A DNA stretch of 64,000 nucleotides from Rallus limicola. Its lineage: Eukaryota; Chordata; Aves; Gruiformes; Rallidae. This document shows positions 1-64,000 of the stretch, one piece after another. The stretch is from NCBI GenBank assembly GCA_022605955.1, contig JAKCOZ010000006.1:1736001-1800000 (forward strand), read 5' to 3'. Numbering within the stretch: the stretch's first letter is position 1; every line of letters begins with the position of its first letter. The notes under the pieces are model-generated. The model had not been told where the DNA came from. It saw only the letters and a list, made by a program, of their open reading frames with translations, and did not search any database. A program made the translations under genes and the position numbers.

Positions 1-531
1 TGGGAAGAGCAAGGCGAGAGTCCATCTGGAGCAGCCGAGCGGTGAGTGATCCCTGCCCTGAGCACCTGGCAAAGGGCTGACAGCCCACGGCAGCTCTGAC
101 ACCGGGGCTGTGCTGGGGGCTGCCAGACACTCACTTGGTCTCGTCCCTCATCAGGTTCTTCCCAACCAACTGGAGGCACAGAGGAGCCTTCAGCAACCCA
201 GGACATGTGGTGAGTGCTGGGGAGACCCCCAGCTCCTGGCCCAGACTCTCCACCTGTGCCCTGCCCGTTTTGGGTGTCCCTGCCTGCCTGCCAGGGAGGG
301 GCTGCTGCCCCGGGGTCCCACAGGAGGGCCCAGGCTGCCATTGGTCCCTTCTCTCTCGTCCTCTGCAGGGAGGAGGAGGAGGAGACAAGGAGCGGGAGGC
401 GCCTGTCCTCTAGCGCCTCGCTGAGCCCCGCGGTCTCCGTGAACTCCTTGTTGGACGTGCTGTCCGCGTGCCTCGACCCCTTCCCCGAGTCCCGCCGCAG
501 GGAAGTGGCCCCTTCTCGCAGACGAGTCAGG
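1..531 (+). repeat. Gene 0 last cassette (A partial, B, C-variant)
   Basis: A 1-41, B 155-209, C-variant 369-531 (163 nt, 54 codons after the split codon). The C-variant is CpG-rich and diverged: EEEEETRSGRRL, then a SLLDVLSACLDPFPE segment, then a basic RRRV-R end. It ends in phase 0 at donor GTAGGTG, and the intron then runs straight into the CpG-island module. Confidence 0.65.
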
Positions 532-3443
532 GTAGGTGCCTGTTACTCCCCACCACGCTGCGCCCGGCTCCAGTCGCTCAGGATCCGGCGCGTCGCCGCC
601 CTCTTAGCGAGGCGGCCGCGGCCCGTTCCGCCTCGTTCGTTCCCACAATCCTCCGCGAAGCGGAAAGGGGAAGGCGGCCGCCAATGAGCGGCCGCTTGGG
701 CGGTGACGGCCCGCCCCGTTGGCAGCCTTGAAGGGTCGGCGCGGCGGGGCAGGTGCCGTGCGGGGCCTGGGCTGTGTGGAGCAGGTGCTGGGCACCCGCG
801 GGAGGAATGGGAAGGGCGAGGCGCTGCCGGGGCGCAAAGGCGCGTGGGGGGTGAGGAGGGGGCTGAGCAGCCGTGCGTGGGGGTAGGGAGAGAGGCAGCC
901 CTGGGTGGGCTGTGGGGGGGAGGTGCTGAGCAGCCATGGGTGGCATAGGGTGCCTTGGGGGTTTCTGAGCACCCGTGGGTATAGGGGTAGGGGTGATAGG
1001 CACCTGTGGGTTTGGGAGGGTTCTGGGCACCCCTGAGTGGGGGGTAAGGTGCATGCTGTGAAGGTGTGTGGGGTGCTGAGCTCCTCCTGGGGTTGCATGA
1101 GGACTCCCAGAGGGGCAGGGTGGGTGGGTGCCCTCAAAGAAGGGGAAGGTAGCACCCCAAAGCCTCCTTCCCTGCTCCAGCCTCGTACAGCATGGGTGAG
1201 ACGCGGGCGCACCCCGAACCCTCCATCGTTCAAGGTGGCTGAGGAGGAGGAGGAGGAGGAGGAGGAAGACCCGGTGCACAGCCATGGTCTCCAGCACGGG
1301 CTGTGCCACGCAGCACCGGTAGCTGCAGGGCCACTTTCTGAGTGGCAGGAGTGGCAGCAGCTCCAGCGCCAGGTCGAGGCTTTGGGGTTGTGCATGGCAC
1401 GTCGGCAGCCTGACACCCAGCCCTGGGGAGCAGCACCTGGCTCGCACCAAGCCCGCCTGCCTTCACCGTCGGGGATGTGAAATGGCTGGGGACCTGTCAG
1501 CCAGCCCACCCCCAGCAGCCCAGGTGTGGGGGGCAGCCGCACCCCCCTGGCCCCTGTTTTGTGGCAGCAGCACTAGGGAATTAAATCTGTTTTTGTCTGA
1601 AGGGCTTGTTTCTGTCTGGGAGTGGTTGGGGTACCCAAGCTGGGGCTCGGCTCTGCAACAGCTCTCCCATGGGTTTCCACTCTGTGTCCTTCCCTGGGCT
1701 GTCCTGAAGCGTTTCCAGCAATGGTCACAGACTGGTCAGGGCTGGGAGGGGCCTCCAAGATCATCCAGTCCCACCCCCTGCCATGAGCACAGACACCTCT
1801 TCCCCAGCCCAGGCTGCTCAAGGTGCAATCCAGCCCGGCCCTGGACACCTCCAGGGAGGGGGCAGCCACCATCTCCCAGGGCCCCCCGTGCCAGGGCCTC
1901 ACCCCTCTCAGAGGGAAGAATTTCTTCCCAATATCCAATGTAAATCTCCCCCGTTTCAATTTAAACCCATCCCTCTCATCCTGTCACTCCTGGCCCTTCT
2001 AAAATGTCCCTCCCCAGCTTTCCCGTAGGCCTTTCAGGGTCTGGAAGGTGCTGTAAGATCTCCCTGGAGCCTTCTCCTGGCTGCCCCAGCCCAACTCTCC
2101 CAGCCTGGCTTCACGGGAGAGGTGCTCCAGCCCTCTGATAATCTTTGTGGCCTCCTCTGGACCCGTTCCAGCAGTCCCATGTGCTTCTTATGTTGGGGAC
2201 CCCAGAACTGGACTCAGCACTCCAGGTGTGGTCTCACGAGAACAAGGGGACAGTGACCGGGAAGCGCCTGTCCCCTCGTGCCCCGGGGCGCTCCTTGGGC
2301 TCCTGGGACTCCCTGTCGGACAGTGGATCCGTGAGTCTCAACGCCTTCCCCATGTCCAGCCCCAGGGAAGTGGAGCCTTCTCCCAGCCCACTCAAGGTAG
2401 GTTACTCTCCACCACACTGCGCTGCACCACATCATGGTATGGTGTGGAGGAATGGCTAGCTAACAGAGGCCACATACACATGGGCCAGTGGTCCGAGCTG
2501 GAATTTGGGAGGCATCGTACACAGCTAGTCTAGTTGCTGATATGAACTGGACGTGCTATTCTTGGATACCTGAGTTGCAGACAACAGGATGCCTCTCTGA
2601 TTCAGGCGTGAGGAAAGGGGGATGGAGCTGAGCACCGATGAAGAACTAAGGGCAGGACTGACCTTAAAAATAATATCCACTACTGAGCTTGGCTTTTGCA
2701 ATATGTAATGAGCTAATTAGAACTCTTATAAAAGATGACTGTAGTATTCAATAAATGGAGCTTGCTGATTACTTGCATGGAGTGTCCAAGTCTTCCCTCT
2801 GTCGCAACAATATGGAGTGGTGTGGGGGGAGCGTGGGGTCTGTAGCATAGGGCTGGGAGCTGCTCCACACTCAGCCTTGTTCTGGGTATCTTAGAGAAGT
2901 GTTGGATGAAGAGGTTTGGAAAGAGGATGGCGAGAGTCCGTCTGAAGCAGCCAAGTGGTGAGTGACCCTGGCAACGAGCGCCCTGCAAAGGGCTGACACC
3001 CCACGCCAGCCCGGACACGGGGCTGTGCTGGGGGCTGCCAGACACTCATTCGTGTCTCGTCCCTCATCAGGTTCTTCCCAAGCAACTGGAGGTGTAGAGA
3101 AGCCTGCGGCACCCGAGACCATGTGGTGAGTGCTGGGGAGACCGCCAGCTCCTGTCTCAGCCTCAGCCTGTGCCCTGTCCTTGCCCACATTGGGCAGCCC
3201 TGCCTGCTGGCTGGGGAGGAGCGGGGTCCCACCAGAGAGGCCAAGCTGCAATTGGGTTTGTTCTCGCTCCTACACTAAAGGGAGAAGGAGGAGACAATGA
3301 GCATGAGGTGCCTGTCCCCATGTGCTCTGCTGGGCTCCATGGTCTCCCTGGGCTCTCTCTTGGATGGCATATCTGCATCTCTTGACTTCTTTTGTTTCCC
3401 CCTCATTGTTAGATTTTTTCCTGATCCCTGTCCTTGTTTATAA
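1..3443 (+). CDS. Gene 0: 3' part of cassette-repeat gene (partial)
   Basis: Only the end of this copy lies in the window; its 5' exons are upstream of position 1. Exons: A 1-41 (partial), B 155-209, C-variant 369-531, optional C'' 2226-2396, terminal A 2897-2957, terminal B 3071-3125, terminal C 3281-3443 (TAA 3441-3443). Splice sites are GT-AG and the phases agree with the complete copies. The last exon starts as host sequence but its 3' part is antisense ERV leader, so the C-terminus is 'FCFPLIVRFF..' and not the longer host tail seen in genes 2 and 3. Family not recognised. It could be a 3' fragment of an intact gene or a decaying copy. Confidence 0.6.
475..860. promoter_or_regulatory. 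CpG island with CCAAT and GC boxes (unit 1)
   Basis: Dense CpG, CCAAT at 681-685 in a good NF-Y context (GCCGCCAATGAGCGG) and a CCCGCCCC GC box at about 710-717. It begins inside C-variant exon 369-531 and continues in the following intron. It looks like a promoter, probably directed to the plus-strand module downstream, but bidirectional use is possible. Confidence 0.6.
562..1710 (+). other. Inserted CpG-island transcription module (unit 1)
   Basis: Homology to the normal post-C intron stops near 560 and this module follows. It holds the promoter, a GC-rich stretch with degenerate GAGCACCCGTGGGT-type minisatellite units (about 830-1080), a possible acceptor CCCTGCTCCAG at 1170-1180, a (GAG)n run near 1240-1265, and an ATTAAA signal at 1580-1585 with GT-rich sequence after it. 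The plus strand has an open stretch to 1480 (poly-Glu, then SEWQEWQQLQRQVEALGL); another frame ends at TGA 1240. I cannot decide between these or identify a product. It resembles a small complete transcription unit trapped in the intron. Confidence 0.45.
1711..2225 (-). mobile_element. CR1 LINE 3' fragment, antisense (unit 1)
   Basis: Reverse-complement CR1 3' region, recognisable by CCAAGATCATCCAGTCCCA, GGGAAGAATTTCTTCCCAAT and the GGACCCCAGAACTGGA segment. It ends against exon C'' and removes that exon's normal acceptor. Confidence 0.8.
2226..2396 (+). other. Orphan exon C'' with CR1-supplied acceptor (gene 0)
   Basis: From GAG at 2238 to AAG at 2396 there are 53 open codons aligned with exon C (GKRLSPRAPGRSLGS..SLSDSGSV), followed by a GTAGGTT donor. 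The normal CTCTGCAG acceptor is gone and antisense CR1 abuts the exon. A CR1-derived CCAG at 2222-2225 would give a 57-codon exon with phase 0 at both ends, matching the neighbouring exons. Use of this site is an inference. Confidence 0.45.
2897..3443 (+). repeat. Gene 0 terminal A-B-C set
   Basis: A 2897-2957 (KCWMKRFGKRMARVRLKQPSG), B 3071-3125 (GSSQATGGVEKPAAPETM), C 3281-3443. Exon C is cut after DSF/DFF-type codons and continues into antisense ERV leader to TAA 3441-3443. Confidence 0.55.
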
Positions 3444-5045
3444 CCCAACTCCCCTCTCTCTAACCCATTCTCAGTTCCTGACTGGTTACATCAAATATAC
3501 AAACCCCAACCAACAAACCAGGAGTTTCTAGTGGTCAGTTTTTCTCTCTCTCTCACAGTTCTGCTGCGACTCGGTCGCTCCCCACTCACACCAGAGTTGA
3601 CTCATTTCACTCACACCAACAGTTCATCAGATCTAAATCCATTTTAAATACCCAGCTCCAAAGTCAAGACCAATTAATCAGTATCACGACAGGCAGGAGG
3701 TTGATGCTTTGGAAAGCCGGAATCAAAACTCAGGAGCCTTGGTGACTAGGAAGCAGGTATTCTTTATTGCAGCACATTGGCTGTTATGGCTAAGTTTTGT
3801 AGCTGCTTTCACAAAACAGTTCACAGCACAGCCATATCCTACTAGAATCCAAAACAAAGATAATCTTAAAATACATAAATGAAAGTGGCATTAATTGTCT
3901 CAAGCTACATCCTCATCAATCTATTCAGCATTATTATATTTCACTGAATCAAGTTCTCCTGCTGACCCACAGAGCAGGACGCTGCTCCAGAAGCACACAG
4001 CAGGACTCCACACTCACTTGGTGCTTCCTTTAATGTCTCAGTCCCACCTGCACAAGTTCTTTGTATGATGAAACCAAACCAGAACCACACTTGATATAAT
4101 TACCGAGATTCCAGTCATCAACCTCCACGGGCTCCCTGCTCCCCTCATGGACCCAAGCCATGGACATGGAGAAGGGCTAGCTGGTCCTCAAGGTCATTCA
4201 CACTCTGCAACACCAAGCACAAGTGCTCCAAGGAGCTACAGGTGCCTGATCTGCTGCTGGCTGTGCATCCGGGAATCCCCTGGAGCACCCCCCTCTGCTA
4301 TGTGGGAGCAATAAATACTCTTCTTATAATGCCATGTCATTGAATCATCCCCCCCTTTCCATGATCCTTACAAATTCTTTTGTAATCTCAAAATCCTTTT
4401 TAATGGCCTGGCCTTGGAGCCCACGCAGCTTGTTACATCTTCTCACTCCCTTCTCCAGTGGCAAAATACGACCAGGTAGGTCGCTCTCATACCTTGATGG
4501 CTGTGAAAGTTTATAACAGCACCTTTTAAGCATCTTTTAAGTCCAGGGCTGTAAACCAAACCTGAGCATCCTTAAGCTGTGTGAGCAGTGTGTAGGGATT
4601 AGCTACCACCGTGTGGAGATTTTTAACAAGAGTATTTATTGCTCTGAGGTCTTGCACTATTCAATAGCTTCCATTGGTAAAATAGGAGTATTCTGTTCTG
4701 ATTCCCATTCGACTAATGATCCCTATTATATAAAGTTTCCATTTCCCTGTGACTGCACGTGAGTCCAGGCAGCTTGTGATACTGACTGTCGTTTCACTTT
4801 ACGTTAGCTCAATGTCCCTCCAATCTGGATCCAAATTCTCAACAATCAAGTCCAATCCTTTTGCCACCTTGGAGGGATCATCCCTATATCCTTTAGCTAG
4901 TTCCTTCCTGTCAGAGTTTTGCCTAGCAATGTGCTGGCAGAGAAGGGGGCTGCAGGGGGGGCTGCTGCAAGGAGCAGCCAGAAGCTCTCTGCAGGCCGCA
5001 CAGAGAAAACAATAGCTGGCTCCTGGCCGGAGTTGCTACTCTGCA
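3396..5045 (-). mobile_element. Minus-strand ERV complex (unit 1)
   Basis: On the minus strand from high to low coordinates: a gag capsid-like fragment (about 4806-4915; short motifs DDPSKV and DPDWRDIEL), an RT-like fragment (4526-4660), a polypurine tract (about 4348-4358) directly before a TGAT LTR start near 4347, LTR sequence with an AATAAA at about 3765, and a 5' leader down to about 3396. The order fits a class I-like provirus reduced by large deletions. An LTR followed by leader implies one LTR shared by two joined proviruses. The LTR end is not resolved; about 240 bp around 3776 are missing relative to unit 2. Confidence 0.6.
4526..4660 (-). pseudogene. ERV pol (reverse transcriptase) remnant, unit 1
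   Basis: About 44 open codons on the minus strand contain QDLR, NPYTLL and LDLKDA, which are hallmarks of the retroviral RT palm N-terminal region. A TGA precedes the segment, a frameshift separates it from an upstream NTPILP-like motif, and a TAA follows LDLKDA. The catalytic YxDD region is not present. Clearly dead. Same remnant at 41249-41383 and 59995-60129; absent from unit 2. Confidence 0.65.
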
Positions 5046-5640
5046 AAGAAATTCCCTCTAATATCCAATTTAAACCTTCCTTCCTTTAGCTTTAATCCCT
5101 TCCCCCTTCTCCTGCCATTATCTACCCTTTCAAAAAGTTGATACCCCTCTCTTTGCAGAGAGAGTGGTGAGGGGCTGGAACAGGCTGCCCAGAGAGGGGG
5201 TGGGTGCCCCGTCCCTGGAGGTGTTCAAGGCCAGGTTGGAGGGGGCCCAGGGCAACCTTGTGTAGCTCCAGGCTTGGAGGTTGGTGGCCCTGACTGTCGC
5301 AGGGTTGTTGGAATCCTTGGGGTCCCTTCCAACCCAGACCAGTCTATGGTTCTATGATTCTATGTCCAAGGAGACATCCAAGCCCCTCTGAGCCCCTCAC
5401 ATCCGTCTGCACTGGCTGTGGAATGCCTTGCTGGCATTTAGATTGCAGAATCACAGAATCACAAGGTTGGAACAGACCTTTAAGCTCATCAAGTCCAGCT
5501 GTTCCTGTCCTATGTTAAAGCATATCCCTGAGCACCTCATCTACCTGTCTTTTAAACTCATCCAGGCTGGTGACTCAGCCACCTCCCTGGGCAGCCCGTT
5601 CCTGGCCCTGACAACTCTTTCAGTGAAAGAGCCTTTGTCT
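5046..5640. mobile_element. CR1 cluster (unit 1)
   Basis: An antisense piece (about 5046-5150) joins a sense 3' end (about 5150-5364, ending TTCTATGATTCTATG). After a short gap comes an antisense CR1 from about 5445 (AATCACAGAATCACA..) to about 5640. Confidence 0.75.
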
Positions 5641-8600
5641 GAAGTGGAGGGGTTGGAGGGGTCAGAGCAGATGGTTGAAATAAGCTCTGGAAAGGGAAAG
5701 GTGGTTCCCAGTACATTCCTGCAATTTGCTGTAGTGGAGCTGGGGAGATTCTGGACGAGGTTCATGTAGTAATCCAGGCTCACCAACTCCTCTTGACATC
5801 CACAAGGCTTGATGCATCCCTGTCTGACAGGCACTGATCCAGCCTGCTCGCATTTTCTTGGGGCCCAGATCTTGCAGCTTGAACCTGGACAGGTGAATAC
5901 TACCTGGACCAGCTTGGAGAGGGGAGTGTGATACGTGCTTGCCTTAGGATACCCAAGTTAACAGGTTTGTCAGTGTGGCCACGAATGCTAAATTTTAACT
6001 TTTGGCAAATAAGGTTTTAATTTTTCAAGTCGAAAGCTATGTCATTGGAAATGGCCTGCTTGGCTTGGGTGGGAGCACACACAAAAGCCTTTCTCAGGGA
6101 CATAGGTTGAATCTGGCTGTGCAGCTCCAAGTTTGGTCCCATCTCTGACTTGGAGGAGGTCAAGGTTTTTTCTGTGCGAGAGAAAAAGCCAGGGAGACAT
6201 TCAGCCTGGGAGACTTGCTGCTCAGGTCAAGTTATGACTTAGGAGGGAAACTGAGTCACGAAGCGGCACAGGAGAAAATTTTGACTAATTCTCCAGATTG
6301 GCCAAGAGCACCAACACCTCCTGCCACCCCTTTTCTCAGCATCTTAATTTGCCAGGTAAATGCTGACTGCTGTCACCCCTGTGTGCTCTGAGGTAGGTAT
6401 GTGTATGGGATGGAGGGGGCTGCAGGATCAAGCTGGCTGCTATCAACTCCCCACGTAAAACCCCAGGCAGGCTCCAAGGTGTAACCTTATAGGTTTAACC
6501 TTTTCTTGGGTCCTGCTGAGCTTCACTCCAGCTTGTTCCTTGACCTGGGAAACCACCTTTGAATGTCAAGGTTCCCGTGCCTGTGTAACTCTTTCTCCCT
6601 TTGTAAAAGCTTTTTCTTAAATCATGTGCAATCAGATACTTGTTCTGTCCTTGCTTCTAAGCTTTCTGGGGCAGGAACCCCTGCTTTCCACCATCCATGG
6701 GGTTATTACATGCCCCATCACAACTGGACAGTAGCAGCGATACATAAAATAACCCCTATAGAACCACCATGAGATGTTTCCAAGGCTGGGAGGGACAGGC
6801 AGCCCCAGACCAGCCATAGACTGCAGGTAAACGTGCATTCACTTCTTTTTCTGGTGTGTCTTTTGGTGTGCTTGTTCAGTCTGGCTTCTCCTGAGGACAG
6901 TTTGCAAAGCTGAAGGCCCACCCCAAGGCTGTTCTAAGGCAGTGTGGACAGGACACCTCAGCTTGCTTGCAGTCTTGCTCCTCACCAGTGGGTGCCATCT
7001 CAAAGCCACCAGTCCTGGACTCTGTAGCTCTAGCCAGGCTGTATTTCAGCCCAGTCTTGCTGTGCTTTTCAGCAGGATTTTCTCCGCCAGGAAATGTCCT
7101 CCTCCTACGGCAGCTTTTGGCATCTTCTTGTAGCAAGCCCTCCCTGCAACACCCCTCCCCTCCAAAGAAATCCTTGCCATTCAAACCCACAACAGGGTAG
7201 GCAGCTCCACCAGGTTTTTTTTCCTTCGTGTGTTGGCCCAGGCTCCAGCTCGGAGGGCCATGTTTGGGCAGTATTGGGTCTGCTGTGGCAGATCCCTGGC
7301 TGACAAAAACACAGAGGTGTAAATTTGGATTGACCTCCCCGTCCATACAAGAAATCAGCAGCCACCCAACCCACAGGTAGTGCAAGAGTGGTGCCCAAGT
7401 CCCTCATCCAGGTTCCGTGGTGGGTTGTGGTGGAGGTGGCAAGGAAAGCAAGAAAATACTGGTCCCTTGCAGCCAAAGGGTGACTCCTGGAGAAAATACA
7501 GGGCCCAAATTTGCAGCAGAGTTTTTGACCAGTGACTTTTGGTCACGAGGATGCCAAGGTGGACATGCTGTGCTGCCTCAGCCCATCCTGCTTGGCACTG
7601 GACCCAGCCCCTAGATTTGCCACCCTCACTAGAGATGCACAGAGGGTTTTCCATGTCCTCAGCAGCATCTCCGAGCCCTCAGGAAGAGAGGGAGTAGATT
7701 GACCCACATCGGCTTTCACTGTGGTGCAGCAAAGGCCCCTGCATTAGGCCTGTCCATCAGCCATCCCTCAATTCCACCTCGAATGACTGACTCCTCTCTT
7801 CTCTTGCCCTTCAGAGGCACGTTGGTAACGGGTGAGAGGCTGACTGCGCTCCACGTTACTTCAGCTGGGCCAGAGAGTAACATGAATGTTATCCTGAGCA
7901 AGGTTTACTCCCCTGAGAGACCCCTCTCCCCCTTCCTCCCCTGGCCATCTGCTCATGACAAAGTGCTCTCGGCCTATCCACCAACACCCATCCATCTCCA
8001 TCGGCACAGCTAGCCCTGCTGAGCGTGCTGCATAATTAGATCTTGGCTCTCTAATGAGCCTTGTGCATGCGGTTTGCCCAGCCATGGAAAAGGGTGGTTG
8101 CAAAAAATAGGGATAAAGGGCTGGAGGGTAGGGAGAGGAAACATACCTGCACCTTAAATAGCTATTTGTACCTACTGGGGATGCTGCAGAGCAGGCTGGG
8201 CATCACAAGAGAGGGGTTTGGGCCTTTTTCTGTTTCCCCTCTCTATGTTTTGGGAGGCGATGTGCTTGCATTGGATGTTTGCACATGTCAAAGGTGGTTG
8301 GTGGTACAAACATAGGACCCAAGTGAGTGTTTGCATCTGTACTGCTGTGTGTGGGATGATGTGGAATTGCAGTGTGAGCTGCATCCTTCCTGGGGGAGGG
8401 GTGGGGGGCGGGTGGGGGTGGGCAGCGAGAGGTTTGAGTGCAAGTGGGGATTTGGCATCCACGATTCAAGAAGCGTCTGGCCGATGCGCTCGGTGCCCTG
8501 CTCTGCCTGGGCTGGGCCTGTGTGGAGCCAGGAGCTGGACACAATGGTCATTATGGGTCTCTTCCAACTCAGGATATTCTGTGATTCTATGGTTGCATAT

Positions 8601-9375
8601 CTGCTTTCCTGGTTTCAGGGTGTTTCTTTGGACCTGAAGAAGAAACTATTGGCAACCCTGGTGCTAACCTTATTTTTGGGCCTCTGTTACTACAAAGAAA
8701 CCTACACCCCAAGAATTCTTTTCTTCCTTTCCCCTCTATTTCTTTCTGCTTTTGTGAAAAACTGTGAAGGGAATTAAACTTCTTAAAGAGCAAAACCATT
8801 TCATTCTTTCTGAATTAGGTGTCATTTTTTTCCATGCAAAAAAATGCAAAGTAGTAAGTCTTCAAAACAGTGATAGTTGTGGGCCTGCTACTGAGGTGTC
8901 ACAGCACATCTCACCCTCAAGCTAAAGCCATAATTTCATGGATAATTTATGCAATGTTCCCCACCTGGCCAAAAAAGGTGGTATGGGATGTCCACAGTAG
9001 AGTTGGAAGTGTATATCTGCTTGAGGCTCTGTAGGCTTTCCACTTCTTGCTTTTACTTTGACTGGTATAGGTTTTTTTGCTGGTGTATTTATTCTGGAGA
9101 AAGAGAGGACCTCTCCTGAGATAGGGGTTCATTCTCTGCCAGCAAATTAAGAGTTAAAAGGTTCAGGCTTCTCATGCCAGTGATTGATCCTACTGCAGTA
9201 GAGCTGAAGATGCTGCTAAGAGCAATCTGAAGAGTGATTTGCTGGGTCTGCTGGGTTCAGAGAGAGAAGATGATGATGAAGGGGAACTAAATGCACTGAG
9301 TGAGTCTGCTGCTGACTGTCTGTTCCTCATGGGCAGGGAGTTGCTGTGACCACCGGACCAACACCCTCATGGGAT
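5641..9375. other. Intergenic spacer, no gene seen (unit 1)
   Basis: Apart from the short CR1 end at about 8530 I see no splice-consistent exons, RNA gene or recognisable element. Open frames here (for example 6876-7385 minus, 7699-8013 plus) have no supporting motif. Confidence 0.5.
8530..8592 (+). mobile_element. Short CR1 3' end, sense
   Basis: About 60 bp ending GGATATTCTGTGATTCTATG. Equivalent copies at about 26139-26199 and 44988-45046. Confidence 0.65.
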
Positions 9376-10335
9376 TACAGGGTAACCCAGGTTGGCAAGG
9401 ACCTCAGGAGAACACCTAGTCCAACCACCTCCTCCTGGACAGGAACTGTGACCAACTGTTTGGTTTGGCAGTATGGTTACAGGGTCTGAAATTGTTTTGT
9501 GGAGGAGTTGATAGCCTTGGGTTCATCCAGGCTTGCTGACCATGGGAAATGAATGGGAATATCACAGAATCACAGAAGCACAGAATCACACGGTTGGAAA
9601 AGACCTTTAAGACCATCAAGTCCAACCGTCCCTGTCCTGTGCTAAACCAGATCCCCGAGTACCTCATCTCCCCTCTGTTAAACACCCCCAGGGGTGGGGA
9701 CTCGGCCCCCTTCCTGGGCAGCCTGTGCCACAGCCCCACAACTCTGCCAGGGAAGAACTTTGCCCTCCCAGCTGAGCTGACCCTGCCCTGGCACAGCTTG
9801 AGCCCACTGCCCCTTGTCCCATCTCCTGTCCCCTGGCTGAAGAGACCAGCGCCCACCTGTCTGCACCCTCCTGGCAGGGCAGGGGAGGTGCTGAGAAGGT
9901 CTCCCCTCAGCCTCCTCTTCTCCAGGCTCAACACCCCCAGCTCCCTCAGCTGCTCCTCAGAGGATTTGCCCTCCAGCCCCTTCCCCAGCCTGGTTGCCCT
10001 TCTCTGCACTCGCTCCAGGACCTCAGTGTCCTTCTGATGCTGAGAAGCCCAGAACTGGACCCAGCACTCGAGGTGCAGCCTCCCCAGTGCCCAGTCCAGG
10101 GGCACAATCCTCTCCCCAGACCGACTGGCCACACTCTGATACAAACCAGGATGCCAGTGGCCTTCCTGGCCACCTGGGCACACTGCTGGCTCATGGTCAG
10201 TCAGCAGTCACCCAACACCCCCAGGTCCTTTGTCTGACAGCTCTCCAGCCAGTCTTCTCCAAGCCTGTAGCACTGCAACAGGTGTACCAACCTCCAAAGC
10301 ACTTGATTGTCCTCATGTACTTGGCATGTTCCAAG
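9376..10335 (-). mobile_element. CR1 LINE with ORF2 C-terminal remnant (unit 1)
   Basis: Antisense CR1: a fragment at about 9376-9460 and a longer one from about 9560 (AATCACAGAATCACAGAAGC) to about 10335. The minus-strand frame across 10183-9416 shows the CR1 ORF2 end ([24 protein letters not shown]). It is a 5'-truncated insertion without RT or endonuclease domains. Confidence 0.8.
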
Positions 10336-10659
10336 CCTGATCTATGAATACCACTTGTCTTCCCCATTGCACACGAGTCCTGACATGCATTAAAAAATGT
10401 TTTGCCAAAAACAATGCCTTTCTGGGGGATGACTTTCTGAGGGAAGCAAAGGAAGAACAGAAATTCATAATCCTAGGGAGGCAAAGAAACATACCTGGAG
10501 GGCTGGGTTGGGAGTTCAACACAGGAGACAGGGATGGGATGTTGTGGGATTATTTCTTTGAAGCCAAACTACACTGCATGAAAGCAAAGAGCTCTCACCT
10601 GGCAGTGATATCCACTGGAATCAGCTCATGAATGCTGAGGTCCAAGTAATTTCTTAAAT

Positions 10660-11053
10660 CCTCTCAGTCCTATGTTCCAGCCCCTCACCACTCTCTCTGT
10701 AAAAAACGTCCCTTTAATATCTAATTTAAACCTTCCCTCCTTCAGCTTCACTCCATCCCCCTTGTCCTGCCATTATCTACCCTTTGAAAAAGTCGATTCC
10801 TCTCCTGTTTCTCTGCTCCCTTCAAGGACTGGCAGGCTGCAATGAGGTCCCCCCGCAGCCTTCTCTTCTCCAGGCTGAACACACCCAGCTCCCTCCCCAT
10901 CCCTGGAGGTGTTCAAGGCCAGGTTGGAGGGGGCCCAGGGCAACCTTGTGTAGCTCCAGGCCTGGAGGTTGGTGGCCCTGCCTGTGGCAGGGGGGTTGGA
11001 GCTCTGTGATCCTTGGGGTCCCTTCCAACCCAGACCATTCTCTGATTCTATGT
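10660..11053. mobile_element. CR1 inverted composite (unit 1)
   Basis: An antisense piece (CACTCTCTCTGTAAAAAACG to CTCTTCTCCAGGCTGAAC) is joined to a sense 3' end (CTGGAGGTGTTCAAGG to TCTGATTCTATG). Equivalent at about 27865-28254; deleted in unit 3. Confidence 0.7.
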
Positions 11054-11523
11054 GTGAAAGAAGAGAAAAAGCAGTAAGTAAGGGGTGCAAATAGCCAGTT
11101 GTGCGATGTTCAGGGAAAGACAGACTTGTGCAAGCTCACAGAGCTGGTAAGGAGCCATCAGTAGAGTTTATAAAATTAAAGTTAATCTTCTCCTTTCCCT
11201 TTTGTGCTCTCAGTCATGGGAACAGGTGGTGAAGGTGAACTACTCTTGGAAGCTGATGTCTGTCTAGGGATAAAGGATGTTAACTCATTTATATTGGTTT
11301 GGGCAGTCACAGCCAGTGTCATGCTGCATGGGGGCAGGGGGGGTTCGCCTTTATGTGCCCGTACCTGCAGTCAGTGTTTCTGCAGGGCTGATTTCCAGAG
11401 AATAGTTATGATTTACATGAACTCTATGGAAAATTTTTAGGAAGTAAGTGGCTCTCTGAGAAAAGTTGTGCAGACAACAATAGATACTCTTGCATGGAAG
11501 AGAATTGGGAGCATTCTTTGTTA

Positions 11524-11563
11524 AAAACTGGAGGTCCCTTGCAACCCCTAGGGTTCTGTGATT
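11524..11563 (+). mobile_element. Residual CR1 3' end, sense (unit 1)
   Basis: About 40 bp only (CTGGAGGTCCCTTGCAACCC..TTCTGTGATTCTG). Units 2 and 3 keep about 400 bp of the same CR1, so unit 1 lost about 720 bp here. Confidence 0.65.
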
Positions 11564-12682
11564 CTGTTGCAGGAATTGTCCTGAGAATTGTCCTATTACA
11601 CCATCCCATCCATGGAGGAGCAGGAGACACTTAGCAATGGCAGAAACGGATGTGTTGTGCTGGACTTCACAATAGGTCCTGAAGGTGAGCACCTGCAGCT
11701 TCTTCATTCCTTCAAGTTGAAGCAGGGATTGAAGAGCTTTGCAACCCGAGTCTGAGCACGCAGAACTCGGTAGGATCACAAACAGTTCCCTGGGGTCAAA
11801 AAACACCTTGCATCTGAGGCTTGAGAAGAACACAGCTGCCTGTAGCTTTTAAGACACTTTCTGTCCTTAAGCAGGGAATAATAATCATCTGGTGCACACT
11901 GGGCTTAAAGTGCTTTTTCCAAGCCTGCTCTAAAGCTGAGGGCACACTGGGCATTTGTGTTGGCAGTGTGAAGCGATAACAAAAACAAGCTGGCTGTGCC
12001 AAAGCATTGGGTATAACAAAGCTGGTAACACACCTTCTGCCCTCTCACACTGGTAAGGTCTTCACTAGTGTGCTGTTCTGGAGATGGGACAGAGCTAGGT
12101 GGCAAGGTGGGGAAAGGAGGAGGAGGAGTATAGCGGGAACGTGGGCCTTTTCCTGGACAAGTTGTGATGCTTTGGCTTGATTTGCAGGCCATGGATCAAT
12201 TTACTTGGAAGGAGAAGTAAATTAAGCTGAAGTCTGGAGGACATTGTAGATATCTGTAGGACAGAAGTGATTGTTTAGCCCGATGAGGAAGGTTGGTGGA
12301 GGTTTAAATAGGTCATTGATAGATCTGTGCTGTGTGGGGACGGTGCCCAGTGAGGATGGGCTTTACAGTCCTGGCTGTCTGCGGTGGCAGGGGGGACAGC
12401 TACCCAAACTCAAACCTGAGGGTTACACAGTTAACCTTGCAAGTTCCTGAGCCTGGAACTGGGTTTAGATGCTGCTTTGAGCCATGTGTTCAGCTCCCAG
12501 CTCCTGCACGGAGCGGCTTTGCCTCAAAGCTGTGTCGCCTCGTAGGCTTTTGCCTGTCGTTAGCAGGCGAGATGAAGTTGCCTTAGATGGAGCCTGGCCT
12601 AGAGATAAAACATCTTGTGGCCTGAAGAAAAGCCCTGAATGACTGGCAGGGATGAATGATGAAGGTAGACTGGACTCTGTAG

Positions 12683-12917
12683 GAGCACAGGAAGTTCCGC
12701 ACCAATCTGGGGAAGAACTTCTTCCCAGTGAGGGTGAGGGAGCCCTGGGACAGGCTGCCCAGGGGGGTGTGGAGTCTCCTTCTCTGGACAGATTCCAGCC
12801 CCATCTGTGTGACCCAAACCCTGTGTGACCTGTCCTAGGGAGCCTGCTTTTCAGGGGGGTTGGACCTGATGATCTCTGGAGGTCCCTTGCAACCCCTACG
12901 GTTCTGAGATTCTGTAT
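12683..12917 (+). mobile_element. CR1 3' end, sense, upstream of gene 1
   Basis: From AGCACAGGAAGTTCCGCACC to the 3' end about 270 bp before the CCAAT repeats. Equivalents at about 30581-30815 and 48482-48718. Confidence 0.75.
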
Positions 12918-13186
12918 CTTGGAAGCAGGGTGCTTGGTTCAAGGAATAAGCACCCAGAGATGGGATCTTGGGTGTTGAAGGTAAGGCCTTTTGTTCTGGT
13001 TGTGGGGTGTCAGGAGCAATGTGAAGTTTGGCTCTCCTGAGAGGTTTCTCCAAGGCGTGATGTGCTTGCTCTGCTCCTCACACAGGTGGGACACATTTCC
13101 AAGTCTGGCTGACAGGATTCAAATGAGAAAGAGCCTTGGAGTGACAGCGGATTTATCCAGTCAGAGTTCTGCCTGCCTCTGAGGGC

Positions 13187-13252
13187 ACCAATGAGGGCTC
13201 AGCACCAATGAGGGCTCAGCACCAATGAGGGCTCAGCGTGCCCGTGATGTCA
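13187..13252 (+). promoter_or_regulatory. Promoter of gene 1: 3 x 17-bp CCAAT repeats plus CRE-like site
   Basis: ACCAATGAGGGCTCAGC occurs three times head to tail (13187-13237), placing CCAAT boxes every 17 bp. TGATGTCA, one mismatch from the CRE palindrome, follows at 13245-13252. The block lies about 190-255 bp upstream of the ATG. No TATA box is evident. NF-Y and CREB/CREM/ATF factors bind such sites; their use here is inferred. Confidence 0.6.
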
Positions 13253-13440
13253 CCAAGGGTTGTGTGGTTGCTGGACAGGTGTGAGGGGCGCAGGGCAGTT
13301 GGCACTGGACACTGTAGTCTGTCAGTGTCACTGCAGACTGCGGCCTCGGCCATTGCCAGTCGGTGTGTCGATTGAGCCATTCCTGGAGATCTTGGAGCTC
13401 ACTGGTGACCGAGTGACAGAGTAGGACATCAGCCCAAGCC

Positions 13441-13729
13441 ATGGGGTGCTTCGGCACCCCCGTGCCTGATCTGATGCTAGCCTTGATGCTGGGGATGTAT
13501 ATCAGCTTCATCTCCACCTTTCCATGGGCCAGGAGGCTCAGGGTAAGGGAACGTTGCGGCGCACTGAGCCGTGCCGGGTCCTGACATGGGCTGGTGTCAG
13601 GGGGTGTGGGTGGCTGGGAGCTGCTCCCATGTCACGAACTGTCTGGGGGTCTTGCAGAGGCGTTGGAGGAGGAAGCGTGGGAAGAGGTGTTGGAGGAAGG
13701 GCCATGGACACAGCAAGGCGAGACTCAGG
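13441..13729 (+). CDS. Gene 1 exons 1-2: hydrophobic N-terminus and Arg-rich exon
   Basis: Exon 1 is 13441-13542 (34 codons, donor GTAAGG, phase 0). It encodes MGCFGTPVPD, then a Leu/Met/Ile-rich stretch of about 20 residues, then WARRLR. This looks like a signal peptide or signal anchor with a positive C-flank. Exon 2 is 13658-13729 (24 codons, phase 0/0) and reads RRWRRKRGKR..SKARLR. It resembles exon A (KRWRKRFGKSKARV) and is probably an ancient A-type exon. An in-frame TAG lies a few codons upstream of the ATG. Confidence 0.7.
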
Positions 13730-16700
13730 GTAGGTGACTCTGACTCCACACCACACTGTGCCGCACCACGTCATGACATAAAGCGGAGTTGTGGGGGCAT
13801 GGGGGACTGTGGCAGGGGCTGGGTGCTGCTCCACACTCACCCATGTTCTGGGGCTCTTACAGACATTTTGGAGGAAGAGGTTTGCAAAGACCCGGTCGGG
13901 AGTGTATCCTGAGCAGCCGAGCTGTGAGTGACCCCAGCACCGAGCGCCCTGCAAAGGGCTGACACCTCAAGGCAGCCCTGACACGGGGCTGTGCTGGGGG
14001 CTGCCAGACACTCACTCGATCTTGTCAATCATTAGGTTCTTCCCAAGAAACTGGAGGAACAGAGAAGCCGGTGGCACCTGAGACCATGTGGTGAGTGCTG
14101 GGGAGACCCCCAGCTCCTGCCCCAGACTCTCCACCTGTGCCCTACCTGTTTCGGGGTATCCCTGCCTGCCTGCCAGGGAGGGGCTGCTGCCCAGGGGTCC
14201 CACAGGAGGGCCCAGGCTGCAATTGGTCCCTTCTCTCTCCTCCTCTGCAGGGAGAAGGAGGAGATAGGGAGCGGGAAGCGCCTGTCACCGCGTGCCCCAC
14301 GGAGCTCCATGGGCTCCCCGGACTCCCTCTCGGACACCGGATCTGTGCGTTCGAACGCCTTCCCTGAGTCCAGCCCCAGGGAAGTGGAGCCTTCTGCCAG
14401 GCAACACAAGGTAGGTGCCTGTTACTCTCCACCACACTGCACTGCACCACATCATGACATGGAGTGGTGTGGGGGGAGCATGGGGGTCTGTAGCATAGGG
14501 CTGGGATCTGCTCCACACTCACCCATGTTCTGGGGCTCTTGCAGAACTGGTGGAAGAAAATGTTTGGGAAGAGCAAGGCGAGAGTCGATTCAGAGCAGCC
14601 AAGTGGTGAGTGATCCCAGCACCGAGAGCCCTGCAAAGGGCTGACACCTCAAGGCAGCCCTGACACGGGGTCTGTGCTGGGGGCTGCCAGACACTCACTC
14701 ACTCTTGCCAATCATTAGGTTCTTCTCAAGAAACCGGAGGCACAGAGAAGCCTGTGGCACCTGAGACCATGTAGTGAGTGCTGGGGAGACCCCCAGCTCC
14801 TGCCCCAGACTCTCCACCTGTGCCCTGGCTGTTTCGGGGTATCCCTGCCTGCCTGCCAGGGAGGGGCTGATGCTCAGGGGTCCCACTGGAGGGCCCAGGC
14901 TGCAATTGGTCCCTTCTCTCTCCTCCTTTGCAGGGAGAAGGAGGAGAAGGGGAGCGGGAAGTGCCCTTCCCCGCGTGCCCCACGGAGCTCCATGGGCACT
15001 TGGGACTCCCTCTCGGACACCGGGTCTGGGCTTCTCAACACGTTCCCTGATTCCAGCCCCAAGGAAGTGGAGCCTTCTGCCAGGCAACACAAGGTAGGTG
15101 CCTGTTACCCTCCACCACACTGCACTGCACCACTTTATGATATGGAGTGCTGTGGGGGGAGCATGGGGGTCTGTAGCATAGGGCTGGGAGCTGCTCCACA
15201 CTCACCCATGTTCTGGGGCTCTTGCAGAACTGGTGGAAGAAGATGTTTGGGAAGAGCAAGGCGAGAGTTGCTTCAGAGCAGCCAACTGGTGAGTGATCCC
15301 AGCACCGAGAGCCCTGCAAAGGGCTGACACCTCAAGGCAGCCCTGACACCGGGGCTGTGCTGGGGGCTGCCAGACACTCACTCACTCTTGTCAATCATCA
15401 GGTTCTTCCCAAGCAGCTGGGGGCAAAGAGAAGCCTTCATCGCCTGAGACCATGTGGTGAGTGCTGGGGAGACCCCCAGCTCCTGCCCCAGAATCTCCAC
15501 CTGTGCCCTGGCTGTTTCGGGGCATCCCTGCCTGCCTGCCAGAGAGGGGCTGCTGCCCAGGGGTCCCACAGGAGGGCCCAGGCTGCAATTGGTCCCTTCT
15601 CTCTCCTCCTCTGCAGGGAGAAGGAGGAGACAGGGAGCGGGAAGCGCCTGTCACCGCGTGCCCCACGGAGCTCCATGGGCTCCCTGGACTCCCTCTCGGA
15701 CAGCGGATCTGTGCATCTCAACACCTTCCCTGAGTCCAGCCCCAGGGAAGTGGAGCCTTCTGCCAGGCAACACAAGGTAGGTGCCTGTTACTCTCCACCA
15801 CACTGCACTGCACCACATCATGACATGGAGTGGTGTGGGGGGAGCATGGGGGTCTGTAGCATAGGGCTGGGAGCTGCTCCACACTCACCCATGTTCTGGG
15901 GCTCTTGCAGAACTGGTGGAAGAAAATGTTTGGGAAGAGCAAGGCGAGAGTCGATTCAGAGCAGCCAAGTGGTGAGTGATCCCAGCACCGAGCGCCCTGC
16001 AAAGGGCTGACACCTCAAGGCAGCCCTGACACTGGGGAAGTGCTGTGGGGTGCCAGACACTCACTCACTCTTGTCAATCATCAGGTTCTTCCCAAGCACC
16101 CAGAGGCACAGAGAAGCCCGTGGCACCTGAGACCATGTGGTGAGTGCTGGGGAGACCCCCAGCTCCTGGCCCAGAATCTCCACCTGTGCTCTGCCAGTTT
16201 CGGGGTATCCCTGCCTGCCTGCCAGGGAGGGGCTGCTGCCAAGGGGTCCCACAGGAGGGCCCAGGCATCAATTGGTCCCTTCTCTCTCCTCCTCTGCAGG
16301 GAGAGGGAGGAGACAGGGAGCGGGAAGCGCCTGTCACCACGTGCCCCACAGAGCTCCATGGGCTCTTTGGACTCTCTCTCGGACACCGGGTCTGGGCTTC
16401 TCAACACGTTCCCTGATTCCAACCCCAAGGAAGTGGAGCCTTCTGCCAGGACACACAAGGTAGGTGCCTGTTACTCTTCACCACACTGCACTGCACCACA
16501 TCATGACATGGAGTGGTGTGGGGGGAGCATGGGGGTCTGTAGCATAGGGCTGGGAGCTGCTCCACACTCACCCATGTTCTGGGGCTCTTGCAGAACTGGT
16601 GGAAGAAAATGTTTGGGAAGAGCAAGGCGGGAGTCGATTCAGAGCAGCCAAGTGGTGAGTGATCCCAGCACCGAGTGCCCTGCAAAGGGCTGACACCTCA

Positions 16701-19700
16701 AGGCAGGCATGACACCGGGGCTGTGCTAGGGGCTGTCAGACACTAACTTGGTCTTGTTCCTCATCAGGTTCTTCCCAAGCAGCTGGAGAAACAGGGAAGC
16801 CCGTGGCACCTGAGACCATGTGGTGAGTGCTGGGGAGACCCCCAGCTCCTGCCCCAGACTCTCCACCTGTGCCCTGCCCGTTTTGGGTGTCCCTGCCTGC
16901 CTGCCAGGGAGGGGCTGCTGCCCTGGGGTCCCCAAGGACGGCCCAGGCTGCAATTGGTCCCTTCTCTCTCCTCCTCTGCAGGGAGAAGGAGGAGACAGGG
17001 AGCGGGAAGTGCCCTTCCCCGTGTGCCCTGAGGAGCTCCATGGGCTCCCTGGGCTCCTTGTCAAAGCCCACGGCACCCGAGACCATGAGGTGAGTGCTGG
17101 GGAGACCCCCAGCTCCTGGCCCAGAATTTCCACCTGTGCCCTGACTGTTTTATGGTGTCCCTGCCTGCCTGCCAGGGAGGGACTGCTGCTCAGTTGTCCC
17201 AAAGGAGGGCCCAGGCTGCAATTGGTCCCTTCTCTCTCCTCCTCTGCAGGGAGAAGGAGGAGACAAGGAGTGGGAATCTCCTGTCCCCGCATGCCCCACG
17301 GAGCTCCATGGGCTCCCTGGGCTCATTTTTGGACAGCAGATCTGCCTGTCTCAATCCCTTCCCCGAGTCCAGCCCCAGCCAAGTGGAGCCTTCTTCCAAC
17401 CGAGTCAAAGTAGGTGCCTGTTACTCCCCACCACACTGCACTGCACCATGTCCTGACATGGAGTGGTGTGCTGTTGCAGTCCCCTTGTCCCAAAAAGGAC
17501 TTTAGCCAGGGCTGGAAGGGCAGGACCCCGCACGCCGGCTATGGATGCACACCAATATGGTTAAAAGCAATCACCCCATTTTATTCTGGCAAGCTGAAGC
17601 CTTTTATACTTTCACAGAAGACAGCAAGCTCACATGGATAGTTAGCTTTCACACAGATAGGTAGGGGCCTGAGATGGGGCGGGGGAAACCCAGCTGCACG
17701 GTATCCAGCTTCTGTTACCACTTTGGAATGTAAGGAGCTCTCCTCAGAGTCCTAGTTCTCATGCTTGTTAGCTTCTTATCAGAGCTATGGCTCAGAGCAG
17801 GTGCTCAAGCTGTTGCAGGGGAAAATGGCCTTGATCACTTAACCAGTCACCCACAGTGTGGAGCATGGGGGTCTGTAGCATAGGGCTGGGAGCTGCTCCA
17901 CACTCACCCACATTCTGGGGTTCTTGCAGAAGCGTTGGAGGAAGAGGGTTGGGAAGAGCAAGGCGAGAGTCCGTCTGGAGCAGCCGAGCGGTGAGTGATC
18001 CCTGCCCTGAGCACCTGGCAAAGGGCTGACAGCCCACGGCAGCTCTGACACCGGGGCTGTGCTGGGGGCTGCCAGACACTCACTTGGTCTCGTCCCTCAT
18101 CAGGTTCTTCCCAACCAACTGGAGGCACAGAGGAGCCTTCAGCAACCCAGGACATGTGGTGAGTGCTGGGGAGACCCCCAGCTCCTGGCCCAGACTCTCC
18201 ACCTGTGCCCTGCCCGTTTTGGGTGTCCCTGCCTGCCTGCCAGGGAGGGGCTGCTGCCCCGGGGTCCCACAGGAGGGCCCAGGCTGCCATTGGTCCCTTC
18301 TCTCTCGTCCTCTGCAGGGAGGAGGAGGAGGAGACAAGGAGCGGGAGGCGCCTGTCCTCTAGCGCCTCGCTGAGCCCCGCGGTCTCCGTGAACTCCTTGT
18401 TGGACGTGCTGTCCGCGTGCCTCGACCCCTTCCCCGAGTCCCGCCGCAGGGAAGTGGCCCCTTCTCGCAGACGAGTCAGGGTAGGTGCCTGTTACTCCCC
18501 ACCACGCTGCGCCCGGCTCCAGTCGCTCAGGATCCGGCGCGTCGCCGCCCTCTTAGCGAGGCGGCCGCGGCCCGTTCCGCCTCGTTCGTTCCCACAATCC
18601 TCCGCGAAGCGGAAAGGGGAAGGCGGCCGCCAATGAGCGGCCGCTTGGGCGGTGACGGCCCGCCCCGTTGTCAGCCTTGAAGGGTCGGCGCGGCGGGGCA
18701 GGTGCCGTGCGGGGCCTGGGCTGTGTGGAGCAGGTGCTGGGCACCCGCGGGAGGAATGGGAAGGGCGAGGCCGCTGCCGGGGCGCAAAGGCGCGTGGGGG
18801 GTGAGGAGGGGGCTGAGCAGCCGTGCGTGGGGGTAGGGAGAGAGGCAGCCCTGGGTGGGGTGTGGGGGGGAGGTGCTGAGCAGCCATGGGTGGCATAGGG
18901 TGCCTTGGGGGTTTCTGAGCACCCGTGGGTATAGGGGTAGGGGTGATAGGCACCTGTGGGTTTGGGAGGGTTCTGGGCACCCCTGAGTGGGGGGTAAGGT
19001 GCATGCTGTGAAGGTGTGTGGGGTGCTGAGCTCCTCCTGGGGTTGCATGAGGACTCCCAGAGGGGCAGGGTGGGTGGGTGCCCTCAAAGAAGGGGAAGGT
19101 AGCACCCCAAAGCCTCCTTCCCTGCTCCAGCCTCGTACAGCATGGGTGAGACGCGGGCGCACCCCGAACCCTCCATCGTTGAAGGTGGCTGAGGAGGAGG
19201 AGGAGGAAGACCCGGTGCACAGCCATGGTCTCCAGCACGGGCTGTGCCACGCAGCACCGGTAGCTGCAGGGCCACTTTCTGAGTGGCAGGAGTGGCAGCA
19301 GCTCCAGCGCCAGGTCGAGGCTTTGGGGTTGTGCATGGCACGTCAGCAGCCTGATGCCCAGCCCTGGGGAGCAGCACCTGGCTCGCACCAAGCCCGCCTG
19401 CCTTCACCATCCGGGATGTGAAATGGCTGGGGACCTGTCAGCCAGCCCACCCCCAGCAGCCCAGGTGTGGGGGGCAGCCGCACCCCCCTGGCCCCCGTTT
19501 TGTGGCAGCAGCACTGGGGAATTAAATCTGTTTCTGTCTGAAGGGCTTGTTTCTGTCTCTGCCATCAGGGGGAGGTGGAAGCTCAGGGGAGGGGATGCTT
19601 CTAGGGACAGATGGGTGTTTGCAGTCCAAAATGTCCCAAACTGGGAGCGGTTGGTGTACCCAAGCTGTGGCTCTGCTCTGCAACAGTTCTCCCCTGGGTT

Positions 19701-21468
19701 TCCACTCTGTGTCCTTCCCTGGGCTGTCCTGAAGCGTTTCCAGCAATGGTCACAGACTGCTCAGGGCTGGGAGGGGCCTCCAAGATCATCCAGTCCCACC
19801 CCCTGCCATGGGCACAGACACCTCTTCCCCAGCCCAGGCTGCTCAAGGTGCCACCCAGCCCGGCCCTGGACACCTCCAGGGATGGGGCAGCCACCATCTC
19901 CCTGGATCCCCCATGCCAGGGCCTCACCCCTCTCAGAGGGAAGAATTTCTTCCCAATATCCAATGTAAATCTGCCCCGTTTCAGTTTAAACCCATCCCTC
20001 TCATCCTGTCACTCCTGGCCCTTCTAAAATGTCCCTCCCCAGCTTTCCCGTAGGCCTTTCAGGGTCTGGAAGGTGCTGTAAGATCTCCCTGGAGCCTTCT
20101 CCTGGCTGCCCCAGCCCAACTCTCCCAGCCTGGCTTCATGGGAGAGGTGCTCCAGCCCTCTGATAATCTTTGTGGCCTCCTCTGGACCCGTTCCACCAGT
20201 CCCATGTGCTTCTTATGTTGGGGACCCCAGAACTGGACCCAGCACTCCAGGTGTGGTCTCTCGAGAAGAAGGGGACAGTGACCGGGAAGCGCCTGTCCCC
20301 ACGTGCCCCGGGGCGCTCCATGGGCTCCTGGGACTCCCTGTCGGACGGTGGATCCGTGAGTCTCAACGCCTTCCCCATGTCCAGCCCCAGGGAAGTGGAG
20401 CCTTCTCCCAGCCCACTCAAGGTAGGTTACTCTCCACCACACTGCGCTGCACCACCTCATGATATGGTGTGGAGGAATGGCTAGCTAACAGAGGCCACAT
20501 ACACATGGGCCAGTGGTCCGAGCTGGAATTTGGGAGGCATCGTACACAGCTAGTCTAGTTGCTGATATGAACTGGACGTGCTATTCTTGGATACCTGAGT
20601 TGCAGACAACAGGATGCCTCTCTGATTCAGGCGTGAGGAAAGGGGGATGGAGCTGACCACCGATGAAGAACTAAGGGCAGGACTGACCTTAAAAATAATA
20701 TCCACTAATGAGCTTGGCTTTTGCAATATGTAATGAGCTAATTAGAACTCTTATAAAAGATGACTGTAGTATTCAATAAATGGAGCTTGCTGATTACTTG
20801 CATGGAGTGTCCAAGTCTTCCCTCTGTCGCAACAATATGGAGTGGTGTGGGGGGAGCGTGGGGTCTGTAGCATAGGGCTGGGAGCTGCTCCACACTCAGC
20901 CTTGTTCTGGGTATCTTAGAGAAGTGTTGGATGAAGAGGTTTGGAAAGAGGATGGCGAGAGTCCGTCTGGAGCAGCCAAGTGGTGAGTGACCCTGGCAAC
21001 GAGCGCCCTGCAAAGGGCTGACACCCCATGCCAGCCCGGACACGGGGCTGTGCTGGGGGCTGCCAGACACTCATTCGTGTCTCGTCCCTCATCAGGTTCT
21101 TCCCAAGCAACTGGAGGTGTAGAGAAGCCTGCGGCACCCGAGACCATGTGGTGAGTGCTGGGGAGACCGCCAGCTCCTGTCTCAGCCTCAGCCTGTGCCC
21201 TGTCCTTGCCCACATTGGGCAGCCCTGCCTGCTGGCTGGGGAGGAGCGGGGTCCCACCAGAGAGGCCAAGCTGCAATTGGGTTTGTTCTCGCTCCTACAC
21301 TAAAGGGAGAAGGAGGAGACAATGAGCATGAGGTGCCTGTCCCCATGTGCTCTGCTGGGCTCCATGGTCTCCCTGGGCTCTCTCTTGGATGGCATATCTG
21401 CATCTCTTGACTCCTTTTGTTTCCCCCTCATTGTTAGATTTTTTCCTGATCCCTGTCCTTGTTTATAA
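13441..21468 (+). CDS. Gene 1: cassette-repeat gene with 6 cassettes; probably interrupted
   Basis: ATG at 13441 has a strong Kozak context (G at -3, G at +4). Exons: 13441-13542, 13658-13729, then six A-B-C cassettes between 13863 and 18480, optional exon 20251-20421, terminal exons 20922-20982, 21096-21150, 21306-21468 (TAA). Without the optional exon the model is about 739 codons. Exon B of cassette 2 (14719-14773) ends in TA instead of TG. Spliced to the leading G of exon C this makes TAG at about residue 189, and the donor also loses its -1 G. The copy is therefore probably truncated unless that junction is skipped. The C-terminus is ERV-derived, as in gene 0. Product: N-terminal hydrophobic segment, Arg-rich linker, Ser/Pro-rich 92-residue repeats. 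Function unknown. Confidence 0.7.
13863..14410 (+). repeat. Gene 1 cassette 1
   Basis: A0 13863-13923 (TFWRKRFAKT.., last base T so the split codon is Cys), B 14036-14090, C 14251-14410. A0 is the most diverged A exon of the array and heads it in all three complete genes. The acceptor of B is ATTAG rather than ATCAG. Confidence 0.65.
14545..15093 (+). repeat. Gene 1 cassette 2, junction stop
   Basis: A 14545-14605 (NWWKKMFGKSKARV), B 14719-14773, C 14934-15093. The last base of exon B is A (position 14773) where every other B exon has G. The codon split across B and C therefore becomes TAG. Confidence 0.65.
15228..15776 (+). repeat. Gene 1 cassette 3
   Basis: A 15228-15288 (..KARVASEQPTG), B 15402-15456 (GSSQAAGGKEKPSSPETM), C 15617-15776 (SLDSLSDSGSV). 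It starts exactly 683 bp after the previous A exon. Confidence 0.65.
15911..16459 (+). repeat. Gene 1 cassette 4
   Basis: A 15911-15971, B 16085-16139 (GSSQAPRGTEKPVAPETM), C 16300-16459 (SLDSLSDTGSGLLNTFPDS). Exact 683-bp step; all splice sites intact. Confidence 0.65.
16594..17409 (+). repeat. Gene 1 cassette 5 with chimeric C/B exon
   Basis: A 16594-16654, B 16768-16822, chimeric exon 16982-17089 (108 nt: first half of exon C fused to the last third of exon B), then full exon C 17250-17409. The chimera begins and ends at phase 2, so the frame continues and this cassette encodes 128 codons instead of 92. Confidence 0.65.
17472..17855 (-). mobile_element. Solo LTR, 384 bp, intron of gene 1
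   Basis: Read on the minus strand it starts TGTGGGTGACTGG, has a TATA-like GTATAAAAGG, an AATAAA signal, and ends CTGCAACA. On the plus strand it is flanked by GTGTG on both sides (17466-17470 and 17856-17860), a 5-bp target duplication of the cassette intron. It is inserted antisense between exon C of cassette 5 and exon A of cassette 6. Confidence 0.7.
17930..18480 (+). repeat. Gene 1 cassette 6 (last, basic A plus C-variant)
   Basis: A 17930-17990 (KRWRKRVGKSKARVRLEQPSG), B 18104-18158, C-variant 18318-18480 (54 codons). It is almost identical to positions 1-531 of gene 0. The intron before exon A contains the solo LTR. Confidence 0.65.
18425..18810. promoter_or_regulatory. CpG island with CCAAT and GC boxes (unit 2)
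   Basis: Same element as at 475-860; CCAAT at 18630-18634. Confidence 0.6.
18511..19733 (+). other. Inserted CpG-island transcription module (unit 2)
   Basis: As in unit 1 with a shorter (GAG)n run; ATTAAA at 19521-19526. It includes about 70 bp before the CR1 (around 19560-19650) that unit 1 lacks. Confidence 0.45.
19734..20250 (-). mobile_element. CR1 fragment, antisense (unit 2)
   Basis: Same insertion as at 1711-2225, full length. Confidence 0.8.
20251..20421 (+). other. Orphan exon C'' (gene 1)
   Basis: Same arrangement as at 2226-2396: CCAG in CR1 immediately before GTGTGG, 57 codons open, donor GTAGGTT at 20422. Confidence 0.45.
20922..21468 (+). repeat. Gene 1 terminal A-B-C set
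   Basis: A 20922-20982, B 21096-21150, C 21306-21468 with the ERV-derived tail and TAA 21466-21468. Same breakpoint as in gene 0. Confidence 0.55.
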
Positions 21469-22653
21469 CCCAACTCCCCTCTCTCTAACCCATTCTCAGT
21501 TCCTGACTGGTTACATCAAATATACAAACCCCAACCAACAAACCAGGAGTTTCTAGTGGTCAGTTTTTCTCTCTCTCTCACAGTTTTGCTGCGACTCGGT
21601 CGCTCCCCACTCACACCAGAGTTGACTCATTTCACTCACACCAACAGTTCATCAGATCTAAATCCATTTTAAATACCCAGCTCCAAAGTCAAGACCAATC
21701 AATCAGGTTGCACGACAGGCAGGAGGTTGATGCTTTGGAAAGCCGGAATCAAAACTCAGGAGCCTTGGTGACTATGAAGCAGGTATTCTTTATTGCAGCA
21801 CATAGAGAGCATGCTCAGTGAGACTTAGGAGGTCTTCTGTTGGTCTTCAGGGATGAAGGCTGGGCGTCTTCCTCACTCTCAGCACATGCTCTTTATGTTT
21901 CTTCTCCGTGGCTATCTGAACTTAAAAAAACACATTCCTTTTCCCTGAAAACAAGATCCACTCTGTCTCTGAATTGGTCGTTAGTCTCATTATTTATGAC
22001 TCCCCTATCTCCTCCGGATCCTGCAAGGCTGGCTGTTACGGCTAAGTTTTGTAGCTGCTTTCACAAAACAGTTCAGAGCACAGCCATATCCTACTAGAAT
22101 CCAAAACCAAGATAATCTTAAAATACATAAATGAAAGTGGCATTAATTGTCTCAAGCTACATCCTCATCAATCTATTCAGCATTATTATATTTCACTGAA
22201 TCAAGTTCTCCTGCTGACCCACAGAGCAGGACGCTGCTCCAGAAGCACACAGCAGGACTCCACACTCACTTGGTGCTTCCTTTAACGTCTCAGTCCCACC
22301 TGCACAAGTTCTTTGTATGATGAAACCAAACCAGAACCACACTTGATATAATTACCGAGATTCCAATCATCAACCTCCACGGGCTCCCTGCAGGCAAAAG
22401 AAAGCATCTTTTAGCTCAATGTCCCTCCAATCTGGATCCAAATTCTCAACAATCAAGTCCAATCCTTTTGCCAACTTGGAGGGATCATCCCTATATCCTT
22501 TAGCTAGGATTCAGAGTTTTGCCTAGCAATGTGCTGGCAGAGAAGGGGGCTGCAGGGGGGGGCTGCTGCAAGGAGCAGCCAGAAGCTCTCTGCAGGCCGC
22601 ACAGAGAAAACAATAGCTGGCTCCTGGCCGGAGTTGCTACTCTGCAAAGAAAT
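21421..22653 (-). mobile_element. Minus-strand ERV complex (unit 2), RT part deleted
   Basis: Leader about 21421-21770, LTR from about 21770 upward with the U3/R region missing in unit 1, then a deletion at 22390 joining LTR sequence to a gag-like fragment (about 22415-22515). The polypurine tract and RT-like fragment are absent. Confidence 0.6.
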
Positions 22654-23240
22654 TCCCTCTAATATCCAATTTAAACCTTCCTTCCTTTAGCTTTAATCCC
22701 TTCCCCCTTCTCCTGCCATTATCTACCCTTTCAAAAAGTTGATACCCCTCTCTTTGCAGAGAGAGTGGTGAGGGGCTGGAACAGGCTGCCCAGAGAGGGG
22801 GTGGGTGCCCCGTCCCTGGAGGTGTTCAAGGCCAGGTTGGAGGGGGCCCAGGGTAACCTTGTGTAGCTCCAGGCTTGGAGGTTGGTGGCCCTGGCTGTGG
22901 CAGGGTTGTTGGAATCCTTGGGGTCCCTTCCAACCCAGACCAGTCTATGGTTCTATGATTCTATGTCCAAGGAGACATCCAAGCCCCTCTGAGCCCCTCA
23001 CATCCATCTGCACTGGCTGTGGAATGCCTTGCTGGCATTTAGATTGCAGAATCACAGAATCACAAGGTTGGAACAGACCTTTAAGCTCATCAAGTCCAGC
23101 TGTTCCTGTCCTATGTTAAAGCATATCCCTGAGCACCTCATCTACCTGTCTTTTAAACTCATCCAGGCTGGTGACTCAGCCACCTCCCTGGGCAGCCCGT
23201 TCCCGGCCCTGACAACTCTTTCAGTGAAAGAGCCTTTGTC
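22654..23240. mobile_element. CR1 cluster (unit 2)
   Basis: Same three CR1 pieces as at 5046-5640; sense 3' end at 22965, antisense start about 23046. Confidence 0.75.
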
Positions 23241-26200
23241 TGAAGTGGAGGGGTTGGAGGGGTCAGAGCAGATGGTTGAAATAAGCTCTGGAAAGGGAAA
23301 GGTGGTTCCCAGTACATTCCTGCAATTTGCTGTAGTGGAGCTGGGGAGATTCTGGACGAGGTTCATGTAGTAATGGGTTAATCCAGGCTCACCAACTCCT
23401 CTTGACATCCACAAGGCTTGATGCATCCCTGTCTGACAGGCACTGATTCAGCCTGCTCGCATTTTCTTGGGGCCCAGATCCTGCAGCTTGAACCTGGACA
23501 GGTGAATACTACCTGGACCAGCTTGGAGAGGGGAGTGTGATACGTGCTTGCTTTAGGATACCCAAGTTAACAGGTTTGTCAGCGTGGCCACGAATGCTAA
23601 ATTTTAACTTTTGGCAAATAAGGTTTTAATTTTTCAAGTCGAAAGCTATGTCATTGGAAATGGCCTGCTTGGCTTGGGTGGGAGCACACACAAAAGCCTT
23701 TCTCAGGGACATAGGTTGAATCTGGCTGTGCAGCTCCAAGCTTGGTCCCATCTCTGACTTGGAGGAGGTCAAGGTTTTTTCTGTGCGAGAGAAAAAGCCA
23801 GGGAGACATTCAGCCTGGGAGACTTGCTGCTCGGGTCATGTTATGACTTAGGAGGGAAACTGAGTCACAAAGCGGCACAGGAGAAAATTTTGACTAATTC
23901 TCCAGATTGGCCAAGAGCACCAACACCTCCTGCCACCCCTTTTCTCAGCATCTTAATTTGCCAGGTAAATGCTGACTGCTGTCATCCCTGTGTGCTCTGA
24001 GGTAGGTATGTGTATGGGATGGAGGGGGCTGCAGGATCAAGCTGGCTGCTATCAACTCCCCACGTAAAACTCCAGGCAGGCTCCAAGGTGTAACCTTATA
24101 GGTTTAACCTTTTCTTGGGTCCTGCTGAGCTTCACTCCAGCTTGTTCCTTGACCTGGGAAACCACCTTTGAATGTCAAGGTTCCCGTGCCTGTGTAACTC
24201 TTTCTCCCTTTGTAAAAGCTTTTTCTTAAATCATGTGCAATCAGATACTTGTTCTGTCCTTGCTTCTAAGCTTTCTGGGGCAGGAACCCCTGCTTTCCAC
24301 CATCCATGGGGTTATTACATGCCCCATCACAACTGGACAGTAGCAGCGATACATAAAATAATCCCTATAGAACCACCATGAGATGTTTCCAAGGCTGGGA
24401 GGGACAGGCAGCCCCAGACCAGCCATAGACTGCAGGTAAACGTGCATTCACTTCTTTTTCTGGTGTGTCTTTTGGTGTGCTTGTTCAGTCTGGCTTCTCC
24501 TGAGGACAGTTTGCAAAGCTGAAGGCCCACCCCAAGGCTGTTCTAAGGCAGTGTGGACAGGACACCTCAGCTTGCTTGCAGTCTTGCTCCTCACCAGTGG
24601 GTGTCATCTCAAAGCCACCAGTCCTGGACTCTGTAGCTCTAGCCAGGCTGTATTTCAGCCCAGTCTTGCTGTGCTTTTCAGCAGGATTTTCTCCGCCAGG
24701 AAATGTCCTCCTCCTACGGCAGCTTTTGGCACCTTCTTGTAGCAAGCCCTCCCTGCAACACCCCTCCCCTCCAAAGAAATCCTTGCCATTCAAACCCACA
24801 ACAGGGTAGGCAGCTCCACCAGGTTTTTTTTCCTTCGTGTGTTGGCCCAGGCTCCAGCTCGGAGGGCCATGTTTGGGCAGTATTGGGTCTGCTGTGGCAG
24901 ATCCCTGGCTGACAAAAACACAGAGGTGTAAATTTGGATTGACCTCCCCGTCCATACAAGAAATCAGCAGCCACCCAACCCACAGGTAGTGCAAGAGTGG
25001 TGCCCAAGTCCCTCATCCAGGTGCCGTGGTGGGTTGTGGTGGAGGTGGCAAGGAAAGCAAGAAAATACTGGTCCCTTGCAGCCAAAGGGTGACTCCTGGA
25101 GAAAATACAGGGCCCAAATTTGCAGCAGAGTTTTTGACCAGTGACTTTTGGTCACGAGGATGCCAAGGTGGACATGCTGTGCTGCCTCAGCCCATCCTGC
25201 TTGGCACTGGACCCAGCCCCTAGATTTGCCACCCTCACTAGAGATGCACAGAGGGTTTTCCATGTCCTCAGCAGCATCTCCGAGCCCTCAGGAAGAGAGG
25301 GAGTAGATTGACCCACATCGGCTTTCACTGTGGTGCAGCAAAGGCCCCTGCATTAGGCCTGTCCATCAGCCATCCCTCAATTCCACCTCGAATGACTGAC
25401 TTCTCTCTTCTCTTGCCCTTCAGAGGCACGTTGGTAACGGGTGAGAGGCTGACTGCGCTCCACGTTACTTCAGCTGGGCCAGAGAGTAACATGAATGTTA
25501 TCCTGAGCAAGGTTTACTCCCCTGAGAGACCCCTCTCCCCCTTCCTCCCCTGGCCATCTGCTCATGACAAAGTGCTCTCGGCCTATCCACCAACACCCAT
25601 CCATCTCCATCGGCACAGCTAGCCCTGCTGAGCGTGCTGCATAATTAGATCTTGGCTCTCTAATGAGCCTTGTGCATGCGGTTTGCCCAGCCATGGAAAA
25701 GGGTGGTTGCAAAAAATAGGGATAAAGGGCTGGAGGGTAGGGAGAGGAAACATACCTGCACCTTAAATAGCTATTTGTACCTACTGGGGATGCTGCAGAG
25801 CAGGCTGGGCATCACAAGAGAGGGGTTTGGGCCTTTTTCTGTTTCCCCTCTCTATGTTTTGGGAGGGGATGTGCTTGCATTGGATGTTTGCACATGTCAA
25901 AGGTGGTTGGTGGTACAAACATAGGACCCAAGTGAGTGTTTGCATCTGTACTGCTGTGTGTGGGATGATGTGGAATTGCAGTGTGAGCTGCATCCTTCCT
26001 GGGGGAGGGGTGGGAGCGGGTGGGGGTGGGCAGCGAGAGGTTTGAGTGCAAGTGGGGATTTGGCATCCACGATTCAAGAAGCGTCTGGCCGATGCGCTCG
26101 GTGCCCTGCTCTGCCTGGGCTGGGCCTGTGTGGAGCCAGGAGCTGGACACAATGGTCATTATGGGTCTCTTCAAACTCAGGATATTCTATGATTCTATGG

Positions 26201-26994
26201 TTGCATATCTGCTTTCCTGGTTTCAGGGTGTTTCTTTGGACCTGAAGAAGAAACTATCGGCAACCCTGGTGCTAACCTTATTTTTGGGCCTCTGTTACTA
26301 CAAAGAAACCTACACACCAAGAATTCTTTTCTTCCTTTCCCCTCTATTTCTTTCTGCTTTTGTGAAAAACTGTGAAGGGAATTAAACTTCTTAAAGAGCA
26401 AAACCATTTCATTCTTTCTGAATTAGGTGTCATTTTTTTCCATGCAAAAAAATGCAAAGTAGTAAGTCTTCAAAACAGTGATAGTTGTGAGCCTGCTACT
26501 GAGGTGTCACAGCACATCTCACCCTCAAGCTAAAGCCATAATTTCATGGATAATTTATGCAATGTTCCCCACCTGGCCAAAAAAGGTGGTATGGGATGTC
26601 CACATTAGAGTTGGAAGTGTTGATCTGCTTGAGGCTCTGCAGGCTTTCCACTTCTTGCTTTTACTTTGACTGGTATAGTTTTTTTTTCCTGGTGTATTTA
26701 TTCTGGAGAAAGAGAGGACCTCTCCTGAGATAGGGGTTCATTCTCTGCCAGCAAATTAAGAGTTAAAAGGTTCAGGCTTCTCATGCCAGTGATTGATCCT
26801 ACTGCAGTAGAGCTGAAGATGCTGCTAAGAGCAATCTGAAGAGTGATTTGCTGGGTCTGCTGGGTTCAGAGAGAGAAGATGATGATGAAGGGGAACTAAA
26901 TGCACTGAGTGAGTCTGCTGCTGACTGTCTGTTCCTCATGGGCAGGGAGTTGCTGTGACCACCGGACCAACACCCTCATGGGATTACAGGGTAA
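23241..26994. other. Intergenic spacer, no gene seen (unit 2)
   Basis: Colinear with 5641-9375 with scattered single-base changes. Confidence 0.5.
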
Positions 26995-27606
26995 CCCAGG
27001 TTGGCAAGGACCTCAGGAGAACACCTAGTCCAACCACCTCCTCCTGGACAGGAACTGTGACCAGCTGTTTGGTTTGGCAGTATGGTTACAGGGTCTGAAA
27101 CTGTTTTGTGGAGGAGTTGATAGTCCTGGGTTCATCCAGGCTTGCTGACCATTGGAAATGAATGGGAAGATCACAGAAGCACAGAATCACACGGTTTGAA
27201 AATACCTTTAAGACCATCAAGTCCAACCGTCCCTGTCCTGTGCTAAACCAGATCCCCGAGTACCTCATCTCCCCTCTGTTAAACACCCCCAGGGGTGGGG
27301 ACTCGGCCCCCTCCCTGGGCAGCCTGTGCCACAGCCCCATAACTCTGCCAGGGAAGAACTTTGCCCTCCCAGCTGAGCTGACCCTGCCCTGGCACAGCTT
27401 GAGCCCACTGCCCCTTGTCCCATCTCCTGTCCCCTGGCTGAAGAGACCAGCGCCCACCTCTCTGCACCCTCCTGGCAGGGCAGGGGAGCTGCTGAGAAGG
27501 TCTCCCCTCAGCCTCCTCTTCTCCAGGCTCAACACCCCAGCTCCCTCAGCTGCTCCTCAGAGGATTTGCCCTCCAACCCCTTCCCCAGCCTGGTTGCCCT
27601 TCTCTG
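26995..27606 (-). mobile_element. CR1 LINE, antisense, shortened (unit 2)
   Basis: As unit 1, but a deletion of about 400 bp joins CR1 at 27606 directly to the AAAAACAATGCC spacer. Confidence 0.75.
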
Positions 27607-27864
27607 GCAAAAACAATGCCTTTCTGGGGGATGACTTTCTGAGGGAAGCAAAGGAAGAACAGAAATTCATAATCCTAGGGAGGCAAAGAAACATACCTGG
27701 AGGGCTGGGTTGGGAGTTCAACACAGGAGACAGGGATGGGATGTTGTGGGATTATTTCTTTGAAGCCAAACTACACTGCATGAAAGCAAAGAGCTCTCAC
27801 CTGGCAGTGATATCCACTGGAATCAGCTGATGAATGCTGAGGTCCAAGTAATTTCTTAAATCCT

Positions 27865-28254
27865 CTCAGTCCTATGTTCCAGCCCCTCACCACTCTCTCT
27901 GTAAAAAACGTCCCTTTAATATCTAATTTAAACCTTCCCTCCTTCAGCTTCACTCCATCCCCCTTGTCCTGCCATTATCTACCCTTTGAAAAAGTTGATT
28001 CCTCTCCTGTTTCTCTGCTCCCTTCAAGGACTGGAAGGCTGCAATGAGGTCCCCCCGCAGCCTTCTCTTCTCCAGGCTGAACACACCCAGCTCCCTCCCC
28101 GTCCCTGGAGGTGTTCAAGGCCAGGTTGGAGGGGGCCCAGGGCAACCTTGTGTAGCTCCAGGCCTGGAGGTTGGTGGCCCTGCCTGTGGCAGGGGGGTTG
28201 GAGCTCTGTGATCCTTGGGGTCCCTTCCAACCCAGACCATTCTCTGATTCTATG
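27865..28254. mobile_element. CR1 inverted composite (unit 2)
   Basis: Same element as at 10660-11053. Confidence 0.7.
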
Positions 28255-29057
28255 TGTGAAAGAAGAGAAAAAGCAGTAAGTAAGGGGTGCAAATAGCCAG
28301 TCGTGTGATGTTCAGGGAAAGACAGACTTGTGCAAGCTCACAGAGCTGGTAAGGAGCCATCAGTAGAGTTTATAAAATTAAAGTTAATCTTCTCCTTTCC
28401 CTTTTGTGCTCTCAGTCATGGGAACAGGCGGTGAAGGGGAACTACTCTTGGAAGCTGATGTCTGTCTAGGGATAAAGGATGTTAACTCCTTTATATTGGT
28501 TTGGGCAGTCACAGCCAGTGTCACGCTGCATGGGGGCAGGGGGGGTTCGCCTTTATGTGCCCGTACCTGCAGTCAGTGTTTCTGCAGGGCTGATTTCCAG
28601 AGAATAGTTATGATTTACATGAACTCTATGGAAAATTTTTAGGAAGTGAGTGGCTCTCTGAGAAAAGTTGTGCAGACAACAATAGATACTCTTGCATGGA
28701 AGAGAATTGGGAGGATTCTTTGTTAAAAAAAGCCCATGTGAAATGGGAAAAAGATGGGGAAGGAGAAAAGCTGACATCAGTTGTAACTAAAACACTATCG
28801 AAGATCACTGAAGGAAGCTGAAGGCTCTTGTGTGAAAACCAGGGAATGGAAAGGTCAGGGGAAAGAAGAGGAAAGTTTTTAATGGATGAGGGGAAAAGGC
28901 AGCTTCTAGTAGAGAGCGAGATTCCTCGTCCTGTGACACTAAAGATCAGCTGCAAGAGAGAGGTGAAAAATCAGCCCTTGTGCCAGCAGCTGCATTGGTG
29001 TCTCCTCAGCTCTTCAGACACAGGCTCCCAGGCGCTGGTAAAATGGTCAGGAAGGCC

Positions 29058-29464
29058 TGGAGCATCTCCCCTGCCAGGACGGGCTGAAAGAACCGGGGCT
29101 GTTCAGCCTGCAGAAAAGCCTGAGAGGGGATCTGACTCATGGTTATCAATATCTGAAGGGTGGGACACAGGGGGACATGGCCAGCCTCTTCTCAGTGTCT
29201 GTGGGGACAGGACAAGGAGCGATGGCCTCAAGTTGGAGCACAGGGAGTTCCACACCAATCTGGGGAAGAACTTCTTACCAGTGAGGGTGAGGGAGCCCTG
29301 GGACAGGCTGCCCAGGGGGGTGTGGAGTCTCCTTCTCTGGAGAGATTCCAGCCCCATCCGACCCCCACCTGTGTGACCTGTCCTAGGGAGCCTGCTTTGG
29401 CAAGGGGGTTGGACCCAATGAGCTCTGGAGGTCCCTTGCAACCCCTAGGGTTCTGTGATTCTGT
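29058..29464 (+). mobile_element. CR1 3' region, sense (unit 2)
   Basis: Contains GGGACAGGCTGCCCAGGGGG and the 3' TTCTGTGATTCTG end. The open frame over it is CR1 ORF2 tail, not a host gene. Confidence 0.8.
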
Positions 29465-30580
29465 TTTGCAGGAATTGTCCTGAGAATTGTCCTATTACAC
29501 CATCCCATCCATGGAGGAGCAGGAGACACTTAGCAATGGCAGAAACGGATGTGTTGTGCTGGACTTCACAATAGGTCCTGAAGGTGAGCACCTGCAGCTT
29601 CTTCATTCCTTCAAGTTGAAGCAGGGATTGAAGAGCTTTGCAACCCGAGTCTGAGCACGCAGAACTCGGTAGGATCACAAACAGTTCCCTGGGGTCACAA
29701 ACACCTTGCATCTGAGGCTTGAGAAGAACACAGCTGCCTGTAGCTTTTAAGACACTTTCTGTCCTTAAGCAGGGAATAATAATCATATGGTGCACACTGG
29801 GCTTAAAGTGCTTTTTCCAAGCCTGCTCTAAAGCTGAGGGCACACTGGGCATTTGTGTTGGCAGTGTGAAGCGATAACAAAAACAAGCTGGCTGTGCCAA
29901 AGCATTGGGTATAACAAAGCTGGTAACACACCTTCTGCCCTCTCACACTGGTAAGGTCTTCACTAGTGTGCTGTTCTGGAGATGGGACAGAGCTAGGTGG
30001 CAAGGTGGGGAAAGGAGGAGGAGGAGTATAGCGGGAACGTGGGCCTTTTCCTGGACAAGTTGTGATGCTTTGGCTTGATTTGCAGGCCATGGATCAATTT
30101 ACTTGGAAGGAGAAGTAAATTAAGCTGAAATCTGGAGGACATTGTAGATATCTGTAGGACAGAAGTGATTGTTTAGCCCGATGAGGAAGGTTGGTGGAGG
30201 TTTAAATAGGTCATTGATAGATCTGTGCTGTGTGGGGACGGTGCCCAGTGAGGATGGGCTTTACAGTCCTGGCTGTCTGCGGTGGGAGGGGGGACAGCTA
30301 CCCAAACTCAAACCTGAGGGTTACACAGTTAACCTTGCAAGTTCCTGAGCCTGGAACTGGGTTTAGATGCTGCTTTGAGCCATGTGTTCAGCTCCCAGCT
30401 CCTGCACGGAGCGGCTTTGCCTCAAAGCTGTGTCGCCTCGTAGGCTTTTGCCTGTCGTTAGCAGGCGAGATGAAGTTGCCTTAGATGGAGCCTGGCCTAG
30501 AGATAAAACATCTTGTGGCCTGATGAAAAGCCCTGAATGACTGGCAGGGATGAATGATGAAGGCAGACTGGACTCTGTAG

Positions 30581-30815
30581 GAGCACAGGAAGTTCCGCAC
30601 CAATCTGGGGAAGAACTTCTTCCCAGTGAGGGTGAGGGAGCCCTGGGACAGGCTGCCCAGGGGGGTGTGGAGTCTCCTTCTCTGGAGAGATTCCAGCCCC
30701 ATCTGTGTGACCCAAACCCTGTGTGACCTGTCCTAGGGAGCCTGCTTTGGCAGGGGGGTTGGACCTGATGATCTCTGGAGGTCCCTTGCAACCCCTACGG
30801 TTCTGAGATTCTGTA
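30581..30815 (+). mobile_element. CR1 3' end, sense, upstream of gene 2
   Basis: Same element as at 12683-12917. Confidence 0.75.
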
Positions 30816-31085
30816 TCTTGGAAGCAGGGTGCTTGGCTCAAGGAATAAGCACCCAGAGATGGGATCTTGGGTGTTGAAGGTAAGGCCTTTTGCTCTGGTT
30901 GTGGGGTGTCAGGAGCAATGTGAAGTTTGGCTCTCCTGAAAGGTTTCTCCAAGGCGTGATGTGCTTGCTCTGCTCCTCACACAGGTGGGACACATTTCCA
31001 AGTCTGGCTGACAGGATTCAAATGAGAAAGAGCCTTGGAGTGACAGCGGATTTATCCAGTCAGAGTTCTGCCTGCCTCTGAGGGC

Positions 31086-31151
31086 ACCAATGAGGGCTCA
31101 GCACCAATGAGGGCTCAGCACCAATGAGGGCTCAGCGTGCCCGTGATGTCA
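31086..31151 (+). promoter_or_regulatory. Promoter of gene 2: CCAAT repeats plus CRE-like site
   Basis: Three 17-bp CCAAT repeats at 31086-31136 and TGATGTCA at 31144-31151, at the same distance from the ATG as in gene 1. Confidence 0.6.
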
Positions 31152-31339
31152 CCAAGGGTTGTGTGGTTGCTGGACAGGTGTGAGGGGCGCAGGGCAGTTG
31201 GCACTGGACACTGTAGTCTGTCAGTGTCACTGCAGACTGCGGCCTCGGCCATTGCCAGTCGGTGTGTCGATTGAGCCATTCCTGGAGATCTTGGAGCTCA
31301 CTGGTGACCGAGTGACAGAGTAGGACATCAGCTCAAGCC

Positions 31340-31628
31340 ATGGGGTGCTTCGGCACCCCCGTGCCTGATCTGATGCTAGCCTTGATGCTGGGGATGTATA
31401 TCAGCTTCATCTCCACCTTTCCATGGGCCAGGAGGCTCAGGGTAAGGGAACGTTGCGGCGCACTGAGCCGTGCCGGGTCCTGACATGGGCTGGTGTCGGG
31501 GGGTGTGGGTGGCTGGGAGCTGCTCCCATGTCACGAACTGTCTGGGGGTCTTGCAGAGGCGTTGGAGGAGGAAGCGTGGGAAGAGGTGTTGGAGGAAGGG
31601 CCATGGCAACAGCAAGGCGAGACTCAGG
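31340..31628 (+). CDS. Gene 2 exons 1-2
   Basis: Exon 1 is 31340-31441 and exon 2 is 31557-31628. Exon 1 encodes the same residues as in gene 1. Exon 2 differs by an Asp/His to Asn-type change (HGNSKARLR instead of HGHSKARLR). Both exons are phase 0 at both ends. Confidence 0.7.
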
Positions 31629-34600
31629 GTAGGTGACTCTGACTCCACACCACACTGTGCCGCACCACGTCATGACATAAAGCGGAGTTGTGGGGGCATG
31701 GGGGACTGTGGCAGGGGCTGGGTGCTGCTCCACACTCACCCATGTTCTGGGGCTCTTGCAGACATTTTGGAGGAAGAGGTTTGCAAAGACCCGGTCGGGA
31801 GTGTGTCCTGAGCAGCCGAGCTGTGAGTGACCCCAGCACCGAGCGCCCTGCAAAGGGCTGACACCTCAAGGCAGCCCTGACACGGGGCTGTGCTGGGGGC
31901 TGCCAGACACTCACTCGATCTTGTCAATCATCAGGTTCTTCCCAAGCAACCGGAGGCACAGAGAAGCCGGTGGCACCTGAGACCATGTGGTGAGTGCTGG
32001 GGAGACCCCCAGCTCCTGCCCCAGACTCTCCACCTGTGCCCTACCTGTTTCGGGGTATCCCTGCCTGCCTGCCAGGGAGGGGCTGCTGCCAAGGGGTCCC
32101 ACAGGAGGGCCCAGGCTGCAATTGGTCCCTTCTCTCTCCTCCTCTGCAGTGAGAAGGAGGAGACAGGGAGCGGGAAGCGCCTGTCACCGCGTGCCCCACG
32201 GAGCTCCATGGGCTCCCCGGACTCCCTCTCGGACACCAGATCTGTGTGTTCCAACGCCTTCCCTGAGTCCAGCCCCAGGGAAGTGGAGCCTTCTGCCAGG
32301 CAACACAAGGTAGGTGGCTGTTACCCTCCACCACACTGCACTGCACCATGTCATGATATGGAGTGGTGTGGGGGGAGCATGGGGGTCTGTAGCATAGGGC
32401 TGGGATCTGCTCCACACTCACCCATGTTCTGGGGCTCTTGCAGAACTGGTGGAAGAAAATGTTTGGGAAGAGCAAGGCGAGAGTCGATTCAGAGCAGCCA
32501 AGTGGTGAGTGATCCCAGCACCGAGCGCCCTGCAAAGGGCTGACACCTCAAGGCAGCCCTGACACCGGGGCTGTGCTGGGGGCTGCCAGACACTCACTCA
32601 CTCTTGCCAATCATCAGGTTCTTCCCAAGAAACCGGAGGCACAGAGAAGCCTGTGGCACCTGAGACCATGTGGTGAGTGCTGGGGAGACCCCCAGCTCCT
32701 GCCCCAGACTATCCACCTGTGCTCTGCCTGTTTCGGGGTATCCCTGCCTGCCTGCCAGGGAGGGGCTGCTGCCCAGGGGTCCCACAGGAGGGCCCAGGCT
32801 GCAATTGGTCCCTTCTCTCTCCTCCTTTGCAGGGAGAAGGAGGAGACAGGGAGCGGGAAGTGCCCTTCCCCGCGTGCCCCACGGAGCTCCATGGGCTCTT
32901 GGGACTCCCTCTCGGACACCGGGTCTGGGCTTCTCAACACGTTCCCTGATTCCAGCCCCAACAAAGTGGAGCCTTCTGCCAGGCAACACAAGGTAGGTGC
33001 CTGTTACTCTCCACCACACTGCACTGCACCACATCATGACATGGAGTGGTGTGGGGGGAGCATGGGGGTCTGTAGCATAGGGCTGGGATCTGCTCCACAC
33101 TCACCCATGTTCTGGGGCTCTTGCAGAACTGGTGGAAGATGTTTGGGAAGAGCAAGGCGAGAGTCGATTCAGAGCAGCCAAGTGGTGAGTGACCCCAGCA
33201 CCGAGCGCCCTGCAAAGGGCTGACACCTCAAGGCAGCCCTGACACTGGGGATGTGCTGGGGGGTGCCAGACACTCACTCACTCTTGTCAATCATCAGGTT
33301 CTTCCCAAGCAGCTGGAGAAACAGGGAAGCCCGTGGCACCTGAGACCATGTGGTGAGTGCTGGGGAGACCCTCAGCTCCTGCCCCAGACTCTCCACCTGT
33401 GCCCTGCCCGTTTTGGGTGTCCCTGCCTGCCTGCCAGGGAGGGGCTGCTGCCCTGGGGTCCCCAAGGACGGCCCAGGCTGCAATTGGTCCCTTCTCTCTC
33501 CTCCTCTGCAGGGAGAAGGAGGAGATAGGGAGCGGGAAGTGCCCTTCGCCGCGTGCCCCACGGAGCTCCATGGGCTGCCTGGGCTCCTTGTCCAACAGCG
33601 GGTCTGGGCGTCTCAACACCTTCCCTGAGTCCAGCCCCAGGGAAGTGGAGCCTTCTGCCAGGCAACACAAGGTAGGTGCCTGTTACCCTCCACCACACTG
33701 CTGTGTGCCTTGTCATGACATGGAGTGGTGTGGGGGAAGCATGGGGGTCTGTAGCATAGGGCTGGGTGCTGCTCCACACTCACCCATGTTCTGGGGCTCT
33801 TGCAGAACTGGTGGAAGAAGTTGTTTGGGAAGAGCAAGGCGAGAGTTGCTTCAGAGCAGCCAAGTGGTGAGTGATCCCAGCACCGAGCACCCTGCAAAGG
33901 GCTGACACCTCAAGGCAGCCCTGACACCGGGGCTGTGCTGGGGGCTGCCAGACACTCACTCACTCACTCACTCACGTCAACCATCAGGTTCTTCCCAAGC
34001 AGCTGAAGACACAGAGAAGCCTTCATCACCTGAGACCATGTGGTGAGTGCTGGGGAGACCCCCAGCTCCTTCCCTAGACTAACCACCCGTGCCCTGGCTG
34101 TTTCGGGGTATGCCTGCCTGCCTGCCTGCCAGGGAGGGGCTGCTGCCCAGGGGTCCCACAGGAGGGCCCAGGCTGCAATTGGTCCCTTCTCTTTCCTCCT
34201 CTGCAGGGAGAAGGAGGAGACAACGTGCGGGAATCTCCTATCCCCGTGTGCTCTGCAGAGCTCCATGGGCTCCCTGGGCTCCTTGTCCAACAGCGGGTCT
34301 GGGTGTCTCAACACCTTCCCTGAGTCCAGCCCCAGGGAAGTGGAGCCTTCTGCCAGGCAACACAAGGTAGGTGCCTGTTACTCTTCACCACACTGCACTG
34401 CACCACATCATGACATGGAGTGGTGTGGGGGGAGCATGGGGGTCTGTAGCATAGGGCTGGGATCTGCTCCACACTTACCCATGTTCTGGGGCTCTTGCAG
34501 AACTGGTGGAAGAAGTTGTTTGGGAAGAGCAAGGCGAGAGTCGATTCAGAGCAGCCAAGTGGTGAGTGATCCCAGCACCGAGCGCCCTGCAAAGGGCTGA

Positions 34601-37600
34601 CACCTCAAGGCAACCCTGACACCGGGGCTGTGCTGGGGGCTGCCAGACACTCACTCAGTCTTGTCAATCATCAGGTTCTTCCCAAGCAGCTGGGGGCAAA
34701 GAGAAGCCTTCGTCACCTGAGACCATGTGGTGAGTGCTGGGGAGACCCCCAGCTCCTGGCCCAGACTCTCCACCTGTGCCCTGCCTGTTTTGCGTGTCCC
34801 TTCCTGCCTGCCAGGGAGGGGCTTCTGCTCAGGGGTCCCACAGGAGGGCCCAGGCTGCAATTGGTCCCTTCTCTCTCCTTCTCTGCAGGGAGAAGGAGGA
34901 GACAATGAGCGGGAATGTCCTTTCCCCGCGTGCTCCACGGAGCTCCATGGGCTCCCTGGGCTCCCTGTCCAACAGCGGGTCTGGGCATCTCAACACCTTC
35001 CCTGAGTCCAGCCCCAGGGAAGTGGAGCCTTCTGCCAGGCAACACAAGGTAGGTGCCTGTTACTCTTCACCACACTGCACTGCACCATGTCATGACATGG
35101 AGTGGTGTGGGGGGAGCATGGGGGTCTGTAGCATAGGGCTGGGATCTGCTCCACACTCACCCATGTTCTGGGGCTCTTGCAGAACTGGTGGAAGAAAATG
35201 TTTGGGAAGAGCAAGGCGGGAGTCGATTCAGAGCAGCCAAGTGGTGAGTGATCCCAGCACCGAGCACCCTGCAAAGGGCTGACACCTCAAGGCAGCCCTG
35301 ATACGGGGCTGTGCTGGTGGCTGACAGACACTCACTCGGTCTTGTCAATCATCAGGTTCTTCCCAAGCAGCTGGAGACACAGAGAAGCCTTCATCACCTG
35401 AGACCATGTGGTGAGTGCTGGGGAGACCCCCAGCTCCTGGCCCAGACTCTCCACCTTTGCCCATGCTCTTACGGGGTATCCCTGACTGCCTGCCAGGGAG
35501 GGACTGCTGCTCAGTGGTCCCAAAGGACGGCCCAGGCTGCAATTGGTCCCTTCTCTCTCCTCCTCTGCAGGGAGAAGGAGGAGACAAGGAGTGGGAATCT
35601 CCTGTCCTCGCATGCCCCACGGAGCTCCATGGGCTCCCTGGGCTCCTTGTCAAAGCCCACGGCACCCGAGACCATGAGGTGAGTGCTGGGGAGACCCCCA
35701 GCTCCTGGCCCAGAATTTCCACCTGTGCCCTGACTGTTTTATGGTGTCCCTGCCTGCCTGCCAGGGAGGGACTGCTGCTCAGTTGTCCCAAAGGAGGGCC
35801 CAGGCTGCAATTGGTCCCTTCTCTCTCCTCCTCTGCAGGGAGAACGAGGAGACAAGGAGTGGGAATCTCCTGTCCCCGCATGCCCCACGGAGCTCCACGG
35901 GCTCCCTGGGCTCATTTTTGGACAGCGGATCCACCTGTCTCAATCCCTTCCCCGAGTCCAGCCCCAGCCAAGTGGAGCCTTCTTCCAACCGAGTCAAAGT
36001 AGGTGCCTGTTACTCCCCACCACACTGCACTGCACCATGTCCTGACATGGAGTGGTGTGCTGTTGCAGTTCCCTTGTCCCAAAAATGACTTTAGCCAGGG
36101 CTGGAAGGGCAGGATCCCGCACGCCGGCTATGGATGCACACCAATATGGTTAAAAGCAATCACCCCATTTTATTCTGGCAAGCTGAAGCCTTTTATACTT
36201 TCACAGAAGACAGCAAGCTCACATGGAGAGTTAGCTTTCACACAGATAGGTAGGGGCCTGAGATGGGGCGGGGGAAACCCAGCTGCACGGTATCCAGCTT
36301 CTGTTACCACTTTGGAATGTAAGGAGCTCTCCTCAGAGTCCTAGTTCTCATGCTTGTTAGCTTCTTATCAGAGCTATGGCTCAGAGCAGGTGCTCAAGCT
36401 GTTGCAGGGGAAAATGGCCTTGATCACTTAACCAGTCACCCACAGTGTGGAGCATGGGGGTCTGTAGCATAGGGCTGGGAGCTGCTCCACACTCACCCAC
36501 ATTCTGGGGTTCTTGCAGAAGCGTTGGAGGAAGAGGTTTGGGAAGAGCAAGGCGAGAGTCCGCCTGGAGCAGCCGAGCGGTGAGTGATCCCTGCCCTGAG
36601 CACCTGGCAAAGGGCTGACACCCCATGGCAGCTCTGACACCGGGGCTGTGCTGGGGGCTGCCAGACACTCACTTGGTCTCGTCCCTCATCAGGTTCTTCC
36701 CAACCAACTGGAGGCACAGAGGAGCCTTCAGCAACCCAGGACATGTGGTGAGTGCTGGGGAGACCCCCAGGTCCTGCCCCAGACTCTCCACCTGTGCCCT
36801 GCCTGTTTTGGGTGTCCCTTCCTGGCTGCCTGCCAGGGAGGGGCTGATGCCAAGGGGTCCCACAGGAGGGCCCAGGCTGCCATTGGTCCCTTCTCTCTCC
36901 TCCTCTGCAGGGAGAAGGAGGAGACAGGGAGCGGGAAGTGCCATTCCCCGCCTGCCCCACGGAGCTCCATGGGCTCCCTGGGCTCCTTGTCAAAGAGTGG
37001 GTCTGTGTGTTTCAAGGCCTTCCCTGAGTCCAGCCCCAGGGAAGTGGAGCCTTCGGCCAGGACACACAAGGTAGGTGCCTGTTACTCTCCACCACACTGC
37101 ACTGCACCACATCATGACATGGAGTGGTGTGGGGGGAGCATGGGGGTCTGTAGCATAGGGCTGGGAGCTGCTCCACACTCACCCACATTCTGGGGTTCTT
37201 GCAGAAGCGTTGGAGGAAGAGGGTTGGGAAGAGCAAGGCGAGAGTCCGTCTGGAGCAGCCGAGCGGTGAGTGATCCCTGCCCTGAGCACCTGGCAAAGGG
37301 CTGACAGCCCACGGCAGCTCTGACACCGGGGCTGTGCTGGGGGCTGCCAGACACTCACTTGGTCTCGTCCCTCATCAGGTTCTTCCCAACCAACTGGAGG
37401 CACAGACAAGCCCGTGGCACCAGCAACCCAGGACATGTGGTGAGTGCTGGGGAGACCCCCAGCTCCTGGCCCAGACTCTCCACCTGTGCCCTGCCCGTTT
37501 TGGGTGTCCCTGCCTGCCTGCCTGCCAGGGAGGGGCTGCTGCCCCGGGGTCCCACAGGAGGGCCCAGGCTGCCATTGGTCCCTTCTCTCTCGTCCTCTGC

Positions 37601-40418
37601 AGGGAGGAGGAGGAGGAGACAAGGAGCGGGAGGCGCCTGTCCTCTAGCGCCTCGCTGAGCCCCGCGGTCTCCGTGAACTCCTTGTTGGACGTGCTGTCCG
37701 CGTGCCTCGACCCCTTCCCCGAGTCCCGCCGCAGGGAAGTGGCCCCTTCTCGCAGACGAGTCAGGGTAGGTGCCTGTTCCTCCCCACCACGCTGCGCCCG
37801 GCTCCAGTCGCTCAGGATCCGGCGCGTCGCCGCCCTCTTAGCGAGGCGGCCGCGGCCCGTTCCGCCTCGTTCGTTCCCACAATCCTCCGCGAAGCGGAAA
37901 GGGGAAGGCGGCCGCCAATGAGCGGCCGCTTGGGCGGTGACGGCCCGCCCCGTTGGCAGCCTTGAAGGGTCGGCGCGGCGGGGCAGGTGCCGTGCGGGGC
38001 CTGGGCTGTGTGGAGCAGGTGCTGGGCACCCGCGGGAGGAATGGGAAGGGCGAGGCCGCTGCCGGGGCGCAAAGGCGCGTGGGGGGTGAGGAGGGGGCTG
38101 AGCAGCCGTGCGTGGGGGTAGGGAGAGAGGCAGCCCTGGGTGGGGTGTGGGGGGGAGGTGCTGAGCAGCCATGGGTGGCATAGGGTGCCTTGGGGGTTTC
38201 TGAGCACCCGTGGGTATAGGGGTAGGGGTGATAGGCACCTGTGGGTTTGGGAGGGTTCTGGGCACCCCTGAGTGGGGGGTAAGGTGCATGCTGTGAAGGT
38301 GTGTGGGGTGCTGAGCTCCTCCTGGGGTTGCATGAGGACTCCCAGAGGGGCAGGGTGGGTGGGTGCCCTCAAAGAAGGGGAAGGTAGCACCCCAAAGCCT
38401 CCTTCCCTGCTCCAGCCTCGTACAGCATGGGTGAGACGCGGGCGCACCCCGAACCCTCCATCGTTGAAGGTGGCTGAGGAGGAGGAGGAGGAGGAAGACC
38501 CGGTGCCCAGCCATGATCTCCAGCACGGGCTGTGCCACGCAGCACCGGTAGCTGCAGGGCCACTTTATGAGTGGCAGGAGTGGCAGCAGCTCCAGCGCCA
38601 GGTCGAGGCTTTGGGGTTGTGCATGGCACGTCGGCAGCCTGACACCCAGCCCTGGGGAGCAGCACCTGGCTCGCACCAAGCCCGCCTGCCTTCACCGTCG
38701 GGGATGTGAAATGGCTGTGGACCTGTCAGCCAGCCCACCCCCAGCAGCCCAGGTGTGGGGGGCAGCCGCACCCCCCTGGCCCCCGTTTTGTGGCAGCAGC
38801 ACTGGGGAATTAAATCTGTTTGTGTCTGAAGGGCTTGTTTCTGTCTGTGCCATCAGGGGGAGGTGGAAGCTCAGGGGAGGGGATGCTTCTAGGGACAGAT
38901 GGGTGTTTGCAGTCCAAAATGTCCCTCCCCAGCTTTCCCGTAGGCCTTTCAGGGTCTGGAAGGTGCTGTAAGATCTCCCTGTAGCCTTCTCCTGGCTGCC
39001 CCAGCCCAACTCTCTCAGCCTGGCTTCACGGGAGAGGTGCTCCAGCCCTCTGATAATCTTTGTGGCCTCCTCTGGACCTGTTCCAGCAGTCCCATGTGCT
39101 TCTGATGTTGGGGACCCCAGAACTGGACCCAGCACTCCAGGTGTGGTCTCACGAGAACAAGGGGACAGTGGCCGGGAAGCGCCTGTCCCCACGTGCCCCG
39201 GGGCACTCCATGGGCTCCTGGGACTCCCTGTCGGACGGTGGATCCGTGAGTCTCAACGCCTTCCCCATGTCCAGCCCCAGGGAAGTGGAGCCTTCTCCCA
39301 GCCCACTCAAGGTAGGTTACTCTCCACCACACTGCGCTGCACCACCTCATGGTATGGTGTGGAGGAATGGCTAGCTAACAGAGGCCACATACACATGGGC
39401 CAGTGGTCCGAGCTGGAATTTGGGAGGCATCGTACACAGCTAGTCTAGTTGCTGATATGAACTGGACGTGCTATTCTTGGATACCTGAGTTGCAGACAAC
39501 AGGATGCCTCTCTGATTCAGGCGTGAGGAAAGGGGGATGGAGCTGAGCACCGATGAAGAACTAAGGGCAGGACTGACCTTAAAAATAATATCCACTAATG
39601 AGCTTGGCTTTTGCAATATGTAATGAGCTAATTAGAACTCTTATAAAAGATGACTGTAGTATTCAATAAATGGAGCTTGCTGATTACTTGCATGGAGTGT
39701 CCAAGTCTTCCCTCCGTCGCAAAAATATGGAGTGGTGTGGGGGGAGCGTGGGGTCTGTAGCATAGGGCTGGGAGCTGCTCCACACTCAGCCTTGTTCTGG
39801 GTATCTTAGAGAAGAGTTGGATGAAGAGGTTTGGAAAGAGGATGGCGAGAGTCCATCTGGAGCAGCCAAGTGGTGAGTGACCCTGGCAACGAGCGCCCTG
39901 CAAAGGGCTGACACCCCACGCCAGCCCGGACACGGGGCTGTGCTGGGGGCTGCCAGACACTCATTCGTGTCTCGTCCCTCATCAGGTTCTTCCCAAGCAA
40001 CTGGAGGTGTAGAGAAGCCTGCGGCACCCGAGACCATGTGGTGAGTGCTGGGGAGACCCCCAGCTCCTGTCTCAGCCTCAGCCTGTGCCCTGTCCTTGCC
40101 CACATTGGGCAGCCCTGCCTGCTGGCTGGGGAGGAGCGGGGTCCCACCAGAGAGGCCAAGCTGCAATTGGGTTTGTTCTCGCTCCTACACTAAAGGGAGA
40201 AGGAGGAGACAATGAGCATGAGGTGCCTGTCCCCATGTGCTCTGCTGGGTTCCATGGTCTCCCTGGGCTCTCTCTTGGATGGCATATCTGCATCTCTTGA
40301 CTCCTTCCCAGAGCCCAGGCCTGGTGCGATGGGGAAGCAGGAAGCTCTCAACCCATCGCGAGCCCTCCAGACCCAGCAGAGGATGACCGTGAGGGGCCTG
40401 TCCCCCTTACTCTGCTGA
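31340..40418 (+). CDS. Gene 2: cassette-repeat gene with 8 cassettes, open
   Basis: Exons: 31340-31441, 31557-31628, eight cassettes between 31762 and 37765, optional 39141-39311, terminal 39812-39872, 39986-40040, 40196-40418 (TGA 40416-40418). All donors and acceptors are GT-AG and every junction is phase-compatible. No stop appears in the spliced frame, giving about 944 residues (about 1,001 with the optional exon). Predicted protein: hydrophobic segment (residues about 9-30), basic W/R-rich exon 2, eight repeats of about 92 residues, and a divergent tail ending in 'RGLSPLLC'. Each repeat has a basic W-x-K-x-FGKSKARV block, an SSQ..GGTEKPVAPETM linker and a Ser-rich RSSMGS..SLSD block. I recognise no family. 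A secreted or membrane-anchored repeat protein is possible but unproven. Confidence 0.75.
31762..32309 (+). repeat. Gene 2 cassette 1
   Basis: A0 31762-31822, B 31935-31989, C 32150-32309. Exon C starts with T instead of G, so the B/C split codon is TGT (Cys) rather than TGG (Trp). Confidence 0.65.
32444..32992 (+). repeat. Gene 2 cassette 2
   Basis: A 32444-32504, B 32618-32672, C 32833-32992 (GSGKCPSPRAP subtype, SSPNKVEP variant). Splice sites intact. Confidence 0.65.
33127..33671 (+). repeat. Gene 2 cassette 3 (58-nt exon A)
   Basis: A 33127-33184 lacks one Lys codon (NWWKMFGKSK), B 33298-33352 (AAGETGKPVAPETM), C 33512-33671 (SLGSLSNSGSG). The frame is kept because exactly three bases are missing. 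Confidence 0.65.
33806..34366 (+). repeat. Gene 2 cassette 4
   Basis: A 33806-33866 (NWWKKLFGKSKARVASEQPSG), B 33988-34042, C 34207-34366. A (TCAC)n run sits just before the exon B acceptor in the A-B intron, around 33955-33975, and lengthens this repeat. Confidence 0.65.
34501..35048 (+). repeat. Gene 2 cassette 5
   Basis: A 34501-34561, B 34675-34729 (AAGGKEKPSSPETM), C 34889-35048 (EKEETMSGNVLSPRAP). All junctions are in phase. Confidence 0.65.
35183..35998 (+). repeat. Gene 2 cassette 6 with chimeric C/B exon
   Basis: A 35183-35243, B 35356-35410, chimeric C/B exon 35571-35678 (108 nt), C 35839-35998. Same composition as gene 1 cassette 5, so the chimera predates the tandem duplication. 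Confidence 0.65.
36061..36444 (-). mobile_element. Solo LTR, 384 bp, intron of gene 2
   Basis: Same LTR and same insertion point as in gene 1; length also 384 bp. Shared position shows insertion before the tandem duplication. Confidence 0.7.
36519..37070 (+). repeat. Gene 2 cassette 7
   Basis: A 36519-36579 (KRWRKRFGKSKARVRLEQPSG), B 36693-36747, C 36911-37070 (SLGSLSKSGSVCFKAFPES). The equivalent of this cassette is absent from gene 1 and present in gene 3 (55092-55639). Confidence 0.65.
37205..37765 (+). repeat. Gene 2 cassette 8 (last)
   Basis: A 37205-37265, B 37379-37439 (61 nt; six extra bases give GGTDKPVAPATQDM), C-variant 37603-37765. Exon B looks like a blend of the two B subtypes and stays in frame. 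Confidence 0.65.
37710..38095. promoter_or_regulatory. CpG island with CCAAT and GC boxes (unit 3)
   Basis: Same element; CCAAT at 37915-37919. Confidence 0.6.
37796..38919 (+). other. Inserted CpG-island transcription module (unit 3)
   Basis: As in unit 2; ATTAAA at 38809-38814. A deletion removes the 3' half of the adjoining CR1, so the module joins CR1 near 38920. Confidence 0.45.
38920..39140 (-). mobile_element. CR1 fragment, antisense, shortened (unit 3)
   Basis: Same insertion lacking the CR1 3' half (about 300 bp) through a deletion shared with unit 4. Confidence 0.75.
39141..39311 (+). other. Orphan exon C'' (gene 2)
   Basis: 57 open codons from the CR1-derived CCAG to donor GTAGGTT at 39312. 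Phase 0/0, compatible with C-variant 37603-37765 upstream and terminal A 39812-39872 downstream. Confidence 0.45.
39812..40418 (+). repeat. Gene 2 terminal A-B-C set, full-length tail
   Basis: A 39812-39872 (KSWMKRFGKRMARVHLEQPSG), B 39986-40040, C 40196-40418. The last exon runs on past the genes 0/1 breakpoint through DSFPEPRPGAMGKQEAL to RGLSPLLC and TGA. This is probably the ancestral C-terminus. The ERV LTR begins directly after the stop. Confidence 0.6.
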
Positions 40419-41032
40419 AGCAGGTATTCTTTATTGCAGCACATAGAGAGCATGCTCAGTGAGACTTAGGAGGTCTTCTGTTGGTCTTCAGGGATGAAGG
40501 CTGGACATCTTCCTCACTCTCAGCACATGCTCTCTGTTTCTTCTCTGTGGCTATCTGAACTTAACAAAACACATTCCAAAGATAATCTTAAAATACATAA
40601 ATGAAAGTGGCATTAATTGTCTCAAGCTACATCCTCATCAATCTATTCAGCATTATTATATTTCACTGAATCAAGTTCTCCTGCTGACCCACAGAGCAGG
40701 ACGCTGCTCCAGAAGCACACAGCAGGACTCCACACTCACTTGGTGCTTCCTTTAACGTCTCAGTCCCACCTGCACAAGTTCTTTGTATGATGAAACCAAA
40801 CCAGAACCACACTCGCTATAATTACCGAGATTCCAATCATCAACCTCCACGGGCTCCCTGCTCCCCTCATGGACCCAAGCCATGGACATGGACAAGGGCT
40901 AGCTGGTCCTCAAGGTCATTCACACTCTGCAACACCAAGCACAAGTGCTACAAGGAGCTACAGGTGCCTGATCTGCTGCTGGCTGTGCATCCGGGAATCC
41001 CCTGGGGCACCCCCCCTCTGCTATGTGGGAGC

Positions 41033-41038
41033 AATAAA
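41033..41038 (+). terminator. Candidate poly(A) signal AATAAA downstream of gene 2
   Basis: AATAAA about 615 bp after the stop, followed by T-rich sequence, lying antisense in ERV LTR. Equivalents at 4310-4315 (gene 0) and 59779-59784 (gene 3). The gene 1 equivalent is deleted. Use is unproven. Confidence 0.3.
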
Positions 41039-41248
41039 TACTCTTCTTATAATGCCATGTCATTGAATCATCCCCCCCTTTCCATGATCCTTACAAATTC
41101 TTTTGTAATCTCAAAATCCTTTTTAATGGCCTGGCCTTGGAGCCCACGCAGCTTGTTACATCTTCTCACTCCCTTCTCCAGTGGCAAAATACGACCAGGT
41201 AGGTCGCTCTCATACCTTGATGGCTGTGAAAGTTTATAACAGCACCTT

Positions 41249-41383
41249 TTAAGCATCTTTTAAGTCCAGGGCTGTAAACCAATCCTGAGCATCCTTAAAC
41301 TGTGTGAGCAGTGTGTAGGGATTAGCTACCACCGTGTGGAGATTTTTAACAAGAGTATTTATTGCTCTGAGGTCTTGCACTAT
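41249..41383 (-). pseudogene. ERV pol (RT) remnant, unit 3
   Basis: Same broken fragment as at 4526-4660, with the same flanking stops and a few substitutions. Confidence 0.6.
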
Positions 41384-41708
41384 TCAATAGCTTCCATTGG
41401 TAAAATAGGAGTATTCTGTTCTGATTCCCATTCGACTAATGATCCCTGCAAAAGAAAGCATCTTTTAGCTCAATGTCCCTCCAATCTGCATCCAAATTCT
41501 CAACAATCAAGTCCAATCCTTTTGCCACCTTGGAGGGATCATCCCTATATCCTTTAGCTAGTTCCTTCCTGTCAGAGTTTTGCCTAGCAATGTGCTGGCA
41601 GAGAAGGGCCTGCAGGGGGGGGCTGCTGCAAGGAGCAGCCAGAAGCTCTCTGCAGGCCGCACAGAGAAAACAATAGCTGGCTCCTGGCCGGAGTTGCTAC
41701 TCTGCAAA

Positions 41709-42085
41709 GAAATTCCCTCTAATATCCAATTTAAACCTGACTGTCGCAGGTTTGTTGGAATCCTTGGGGTCCCTTCCAACCCAGACCAGTCTATGGTTCT
41801 ATGATTCTATGTCCAAGGAGACATCCAAGCCCCTCTGAGCCCCTCACATCCTTCTGCACTGGCTGTGGAATGCCTTGCTGGCATTTAGATTGCAGAATCA
41901 CAGAATCACAAGGTTGTAACAGACCTTTAAGCTCATCGAATCCAGCTGTTCCTGTCCTACGTTAAAGCATATCCCTGAGCACCTCATCTACCTGTCTTTT
42001 AAACTCATCCAGGCTGGTGACTCAGCCACCTCCCTGGGCAGCCCGTTCCCGGCCCTGACAACTCTTTCAGTGAAAGAGCCTTTGT
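41709..42085. mobile_element. CR1 cluster, deleted (unit 3)
   Basis: Most of the first two pieces is lost (junction TTAAACC/TGACTGTCGC near 41740). The sense 3' end (to 41811) and the antisense piece from about 41891 remain. Confidence 0.7.
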
Positions 42086-45000
42086 CTGAAGTGGAGGGGT
42101 TGGAGGGGTCAGAGCAGATGGTTGAAATAAGCTCTGGAAAGGGAAAGGTGGTTCCCAGTACATTCCTGCAATTTGCTGTAGTGGAGCTGGGGAGATTCTG
42201 GACGAGGTTCATGTAGTAATGGGTTAATCCAGGCTCACCAACTCCTCTTGACATCCACAAGGCTTGATGCATCCCTGTCTGACAGGCACTGATTCAGCCT
42301 GCTCGCATTTTCTTGGGGCCCAGATCTTGCAGCTTGAACCTGGACAGGTGAATACTACCTGGACCAGCTTGGAGAGGGGAGTGTGATACGTGCTTGCTTT
42401 AGGATACCCAAGTTAACAGGTTTGTCAGCGTGGCCACGAATGCTAAATTTTAACTTTTGGCAAATAAGGTTTTAATTTTTCAAGTCGAAAGCTATGTCAT
42501 TGGAAATGGCCTGCTTGGCTTGGGTGGGAGCACACACAAAAGCCTTTCTCAGGGACATAGGTTGAATCTGGCTGTGCAGCTCCAAGTTTGGTCCCATCTC
42601 TGACTTGGAGGAGGTCAAGGTTTTTTCTGTGCGAGAGAAAAAGCCAGGGAGACATTCAGCCTGGGAGACTTGCTGCTCAGGTCAAGTTATGACTTAGGAG
42701 GGAAACTGAGTCACGAAGCGGCACAGGAGAAAATTTTGACTAATTCTCCAGATTGGCCAAGAGCACCAACACCTCCTGCCACCCCTTTTCTCAGCATCTT
42801 AATTTGCCAGGTAAATGCTGACTGCTGTCACCCCTGTGTGCTCTGAGGTAGGTATGTGTATGGGATGGAGGGGGCTGCAGGATCAAGCTGGCTGCTATCA
42901 ACTCCCCACGTAAAACCCCAGGCAGGCTCCAAGGTGAAACCTTATAGGTTTAACCTTTTCTTGGGTCCTGCTGAGCTTCACTCCAGCTTGTTCCTTGACC
43001 TGGGAAACCACCTTTGAATGTCAAGGTTCCCGTGCCTGTGTAACTCTTTCTCCCTTTGTAAAAGCTTTTTCTTAAATCATGTGCAATCAGATACTTGTTC
43101 TGTCCTTGCTTCTAAGCTTTCTGGGGCAGGAACCCCTGCTTTCCACCATCCATGGGGTTATTACATGCCCCATCACAACTGGACAGTAGCAGCGATACAT
43201 AAAATAACCCCTATAGAACCACCATGAGATGTTTCCAAGGCTGGGAGGGACAGGCAGCCCCAGACCAGCCATAGACTGCAGGTAAACGTGCATTCACTTC
43301 TTTTTCTGGTGTGTCTTTTGGTGTGCTTGTTCAGTCTGGCTTCTCCTGAGGACAGTTTGCAAAGCTGAAGGCCCACCCCAAGGCTGTTCTAAGGCAGTGT
43401 GGACAGGACACCTCAGCTTGCTTGCAGTCTTGCTCCTCACCAGTGGGTGCCATCTCAAAGCCACCAGTCCTGGACTCTGTAGCTCTAGCCAGGCTGTATT
43501 TCAGCCCAGTCTTGCTGTGCTTTTCAGCAGGATTTTCTCCGCCAGGAAATGTCCTCCTCCTACGGCAGCTTTTGGCACCTTCTTGTAGCAAGCCCTCCCT
43601 GCAACACCCCTCCCCTCCAAAGAAATCCTTGCCATTCAAACCCACAACAGGGTAGGCAGCTCCACCAGGTTTTTTTTCCTTCGTGTGTTGGCCCAGGCTC
43701 CAGCTCGGAGGGCCATGTTTGGGCAGTATTGGGTCTGCTGTGGCAGATCCCTGGCTGACAAAAACACAGAGGTGTAAATTTGGATTGACCTCCCCGTCCA
43801 TACAAGAAATCAGCAGCCACCCAACCCACAGGTAGTGCAAGAGTGGTGCCCAAGTCCCTCATCCAGGTGCCGTGGTGGGTTGTGGTGGAGGTGGCAAGGA
43901 AAGCAAGAAAATACTGGTCCCTTGCAGCCAAAGGGTGACTCCTGGAGAAAATACAGGGCCCAAATTTGCAGCAGAGTTTTTGACCAGTGACTTTTGGTCA
44001 CGAGGATGCCAAGGTGGACATGCTGTGCTGCCTCAGCCCATCCTGCTTGGCACTGGACCCAGCCCCTAGATTTGCCACCCTCACTAGAGATGCACAGAGG
44101 GTTTTCCATGTCCTCAGCAGCATCTCCGAGCCCTCAGGAAGAGAGGGAGTAGATTGACCCACATCGGCTTTCACTGTGGTGCAGCAAAGGCCCCTGCATT
44201 AGGCCTGTCCATCAGCCATCCCTCAATTCCACCTCGAATGACTGACTCCTCTCTTCTCTTGCCCTTCAGAGGCACGTTGGTAACGGGTGAGAGGCTGACT
44301 GCGCTCCACGTTACTTCAGCTGGGCCAGAGAGTAACATGAATGTTATCCTGAGCAAGGTTTACTCCCCTGAGAGACCCCTCTCCCCCTTCCTCCCCTGGC
44401 CATCTGCTCATGACAAAGTGCTCTCGGCCTATCCACCAACACCCATCCATCTCCATCGGCACAGCTAGCCCTGCTGAGCGTGCTGCATAATTAGATCTTG
44501 GCTCTCTAATGAGCCTTGTGCATGCGGTTTGCCCAGCCATGGAAAAGGGTGGTTGCAAAAAATAGGGATAAAGGGCTGGAGGGTAGGGAGAGGAAACATA
44601 CCTGCACCTTAAATAGCTATTTGTACCTACTGGGGATGCTGCAGAGCAGGCTGGGCATCACAAGAGAGGGGTTTGGGCCTTTTTCTGTTTCCCTTCTCTA
44701 TGTTTTGGGAGGCGATGTGCTTGCATTGGATGTTTGCACATGTCAAAGGTGGTTGCTGGTACAAACATAGGACACAAGTGAGTGTTTGCATCTGTACTGC
44801 TGTGTGTGGGATGATGTGGAATTGCAGTGTGAGCTGCATCCTTCCTGGGGGAGGGGTGGGGGGCGGGTGGGGGTGGGCAGTGAGAGGTTTGAGTGCAAGT
44901 GGGGATTTGGCATCCACGATTCAAGAAGCGTCTGGCCGATGTGCTCGGTGCCCTGCTCTGCCTGGGCTGGGCCTGTGTGGAGCCAGGAGCTGGACACAAT

Positions 45001-45829
45001 GGTCATTATGGGTCTCTTCCAACTCAGGATATTCTGTGATTCTATGGTTGCATATCTGCTTTCCTGGTTTCAGGGTGTTTCTTTGGACCTGAAGAAGAAA
45101 CTATCGGCAACCCTGGTGCTAACCTTATTTTTGGGCCTCTGTTACTACAAAGAAACCTACACCCCAAGAATTCTTTTCTTCCTTTCCCCTCTATTTCTTT
45201 CTGCTTTTGTGAAAAACTGTGAAGGGAATTAAACTTCTTAAAGAGCAAAACCATTTCATTCTTTCTGAATTAGGTGTCATTTTTTTCCATGCAAAAAAAT
45301 GCAAAGTAGTAAGTCTTCAAAACAGTGATAGTTGTGGGCCTGCTACTGAGGTGTCACAGCACATCTCACCCTCAAGCTAAAGCCATAATTTCATGGATAA
45401 TTTATGCAATGTTCCCCACCTGGCCAAAAAAGGTGGTATGGGATGTCCACAGTAGAGTTGGAAGTGTTGATCTGCTTGAGGCTCTGTAGGCTTTCCACTT
45501 CTTGCTTTTACTTTGACTGGTATAGGTTTTTTTGCTGGTGTATTTATTCTGGAGAAAGAGAGGACCTCTCCTGAGATAGGGGTTCATTCTCTGCCAGCAA
45601 ATTAAGAGTTAAAAGGTTCAGGCTTCTCATGCCAGTGATTGATCCTACTGCAGTAGAGCTGAAGATGCTGCTAAGAGCAATCTGAAGAGTGATTTGCTGG
45701 GTCTGCTGGGTTCAGAGAGAGAAGATGATGATGAAGGGGAACTAAATGCACTGAGTGAGTCTGCTGCTGACTGTCTGTTCCTCATGGGCAGGGAGTTGCT
45801 GTGACCACCGGACCAACACCCTCATGGGA
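42086..45829. other. Intergenic spacer, no gene seen (unit 3)
   Basis: Colinear with 5641-9375. Confidence 0.5.
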
Positions 45830-46326
45830 TTACAGGGTAACCCAGGTTGGCAACGACCTCAGGAGAACACCTAGTCCAACCACCTCCTCCGGGACAGGAA
45901 CTGTGACCAACTGTTTGGTTTGGCAGTATGGTTACAGGGTCTGAAATTGTTTTGTGGAGGAGTTGATAGCCTTGGGTTCATCCAGGCTTGCTGACCATGG
46001 GAAATGAATGGGAATATCACAGAATCACAAAATCACACGGTTGGAAAAGACCTTTAAGACCATCAAGTCCAACCGTCCCTGTCCTGTGCTAAACCAGATC
46101 CCTGAGTACCTCATCTCCCCTCTGTTAAACACCCCCAGGGGTGGGGACTTGGCCCCCTCCCTGGGCAGCCTGTGCCACAGCCCCACAACTCTGCCAGGGA
46201 AGAACTTTGCCCTCCCAGCTGAGCTGACCCTGCCCTGGCACAGCTTGAGCCCACTGCCCCTTGTCCCATCTCCTGTCCCCTGGCTGAAGAGACCAGCGCC
46301 CACCTCTCTGCACCCTCCTGGCAGGG
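45830..46326 (-). mobile_element. CR1 LINE, antisense, shortened (unit 3)
   Basis: A larger deletion of about 1.35 kb relative to unit 1 fuses CR1 at about 46326 to the spacer corresponding to about 11237 of unit 1. The 10.4-11.2 kb CR1 cluster is gone. Confidence 0.75.
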
Positions 46327-46958
46327 TAGGAGTGAAGATGAACTACTCTTGGAAGCTGATGTCTGTCTAGGGATAAAGGATGTTAACTCCTTTATATTGG
46401 TTTGGGCAGTCACAGCCAGTGTCACGCTGCATGGGGGCAGGGGGGGTTCGCCTTTATGTGCCCGTACCTGCAGCCAGTGTTTCTGCCGGGCTGATTTCCA
46501 GAGAATAGTTATGATTTACATGAACTCTATGGAAAATTTTTAGGAAGTAAGTGGCTCTCTGAGAAAAGTTGTGCAGACAACAGTAGATACTCTTGCATGG
46601 AAGAGAATTGGGAGGATTCTTTGTTAAAAAAACCCCATGTGAAATGGGAAAAAGATGGGGATGGAGAAGAGCTGACATCAGTTGTAACTAAAACACTATC
46701 GAAGATCACTGAAGGAAGCTGAAGGCTCTTGTGTGAAAACCAGGGAATGGAAAGGTCAGGGGAAAGAAGAGGAAAGTTTTTAATGGATGAGGGGAAAAGG
46801 CAGCTTCTAGTAGAGAGCGAGATTCCTCGTCCTGTGACACTAAAGATCAGCTGCAAGAGAGAGGTGAAAAATCAGCCCTTGTGCCAGCAGCTGCATTGGT
46901 GTCTCCTCAGCTCTTCAGACACAGGCTCCCAGGCGCTGGTAAAATGGTCAGGAAGGCC

Positions 46959-47368
46959 TGGAGCATCTCCCCTGCCAGGACGGGCTGAAAGAACCGGGGC
47001 TGTTCAGCCTGCAGAAAAGCCTGAGAGGGGATCTGACTCATGGTTATCAATATCTGAAGGGTGGGACACAGGGGGACATGGCCAGCCTCTTCTCAGTGTC
47101 TGTGGGGACAGGACAAGGAGCGATGGCCTCAAGTTGGAGCACAGGGAGTTCCACACCAATCTGGGGAAGAACTTCTTCCCGGTGAGGGTGAGGGAGCCCT
47201 GGGACAGGCTGCCCAGGGGGGTGTGGAGTCTCCTTCTCTGGAGAGATTCCAGCCCCATCTGGACCCCCACCTGTGTGACCTGTCCTAGGGAGCCTGCTTT
47301 GGCAAGGGGGTTGGACCCGATGAGCTCTGGAGGTCCCTTGCAACCCCTAGGGTTCTGTGATTCTGTTG
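46959..47368 (+). mobile_element. CR1 3' region, sense (unit 3)
   Basis: Same element as at 29058-29464. Confidence 0.8.
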
Positions 47369-48481
47369 CAGGAATTGTCCTGAGAATTGTCCTATTACAC
47401 CATCCCATCCATGGAGGAGCAGGAGACACTTAGCAATGGCAGAAACGGATGTGTTGTGCTGGACTTCACAATAGGTCCTGAAGGTGAGCACCTGCAGCTT
47501 CTTCATTCCTTCAAGTTGAAGCAGGGATTGAAGAGCTTTGCAACCCGAGTCTGAGCACGCAGAACTCGGTAGGATCACAAACAGTTCCCTGGGGTCAAAA
47601 AACACCTTGCATCTGAGGCTTGAGAAGAACACAGCTGCCTGTAGCTTTTAAGACACTTTCTGTCCTTAAGCAGGGAATAATAATCATCTGGTGCACACTG
47701 GGCTTAAAGTGCTTTTTCCAAGCCTGCTCTAAAGCTGAGGGCACACTGGGCATTTGTGTTGGCAGTGTGAAGCGATAACAAAAACAAGCTGGCTGTGCCA
47801 AAGCATTGGGTATAACAAAGCTGGTAACACACCTTCTGCCCTCTCACACTGGTAAGGTCTTCACTAGTGTGCTGTTCTGGAGATGGGACAGAGCTAGGTG
47901 GCAAGGTGGGGAAAGGAGGAGGAGGAGTATAGCGGGAACGTGGGCCTTTTCCTGGACAAGTTGTGATGCTTTGGCTTGATTTGCAGGCCATGGATCAATT
48001 TACTTGGAAGGAGAAGTAAATTAAGCTGAAATCTGGAGGACATTGTAGATACCTATAGGACAGAAGTGATTGTTTAGCCCGATGAGGAAGGTTGGTGGAG
48101 GTTTAAATAGGTCATTGATAGATCTGTGCTGTGTGGGGACGGTGGCCAGTGAGGATGGGCTTTACAGTCCTGGCTGTCTGCGGTGGGAGGGGGGACAGCT
48201 ACCCAAACTCAAACCTGAGGGTTACACAGTTAACCTTGCAAGTTCCTGAGCCTGGAACTGGGTTTAGATGCTGCTTTGAGCCATGTGTTCAGCTCCCAGC
48301 TCCTGCACGGAGCGGCTTTGCCTCAAAGCTGTGTCGCCTCGTAGGCTTTTGCCTGTCGTTAGCAGGCGAGATGAAGTTGCCTTAGATGGAGCCTGGCCTA
48401 GAGATAAAACATCTTGTGGCCTGATGAAAAGCCCTGAATGACTGGCAGGGATGAATGATGAAGGTAGACTGGACTCTGTAG

Positions 48482-48718
48482 GAGCACAGGAAGTTCCGCA
48501 CCAATCTGGGGAAGAACTTCTTCCCAGTGAGCGTGAGGGAGCCCTGGGACAGGCTGCCCAGGGGGGTGTGGAGTCTCCTTCTCTGGACAGATTCCAGCCC
48601 CATCTGTGTGACCCAACACCTATGTGACCTGTCCTAGGGAGCCTGCTTTGGCAGGGGGGTTGGACCTGATGATCTCTGGAGGTCCCTTGCAACCCCTACG
48701 GTTCTGAGATTCTGTATC
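48482..48718 (+). mobile_element. CR1 3' end, sense, upstream of gene 3
   Basis: Same element as at 12683-12917. Confidence 0.75.
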
Positions 48719-48986
48719 TTGGAAGCAGGGTGCTTGGCTCAAGGAATAAGCACCCAGAGATGGGATCTTGGGTGTTGAAGGTAAGGCCTTTTGTTCTGGT
48801 TGTGGGGTGTCAGGAGCAATGTGAAGTTTGGCTCTCCTGAGAGGTTTCTCCAAGGCGTGATGTGCTTGCTCTGCTCCTCACACAGGTGGGACACATTTCC
48901 AAGTCTGGCTGACAGGATTCAAATGAGAAAGAGCCTTGGAGTGACAGCGGATTTATCCAGTCAGAGTTCTGCCTGCCTCTGAGGGC

Positions 48987-49052
48987 ACCAATGAGGGCTC
49001 AGCACCAATGAGGGCTCAGCACCAATGAGGGCTCAGCGTGCCCGTGATGTCA
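48987..49052 (+). promoter_or_regulatory. Promoter of gene 3: CCAAT repeats plus CRE-like site
   Basis: Three 17-bp CCAAT repeats at 48987-49037 and TGATGTCA at 49045-49052. Unchanged from the other copies. Confidence 0.6.
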
Positions 49053-49240
49053 CCAAGGGTTGTGTGGTTGCTGGACAGGTGTGACGGGCGCAGGGCAGTT
49101 GGCACCGGACACTGTAGTCTGTCAGTGTCACTGCAGACTGCGGCCTCGGCCATTGCCAGTCGGTGTGTCGATTGAGCCATTCCTGGAGATCTTGGAGCTC
49201 ACTGGTGACCGAGTGACAGAGTAGGACATCAGCCCAAGCC

Positions 49241-49529
49241 ATGGGGTGCTTCGGCACCCCCGTGCCTGATCTGATGCTAGCCTTGATGCTGGGGATGTAT
49301 ATCAGCTTCATCTCCACCTTTCCATGGGCCAGGAGGCTCAGGGTAAGGGAACGTTGCGGCGCACTGAGCCGTGCCGGGTCCTGACATGGGCTGGTGTCGG
49401 GGGGTGTGGGTGGCTGGGAGCTGCTCCCATGTCACGAACTGTCTGGGGGTCTTGCAGAGGCGTTGGAGGAGGAAGCGTGGGAAGAGGTGTTGGAGGAAGG
49501 GCCATGGCAACAGCAAGGCGAGACTCAGG
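49241..49529 (+). CDS. Gene 3 exons 1-2
   Basis: Exon 1 is 49241-49342 and exon 2 is 49458-49529. They are as in gene 2, with donors GTAAGG and GTAGGTG and acceptor CTTGCAG. The Kozak context of the ATG is unchanged. Confidence 0.7.
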
Positions 49530-52500
49530 GTAGGTGACTCTGACTCCACACCACACTGTGCCGCACCACGTCATGACATAAAGCGGAGTTGTGGGGGCAT
49601 GGGGGACTGTGGCAGGGGCTGGGTGCTGCTCCACACTCACCCATGTTCTGGGGCTCTTACAGACATTTTGGAGGAAGAGGTTTGCAAAGACCCGGTTGGG
49701 AGTGTATCCTGAGCAGCCGAGCTGTGAGTGACCCCAGCACCGAGCGCCCTGCAAAGGGCTGACACCTCAAGGCAGCCCTGACACGGGGCTGTGCTGGGGG
49801 CTGCCAGACACTCACTCGATCTTGTCAATCATCAGGTTCTTCCCAAGAAACCGGAGGCACAGAGAAGCCGGTGGCACCTGAGACCATGTGGTGAGTGCTG
49901 GGGAGACCCCCAGCTCCTGCCCCAGACTCTCCACCTGTGCCCTACCTGTTTCGGGGTATCCCTGCCTGCCTGCCAGGGAGGGGCTGCTGCCAAGGGGTCC
50001 CACAGGAGGGCCCAGGCTGCAATTGGTCCCTTCTCTCTCCTCCTCTGCAGGGAGAAGGAGGAGACAGGGAGCGGGAAGCGCCTGTCACCGCGTGCCCCAC
50101 GGAGCTCCATGGGCTCCCAGGACTCCCTCTCGGACACCGGATCTGTGCGTTCCAACGCCTTCCCTGAGTCCAGCCCCAGGGAAGTGGAGCCTTCTGCCAG
50201 GCAACACAAGGTAGGTGCCTGTTACTCTCCACCACACTGCACTGCACCACATCATGACATGGAGTGGTGTGGGGGGAGCATGGGGGTCTGTAGCATAGGG
50301 CTGGGATCTGCTCCACACTCACCCATGTTCTGGGGATCTTGCAGAACTGGTGGAAGAAAATGTTTGGGAAGAGCAAGGCGAGAGTCGATTCAGAGCAGCC
50401 AAGTGGTGAGTGACCCCAGCACCGAGTGCCCTGCAAAGGGCTGACACCTCAAGGCAGCCCTGACACGGGGCTGTGCTGGGGGCTGCCAGACACTCACTCA
50501 CTCTTGCCAATCATCAGGTTCTTCCCAAGAAACCGGAGGCACAGAGAAGCCTGTGGCACCTGAGACCATGTGGTGAGTGCTGGGGAGATCCCCAGCTCCT
50601 GGCCCAGACCCTCCACCTGTACTCTGCCCGTTTTGGGTGTCCCTGCCTGCCTGCCAGGGAGGGGCTGATGCCAAGGGGTCCCACAGGAGGGCCCAGGCTG
50701 CAATTGGTCCCTTCTCTCTCCTCCTCTGCAGGGAGAAGGAGGAGATAGGGAGCGGGAAGTGCCCTTCCCCGCGTGCCCCACGGAGCTCCATGGGCTCCCT
50801 GGGCTCCTTGTCCAATAGCGGGTCTGTGCGTTCGAACGCCTTCCCTGAGTCCAGCCCCAGGGAAGTGGAGCCTTCTGCCAGGACACACAAGGTAGGTGCC
50901 TGTTACTCTCCACCACACTGCTGTGTGCCTTGTCATGATGTGGAGTTGTGTGGGGGAAGCATGGGGGTCTGTAGCATAGGGCTGGGATCTGCTCCAAACT
51001 CACCCATGTTCTGGGGCTCTTGCAGAACTGGTGGAAGATGTTTGGGAAGAGCAAGGCGAGAGTCGATTCAGAGCAGCCAAGTGGTGAGTGACCCCAGCAC
51101 CGAGCGCCCTGCAAAGGGCTGACACCTCAAGGCAGCCCTGACACTGGGGATGTGCTGGGGGGTGCCAGACACTCACTCACTCTTGTCAATCATCAGGTTC
51201 TTCCCAAGCAACCAGAGGCACAGAGAAGCCGGTGGCACCTGAGACCATGTGGTGAGTGCTGGGGAGATCCCCAGCTCCTGGCCCAGAATCTCCACCTGTG
51301 CTCTGCCTGTTTCGGGGTATCCCTGCCTGCCTGCCAGGGAGGGGCTGCTGCCAAGGGGTCCCACAGGAGGGCCCAGGCTGCAATTGGTCCCTTCTCTCTC
51401 CTCCTTTGCAGGGAGAGGGAGGAGACATGGAGCGGGAAGCGCCTGTCACCACGTGCCCCACGGAGCTCCATGGGCTCTTGGGAATCTCTCTCGGACACCG
51501 GGTCTGGGCTTCTCAACACGTTCCCTGATTCCAACCCCAGGGAAGTGGAGCCTTCTGCCAGGACACACAAGGTAGGTGCCTGTTACTCTCCAGCACACTG
51601 CACTGCATGACATCATGACATGGAGTGGTGTGGGGGGAGCATGGGGGTCTGTAGCATAGGGCTGGGAGCTGCTCCACACTCACCCATGTTCTGGGGCTCT
51701 TGCAGAACTGGTGGAAGAAGTTGTTTGGGAAGAGCAAGGCGAGAGTTGCTTCAGAGCAGCCAAGTGGTGAGTGATCCCAGCACCGAGCGCCCTGCAAGGG
51801 GCTGACACCTCAAGGCAGCCCTGACACCGGGGATGTGCTGGGGGGTGCCAGACACTCACTCACTCTTGTCAATCATCAGGTTCTTCCCAAGCAACCAGAG
51901 GCACAGAGAAGCCAGTGGCACCTGAGACCATGTGGTGAGTGCTGGGGAGATCCCCAGCTCCTGGCCCAGACTCTCCACCTGTGCCCTGCCTGTTTCGGGG
52001 TATCCCTGCCTGCCTGCCTGCCAGGGAGGGGCTGCTGCCAAGGGGTCCCACAGGAGGGCCCAGGCTGCAATTGGTCCCTTCTCTCTCCTCCTCTGCAGTG
52101 AGAAGGAGGAGACAGGGAGCGGGAAGTGCCTGTCACCGCGTGCCCCACGGAGCTCCATGGGCTCCCAGGACTCCCTCTCGGACAGTGGGTCTGTGCGTTC
52201 CAACGCCTTCTCTGAGTCCAGCCCCAAGGAAGTGGAGTCTTCTGCCAGGACACACAAGGTAGGTGCCTGTTACTCTCCACCACACTGCACTGCACCACAT
52301 CATGACATGGAGTGGTGTGGGGGGAGCATGGGGGTCTGTAGCATAGGGCTGGGATCTGCTCCATACTCACCCATGTTCTGGGGCTCTTGCAGAACTGGTG
52401 GAAGAAAATGTTTGGGAAGAGCAAGGCGGGAGTCGATTCAGAGCAGCCAAGTGGTGAGTGATCCCAGCACCGAGCGCCCTGCAAAGGGCTGACACCTCAA

Positions 52501-55500
52501 GGCAGCCCTGACACCGGGGCTGTGCTAGGGGCTGTCAGACACTAACTTGGTCTTGTTCCTCATCAGGTTCTTCCCAAGCAGCTGGAGAAACAGGGAAGCC
52601 CGTGGCACCTGAGACCATGTGGTGAGTGCTGGGGAGACCCCCAGCTCCTGCCCCAGACTCTCCACCTGTGCCCTGCCCGTTTTGGTTGTCCCTGCCTGCC
52701 TGCCAGGGAGGGGCTGATGCCAAGGGGTCCCACAGGAGGGCCCAGGCTGTTATTGGTCCCTTCTCTCTCCTCCTCTGCAGGGAGAAGGAGGAGATAGGGA
52801 GCGGGAAGTGCCCTTCCCCGTGTGCCCCACGGAGCTCCATGGGCTCCCTGGGGTCCTTGTCCAACAGCGGGTCTGTGCGTTTGAACGCCTTCCCTGAGTC
52901 CCGCCCCAGGGAAGTGGAGCCTTCTGCCAGGCAACACAAGGTAGGTGCCTGTTACCCTCCACCACACTGCTGTGTGCCTTGTCATGATGTGGAGTTGTGT
53001 GGGGGGAGCATGGGGGTCTGTAGCATAGGGCTGGGTGCCCTATGCACACTCACCCATGTTCTGGGGCTCTTGCAGAACTGGTGGAAGAAGTTGTTTGGGA
53101 AGAGCAAGGCGAGAGTCGATTCAGAGCAGCCAAGTGGTGAGTGATCCCAGCACCGAGCACCCTGCTAAGGGCTGACACCTCAAGGCAGCCCTGACATCGG
53201 GGCTGTGCTGGGGGCTGCCAGATACTCACTCACTCTTGTCAATCATCAGGTTCTTCCCAAGCAGCTGGAGACACAGAGAAGCCTTCATCACCCGAGACCA
53301 TGTGGTGAGTTCTGCGGAGACCCCCAGCTCCTTCCCCAGACTATCCACCCGTGCCCTGGCTGTTTCGGGGTATCCCTGCCTGCCGGCCTTACAGGGAGGG
53401 GCTGCTGCCCAGGGGTCCCACTGGAGTGCCCAGGCTGCAATTGGTCCCTTCTCTCTCCTCCTCTGCAGGGAGAAGGAGGAGACAAAGTGCGGGAATCTCC
53501 TATCCCCGTGTGCTCTGAGGAGCTCCATGGGCTCCCTGGGCTCCTTGTCCAACAGCGGGTCTGGGCGTCTCAACACCTTCCCTGAGTCCAGCCCCAGGGA
53601 ACTGGAGCCTTCTGCCAGGACACACAAGGTAGGTGCCTGTTACTCTTCACCACACTGCACTGCACCATGTCATGACATGGAGTGGTGTGGGGGGAGCATG
53701 GGGGTCTGCAGCATAGGGCTGGGAGCTGCTCCACACTCACCCATGTTCTGGGGCTCTTGCAGAACTGGTGGAAGATGTTTGGGAAGAGCAAGGCGAGAGA
53801 CGATTCAGAGCAGCCAAGTGGTGAGTGATCCCAGCACCGAGCGCCCTGCAAAGGGCTGACACCTCAAGGCAACCCTGATACGGGGCTGTGCTGGGGGCTG
53901 CCAGACACTCACTCGGTCTTGTCAATCATCAGGTTCTTCCCAAGCAGCTGGAGACACAGAGAAGCCTTCATCACCTGAGACCATGTGGTGAGTGCTGGGG
54001 AGACCCCCAGCTCCTGGCCCAGACTCTCCACCTTTGCCCATGCTCTTACGGGGTATCCCTGCCTGCCAGGGAGGGACTGCTGCTCAGTGGTCCCAAAGGA
54101 CGGCCCAGGCTGCAATTGGTCCCTTCTCTCTCCTCCTCTGCAGGGAGAAGGAGGAGACAAGGAGTGGGAATCTCCTGTCCTCGCATGCCCCACGGAGCTC
54201 CATGGGCTCCCTGGGCTCCTTGTCAAAGCCCACGGCACCCGAGACCATGAGGTGAGTGCTGGGGAGACCCCCAGCTCCTGGCCCAGAATTTCCACCTGTG
54301 CCCTGACTGTTTTATCGTATTCCTGCCTGCCTGCCAGGGAGGGACTGCTGCTCAGTTGTCCCAAAGGAGGGCCCAAGCTGCAATTGGTCCCTTCTCTCTC
54401 CTCCTCTGCAGGGAGAACGAGGAGACAAGGAGTGGGAATCTCCTGTCCCCGCATGCCCCACGGAGCTCCACGGGCTCCCTGGGCTCATTTTTGGACAGCG
54501 GATCTGCCTGTCTCAATCCCTTCCCCGAGTCCAGCCCCAGCCAAGTGGAGCCTTCTTCCAACCGAGTCAAAGTAGGTGCCTGTTACTCCCCACCACACTG
54601 CACTGCACCATGTCCTGACATGGAGTGGTGTGCTGTTGCAGTCCCCTTGTCCCAAAAATGACTTTAGCCAGGGCTGGAAGGGCAGGATCCCGCACGCCGG
54701 CTATGGATGCACACCAATATGGTTAAAAGCAATCACCCCATTTTATTCTGGCAAGCTGAAGCCTTTTATACTTTCACAGAAGACAGCAAGCTCACATGAA
54801 GAGTTAGCTTTCACACAGATAGGTAGGGGCCTGAGATGGGGCGGGGGAAACCCAGCTGCACGGTATCCAGCTTCTGTTACCACTTTGGAATGTAAGGAGC
54901 TCTCCTCAGAGTCCTAGTTCTCATGCTTGTTAGCTTCTTATCAGAGCTATGGCTCAGAGCAGGTGCTCAAGCTGTTGCAGGGGAAAATGGCCTTGATCAC
55001 TTAACCAGTCACCCACAGTGTGGAGCATGGGGGTCTGTAGCATAGGGCTGGGAGCTGCTCCACACTCACCCACATTCTGGGGTTCTTGCAGAAGCGTTGG
55101 AGGAAGAGGTTTGGGAAGAGCAAGGCGAGAGTCCGTCTGGAGCAGCCGAGCGGTGAGTGATCCCTGCCCTGAGCACCTGGCAAAGGGCTGACACCCCATG
55201 GCAGCTCTGACAGCGGGGCTGTGCTGGGGGCTGCCAGACACTCACTTGGTCTCGTCCCTCATCAGGTTCTTCCCAACCAGCTGGAGGCACAGAGGAGCCT
55301 TCAGCAACCCAGGACATGTGGTGAGTGCTGGGGAGACCAAAAGCTCTTGGACCAGACTCTGCACCTGTGCCCTGCCCGTTTTGGGTGTCCCTGCCTGCCT
55401 GCCAGGGAGGGGCTGCTGCCCAGGGGTCCCACAGGAGGGCCCAGGCTGCAATTGGTCCCTTCTCTCTCCTCCTCTGCAGGGAGAAGGAGGAGACAATGAA

Positions 55501-58500
55501 TGGGAAGTGCCCTTCCCTGCATGCCCCACGGAGCTCCATGGGCTCCATGGGCTCCTTGTCAAAGAGTGGGTCTGTGTGTTTCAACGCCTTCCCTGAGTCC
55601 AGCCCCAGGGAAGTGGAGCCTTCGGCCAGGACACACAAGGTAGGTGCCTGTTACTCTCCACCACACTGCACTGCACCACATCATGACATGGAGTGGTGTG
55701 GGGGGAGCATGGGGGTCTGTAGCATAGGGCTGGGAGCTGCTCCACACTCACCCACATTCTGGGGTTCTTGCAGAAGCGTTGGAGGAAGAGGGTTGGGAAG
55801 AGCAAGGCGAGAGTCCGTCTGGAGCAGCCGAGCGGTGAGTGATCCCTGCCCTGAGCACCTGGCAAAGGGCTGACAGCCCACGGCAGCTCTGACACCGGGG
55901 CTGTGCTGGGGGCTGCCAGACACTCACTTGGTCTCGTCCCTCATCAGGTTCTTCCCAACCAACTGGAGGCACAGACAAGCCCGTGGCACCAGCAACCCAG
56001 GACATGTGGTGAGTGCTGGGGAGACCCCCAGCTCCTGGCCCAGACTCTCCACCTGTGCCCTGCCCGTTTTGGGTGTCCCTGCCTGCCTGCCTGCCAGGGA
56101 GGGGCTGCTGCCCCGGGGTCCCACAGGAGGGCCCAGGCTGCCATTGGTCCCTTCTCTCTCGTCCTCTGCAGGGAGGAGGAGGAGGAGACAAGGAGCGGGA
56201 GGCGCCTGTCCTCTAGCGCCTCGCTGAGCCCCGCGGTCTCCGTGAACTCCTTGTTGGACGTGCTGTCCGCGTGCCTCGACCCCTTCCCCGAGTCCCGCCG
56301 CAGGGAAGTGGCCCCTTCTCGCAGACGAGTCAGGGTAGGTGCCTGTTACTCCCCACCACGCTGCGCCCGGCTCCAGTCGCTCAGGATCCGGCGCGTCGCC
56401 GCCCTCTTAGCGAGGCGGCCGCGGCCCGTTCCGCCTCGTTCGTTCCCACAATCCTCCGCGAAGCGGAAAGGGGAAGGCGGCCGCCAATGAGCGGCCGCTT
56501 GGGCGGTGACGGCCCGCCCCGTTGGCAGCCTTGAAGGGTCGGCGCGGCGGGGCAGGTGCCGTGCGGGGCCTGGGCTGTGTGGAGCAGGTGCTGGGCACCC
56601 GCGGGAGGAATGGGAAGGGCGAGGCCGCTGCCGGGGCGCAAAGGCGCGTGGGGGGTGAGGAGGGGGCTGAGCAGCCGTGCGTGGGGGTAGGGAGAGAGGC
56701 AGCCCTGGGTGGGGTGTGGGGGGGAGGTGCTGAGCAGCCATGGGTGGCATAGGGTGCCTTGGGGGTTTCTGAGCACCCGTGGGTATAGGGGTAGGGGTGA
56801 TAGGCACCTGTGGGTTTGGGAGGGTTCTGGGCACCCCTGAGTGGGGGGTAAGGTGCATGCTGTGAAGGTGTGTGGGGTGCTGAGCTCCTCCTGGGGTTGC
56901 ATGAGGACTCCCAGAGGGGCAGGGTGGGTGGGTGCCCTCAAAGAAGGGGAAGGTAGCACCCCAAAGCCTCCTTCCCTGCTCCAGCCTCGTACAGCATGGG
57001 TGAGACGCGGGCGCACCCCGAACCCTCCATCGTTGAAGGTGGCTGAGGAGGAGGAGGAGGAGGAAGACCCGGTGCCCAGCCATGATCTCCAGCACGGGCT
57101 GTGCCACGCAGCACCGGTAGCTGCAGGGCCACTTTATGAGTGGCAGGAGTGGCAGCAGCTCCAGCGCCAGGTCGAGGCTTTGGGGTTGTGCATGGCACGT
57201 CGGCAGCCTGACACCCAGCCCTGGGGAGCAGCACCTGGCTCGCACCAAGCCCGCCTGCCTTCACCGTCGGGGATGTGAAATGGCTGTGGACCTGTCAGCC
57301 AGCCCACCCCCAGCAGCCCAGGTGTGGGGGGCAGCCGCACCCCCCTGGCCCCCGTTTTGTGGCAGCAGCACTGGGGAATTAAATCTGTTTGTGTCTGAAG
57401 GGCTTGTTTCTGTCTGTGCCATCAGGGGGAGGTGGAAGCTCAGGGGAGGGGATGCTTCTAGGGACAGATGGGTGTTTGCAGTCCAAAATGTCCCTCCCCA
57501 GCTTTCCCGTAGGCCTTTCAGGGTCTGGAAGGTGCTGTAAGATCTCCCTGTAGCCTTCTCCTGGCTGCCCCAGCCCAACTCTCTCAGCCTGGCTTCACGG
57601 GAGAGGTGCTCCAGCCCTCTGATAATCTTTGTGGCCTCCTCTGGACCTGTTCCAGCAGTCCCATGTGCTTCTGATGTTGGGGACCCCAGAACTGGACCCA
57701 GCACTCCAGGTGTGGTCTCACGAGAACAAGGGGACAGTGGCCGGGAAGCGCCTGTCCCCACGTGCCCCGGGGCACTCCATGGGCTCCTGGGACTCCCTGT
57801 CGGACGGTGGATCCGTGAGTCTCAACGCCTTCCCCATGTCCAGCCCCAGGGAAGTGGAGCCTTCTCCCAGCCCACTCAAGGTAGGTTACTCTCCACCACA
57901 CTGCGCTGCACCACCTCATGGTATGGTGTGGAGGAATGGCTAGCTAACAGAGGCCACATACACATGGGCCAGTGGTCCGAGCTGGAATTTGGGAGGCATC
58001 GTACACAGCTAGTCTAGTTGCTGATATGAACTGGACGTGCTATTCTTGGATACCTGAGTTGCAGACAACAGGATGCCTCTCTGATTCAGGCGTGAGGAAA
58101 GGGGGATGGAGCTGAGCACCGATGAAGAACTAAGGGCAGGACTGACCTTAAAAATAATATCCACTAATGAGCTTGGCTTTTGCAATATGTAATGAGCTAA
58201 TTAGAACTCTTATAAAAGATGACTGTAGTATTCAATAAATGGAGCTTGCTGATTACTTGCATGGAGTGTCCAAGTCTTCCCTCCGTCGCAAAAATATGGA
58301 GTGGTGTGGGGGGAGCGTGGGGTCTGTAGCATAGGGCTGGGAGCTGCTCCACACTCAGCCTTGTTCTGGGTATCTTAGAGAAGAGTTGGATGAAGAGGTT
58401 TGGAAAGAGGATGGCGAGAGTCCATCTGGAGCAGCCAAGTGGTGAGTGACCCTGGCAACGAGCGCCCTGCAAAGGGCTGACACCCCACGCCAGCCCGGAC

Positions 58501-58987
58501 ACGGGGCTGTGCTGGGGGCTGCCAGACACTCATTCGTGTCTCGTCCCTCATCAGGTTCTTCCCAAGCAACTGGAGGTGTAGAGAAGCCTGCGGCACCCGA
58601 GACCATGTGGTGAGTGCTGGGGAGACCCCCAGCTCCTGTCTCAGCCTCAGCCTGTGCCCTGTCCTTGCCCACATTGGGCAGCCCTGCCTGCTGGCTGGGG
58701 AGGAGCGGGGTCCCACCAGAGAGGCCAAGCTGCAATTGGGTTTGTTCTCGCTCCTACACTAAAGGGAGAAGGAGGAGACAATGAGCATGAGGTGCCTGTC
58801 CCCATGTGCTCTGCTGGGCTCCATGGTCTCCCTGGGCTCTCTCTTGGATGGCATATCTGCATCTCTTGACTCCTTCCCAGAGCCCAGGCCTGGTGCGATG
58901 GGGAAGCAGGAAGCTCTCAACCCATCGCGAGCCCTCCAGACCCAGCAGAGGATGACCGTGAGGGGCCTGTCCCCCTTACTCTGCTGA
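49241..58987 (+). CDS. Gene 3: cassette-repeat gene with 9 cassettes, open
   Basis: Exons: 49241-49342, 49458-49529, nine cassettes between 49663 and 56334, optional 57710-57880, terminal 58381-58441, 58555-58609, 58765-58987 (TGA). The spliced frame is open for about 1,035 codons (about 1,092 with the optional exon), the longest of the copies. Its last cassette, CpG-island module and terminal exons are almost identical to those of gene 2, so these parts were duplicated or converted recently. The array itself differs from gene 2 by one extra cassette and by the order of cassette subtypes. Family and function are not recognised; the gene has the same domain plan as gene 2. Confidence 0.75.
49663..50210 (+). 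repeat. Gene 3 cassette 1
   Basis: A0 49663-49723 (RLGVYPEQPS variant), B 49836-49890, C 50051-50210. Splice sites intact. Confidence 0.65.
50345..50891 (+). repeat. Gene 3 cassette 2
   Basis: A 50345-50405, B 50518-50572, C 50732-50891 (GSGKCPSPRAP subtype). The upstream acceptor context is GGGATCTTGCAG. All in phase. Confidence 0.65.
51026..51571 (+). repeat. Gene 3 cassette 3 (58-nt exon A)
   Basis: A 51026-51083 (NWWKMFGKSK, one codon short), B 51197-51251, C 51412-51571. This is the positional match of gene 2 cassette 3, which has the same one-codon loss. Confidence 0.65.
51706..52258 (+). repeat. Gene 3 cassette 4
   Basis: A 51706-51766 (NWWKKLFGKSKARVASEQPSG), B 51880-51934, C 52099-52258. 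Exon C begins with T, so the B/C codon is Cys, as in gene 2 cassette 1. Confidence 0.65.
52393..52940 (+). repeat. Gene 3 cassette 5
   Basis: A 52393-52453 (KAGVDSEQ variant), B 52567-52621 (AAGETGKPVAPETM), C 52781-52940. Splice sites intact. Confidence 0.65.
53076..53628 (+). repeat. Gene 3 cassette 6
   Basis: A 53076-53136 (NWWKKLFGKSKARVDSEQ), B 53250-53304, C 53469-53628 (EKEETKCGNLLSPCALRSS). Its C exon is of the same type as gene 2 cassette 4, so subtype order differs between the two genes. Confidence 0.65.
53763..54571 (+). repeat. Gene 3 cassette 7 with chimeric C/B exon
   Basis: A 53763-53820 (58 nt; KARDDSEQ variant), B 53933-53987, chimeric C/B 54144-54251 (108 nt), C 54412-54571. 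In phase throughout. Confidence 0.65.
54634..55017 (-). mobile_element. Solo LTR, 384 bp, intron of gene 3
   Basis: Third copy of the same insertion, 384 bp, flanked by GTGTG. Confidence 0.7.
55092..55639 (+). repeat. Gene 3 cassette 8
   Basis: A 55092-55152, B 55266-55320, C 55480-55639 (SMGSLSKSGSVCFNAFPES). It matches gene 2 cassette 7. Confidence 0.65.
55774..56334 (+). repeat. Gene 3 cassette 9 (last)
   Basis: A 55774-55834, B 55948-56008 (61 nt), C-variant 56172-56334. Protein-identical to gene 2 cassette 8. Confidence 0.65.
56279..56665. promoter_or_regulatory. CpG island with CCAAT and GC boxes (unit 4)
   Basis: Same element; CCAAT at 56484-56488. Almost identical to the unit 3 copy. 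Confidence 0.6.
56365..57488 (+). other. Inserted CpG-island transcription module (unit 4)
   Basis: Near-identical to unit 3, including the CR1 junction; ATTAAA at 57378-57383. Confidence 0.45.
57489..57709 (-). mobile_element. CR1 fragment, antisense, shortened (unit 4)
   Basis: Identical deletion to unit 3. Confidence 0.75.
57710..57880 (+). other. Orphan exon C'' (gene 3)
   Basis: Identical in layout to the gene 2 copy; donor GTAGGTT at 57881. Confidence 0.45.
58381..58987 (+). repeat. Gene 3 terminal A-B-C set, full-length tail
   Basis: A 58381-58441, B 58555-58609, C 58765-58987 (TGA). Encodes the same tail as gene 2; in this last exon gene 2 has TTC where gene 3 has CTC-type sequence only in an overlapping frame. 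Confidence 0.6.
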
Positions 58988-59994
58988 AGCAGGTATTCTT
59001 TATTCTTTATTGCAGCACATAGAGAGCATGCTCAGTGAGACTTAGGAGGTCTTCTGTTGGTCTTCAGGGATGAAGGCTGGGCGTCTTCCTCACTCTCAGC
59101 ACATGCTCTTTATGTTTCTTCTCCGTGGCTATCTGAACTTTACAAAACACATTCCTTTTCCCTGAAAACTAGATCCACTCTGTCTCTGAATTGGTCGTTA
59201 GTCTCATTATTTATGACTCCCCTATCTCCTCCGGATCCTGCAAGGCTGGCTGTTATGGCTAAGTTTTGTAGCTGCTTTCACAAAACAGTTGACAGCACAG
59301 CCATATCCTACTAGAATCCAAAACAAAGATAATCTTAAAATACATAAATGAAAGTGACATTAACTGTCTCAAGCTACATCCTCATCAATCTATTCAGCAT
59401 TATTATATTTCACTGAATCAAGTTCTCCTGCTGACCCACAGAGCAGGACGCTGCTCCAGAAGCACACAGCGGGACTCCACACTCACTTGGTGCTTCCTTT
59501 AATGTCTCAGTCCCACCTGCACAAGTTCTTTGTATGATGAAACCAAACCAGAACCACACTCGCTATAATTACCGAGATTCCAATCATCAACCTCCACGGG
59601 CTCCCTGCTCCCCTCATGGACCCAAGCCATGGACATGGACAAGGGGTAGCTGGTCCTCAAGGTCATTCACACTCTGCAACACCAAGCACAAGTGCTCCAA
59701 GGAGCTACAGGTGCCTGATCTGCTGCTGGCTGTGCATCCGGGAATCCCCTGGGGCACCCCCCTCTGCTGTGTGGGAGCAATAAATACTCTTCTTATAATG
59801 CCATGTCATTGAATCATCCCCCCCTTTCCATGATCCTTACAAATTCTTTTGTAATCTCAAAATCCTTTTTAATGGCCTGGCCTTGGAGCCCACGCAGCTT
59901 GTTACATCTTCTCACTCCCTTCTCCAGTGGCAAAATACGACCAGGTAGGTCGCTCTCATACCTTGATGGCTGTGAAAGTTTATAACAGCACCTT

Positions 59995-60129
59995 TTAAGC
60001 ATCTTTTAAGTCCAGGGCTGTAAACCAAACCTGAGCATCCTTAAGCTGTGTGAGCAGCATGTAGGGATTAGCTACCACCGTGTGGAGATTTTTAACAAGA
60101 GTATTTATTGCTCTGAGGTCTTGCACTAT
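59995..60129 (-). pseudogene. ERV pol (RT) remnant, unit 4
   Basis: Same broken fragment as at 4526-4660. Truncated on both sides by stops. Confidence 0.6.
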
Positions 60130-60267
60130 TCAATAGCTTCCATTGGTAAAATAGGAGTATTCTGTTCTGATTCCCATTCGACTAATGATCCCCATTATAT
60201 AAAGTTTCCATTTCCCTGTGACTGCACGTGAGTCCAGGCAGCTTGTGATACTGACTGTCGTTTCACT

Positions 60268-60400
60268 TTACATTAGCTCAATGTCCCTCCAATCTGGATC
60301 CAAATTCTCAACAATCAAGTCCAATCCTTTTGCCACCTTGGAGGGATCATCCCTATATCCTTTAGCTAGTTCCTTCCTGTCAGAGTTTTGCCTAGCAATG
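60268..60400 (-). pseudogene. ERV gag (capsid-like) remnant, unit 4
   Basis: The minus-strand frame has DDPSKV, VENLDPDW and RDIEL, resembling the N-terminal part of gammaretrovirus-like capsid. It is only about 35 recognisable codons, without matrix or nucleocapsid. Equivalents lie at about 4806-4915, 22415-22515 and 41466-41575. Confidence 0.5.
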
Positions 60401-60523
60401 TGCTGGCAGAGAAGGGGGCTGCAGGGGGGGGCTGCTGCAAGGAGCAGCCAGAAGCTCTCTGCAGGCCGCACAGAGAAAACAATAGCTGGCTCCTGGCCGG
60501 AGTTGCTACTCTGCAAAGAAATT

Positions 60524-61110
60524 CCCTCTAATATCCAATTTAAACCTTCCTTCCTTTAGCTTTAATCCCTTCCCCCTTCTCCTGCCATTATCTACCCTTT
60601 CAAAAAGTTGATACCCCTCTCTTTGCAGAGAGAGTGGTGAGGGGCTGGAACAGGCTGCCCAGAGAGGGGGTGGGTGCCCCGTCCCTGGAGGTGTTCAAGG
60701 CCAGGTTGGAGGGGGCCCAGGGCAACCTTGTGTAGCTCCAGGCTTGGAGGTTGGTGGCCCTGACTGTCGCAGGGTTGTTGGAATCCTTGGGGTCCCTTCC
60801 AACCCAGACCAGTCTATGGTTCTATGATTCTATGTCCAAGGAGACATCCAAGCCCCTCTGAGCCCCTCACATCTGTCTGCACTGTCTGTGGAATGCCTTG
60901 CTGGCATTTAGATTGCAGAATCACAGAATCACAAGGTTGGAACAGACCTTTAAGCTCATCAAGTCCAGCTGTTCCTGTCCTATGTTAAAGCATATCCCTG
61001 AGCACCTCATCTACCTGTCTTTTAAACTCATCCAGGCTGGTGACTCAGCCACCTCCCTGGGCAGCCCGTTCCCGGCCCTGACAACTCTTTCAGTGAAAGA
61101 GCCTTTGTCT
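60524..61110. mobile_element. CR1 cluster (unit 4)
   Basis: Full version as in unit 1; sense 3' end at 60834, antisense start about 60915. Confidence 0.75.
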
Positions 61111-64000
61111 GAAGTGGAGGGGTTGGAGGGGTCAGAGCAGATGGTTGAAATAAGCTCTGGAAAGGGAAAGGTGGTTCCCAGTACATTCCTGCAATTTGCT
61201 GTAGTGGAGCTGGGGAGATTCTGGACGAGGTTCATGTAGAAATGGGTTAATCCAGGCTCACCAACTCCTCTTGACATCCACACGGCTTGATGCATCCCTG
61301 TCTGACAGGCACTGATTCAGCCTGCTCGCATTTTCTTGGGGCCCAGATCCTGCAGCTTGAACCTGGACGGGTGAATACTACCTGGACCAGCTTGGAGAGG
61401 GGAGTGTGATACGTGCTTGCTTTAGGATACCCAAGTTAACAGGTTTGTCAGCGTGGCCACGAATGCTAAATTTTAACTTTTGGCAAATAAGGTTTTAATT
61501 TTTCAAGTCGAAAGCTATGTCATTGGAAATGGCCTGCTTGGCTTGGGTGGGAGCACACACAAAAGCCTTTCTCAGGGACATAGGTTGAATCTGGCTGTGC
61601 AGCTCCAAGTTTGGTCCCATCTCTGACTTGGAGGAGGTCAAGGTTTTTTCTGTGCGAGAGAAAAAGCCAGGGAGACATTCAGCCTGGGAGACTTGCTGCT
61701 CAGGTCAAGTTATGACTTAGGAGGGAAACTGAGTCACAGGAGAAAATTTTGACTAATTCTCCAGATTGGCCAAGAGCACCAACACCTCCTGCCACCCCTT
61801 TTATCAGCATCTTAATTTGCCAGGTAAATGCTGACTGCTGTCACCCCTGTGTGCTCTGAGGTAGGTATGTGTATGGGATGGAGGGGGCTGCAGGATCAAG
61901 CTGGCTGCTATCAACTCCCCACGTAAAACCCCAGGCAGGCTCCAAGGTGTAACCTTATAGGTTTAACCTTTTCTTGGGTCCTGCTGAGCTTCACTCCAGC
62001 TTGTTCCTTGACCTGGGAAACCACCTTTGAATGTCAAGGTTCCCGTGCCTGTGTAACTCTTTCTCCCTTTGTAAAAGCTTTTTCTTAAATCATGTGCAAT
62101 CAGATACTTGTTCTGTCCTTGCTTCTAAGCTTTCTGGGGCAGGAACCCCTGCTTTCCACCATCCATGGGGTTATTACATGCCCCATCACAACTGGACAGT
62201 AGCAGTGATACATAAAGTAACCCCTATAGAACCACCATGAGATGTTTCCAAGGCTGGGAGGGACAGGCAGCCCCAGACCAGCCATAGACTGCAGGTAAAC
62301 GTGCATTCACTTCTTTTTCTGGTGTGTCTTTTGGTGTGCTTGTTCAGTCTGGCTTCTCCTGAGGACAGTTTGCAAAGCTGAAGGCCCACCCCAAGGCTGT
62401 TCTAAGGCAGTGTGGACAGGACACCTCAGCTTGCTTGCAGTCTTGCTCCTCACCAGTGGGTGTCATCTCAAAGCCACCAGTCCTGGACTCTGTAGCTCTA
62501 GCCAGGCTGTATTTCAGCCCAGTCTTGCTGTGCTTTTCAGCAGGATTTTCTCCGCCAGGAAATGTCCTCCTCCTACGGCAGCTTTTGGCATCTTCTTGTA
62601 GCAAGCCCTCCCTGCAACACCCCTCCCCTCCAAAGAAATCCTTGCCATTCAAACCCACAACAGGGTAGGCAGCTCCACCAGGTTTTTTTTCCTTCGTGTG
62701 TTGGCCCAGGCTCCAGCTCGGAGGGCCATGTTTGGGCAGTATTGGGTCTGCTGTGGCAGATCCCTGGCTGACAAAAACACAGAGGTGCAAATTTGGATTG
62801 ACCTCCCCGTCCATACAAGAAATCAGCAGCCACCCAACCCACAGGTAGTGCAAGAGTGGTGCCCAAGTCCCTCATCCAGGTGCCGTGGTGGGTTGTGGTG
62901 GAGGTGGCAAGGAAAGCAAGAAAATACTGGTCCCTTGCAGCCAAAGGGTGACTCCTGGAGAAAATACAGGGCCCAAATTTGCAGCAGTTTTTGACCAGTG
63001 ACTTTTGGTCACGAGGATGCCAAGGCGGACATGCTGTGCTGCCTCAGCCCATCCTGCTTGGCACTGGACCCAGCCCCTAGATTTGCCACCCTCACTAGAG
63101 ATGCACAGAGGGTTTTCCATGTCCTCAGCAGCATCTCCGAGCCCTCAGGAAGAGAGGGAGTAGATTGACCCACATCGGCTTTCACTGTGGTGCAGCAAAG
63201 GCCCCTGCATTAGGCCTGTCCATCAGCCATCCCTCAATTCCACCTCGAATGACTGACTCCTCTCTTCTCTTGCCCTTCAGAGGCACGTCGGTAACGGGTG
63301 AGAGGCTGACTGCGCTCCACGTTACTTCAGCTGGGCCAGAGAGTAACATGAATGTTATCCTGAGCAAGGTTTACTCCCCTGAGAGACCCCTCTCCCCCTT
63401 CCTCCCCTGGCCATCTGCTCATGACAAAGTGCTCTCGGCCTATCCACCAACACCCATCCATCTCCATCGGCACAGCTAGCCCTGCTGAGCGTGCTGCATA
63501 ATTAGATCTTGGCTCTCTCATGAGCCTTGTGCATGCGGTTTGCCCAGCCATGGAAAAGGGTGGTTGCAAAAAATAGGGATAAAGGGCTGGAGGGTAGGGA
63601 GAGGAAACATACCTGCACCTTAAATAGCTATTTGTACCTACTGGGGATGCTGCAGAGCAGGCTGGGCATCACAAGAGAGGGGTTTGGGCCTTTTTCTGTT
63701 TCCCTTCTCTATGTTTTGGGAGGGGATGTGCTTGCATTGGATGTTTGCACATGTCAAAGGTGGTTGCTGGTACAAACATAGGACCCAAGTGAGTGTTTGC
63801 ATCTGTACTGCTGTGTGTGGGATGATGTGGAATTGCAGTGTGAGCTGCATCCTTCCTGGGGGAGGGGTGGGGGGCGGGTGGGGGTGGGCAGCGAGAGGTT
63901 TGAGTGCAAGTGGGGATTTGGCATCCACGATTCAAGAAGCGTCTGGCCGATGCGCTCGGTGCCCTGCTCTGCCTGGGCTGGGCCTGTGTGGAGCCAGGAG
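61111..64000. other. Intergenic spacer, no gene seen (unit 4, cut by window end)
   Basis: Colinear with 5641-8540. Small deletions near 61735 and 62987. The array therefore continues beyond the window. Confidence 0.5.

Follow-up and report, generated by a model that had tools for sequence, protein, structure and literature searches.

Phase-matched three-exon cassettes inside a tandem array of predicted genes in Rallus limicola

The analysed stretch of 64 kb from Rallus limicola (the window: 64,000 nucleotides, positions 1,736,001 to 1,800,000 of contig JAKCOZ010000006.1) holds three genes in full, approximately 17.9 kb apart, and the 3' tail of a fourth, each with an internal run of three-exon cassettes. 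Probably this is a bird orphan gene family in a tandem array that has grown by frame-neutral exchange within and between genes. The exon anatomy, the reading frame, the conservation of splice sites, the mosaic composition of the cassettes, their differing numbers and the tandem array can be read directly from the DNA. The array genes are predicted to be transcribed and translated.

Cassette anatomy and gene models

Three exons bounded by GT/AG, A (61 nt), B (55 nt) and C (160 nt), make up the cassette, which is repeated head to tail. Junction phases are 0-1 for A, 1-2 for B and 2-0 for C, as an earlier note on this DNA had described, and the three exons sum up to 276 nt or 92 codons. Entered at phase 0 and left at phase 0, the cassette has equal outer phases and is a frame-neutral unit of whole exons. 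Twenty-six cassettes were counted in genes 1-3 (20 standard, 3 hybrid and 3 terminal) and two more, the first incomplete, in gene 0, which is cut by the window start; the earlier estimate of about 25 was thus close. The copy number differs between the gene copies, with 7, 9 and 10 cassettes in genes 1, 2 and 3. Uniform exon sizes, also claimed before, were exact in 15 of the 20 standard cassettes, but in the other five, in-frame indels give an A exon of 58, a B exon of 61 or a C exon of 163 nt. The three consecutive 683-bp steps in gene 1 were recovered (A exons at 14545, 15228, 15911 and 16594), preceded by a step of 682 bp (13863 to 14545). In genes 1-3, A-to-A steps without insertion or extra exon measured 679-695 bp, the remaining ones 1329-2992 bp. 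In one cassette of each gene, C is replaced by a 108-nt fusion of C and B that runs from phase 2 to 2; the counterparts of the gene 1 copy are at 35571 in gene 2 and 54144 in gene 3. A further C exon that has lost its own acceptor is present in four copies, from 20262; it was excluded from the cassette and splice-site counts.

The stretch given in the earlier note, 13863..18480, covers part of gene 1: the model runs from the ATG at 13441 to a terminal exon ending at 21468, with two unique exons before the cassettes and, beyond 18480, exon A at 20922, exon B at 21096 and the terminal exon at 21306. The modelled features are:

1..3443, + strand: gene 0, 3' part of another copy, cut by the window start, ends at an in-frame TAA
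13185..13237, + strand: candidate promoter of gene 1, 17-bp unit repeated 3.1 times with three CCAAT boxes
13441..13542, + strand: gene 1 first coding exon, MGCFGTPVPDLMLALMLGMYISFISTFPWARRLR, 34 residues
13658..13729, + strand: gene 1 exon 2, 72 nt, Arg/Lys-rich
13863..14410, + strand: gene 1 cassette 1, TFW type (A 13863-13923, B 14036-14090, C 14251-14410)
14545..15093, + strand: gene 1 cassette 2 (A 14545-14605, B 14719-14773, C 14934-15093)
15228..15776, + strand: gene 1 cassette 3
15911..16459, + strand: gene 1 cassette 4
16594..17409, + strand: gene 1 cassette 5 (hybrid C/B exon 16982-17089, 108 nt, then full C 17250-17409)
17930..18480, + strand: gene 1 KRW-type cassette (A 17930-17990, B 18104-18158, C 18318-18480, 163 nt)
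20922..21468, + strand: gene 1 terminal cassette (A 20922-20982, B 21096-21150, last exon from 21306)
31340..40418, + strand: gene 2, 30 exons, 944 codons, then TGA
49241..58987, + strand: gene 3, 33 exons, 1035 codons, then TGA

Measured by the 17-bp repeat, the unit starts lie 17,899 and 17,901 bp apart and form a tandem array of gene-bearing units. Long alignable stretches between the units had 91-99 % identity, lowest at the cassette arrays and up to 99 % in the spacers. The CCAAT boxes, at -253, -236 and -219 from the gene 1 ATG, are followed by TGATGTCA at -196, and the CCAAT array occupies equal positions ahead of genes 2 and 3; neither TATAAA nor TATATA was found in the 400 bp upstream of the gene 1 ATG. 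The CCAAT-bearing 17-bp repeat is a candidate promoter. The 34 residues of the ATG exon are identical across genes 1-3 (starts 13441, 31340, 49241). Gene 1 carries a split stop, TA/G, across the B/C junction of cassette 2 (14773/14934), and its last exon closes at an in-frame TAA (21466-21468). The 3' ends of genes 0 and 1 are unlike those of genes 2 and 3.

Reading frame, splice sites and homology

The agreement of phase and frame, presented in the earlier note as direct evidence for coding, is real, but near-identical repeats give no independent evidence. Frame 0 of the spliced genes 2 and 3 was free of stops through codon 940, whereas the remaining two sense frames contained 12-18; the single stop of gene 1 compares with 12 and 15 in its other sense frames. 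An antisense frame was nearly open as well (1 stop in gene 1, 3 for genes 2 and 3), thus the open frame alone is moderate evidence. All 84 modelled introns are GT-AG, partly by construction because donors were found by a donor-string search. In a string-free check on the 17 of 20 standard cassettes aligned whole, none of the 12 GT/AG columns was variable, and splice-site columns in total varied at 2 of 36 positions against 10.8 expected (P = 0.00095; 0.00085 in a first version). Gap intervals in exons of the 20 standard cassettes were 3, 6 and 3 nt, all multiples of 3, those in introns 1, 8, 1, 4 and 1 nt. No frameshift was present in the 26 cassettes of genes 1-3. The case for real genes leans more on conserved splice sites, indel lengths, shared end exons and in-frame hybrids.

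These observations bear on a spliced non-coding amplicon (lncRNA) whose cassettes are open in one frame by accident. The almost equally open antisense frame and the lack of a recognised protein family in the searches made would suit such a transcript, and amplified lncRNAs on chicken dot chromosomes are reported in PMC9974502. Exon gaps with lengths divisible by three, hybrid and terminal exons of compatible phase and the identity of the ATG exon in genes 1-3 argue against it, and we regard it as very improbable.

The repeat protein had been called unlike any known family, and the searches made yielded no recognisable one. For the 1035-residue gene 3 product, none of the 7992 top word-sharing candidates scored reached E <= 1, in a search limited to proteins between 0.55 and 1.75 times as long as the query and to words from its 500 N-terminal residues; shorter relatives would therefore escape it. 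A 182-residue unspliced ORF with a C exon gave 107 candidates, none at E <= 1. In Pfam, three query pieces had no match reaching the cut-off (UPF0184, E 0.073, stayed below it), and a 92-residue query against the PDB had none at E <= 1; a kringle domain was not found by sequence with either. As a control, the ORF 9419-10207, which we take to be CR1-like, matched 3172 proteins at E <= 0.001, including reverse transcriptases from Mycteria, Limosa and Grus, as suits DNA of bird origin; the named ones among the 120 matches listed were from birds, therefore the protein collection includes bird proteins. For 10 of 85 ORFs (157-438 aa; spacers and CpG-rich region) Pfam had no match at E <= 0.1, and Rfam (gathering thresholds) and ARAGORN detected nothing. 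Against prokaryote genome contigs, 0 of 590 pattern matches held up. A scan of viral contigs returned one 33-residue match (L001), which was taken as chance; by eye, the stretch of this match contains a tRNA-like sequence. A bacterial promoter scan was uninformative for bird DNA. In the literature, the gene was not described in titles or abstract starts among the matches listed.

Protein constraint and mosaic cassettes

Non-synonymous changes were not depleted: they made up 95 of the 135 distinct changes, where a matched null predicts 97.3 (P = 0.34), so that the amino-acid test did not demonstrate constraint on the predicted protein. Stops were 1 against 3.7 expected among all 135 changes (P = 0.085, not significant) and 0 against 2.9 among the 97 shared changes (P = 0.048). 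A dN/dS of 0.59-0.63 from a counting method was discarded as a sign of constraint, unsupported by the null preserving base and CpG context. The earlier note had named dN/dS near 1 together with random frameshifts in other individuals as counter-evidence to coding; the ratio was roughly so, but frameshifts were absent from the 26 cassettes. When genes 2 and 3 were compared position by position, 17 non-synonymous changes stood against 3 synonymous ones, summed over five stretches.

Both this ratio and the neutral fit of the amino-acid changes would be expected from a dying or dead array, formerly coding and now a satellite-like amplicon, in which the frame survives since the copies are young and homogenised. 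The in-frame TAG of gene 1, the differing 3' end in genes 0 and 1 and the C-exon acceptor lost in all four units point the same way. Conserved splice sites (P ~0.001), the lack of frameshifts in the 26 cassettes and genes 2 and 3 open throughout speak against decay, which we consider unlikely.

The cassettes are mosaics. Among 12 NWW cassettes at least 26 recombination intervals (Rmin) were detected, and site incompatibility rose from 27 % at <50 bp to 50 % at >300 bp. Recurrent mutation could account for part of the site incompatibility. In 17 cassettes, diversity was 0.140 in exons versus 0.066 in introns, a contrast reached by 1 of 700 circular shifts, the unshifted one; in the 12 core cassettes it was weaker and reached by 13 of 700. 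Shared variable columns made up 34 % of exon versus 14 % of intron sites, singletons 8 % versus 13 % (Fisher P ~2e-6, a test assuming independent sites, which these are not), and the shared-site contrast was reached by 22 of 700 shifts in the 12 NWW cassettes. CpG columns, 20 % in exons versus 6 % in introns, explain part of the contrast, which persists with them removed.

Cassette diversity itself might be under selection, in an arms race over gamete interaction, drive or immunity that keeps exons diverse while conversion homogenises introns; this is an addition to the orphan-family explanation, not an alternative, and a doubtful one. The exon excess in diversity, matched by no shifted register of 700, and the surplus of shared variable exon columns would favour it. 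Against it, non-synonymous changes were not in excess, synonymous differences were elevated as well, CpG content lies behind part of the contrast, and shifted registers in the 12 NWW cassettes attain the shared-site contrast.

Array growth, predicted product and known systems

In the orphan family, the modelled gene plan is a fixed ATG exon, a basic exon 2, a run of cassettes and a terminal cassette. Unequal exchange or conversion between cassettes may add, remove or swap whole cassettes, and the frame would remain unshifted because the unit is phase 0 at both ends and 276 nt in total. Exchange within exons could create frame-keeping hybrids, e.g., the 108-nt C/B exon. A bird-specific orphan family with a two-level tandem ratchet, of cassettes in genes and genes in the array, with introns homogenised, exon types shuffled but kept diverse, and the repeat repertoire as the target of an arms race, is a speculative extension that we hold to be rather improbable. 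If expressed, the genes would be a clear natural case of phase-matched exon blocks enlarging a gene by recombination on two scales, in a predicted protein without recognised relatives. Short-read assemblies are expected to collapse such arrays; therefore long-read genomes of related birds could make the tempo of cassette gain, loss and shuffling measurable.

Very tentatively, the product might be a disordered Ser-rich protein with an N-terminal hydrophobic anchor, in which the cassette number determines how many binding patches there are. Each cassette would supply a single basic patch containing Trp (NWWKKMFGKSKARV or a variant of it) together with a single neutral spacer rich in Ser and Pro; the net charge of A segments is +3 to +8, and C is neutral. 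The N-terminal stretch is moderately hydrophobic, with a best Kyte-Doolittle mean of 1.62 over 19 residues. MARCKS-type proteins are membrane-bound and polybasic. The predicted product would resemble them in its basic patches, which contain aromatic residues and lie beside serines, and in possibly attaching to membranes by its N terminus, a likeness of composition only.

The testis-expressed amplicons of chicken dot chromosomes and the HINT1W array are likewise bird genes in kilobase-scale tandem units, as far as the excerpt of PMC9974502 describes them; an intragenic cassette array, present in the Rallus genes, is not among the features of the chicken amplicons given there. In human LPA, the 5.5-kb KIV-2 unit contains two exons, 160 and 182 bp long (342 bases), and is present in 1 to >40 copies (PMC4378929). 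The KIV-2 and Rallus units are both multi-exon cassettes with a length divisible by three that are amplified inside one gene, and the proposed mode of growth of the Rallus family resembles that of KIV-2. KIV-2 has two exons and encodes a folded kringle domain, whereas the Rallus cassette has no known domain and consists of three exons spanning all phases; unlike in LPA, its introns are short and the whole gene is itself in tandem.

Cassettes and tandem genes

The repeated three-exon cassette proposed in the earlier note was present: exons A (61 nt), B (55 nt) and C (160 nt) with GT/AG ends follow each other in one frame and make up 92 codons, with the consensus NWWKKMFGKSKARVDSEQPSGSSQATGGTEKPVAPETMWEKEETGSGKRLSPRAPRSSMGSLDSLSDSGSVRFNAFPESSPREVEPSARQHK from 15 exact cassettes. 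The proposed 683-bp step between A exons was found three times running in gene 1; across genes 1-3 the step was 679-695 bp, steps bearing an insertion or an extra exon excluded. In two cassettes, at 32150 and 52099, the split codon of B and C is TG/T (Cys) in place of TG/G (Trp); the same codon is TA/G in the second cassette of gene 1. The location of the cassettes inside a gene was confirmed; the gene exceeds the noted stretch by extra first, second and terminal exons.

Self-comparison of the window placed the tandem units about 17.9 kb apart. The first exon (34 codons, ATG at 13441, 31340 and 49241) is identical in the three complete genes. In each of them exon 2 (72 nt) is basic and the first cassette is of the TFW type; NWW-type and KRW-type cassettes follow (of the latter, one in gene 1, two each in genes 2 and 3), and a terminal cassette closes the gene. 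The totals are 7, 9 and 10 cassettes in genes 1, 2 and 3. The last NWW-type cassette of each complete gene has a 108-nt fused C/B exon, then a full C exon. The open frame covers 944 codons in gene 2 and 1035 codons in gene 3; gene 1 has a single in-frame TAG at codon 189. In genes 2 and 3, AATAAA or ATTAAA occurs about 600-800 bp past the stop codon as a possible polyadenylation signal; a search of 2.6 kb downstream of gene 1 found neither motif. Further elements of the units, including gene 0, the 3' part cut by the window start, are:

17463-17853, with counterparts at the matching site of genes 2 and 3: LTR-like insert (judged by its look) of about 386 bp, in the intron that precedes the first KRW-type cassette
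18401-18800, also 401-800, 37601-38000 and 56001-56800: CpG-rich island, present in each unit within the intron that leads to the terminal cassette; a CCAAT sequence lies within the gene 1 copy
19638-20022: about 385 bp that the gene 0 and gene 1 units contain and the other two units lack, judged by self-alignment breaks
20251-20421, also 2226, 39141 and 57710: orphan C, an extra C exon without its own acceptor, joined to what looks like the end of an antisense CR1
20467-20834: solo-LTR-like insert with ATATGG at both flanks, located after orphan C and before the terminal A exon
21417-21774: last-exon divergence; past SLDSF or SLDFF, genes 0 and 1 no longer match genes 2 and 3

The intron holding the LTR-like insertion measures 520 bp in each of genes 1-3. 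The CpG-rich island has an observed/expected ratio of 0.57-0.97 and a GC content of 0.69-0.73 (400-bp bins). It may be a promoter of the neighbouring gene copy or of another transcript. The repeat end joined to orphan C is presumably CR1. An AG inside the CR1-like sequence would yield a 171-nt exon with orphan C, phase 0 to 0 and open in all four copies; both parts together could form an additional in-frame exon. In the last exon, genes 0 and 1 end at another stop than genes 2 and 3; the sequences rejoin, by eye, at TGAAGCAGG.

Evidence on coding

GT-AG ends were present in 84 of 84 modelled introns, a partly circular count, as donors were placed by donor strings. For a motif-free check, 17 standard cassettes were aligned whole, with exon boundaries taken from one of them. 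Variable columns numbered 0 of 12 for GT/AG and 2 of 36 for the splice sites, where random intron blocks would give 10.8 (P = 0.00095; other version of the check, P = 0.00085). Splice-site and diversity counts cover 17 standard cassettes of 20, the other three having a long intron after them; orphan C (four copies, that of gene 1 from 20262) entered no cassette, codon, diversity or splice-site count. Gap intervals in the 20 standard cassettes were 3, 6 and 3 nt in exons and 1, 8, 1, 4 and 1 nt in introns. Over the initial 940 codons, frame 0 is free of stops in genes 2 and 3, versus 12-18 stops in the other two sense frames. Stops are also few in one antisense frame (3 in genes 2 and 3, 1 in gene 1), thus openness by itself is not decisive for coding.

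Codon changes were counted in 15 of the 26 cassettes (in-frame indels excluded five, and the three hybrid and the three terminal ones were also set aside) and compared to a null in which the observed changes were moved to sites of like context. The 135 distinct changes comprised 39 synonymous, 95 non-synonymous and 1 stop (expected 34.0, 97.3 and 3.7); on this basis, neither non-synonymous changes (P = 0.34) nor stops (P = 0.085) were significantly depleted. Non-synonymous changes per exon did not depart significantly from expectation either, observed versus expected: C 54 and 52.6, A 24 and 24.8, B 17 and 19.1. A counting method, which ignores transition and CpG bias, gave a dN/dS of 0.63 (15 cassettes) or 0.59 (10 NWW-type). 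Young positional comparisons of genes 2 and 3, five stretches summed, revealed 17 non-synonymous and 3 synonymous changes; five with gene 1 revealed 12 and 7, its cassette 1 being counted twice.

Cassette evolution

The closest relative of a cassette shifts between segments, at least 26 recombination intervals are required for 12 cassettes, and site incompatibility grows with distance. The cassettes are mosaics of the kind that unequal exchange and conversion would produce; part of the signal may come from recurrent mutation. Diversity among 17 cassettes was 0.140 in exons versus 0.066 in introns, a contrast as large in one of 700 circular shifts, the unshifted one; for 12 NWW-type cassettes it was 0.110 versus 0.064, reached by 13 of 700 shifts. 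Removal of CpG columns shrinks the difference (0.104 versus 0.058 and 0.085 versus 0.057, respectively). The exon excess sits in shared variants, not in singletons, and fits a presumed retention and shuffling of exon types with homogenisation of introns. Synonymous sites are raised too, thus the contrast does not establish selection at the amino-acid level.

Predicted product, expression and known systems

In agreement with the note, whose author recognised no family for the repeat protein, no relative was found in the protein, Pfam, PDB, viral and prokaryote contig collections, the full-product search being limited to proteins of 0.55-1.75 times the query length. A control search confirmed that the protein collection contains bird proteins. 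A short viral-contig match was taken as chance. Serine accounts for 17 % of the product (178 of 1035 residues, gene 3), and the net charge is +3 to +8 in segment A, -2 in B and 0 in C. Exon 1 encodes a moderate hydrophobic stretch and the N terminus MGCFGT, which we take to resemble an N-myristoylation and palmitoylation signal. It is conceivable, at a low probability, that the predicted product is membrane-attached and disordered, with the number of basic patches set by the cassette number.

Three CCAAT boxes and the CRE-like TGATGTCA are conserved before genes 1-3 as a candidate promoter, in which no TATA match was found. The testis would be the first tissue to look in for this gene, an expectation that we infer from chicken, where seven of ten dot chromosomes carry amplified genes with testis-biased or testis-specific expression, according to PMC9974502.

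The mode of growth resembles that of LPA KIV-2, as described in PMC4378929; by Pfam, the predicted protein is not a member of the LPA protein family. Unlike LPA KIV-2, the protein has no relative in the searches made, the unit comprises three exons in three phases with short introns, and the genes that contain the cassettes are themselves repeated in tandem.
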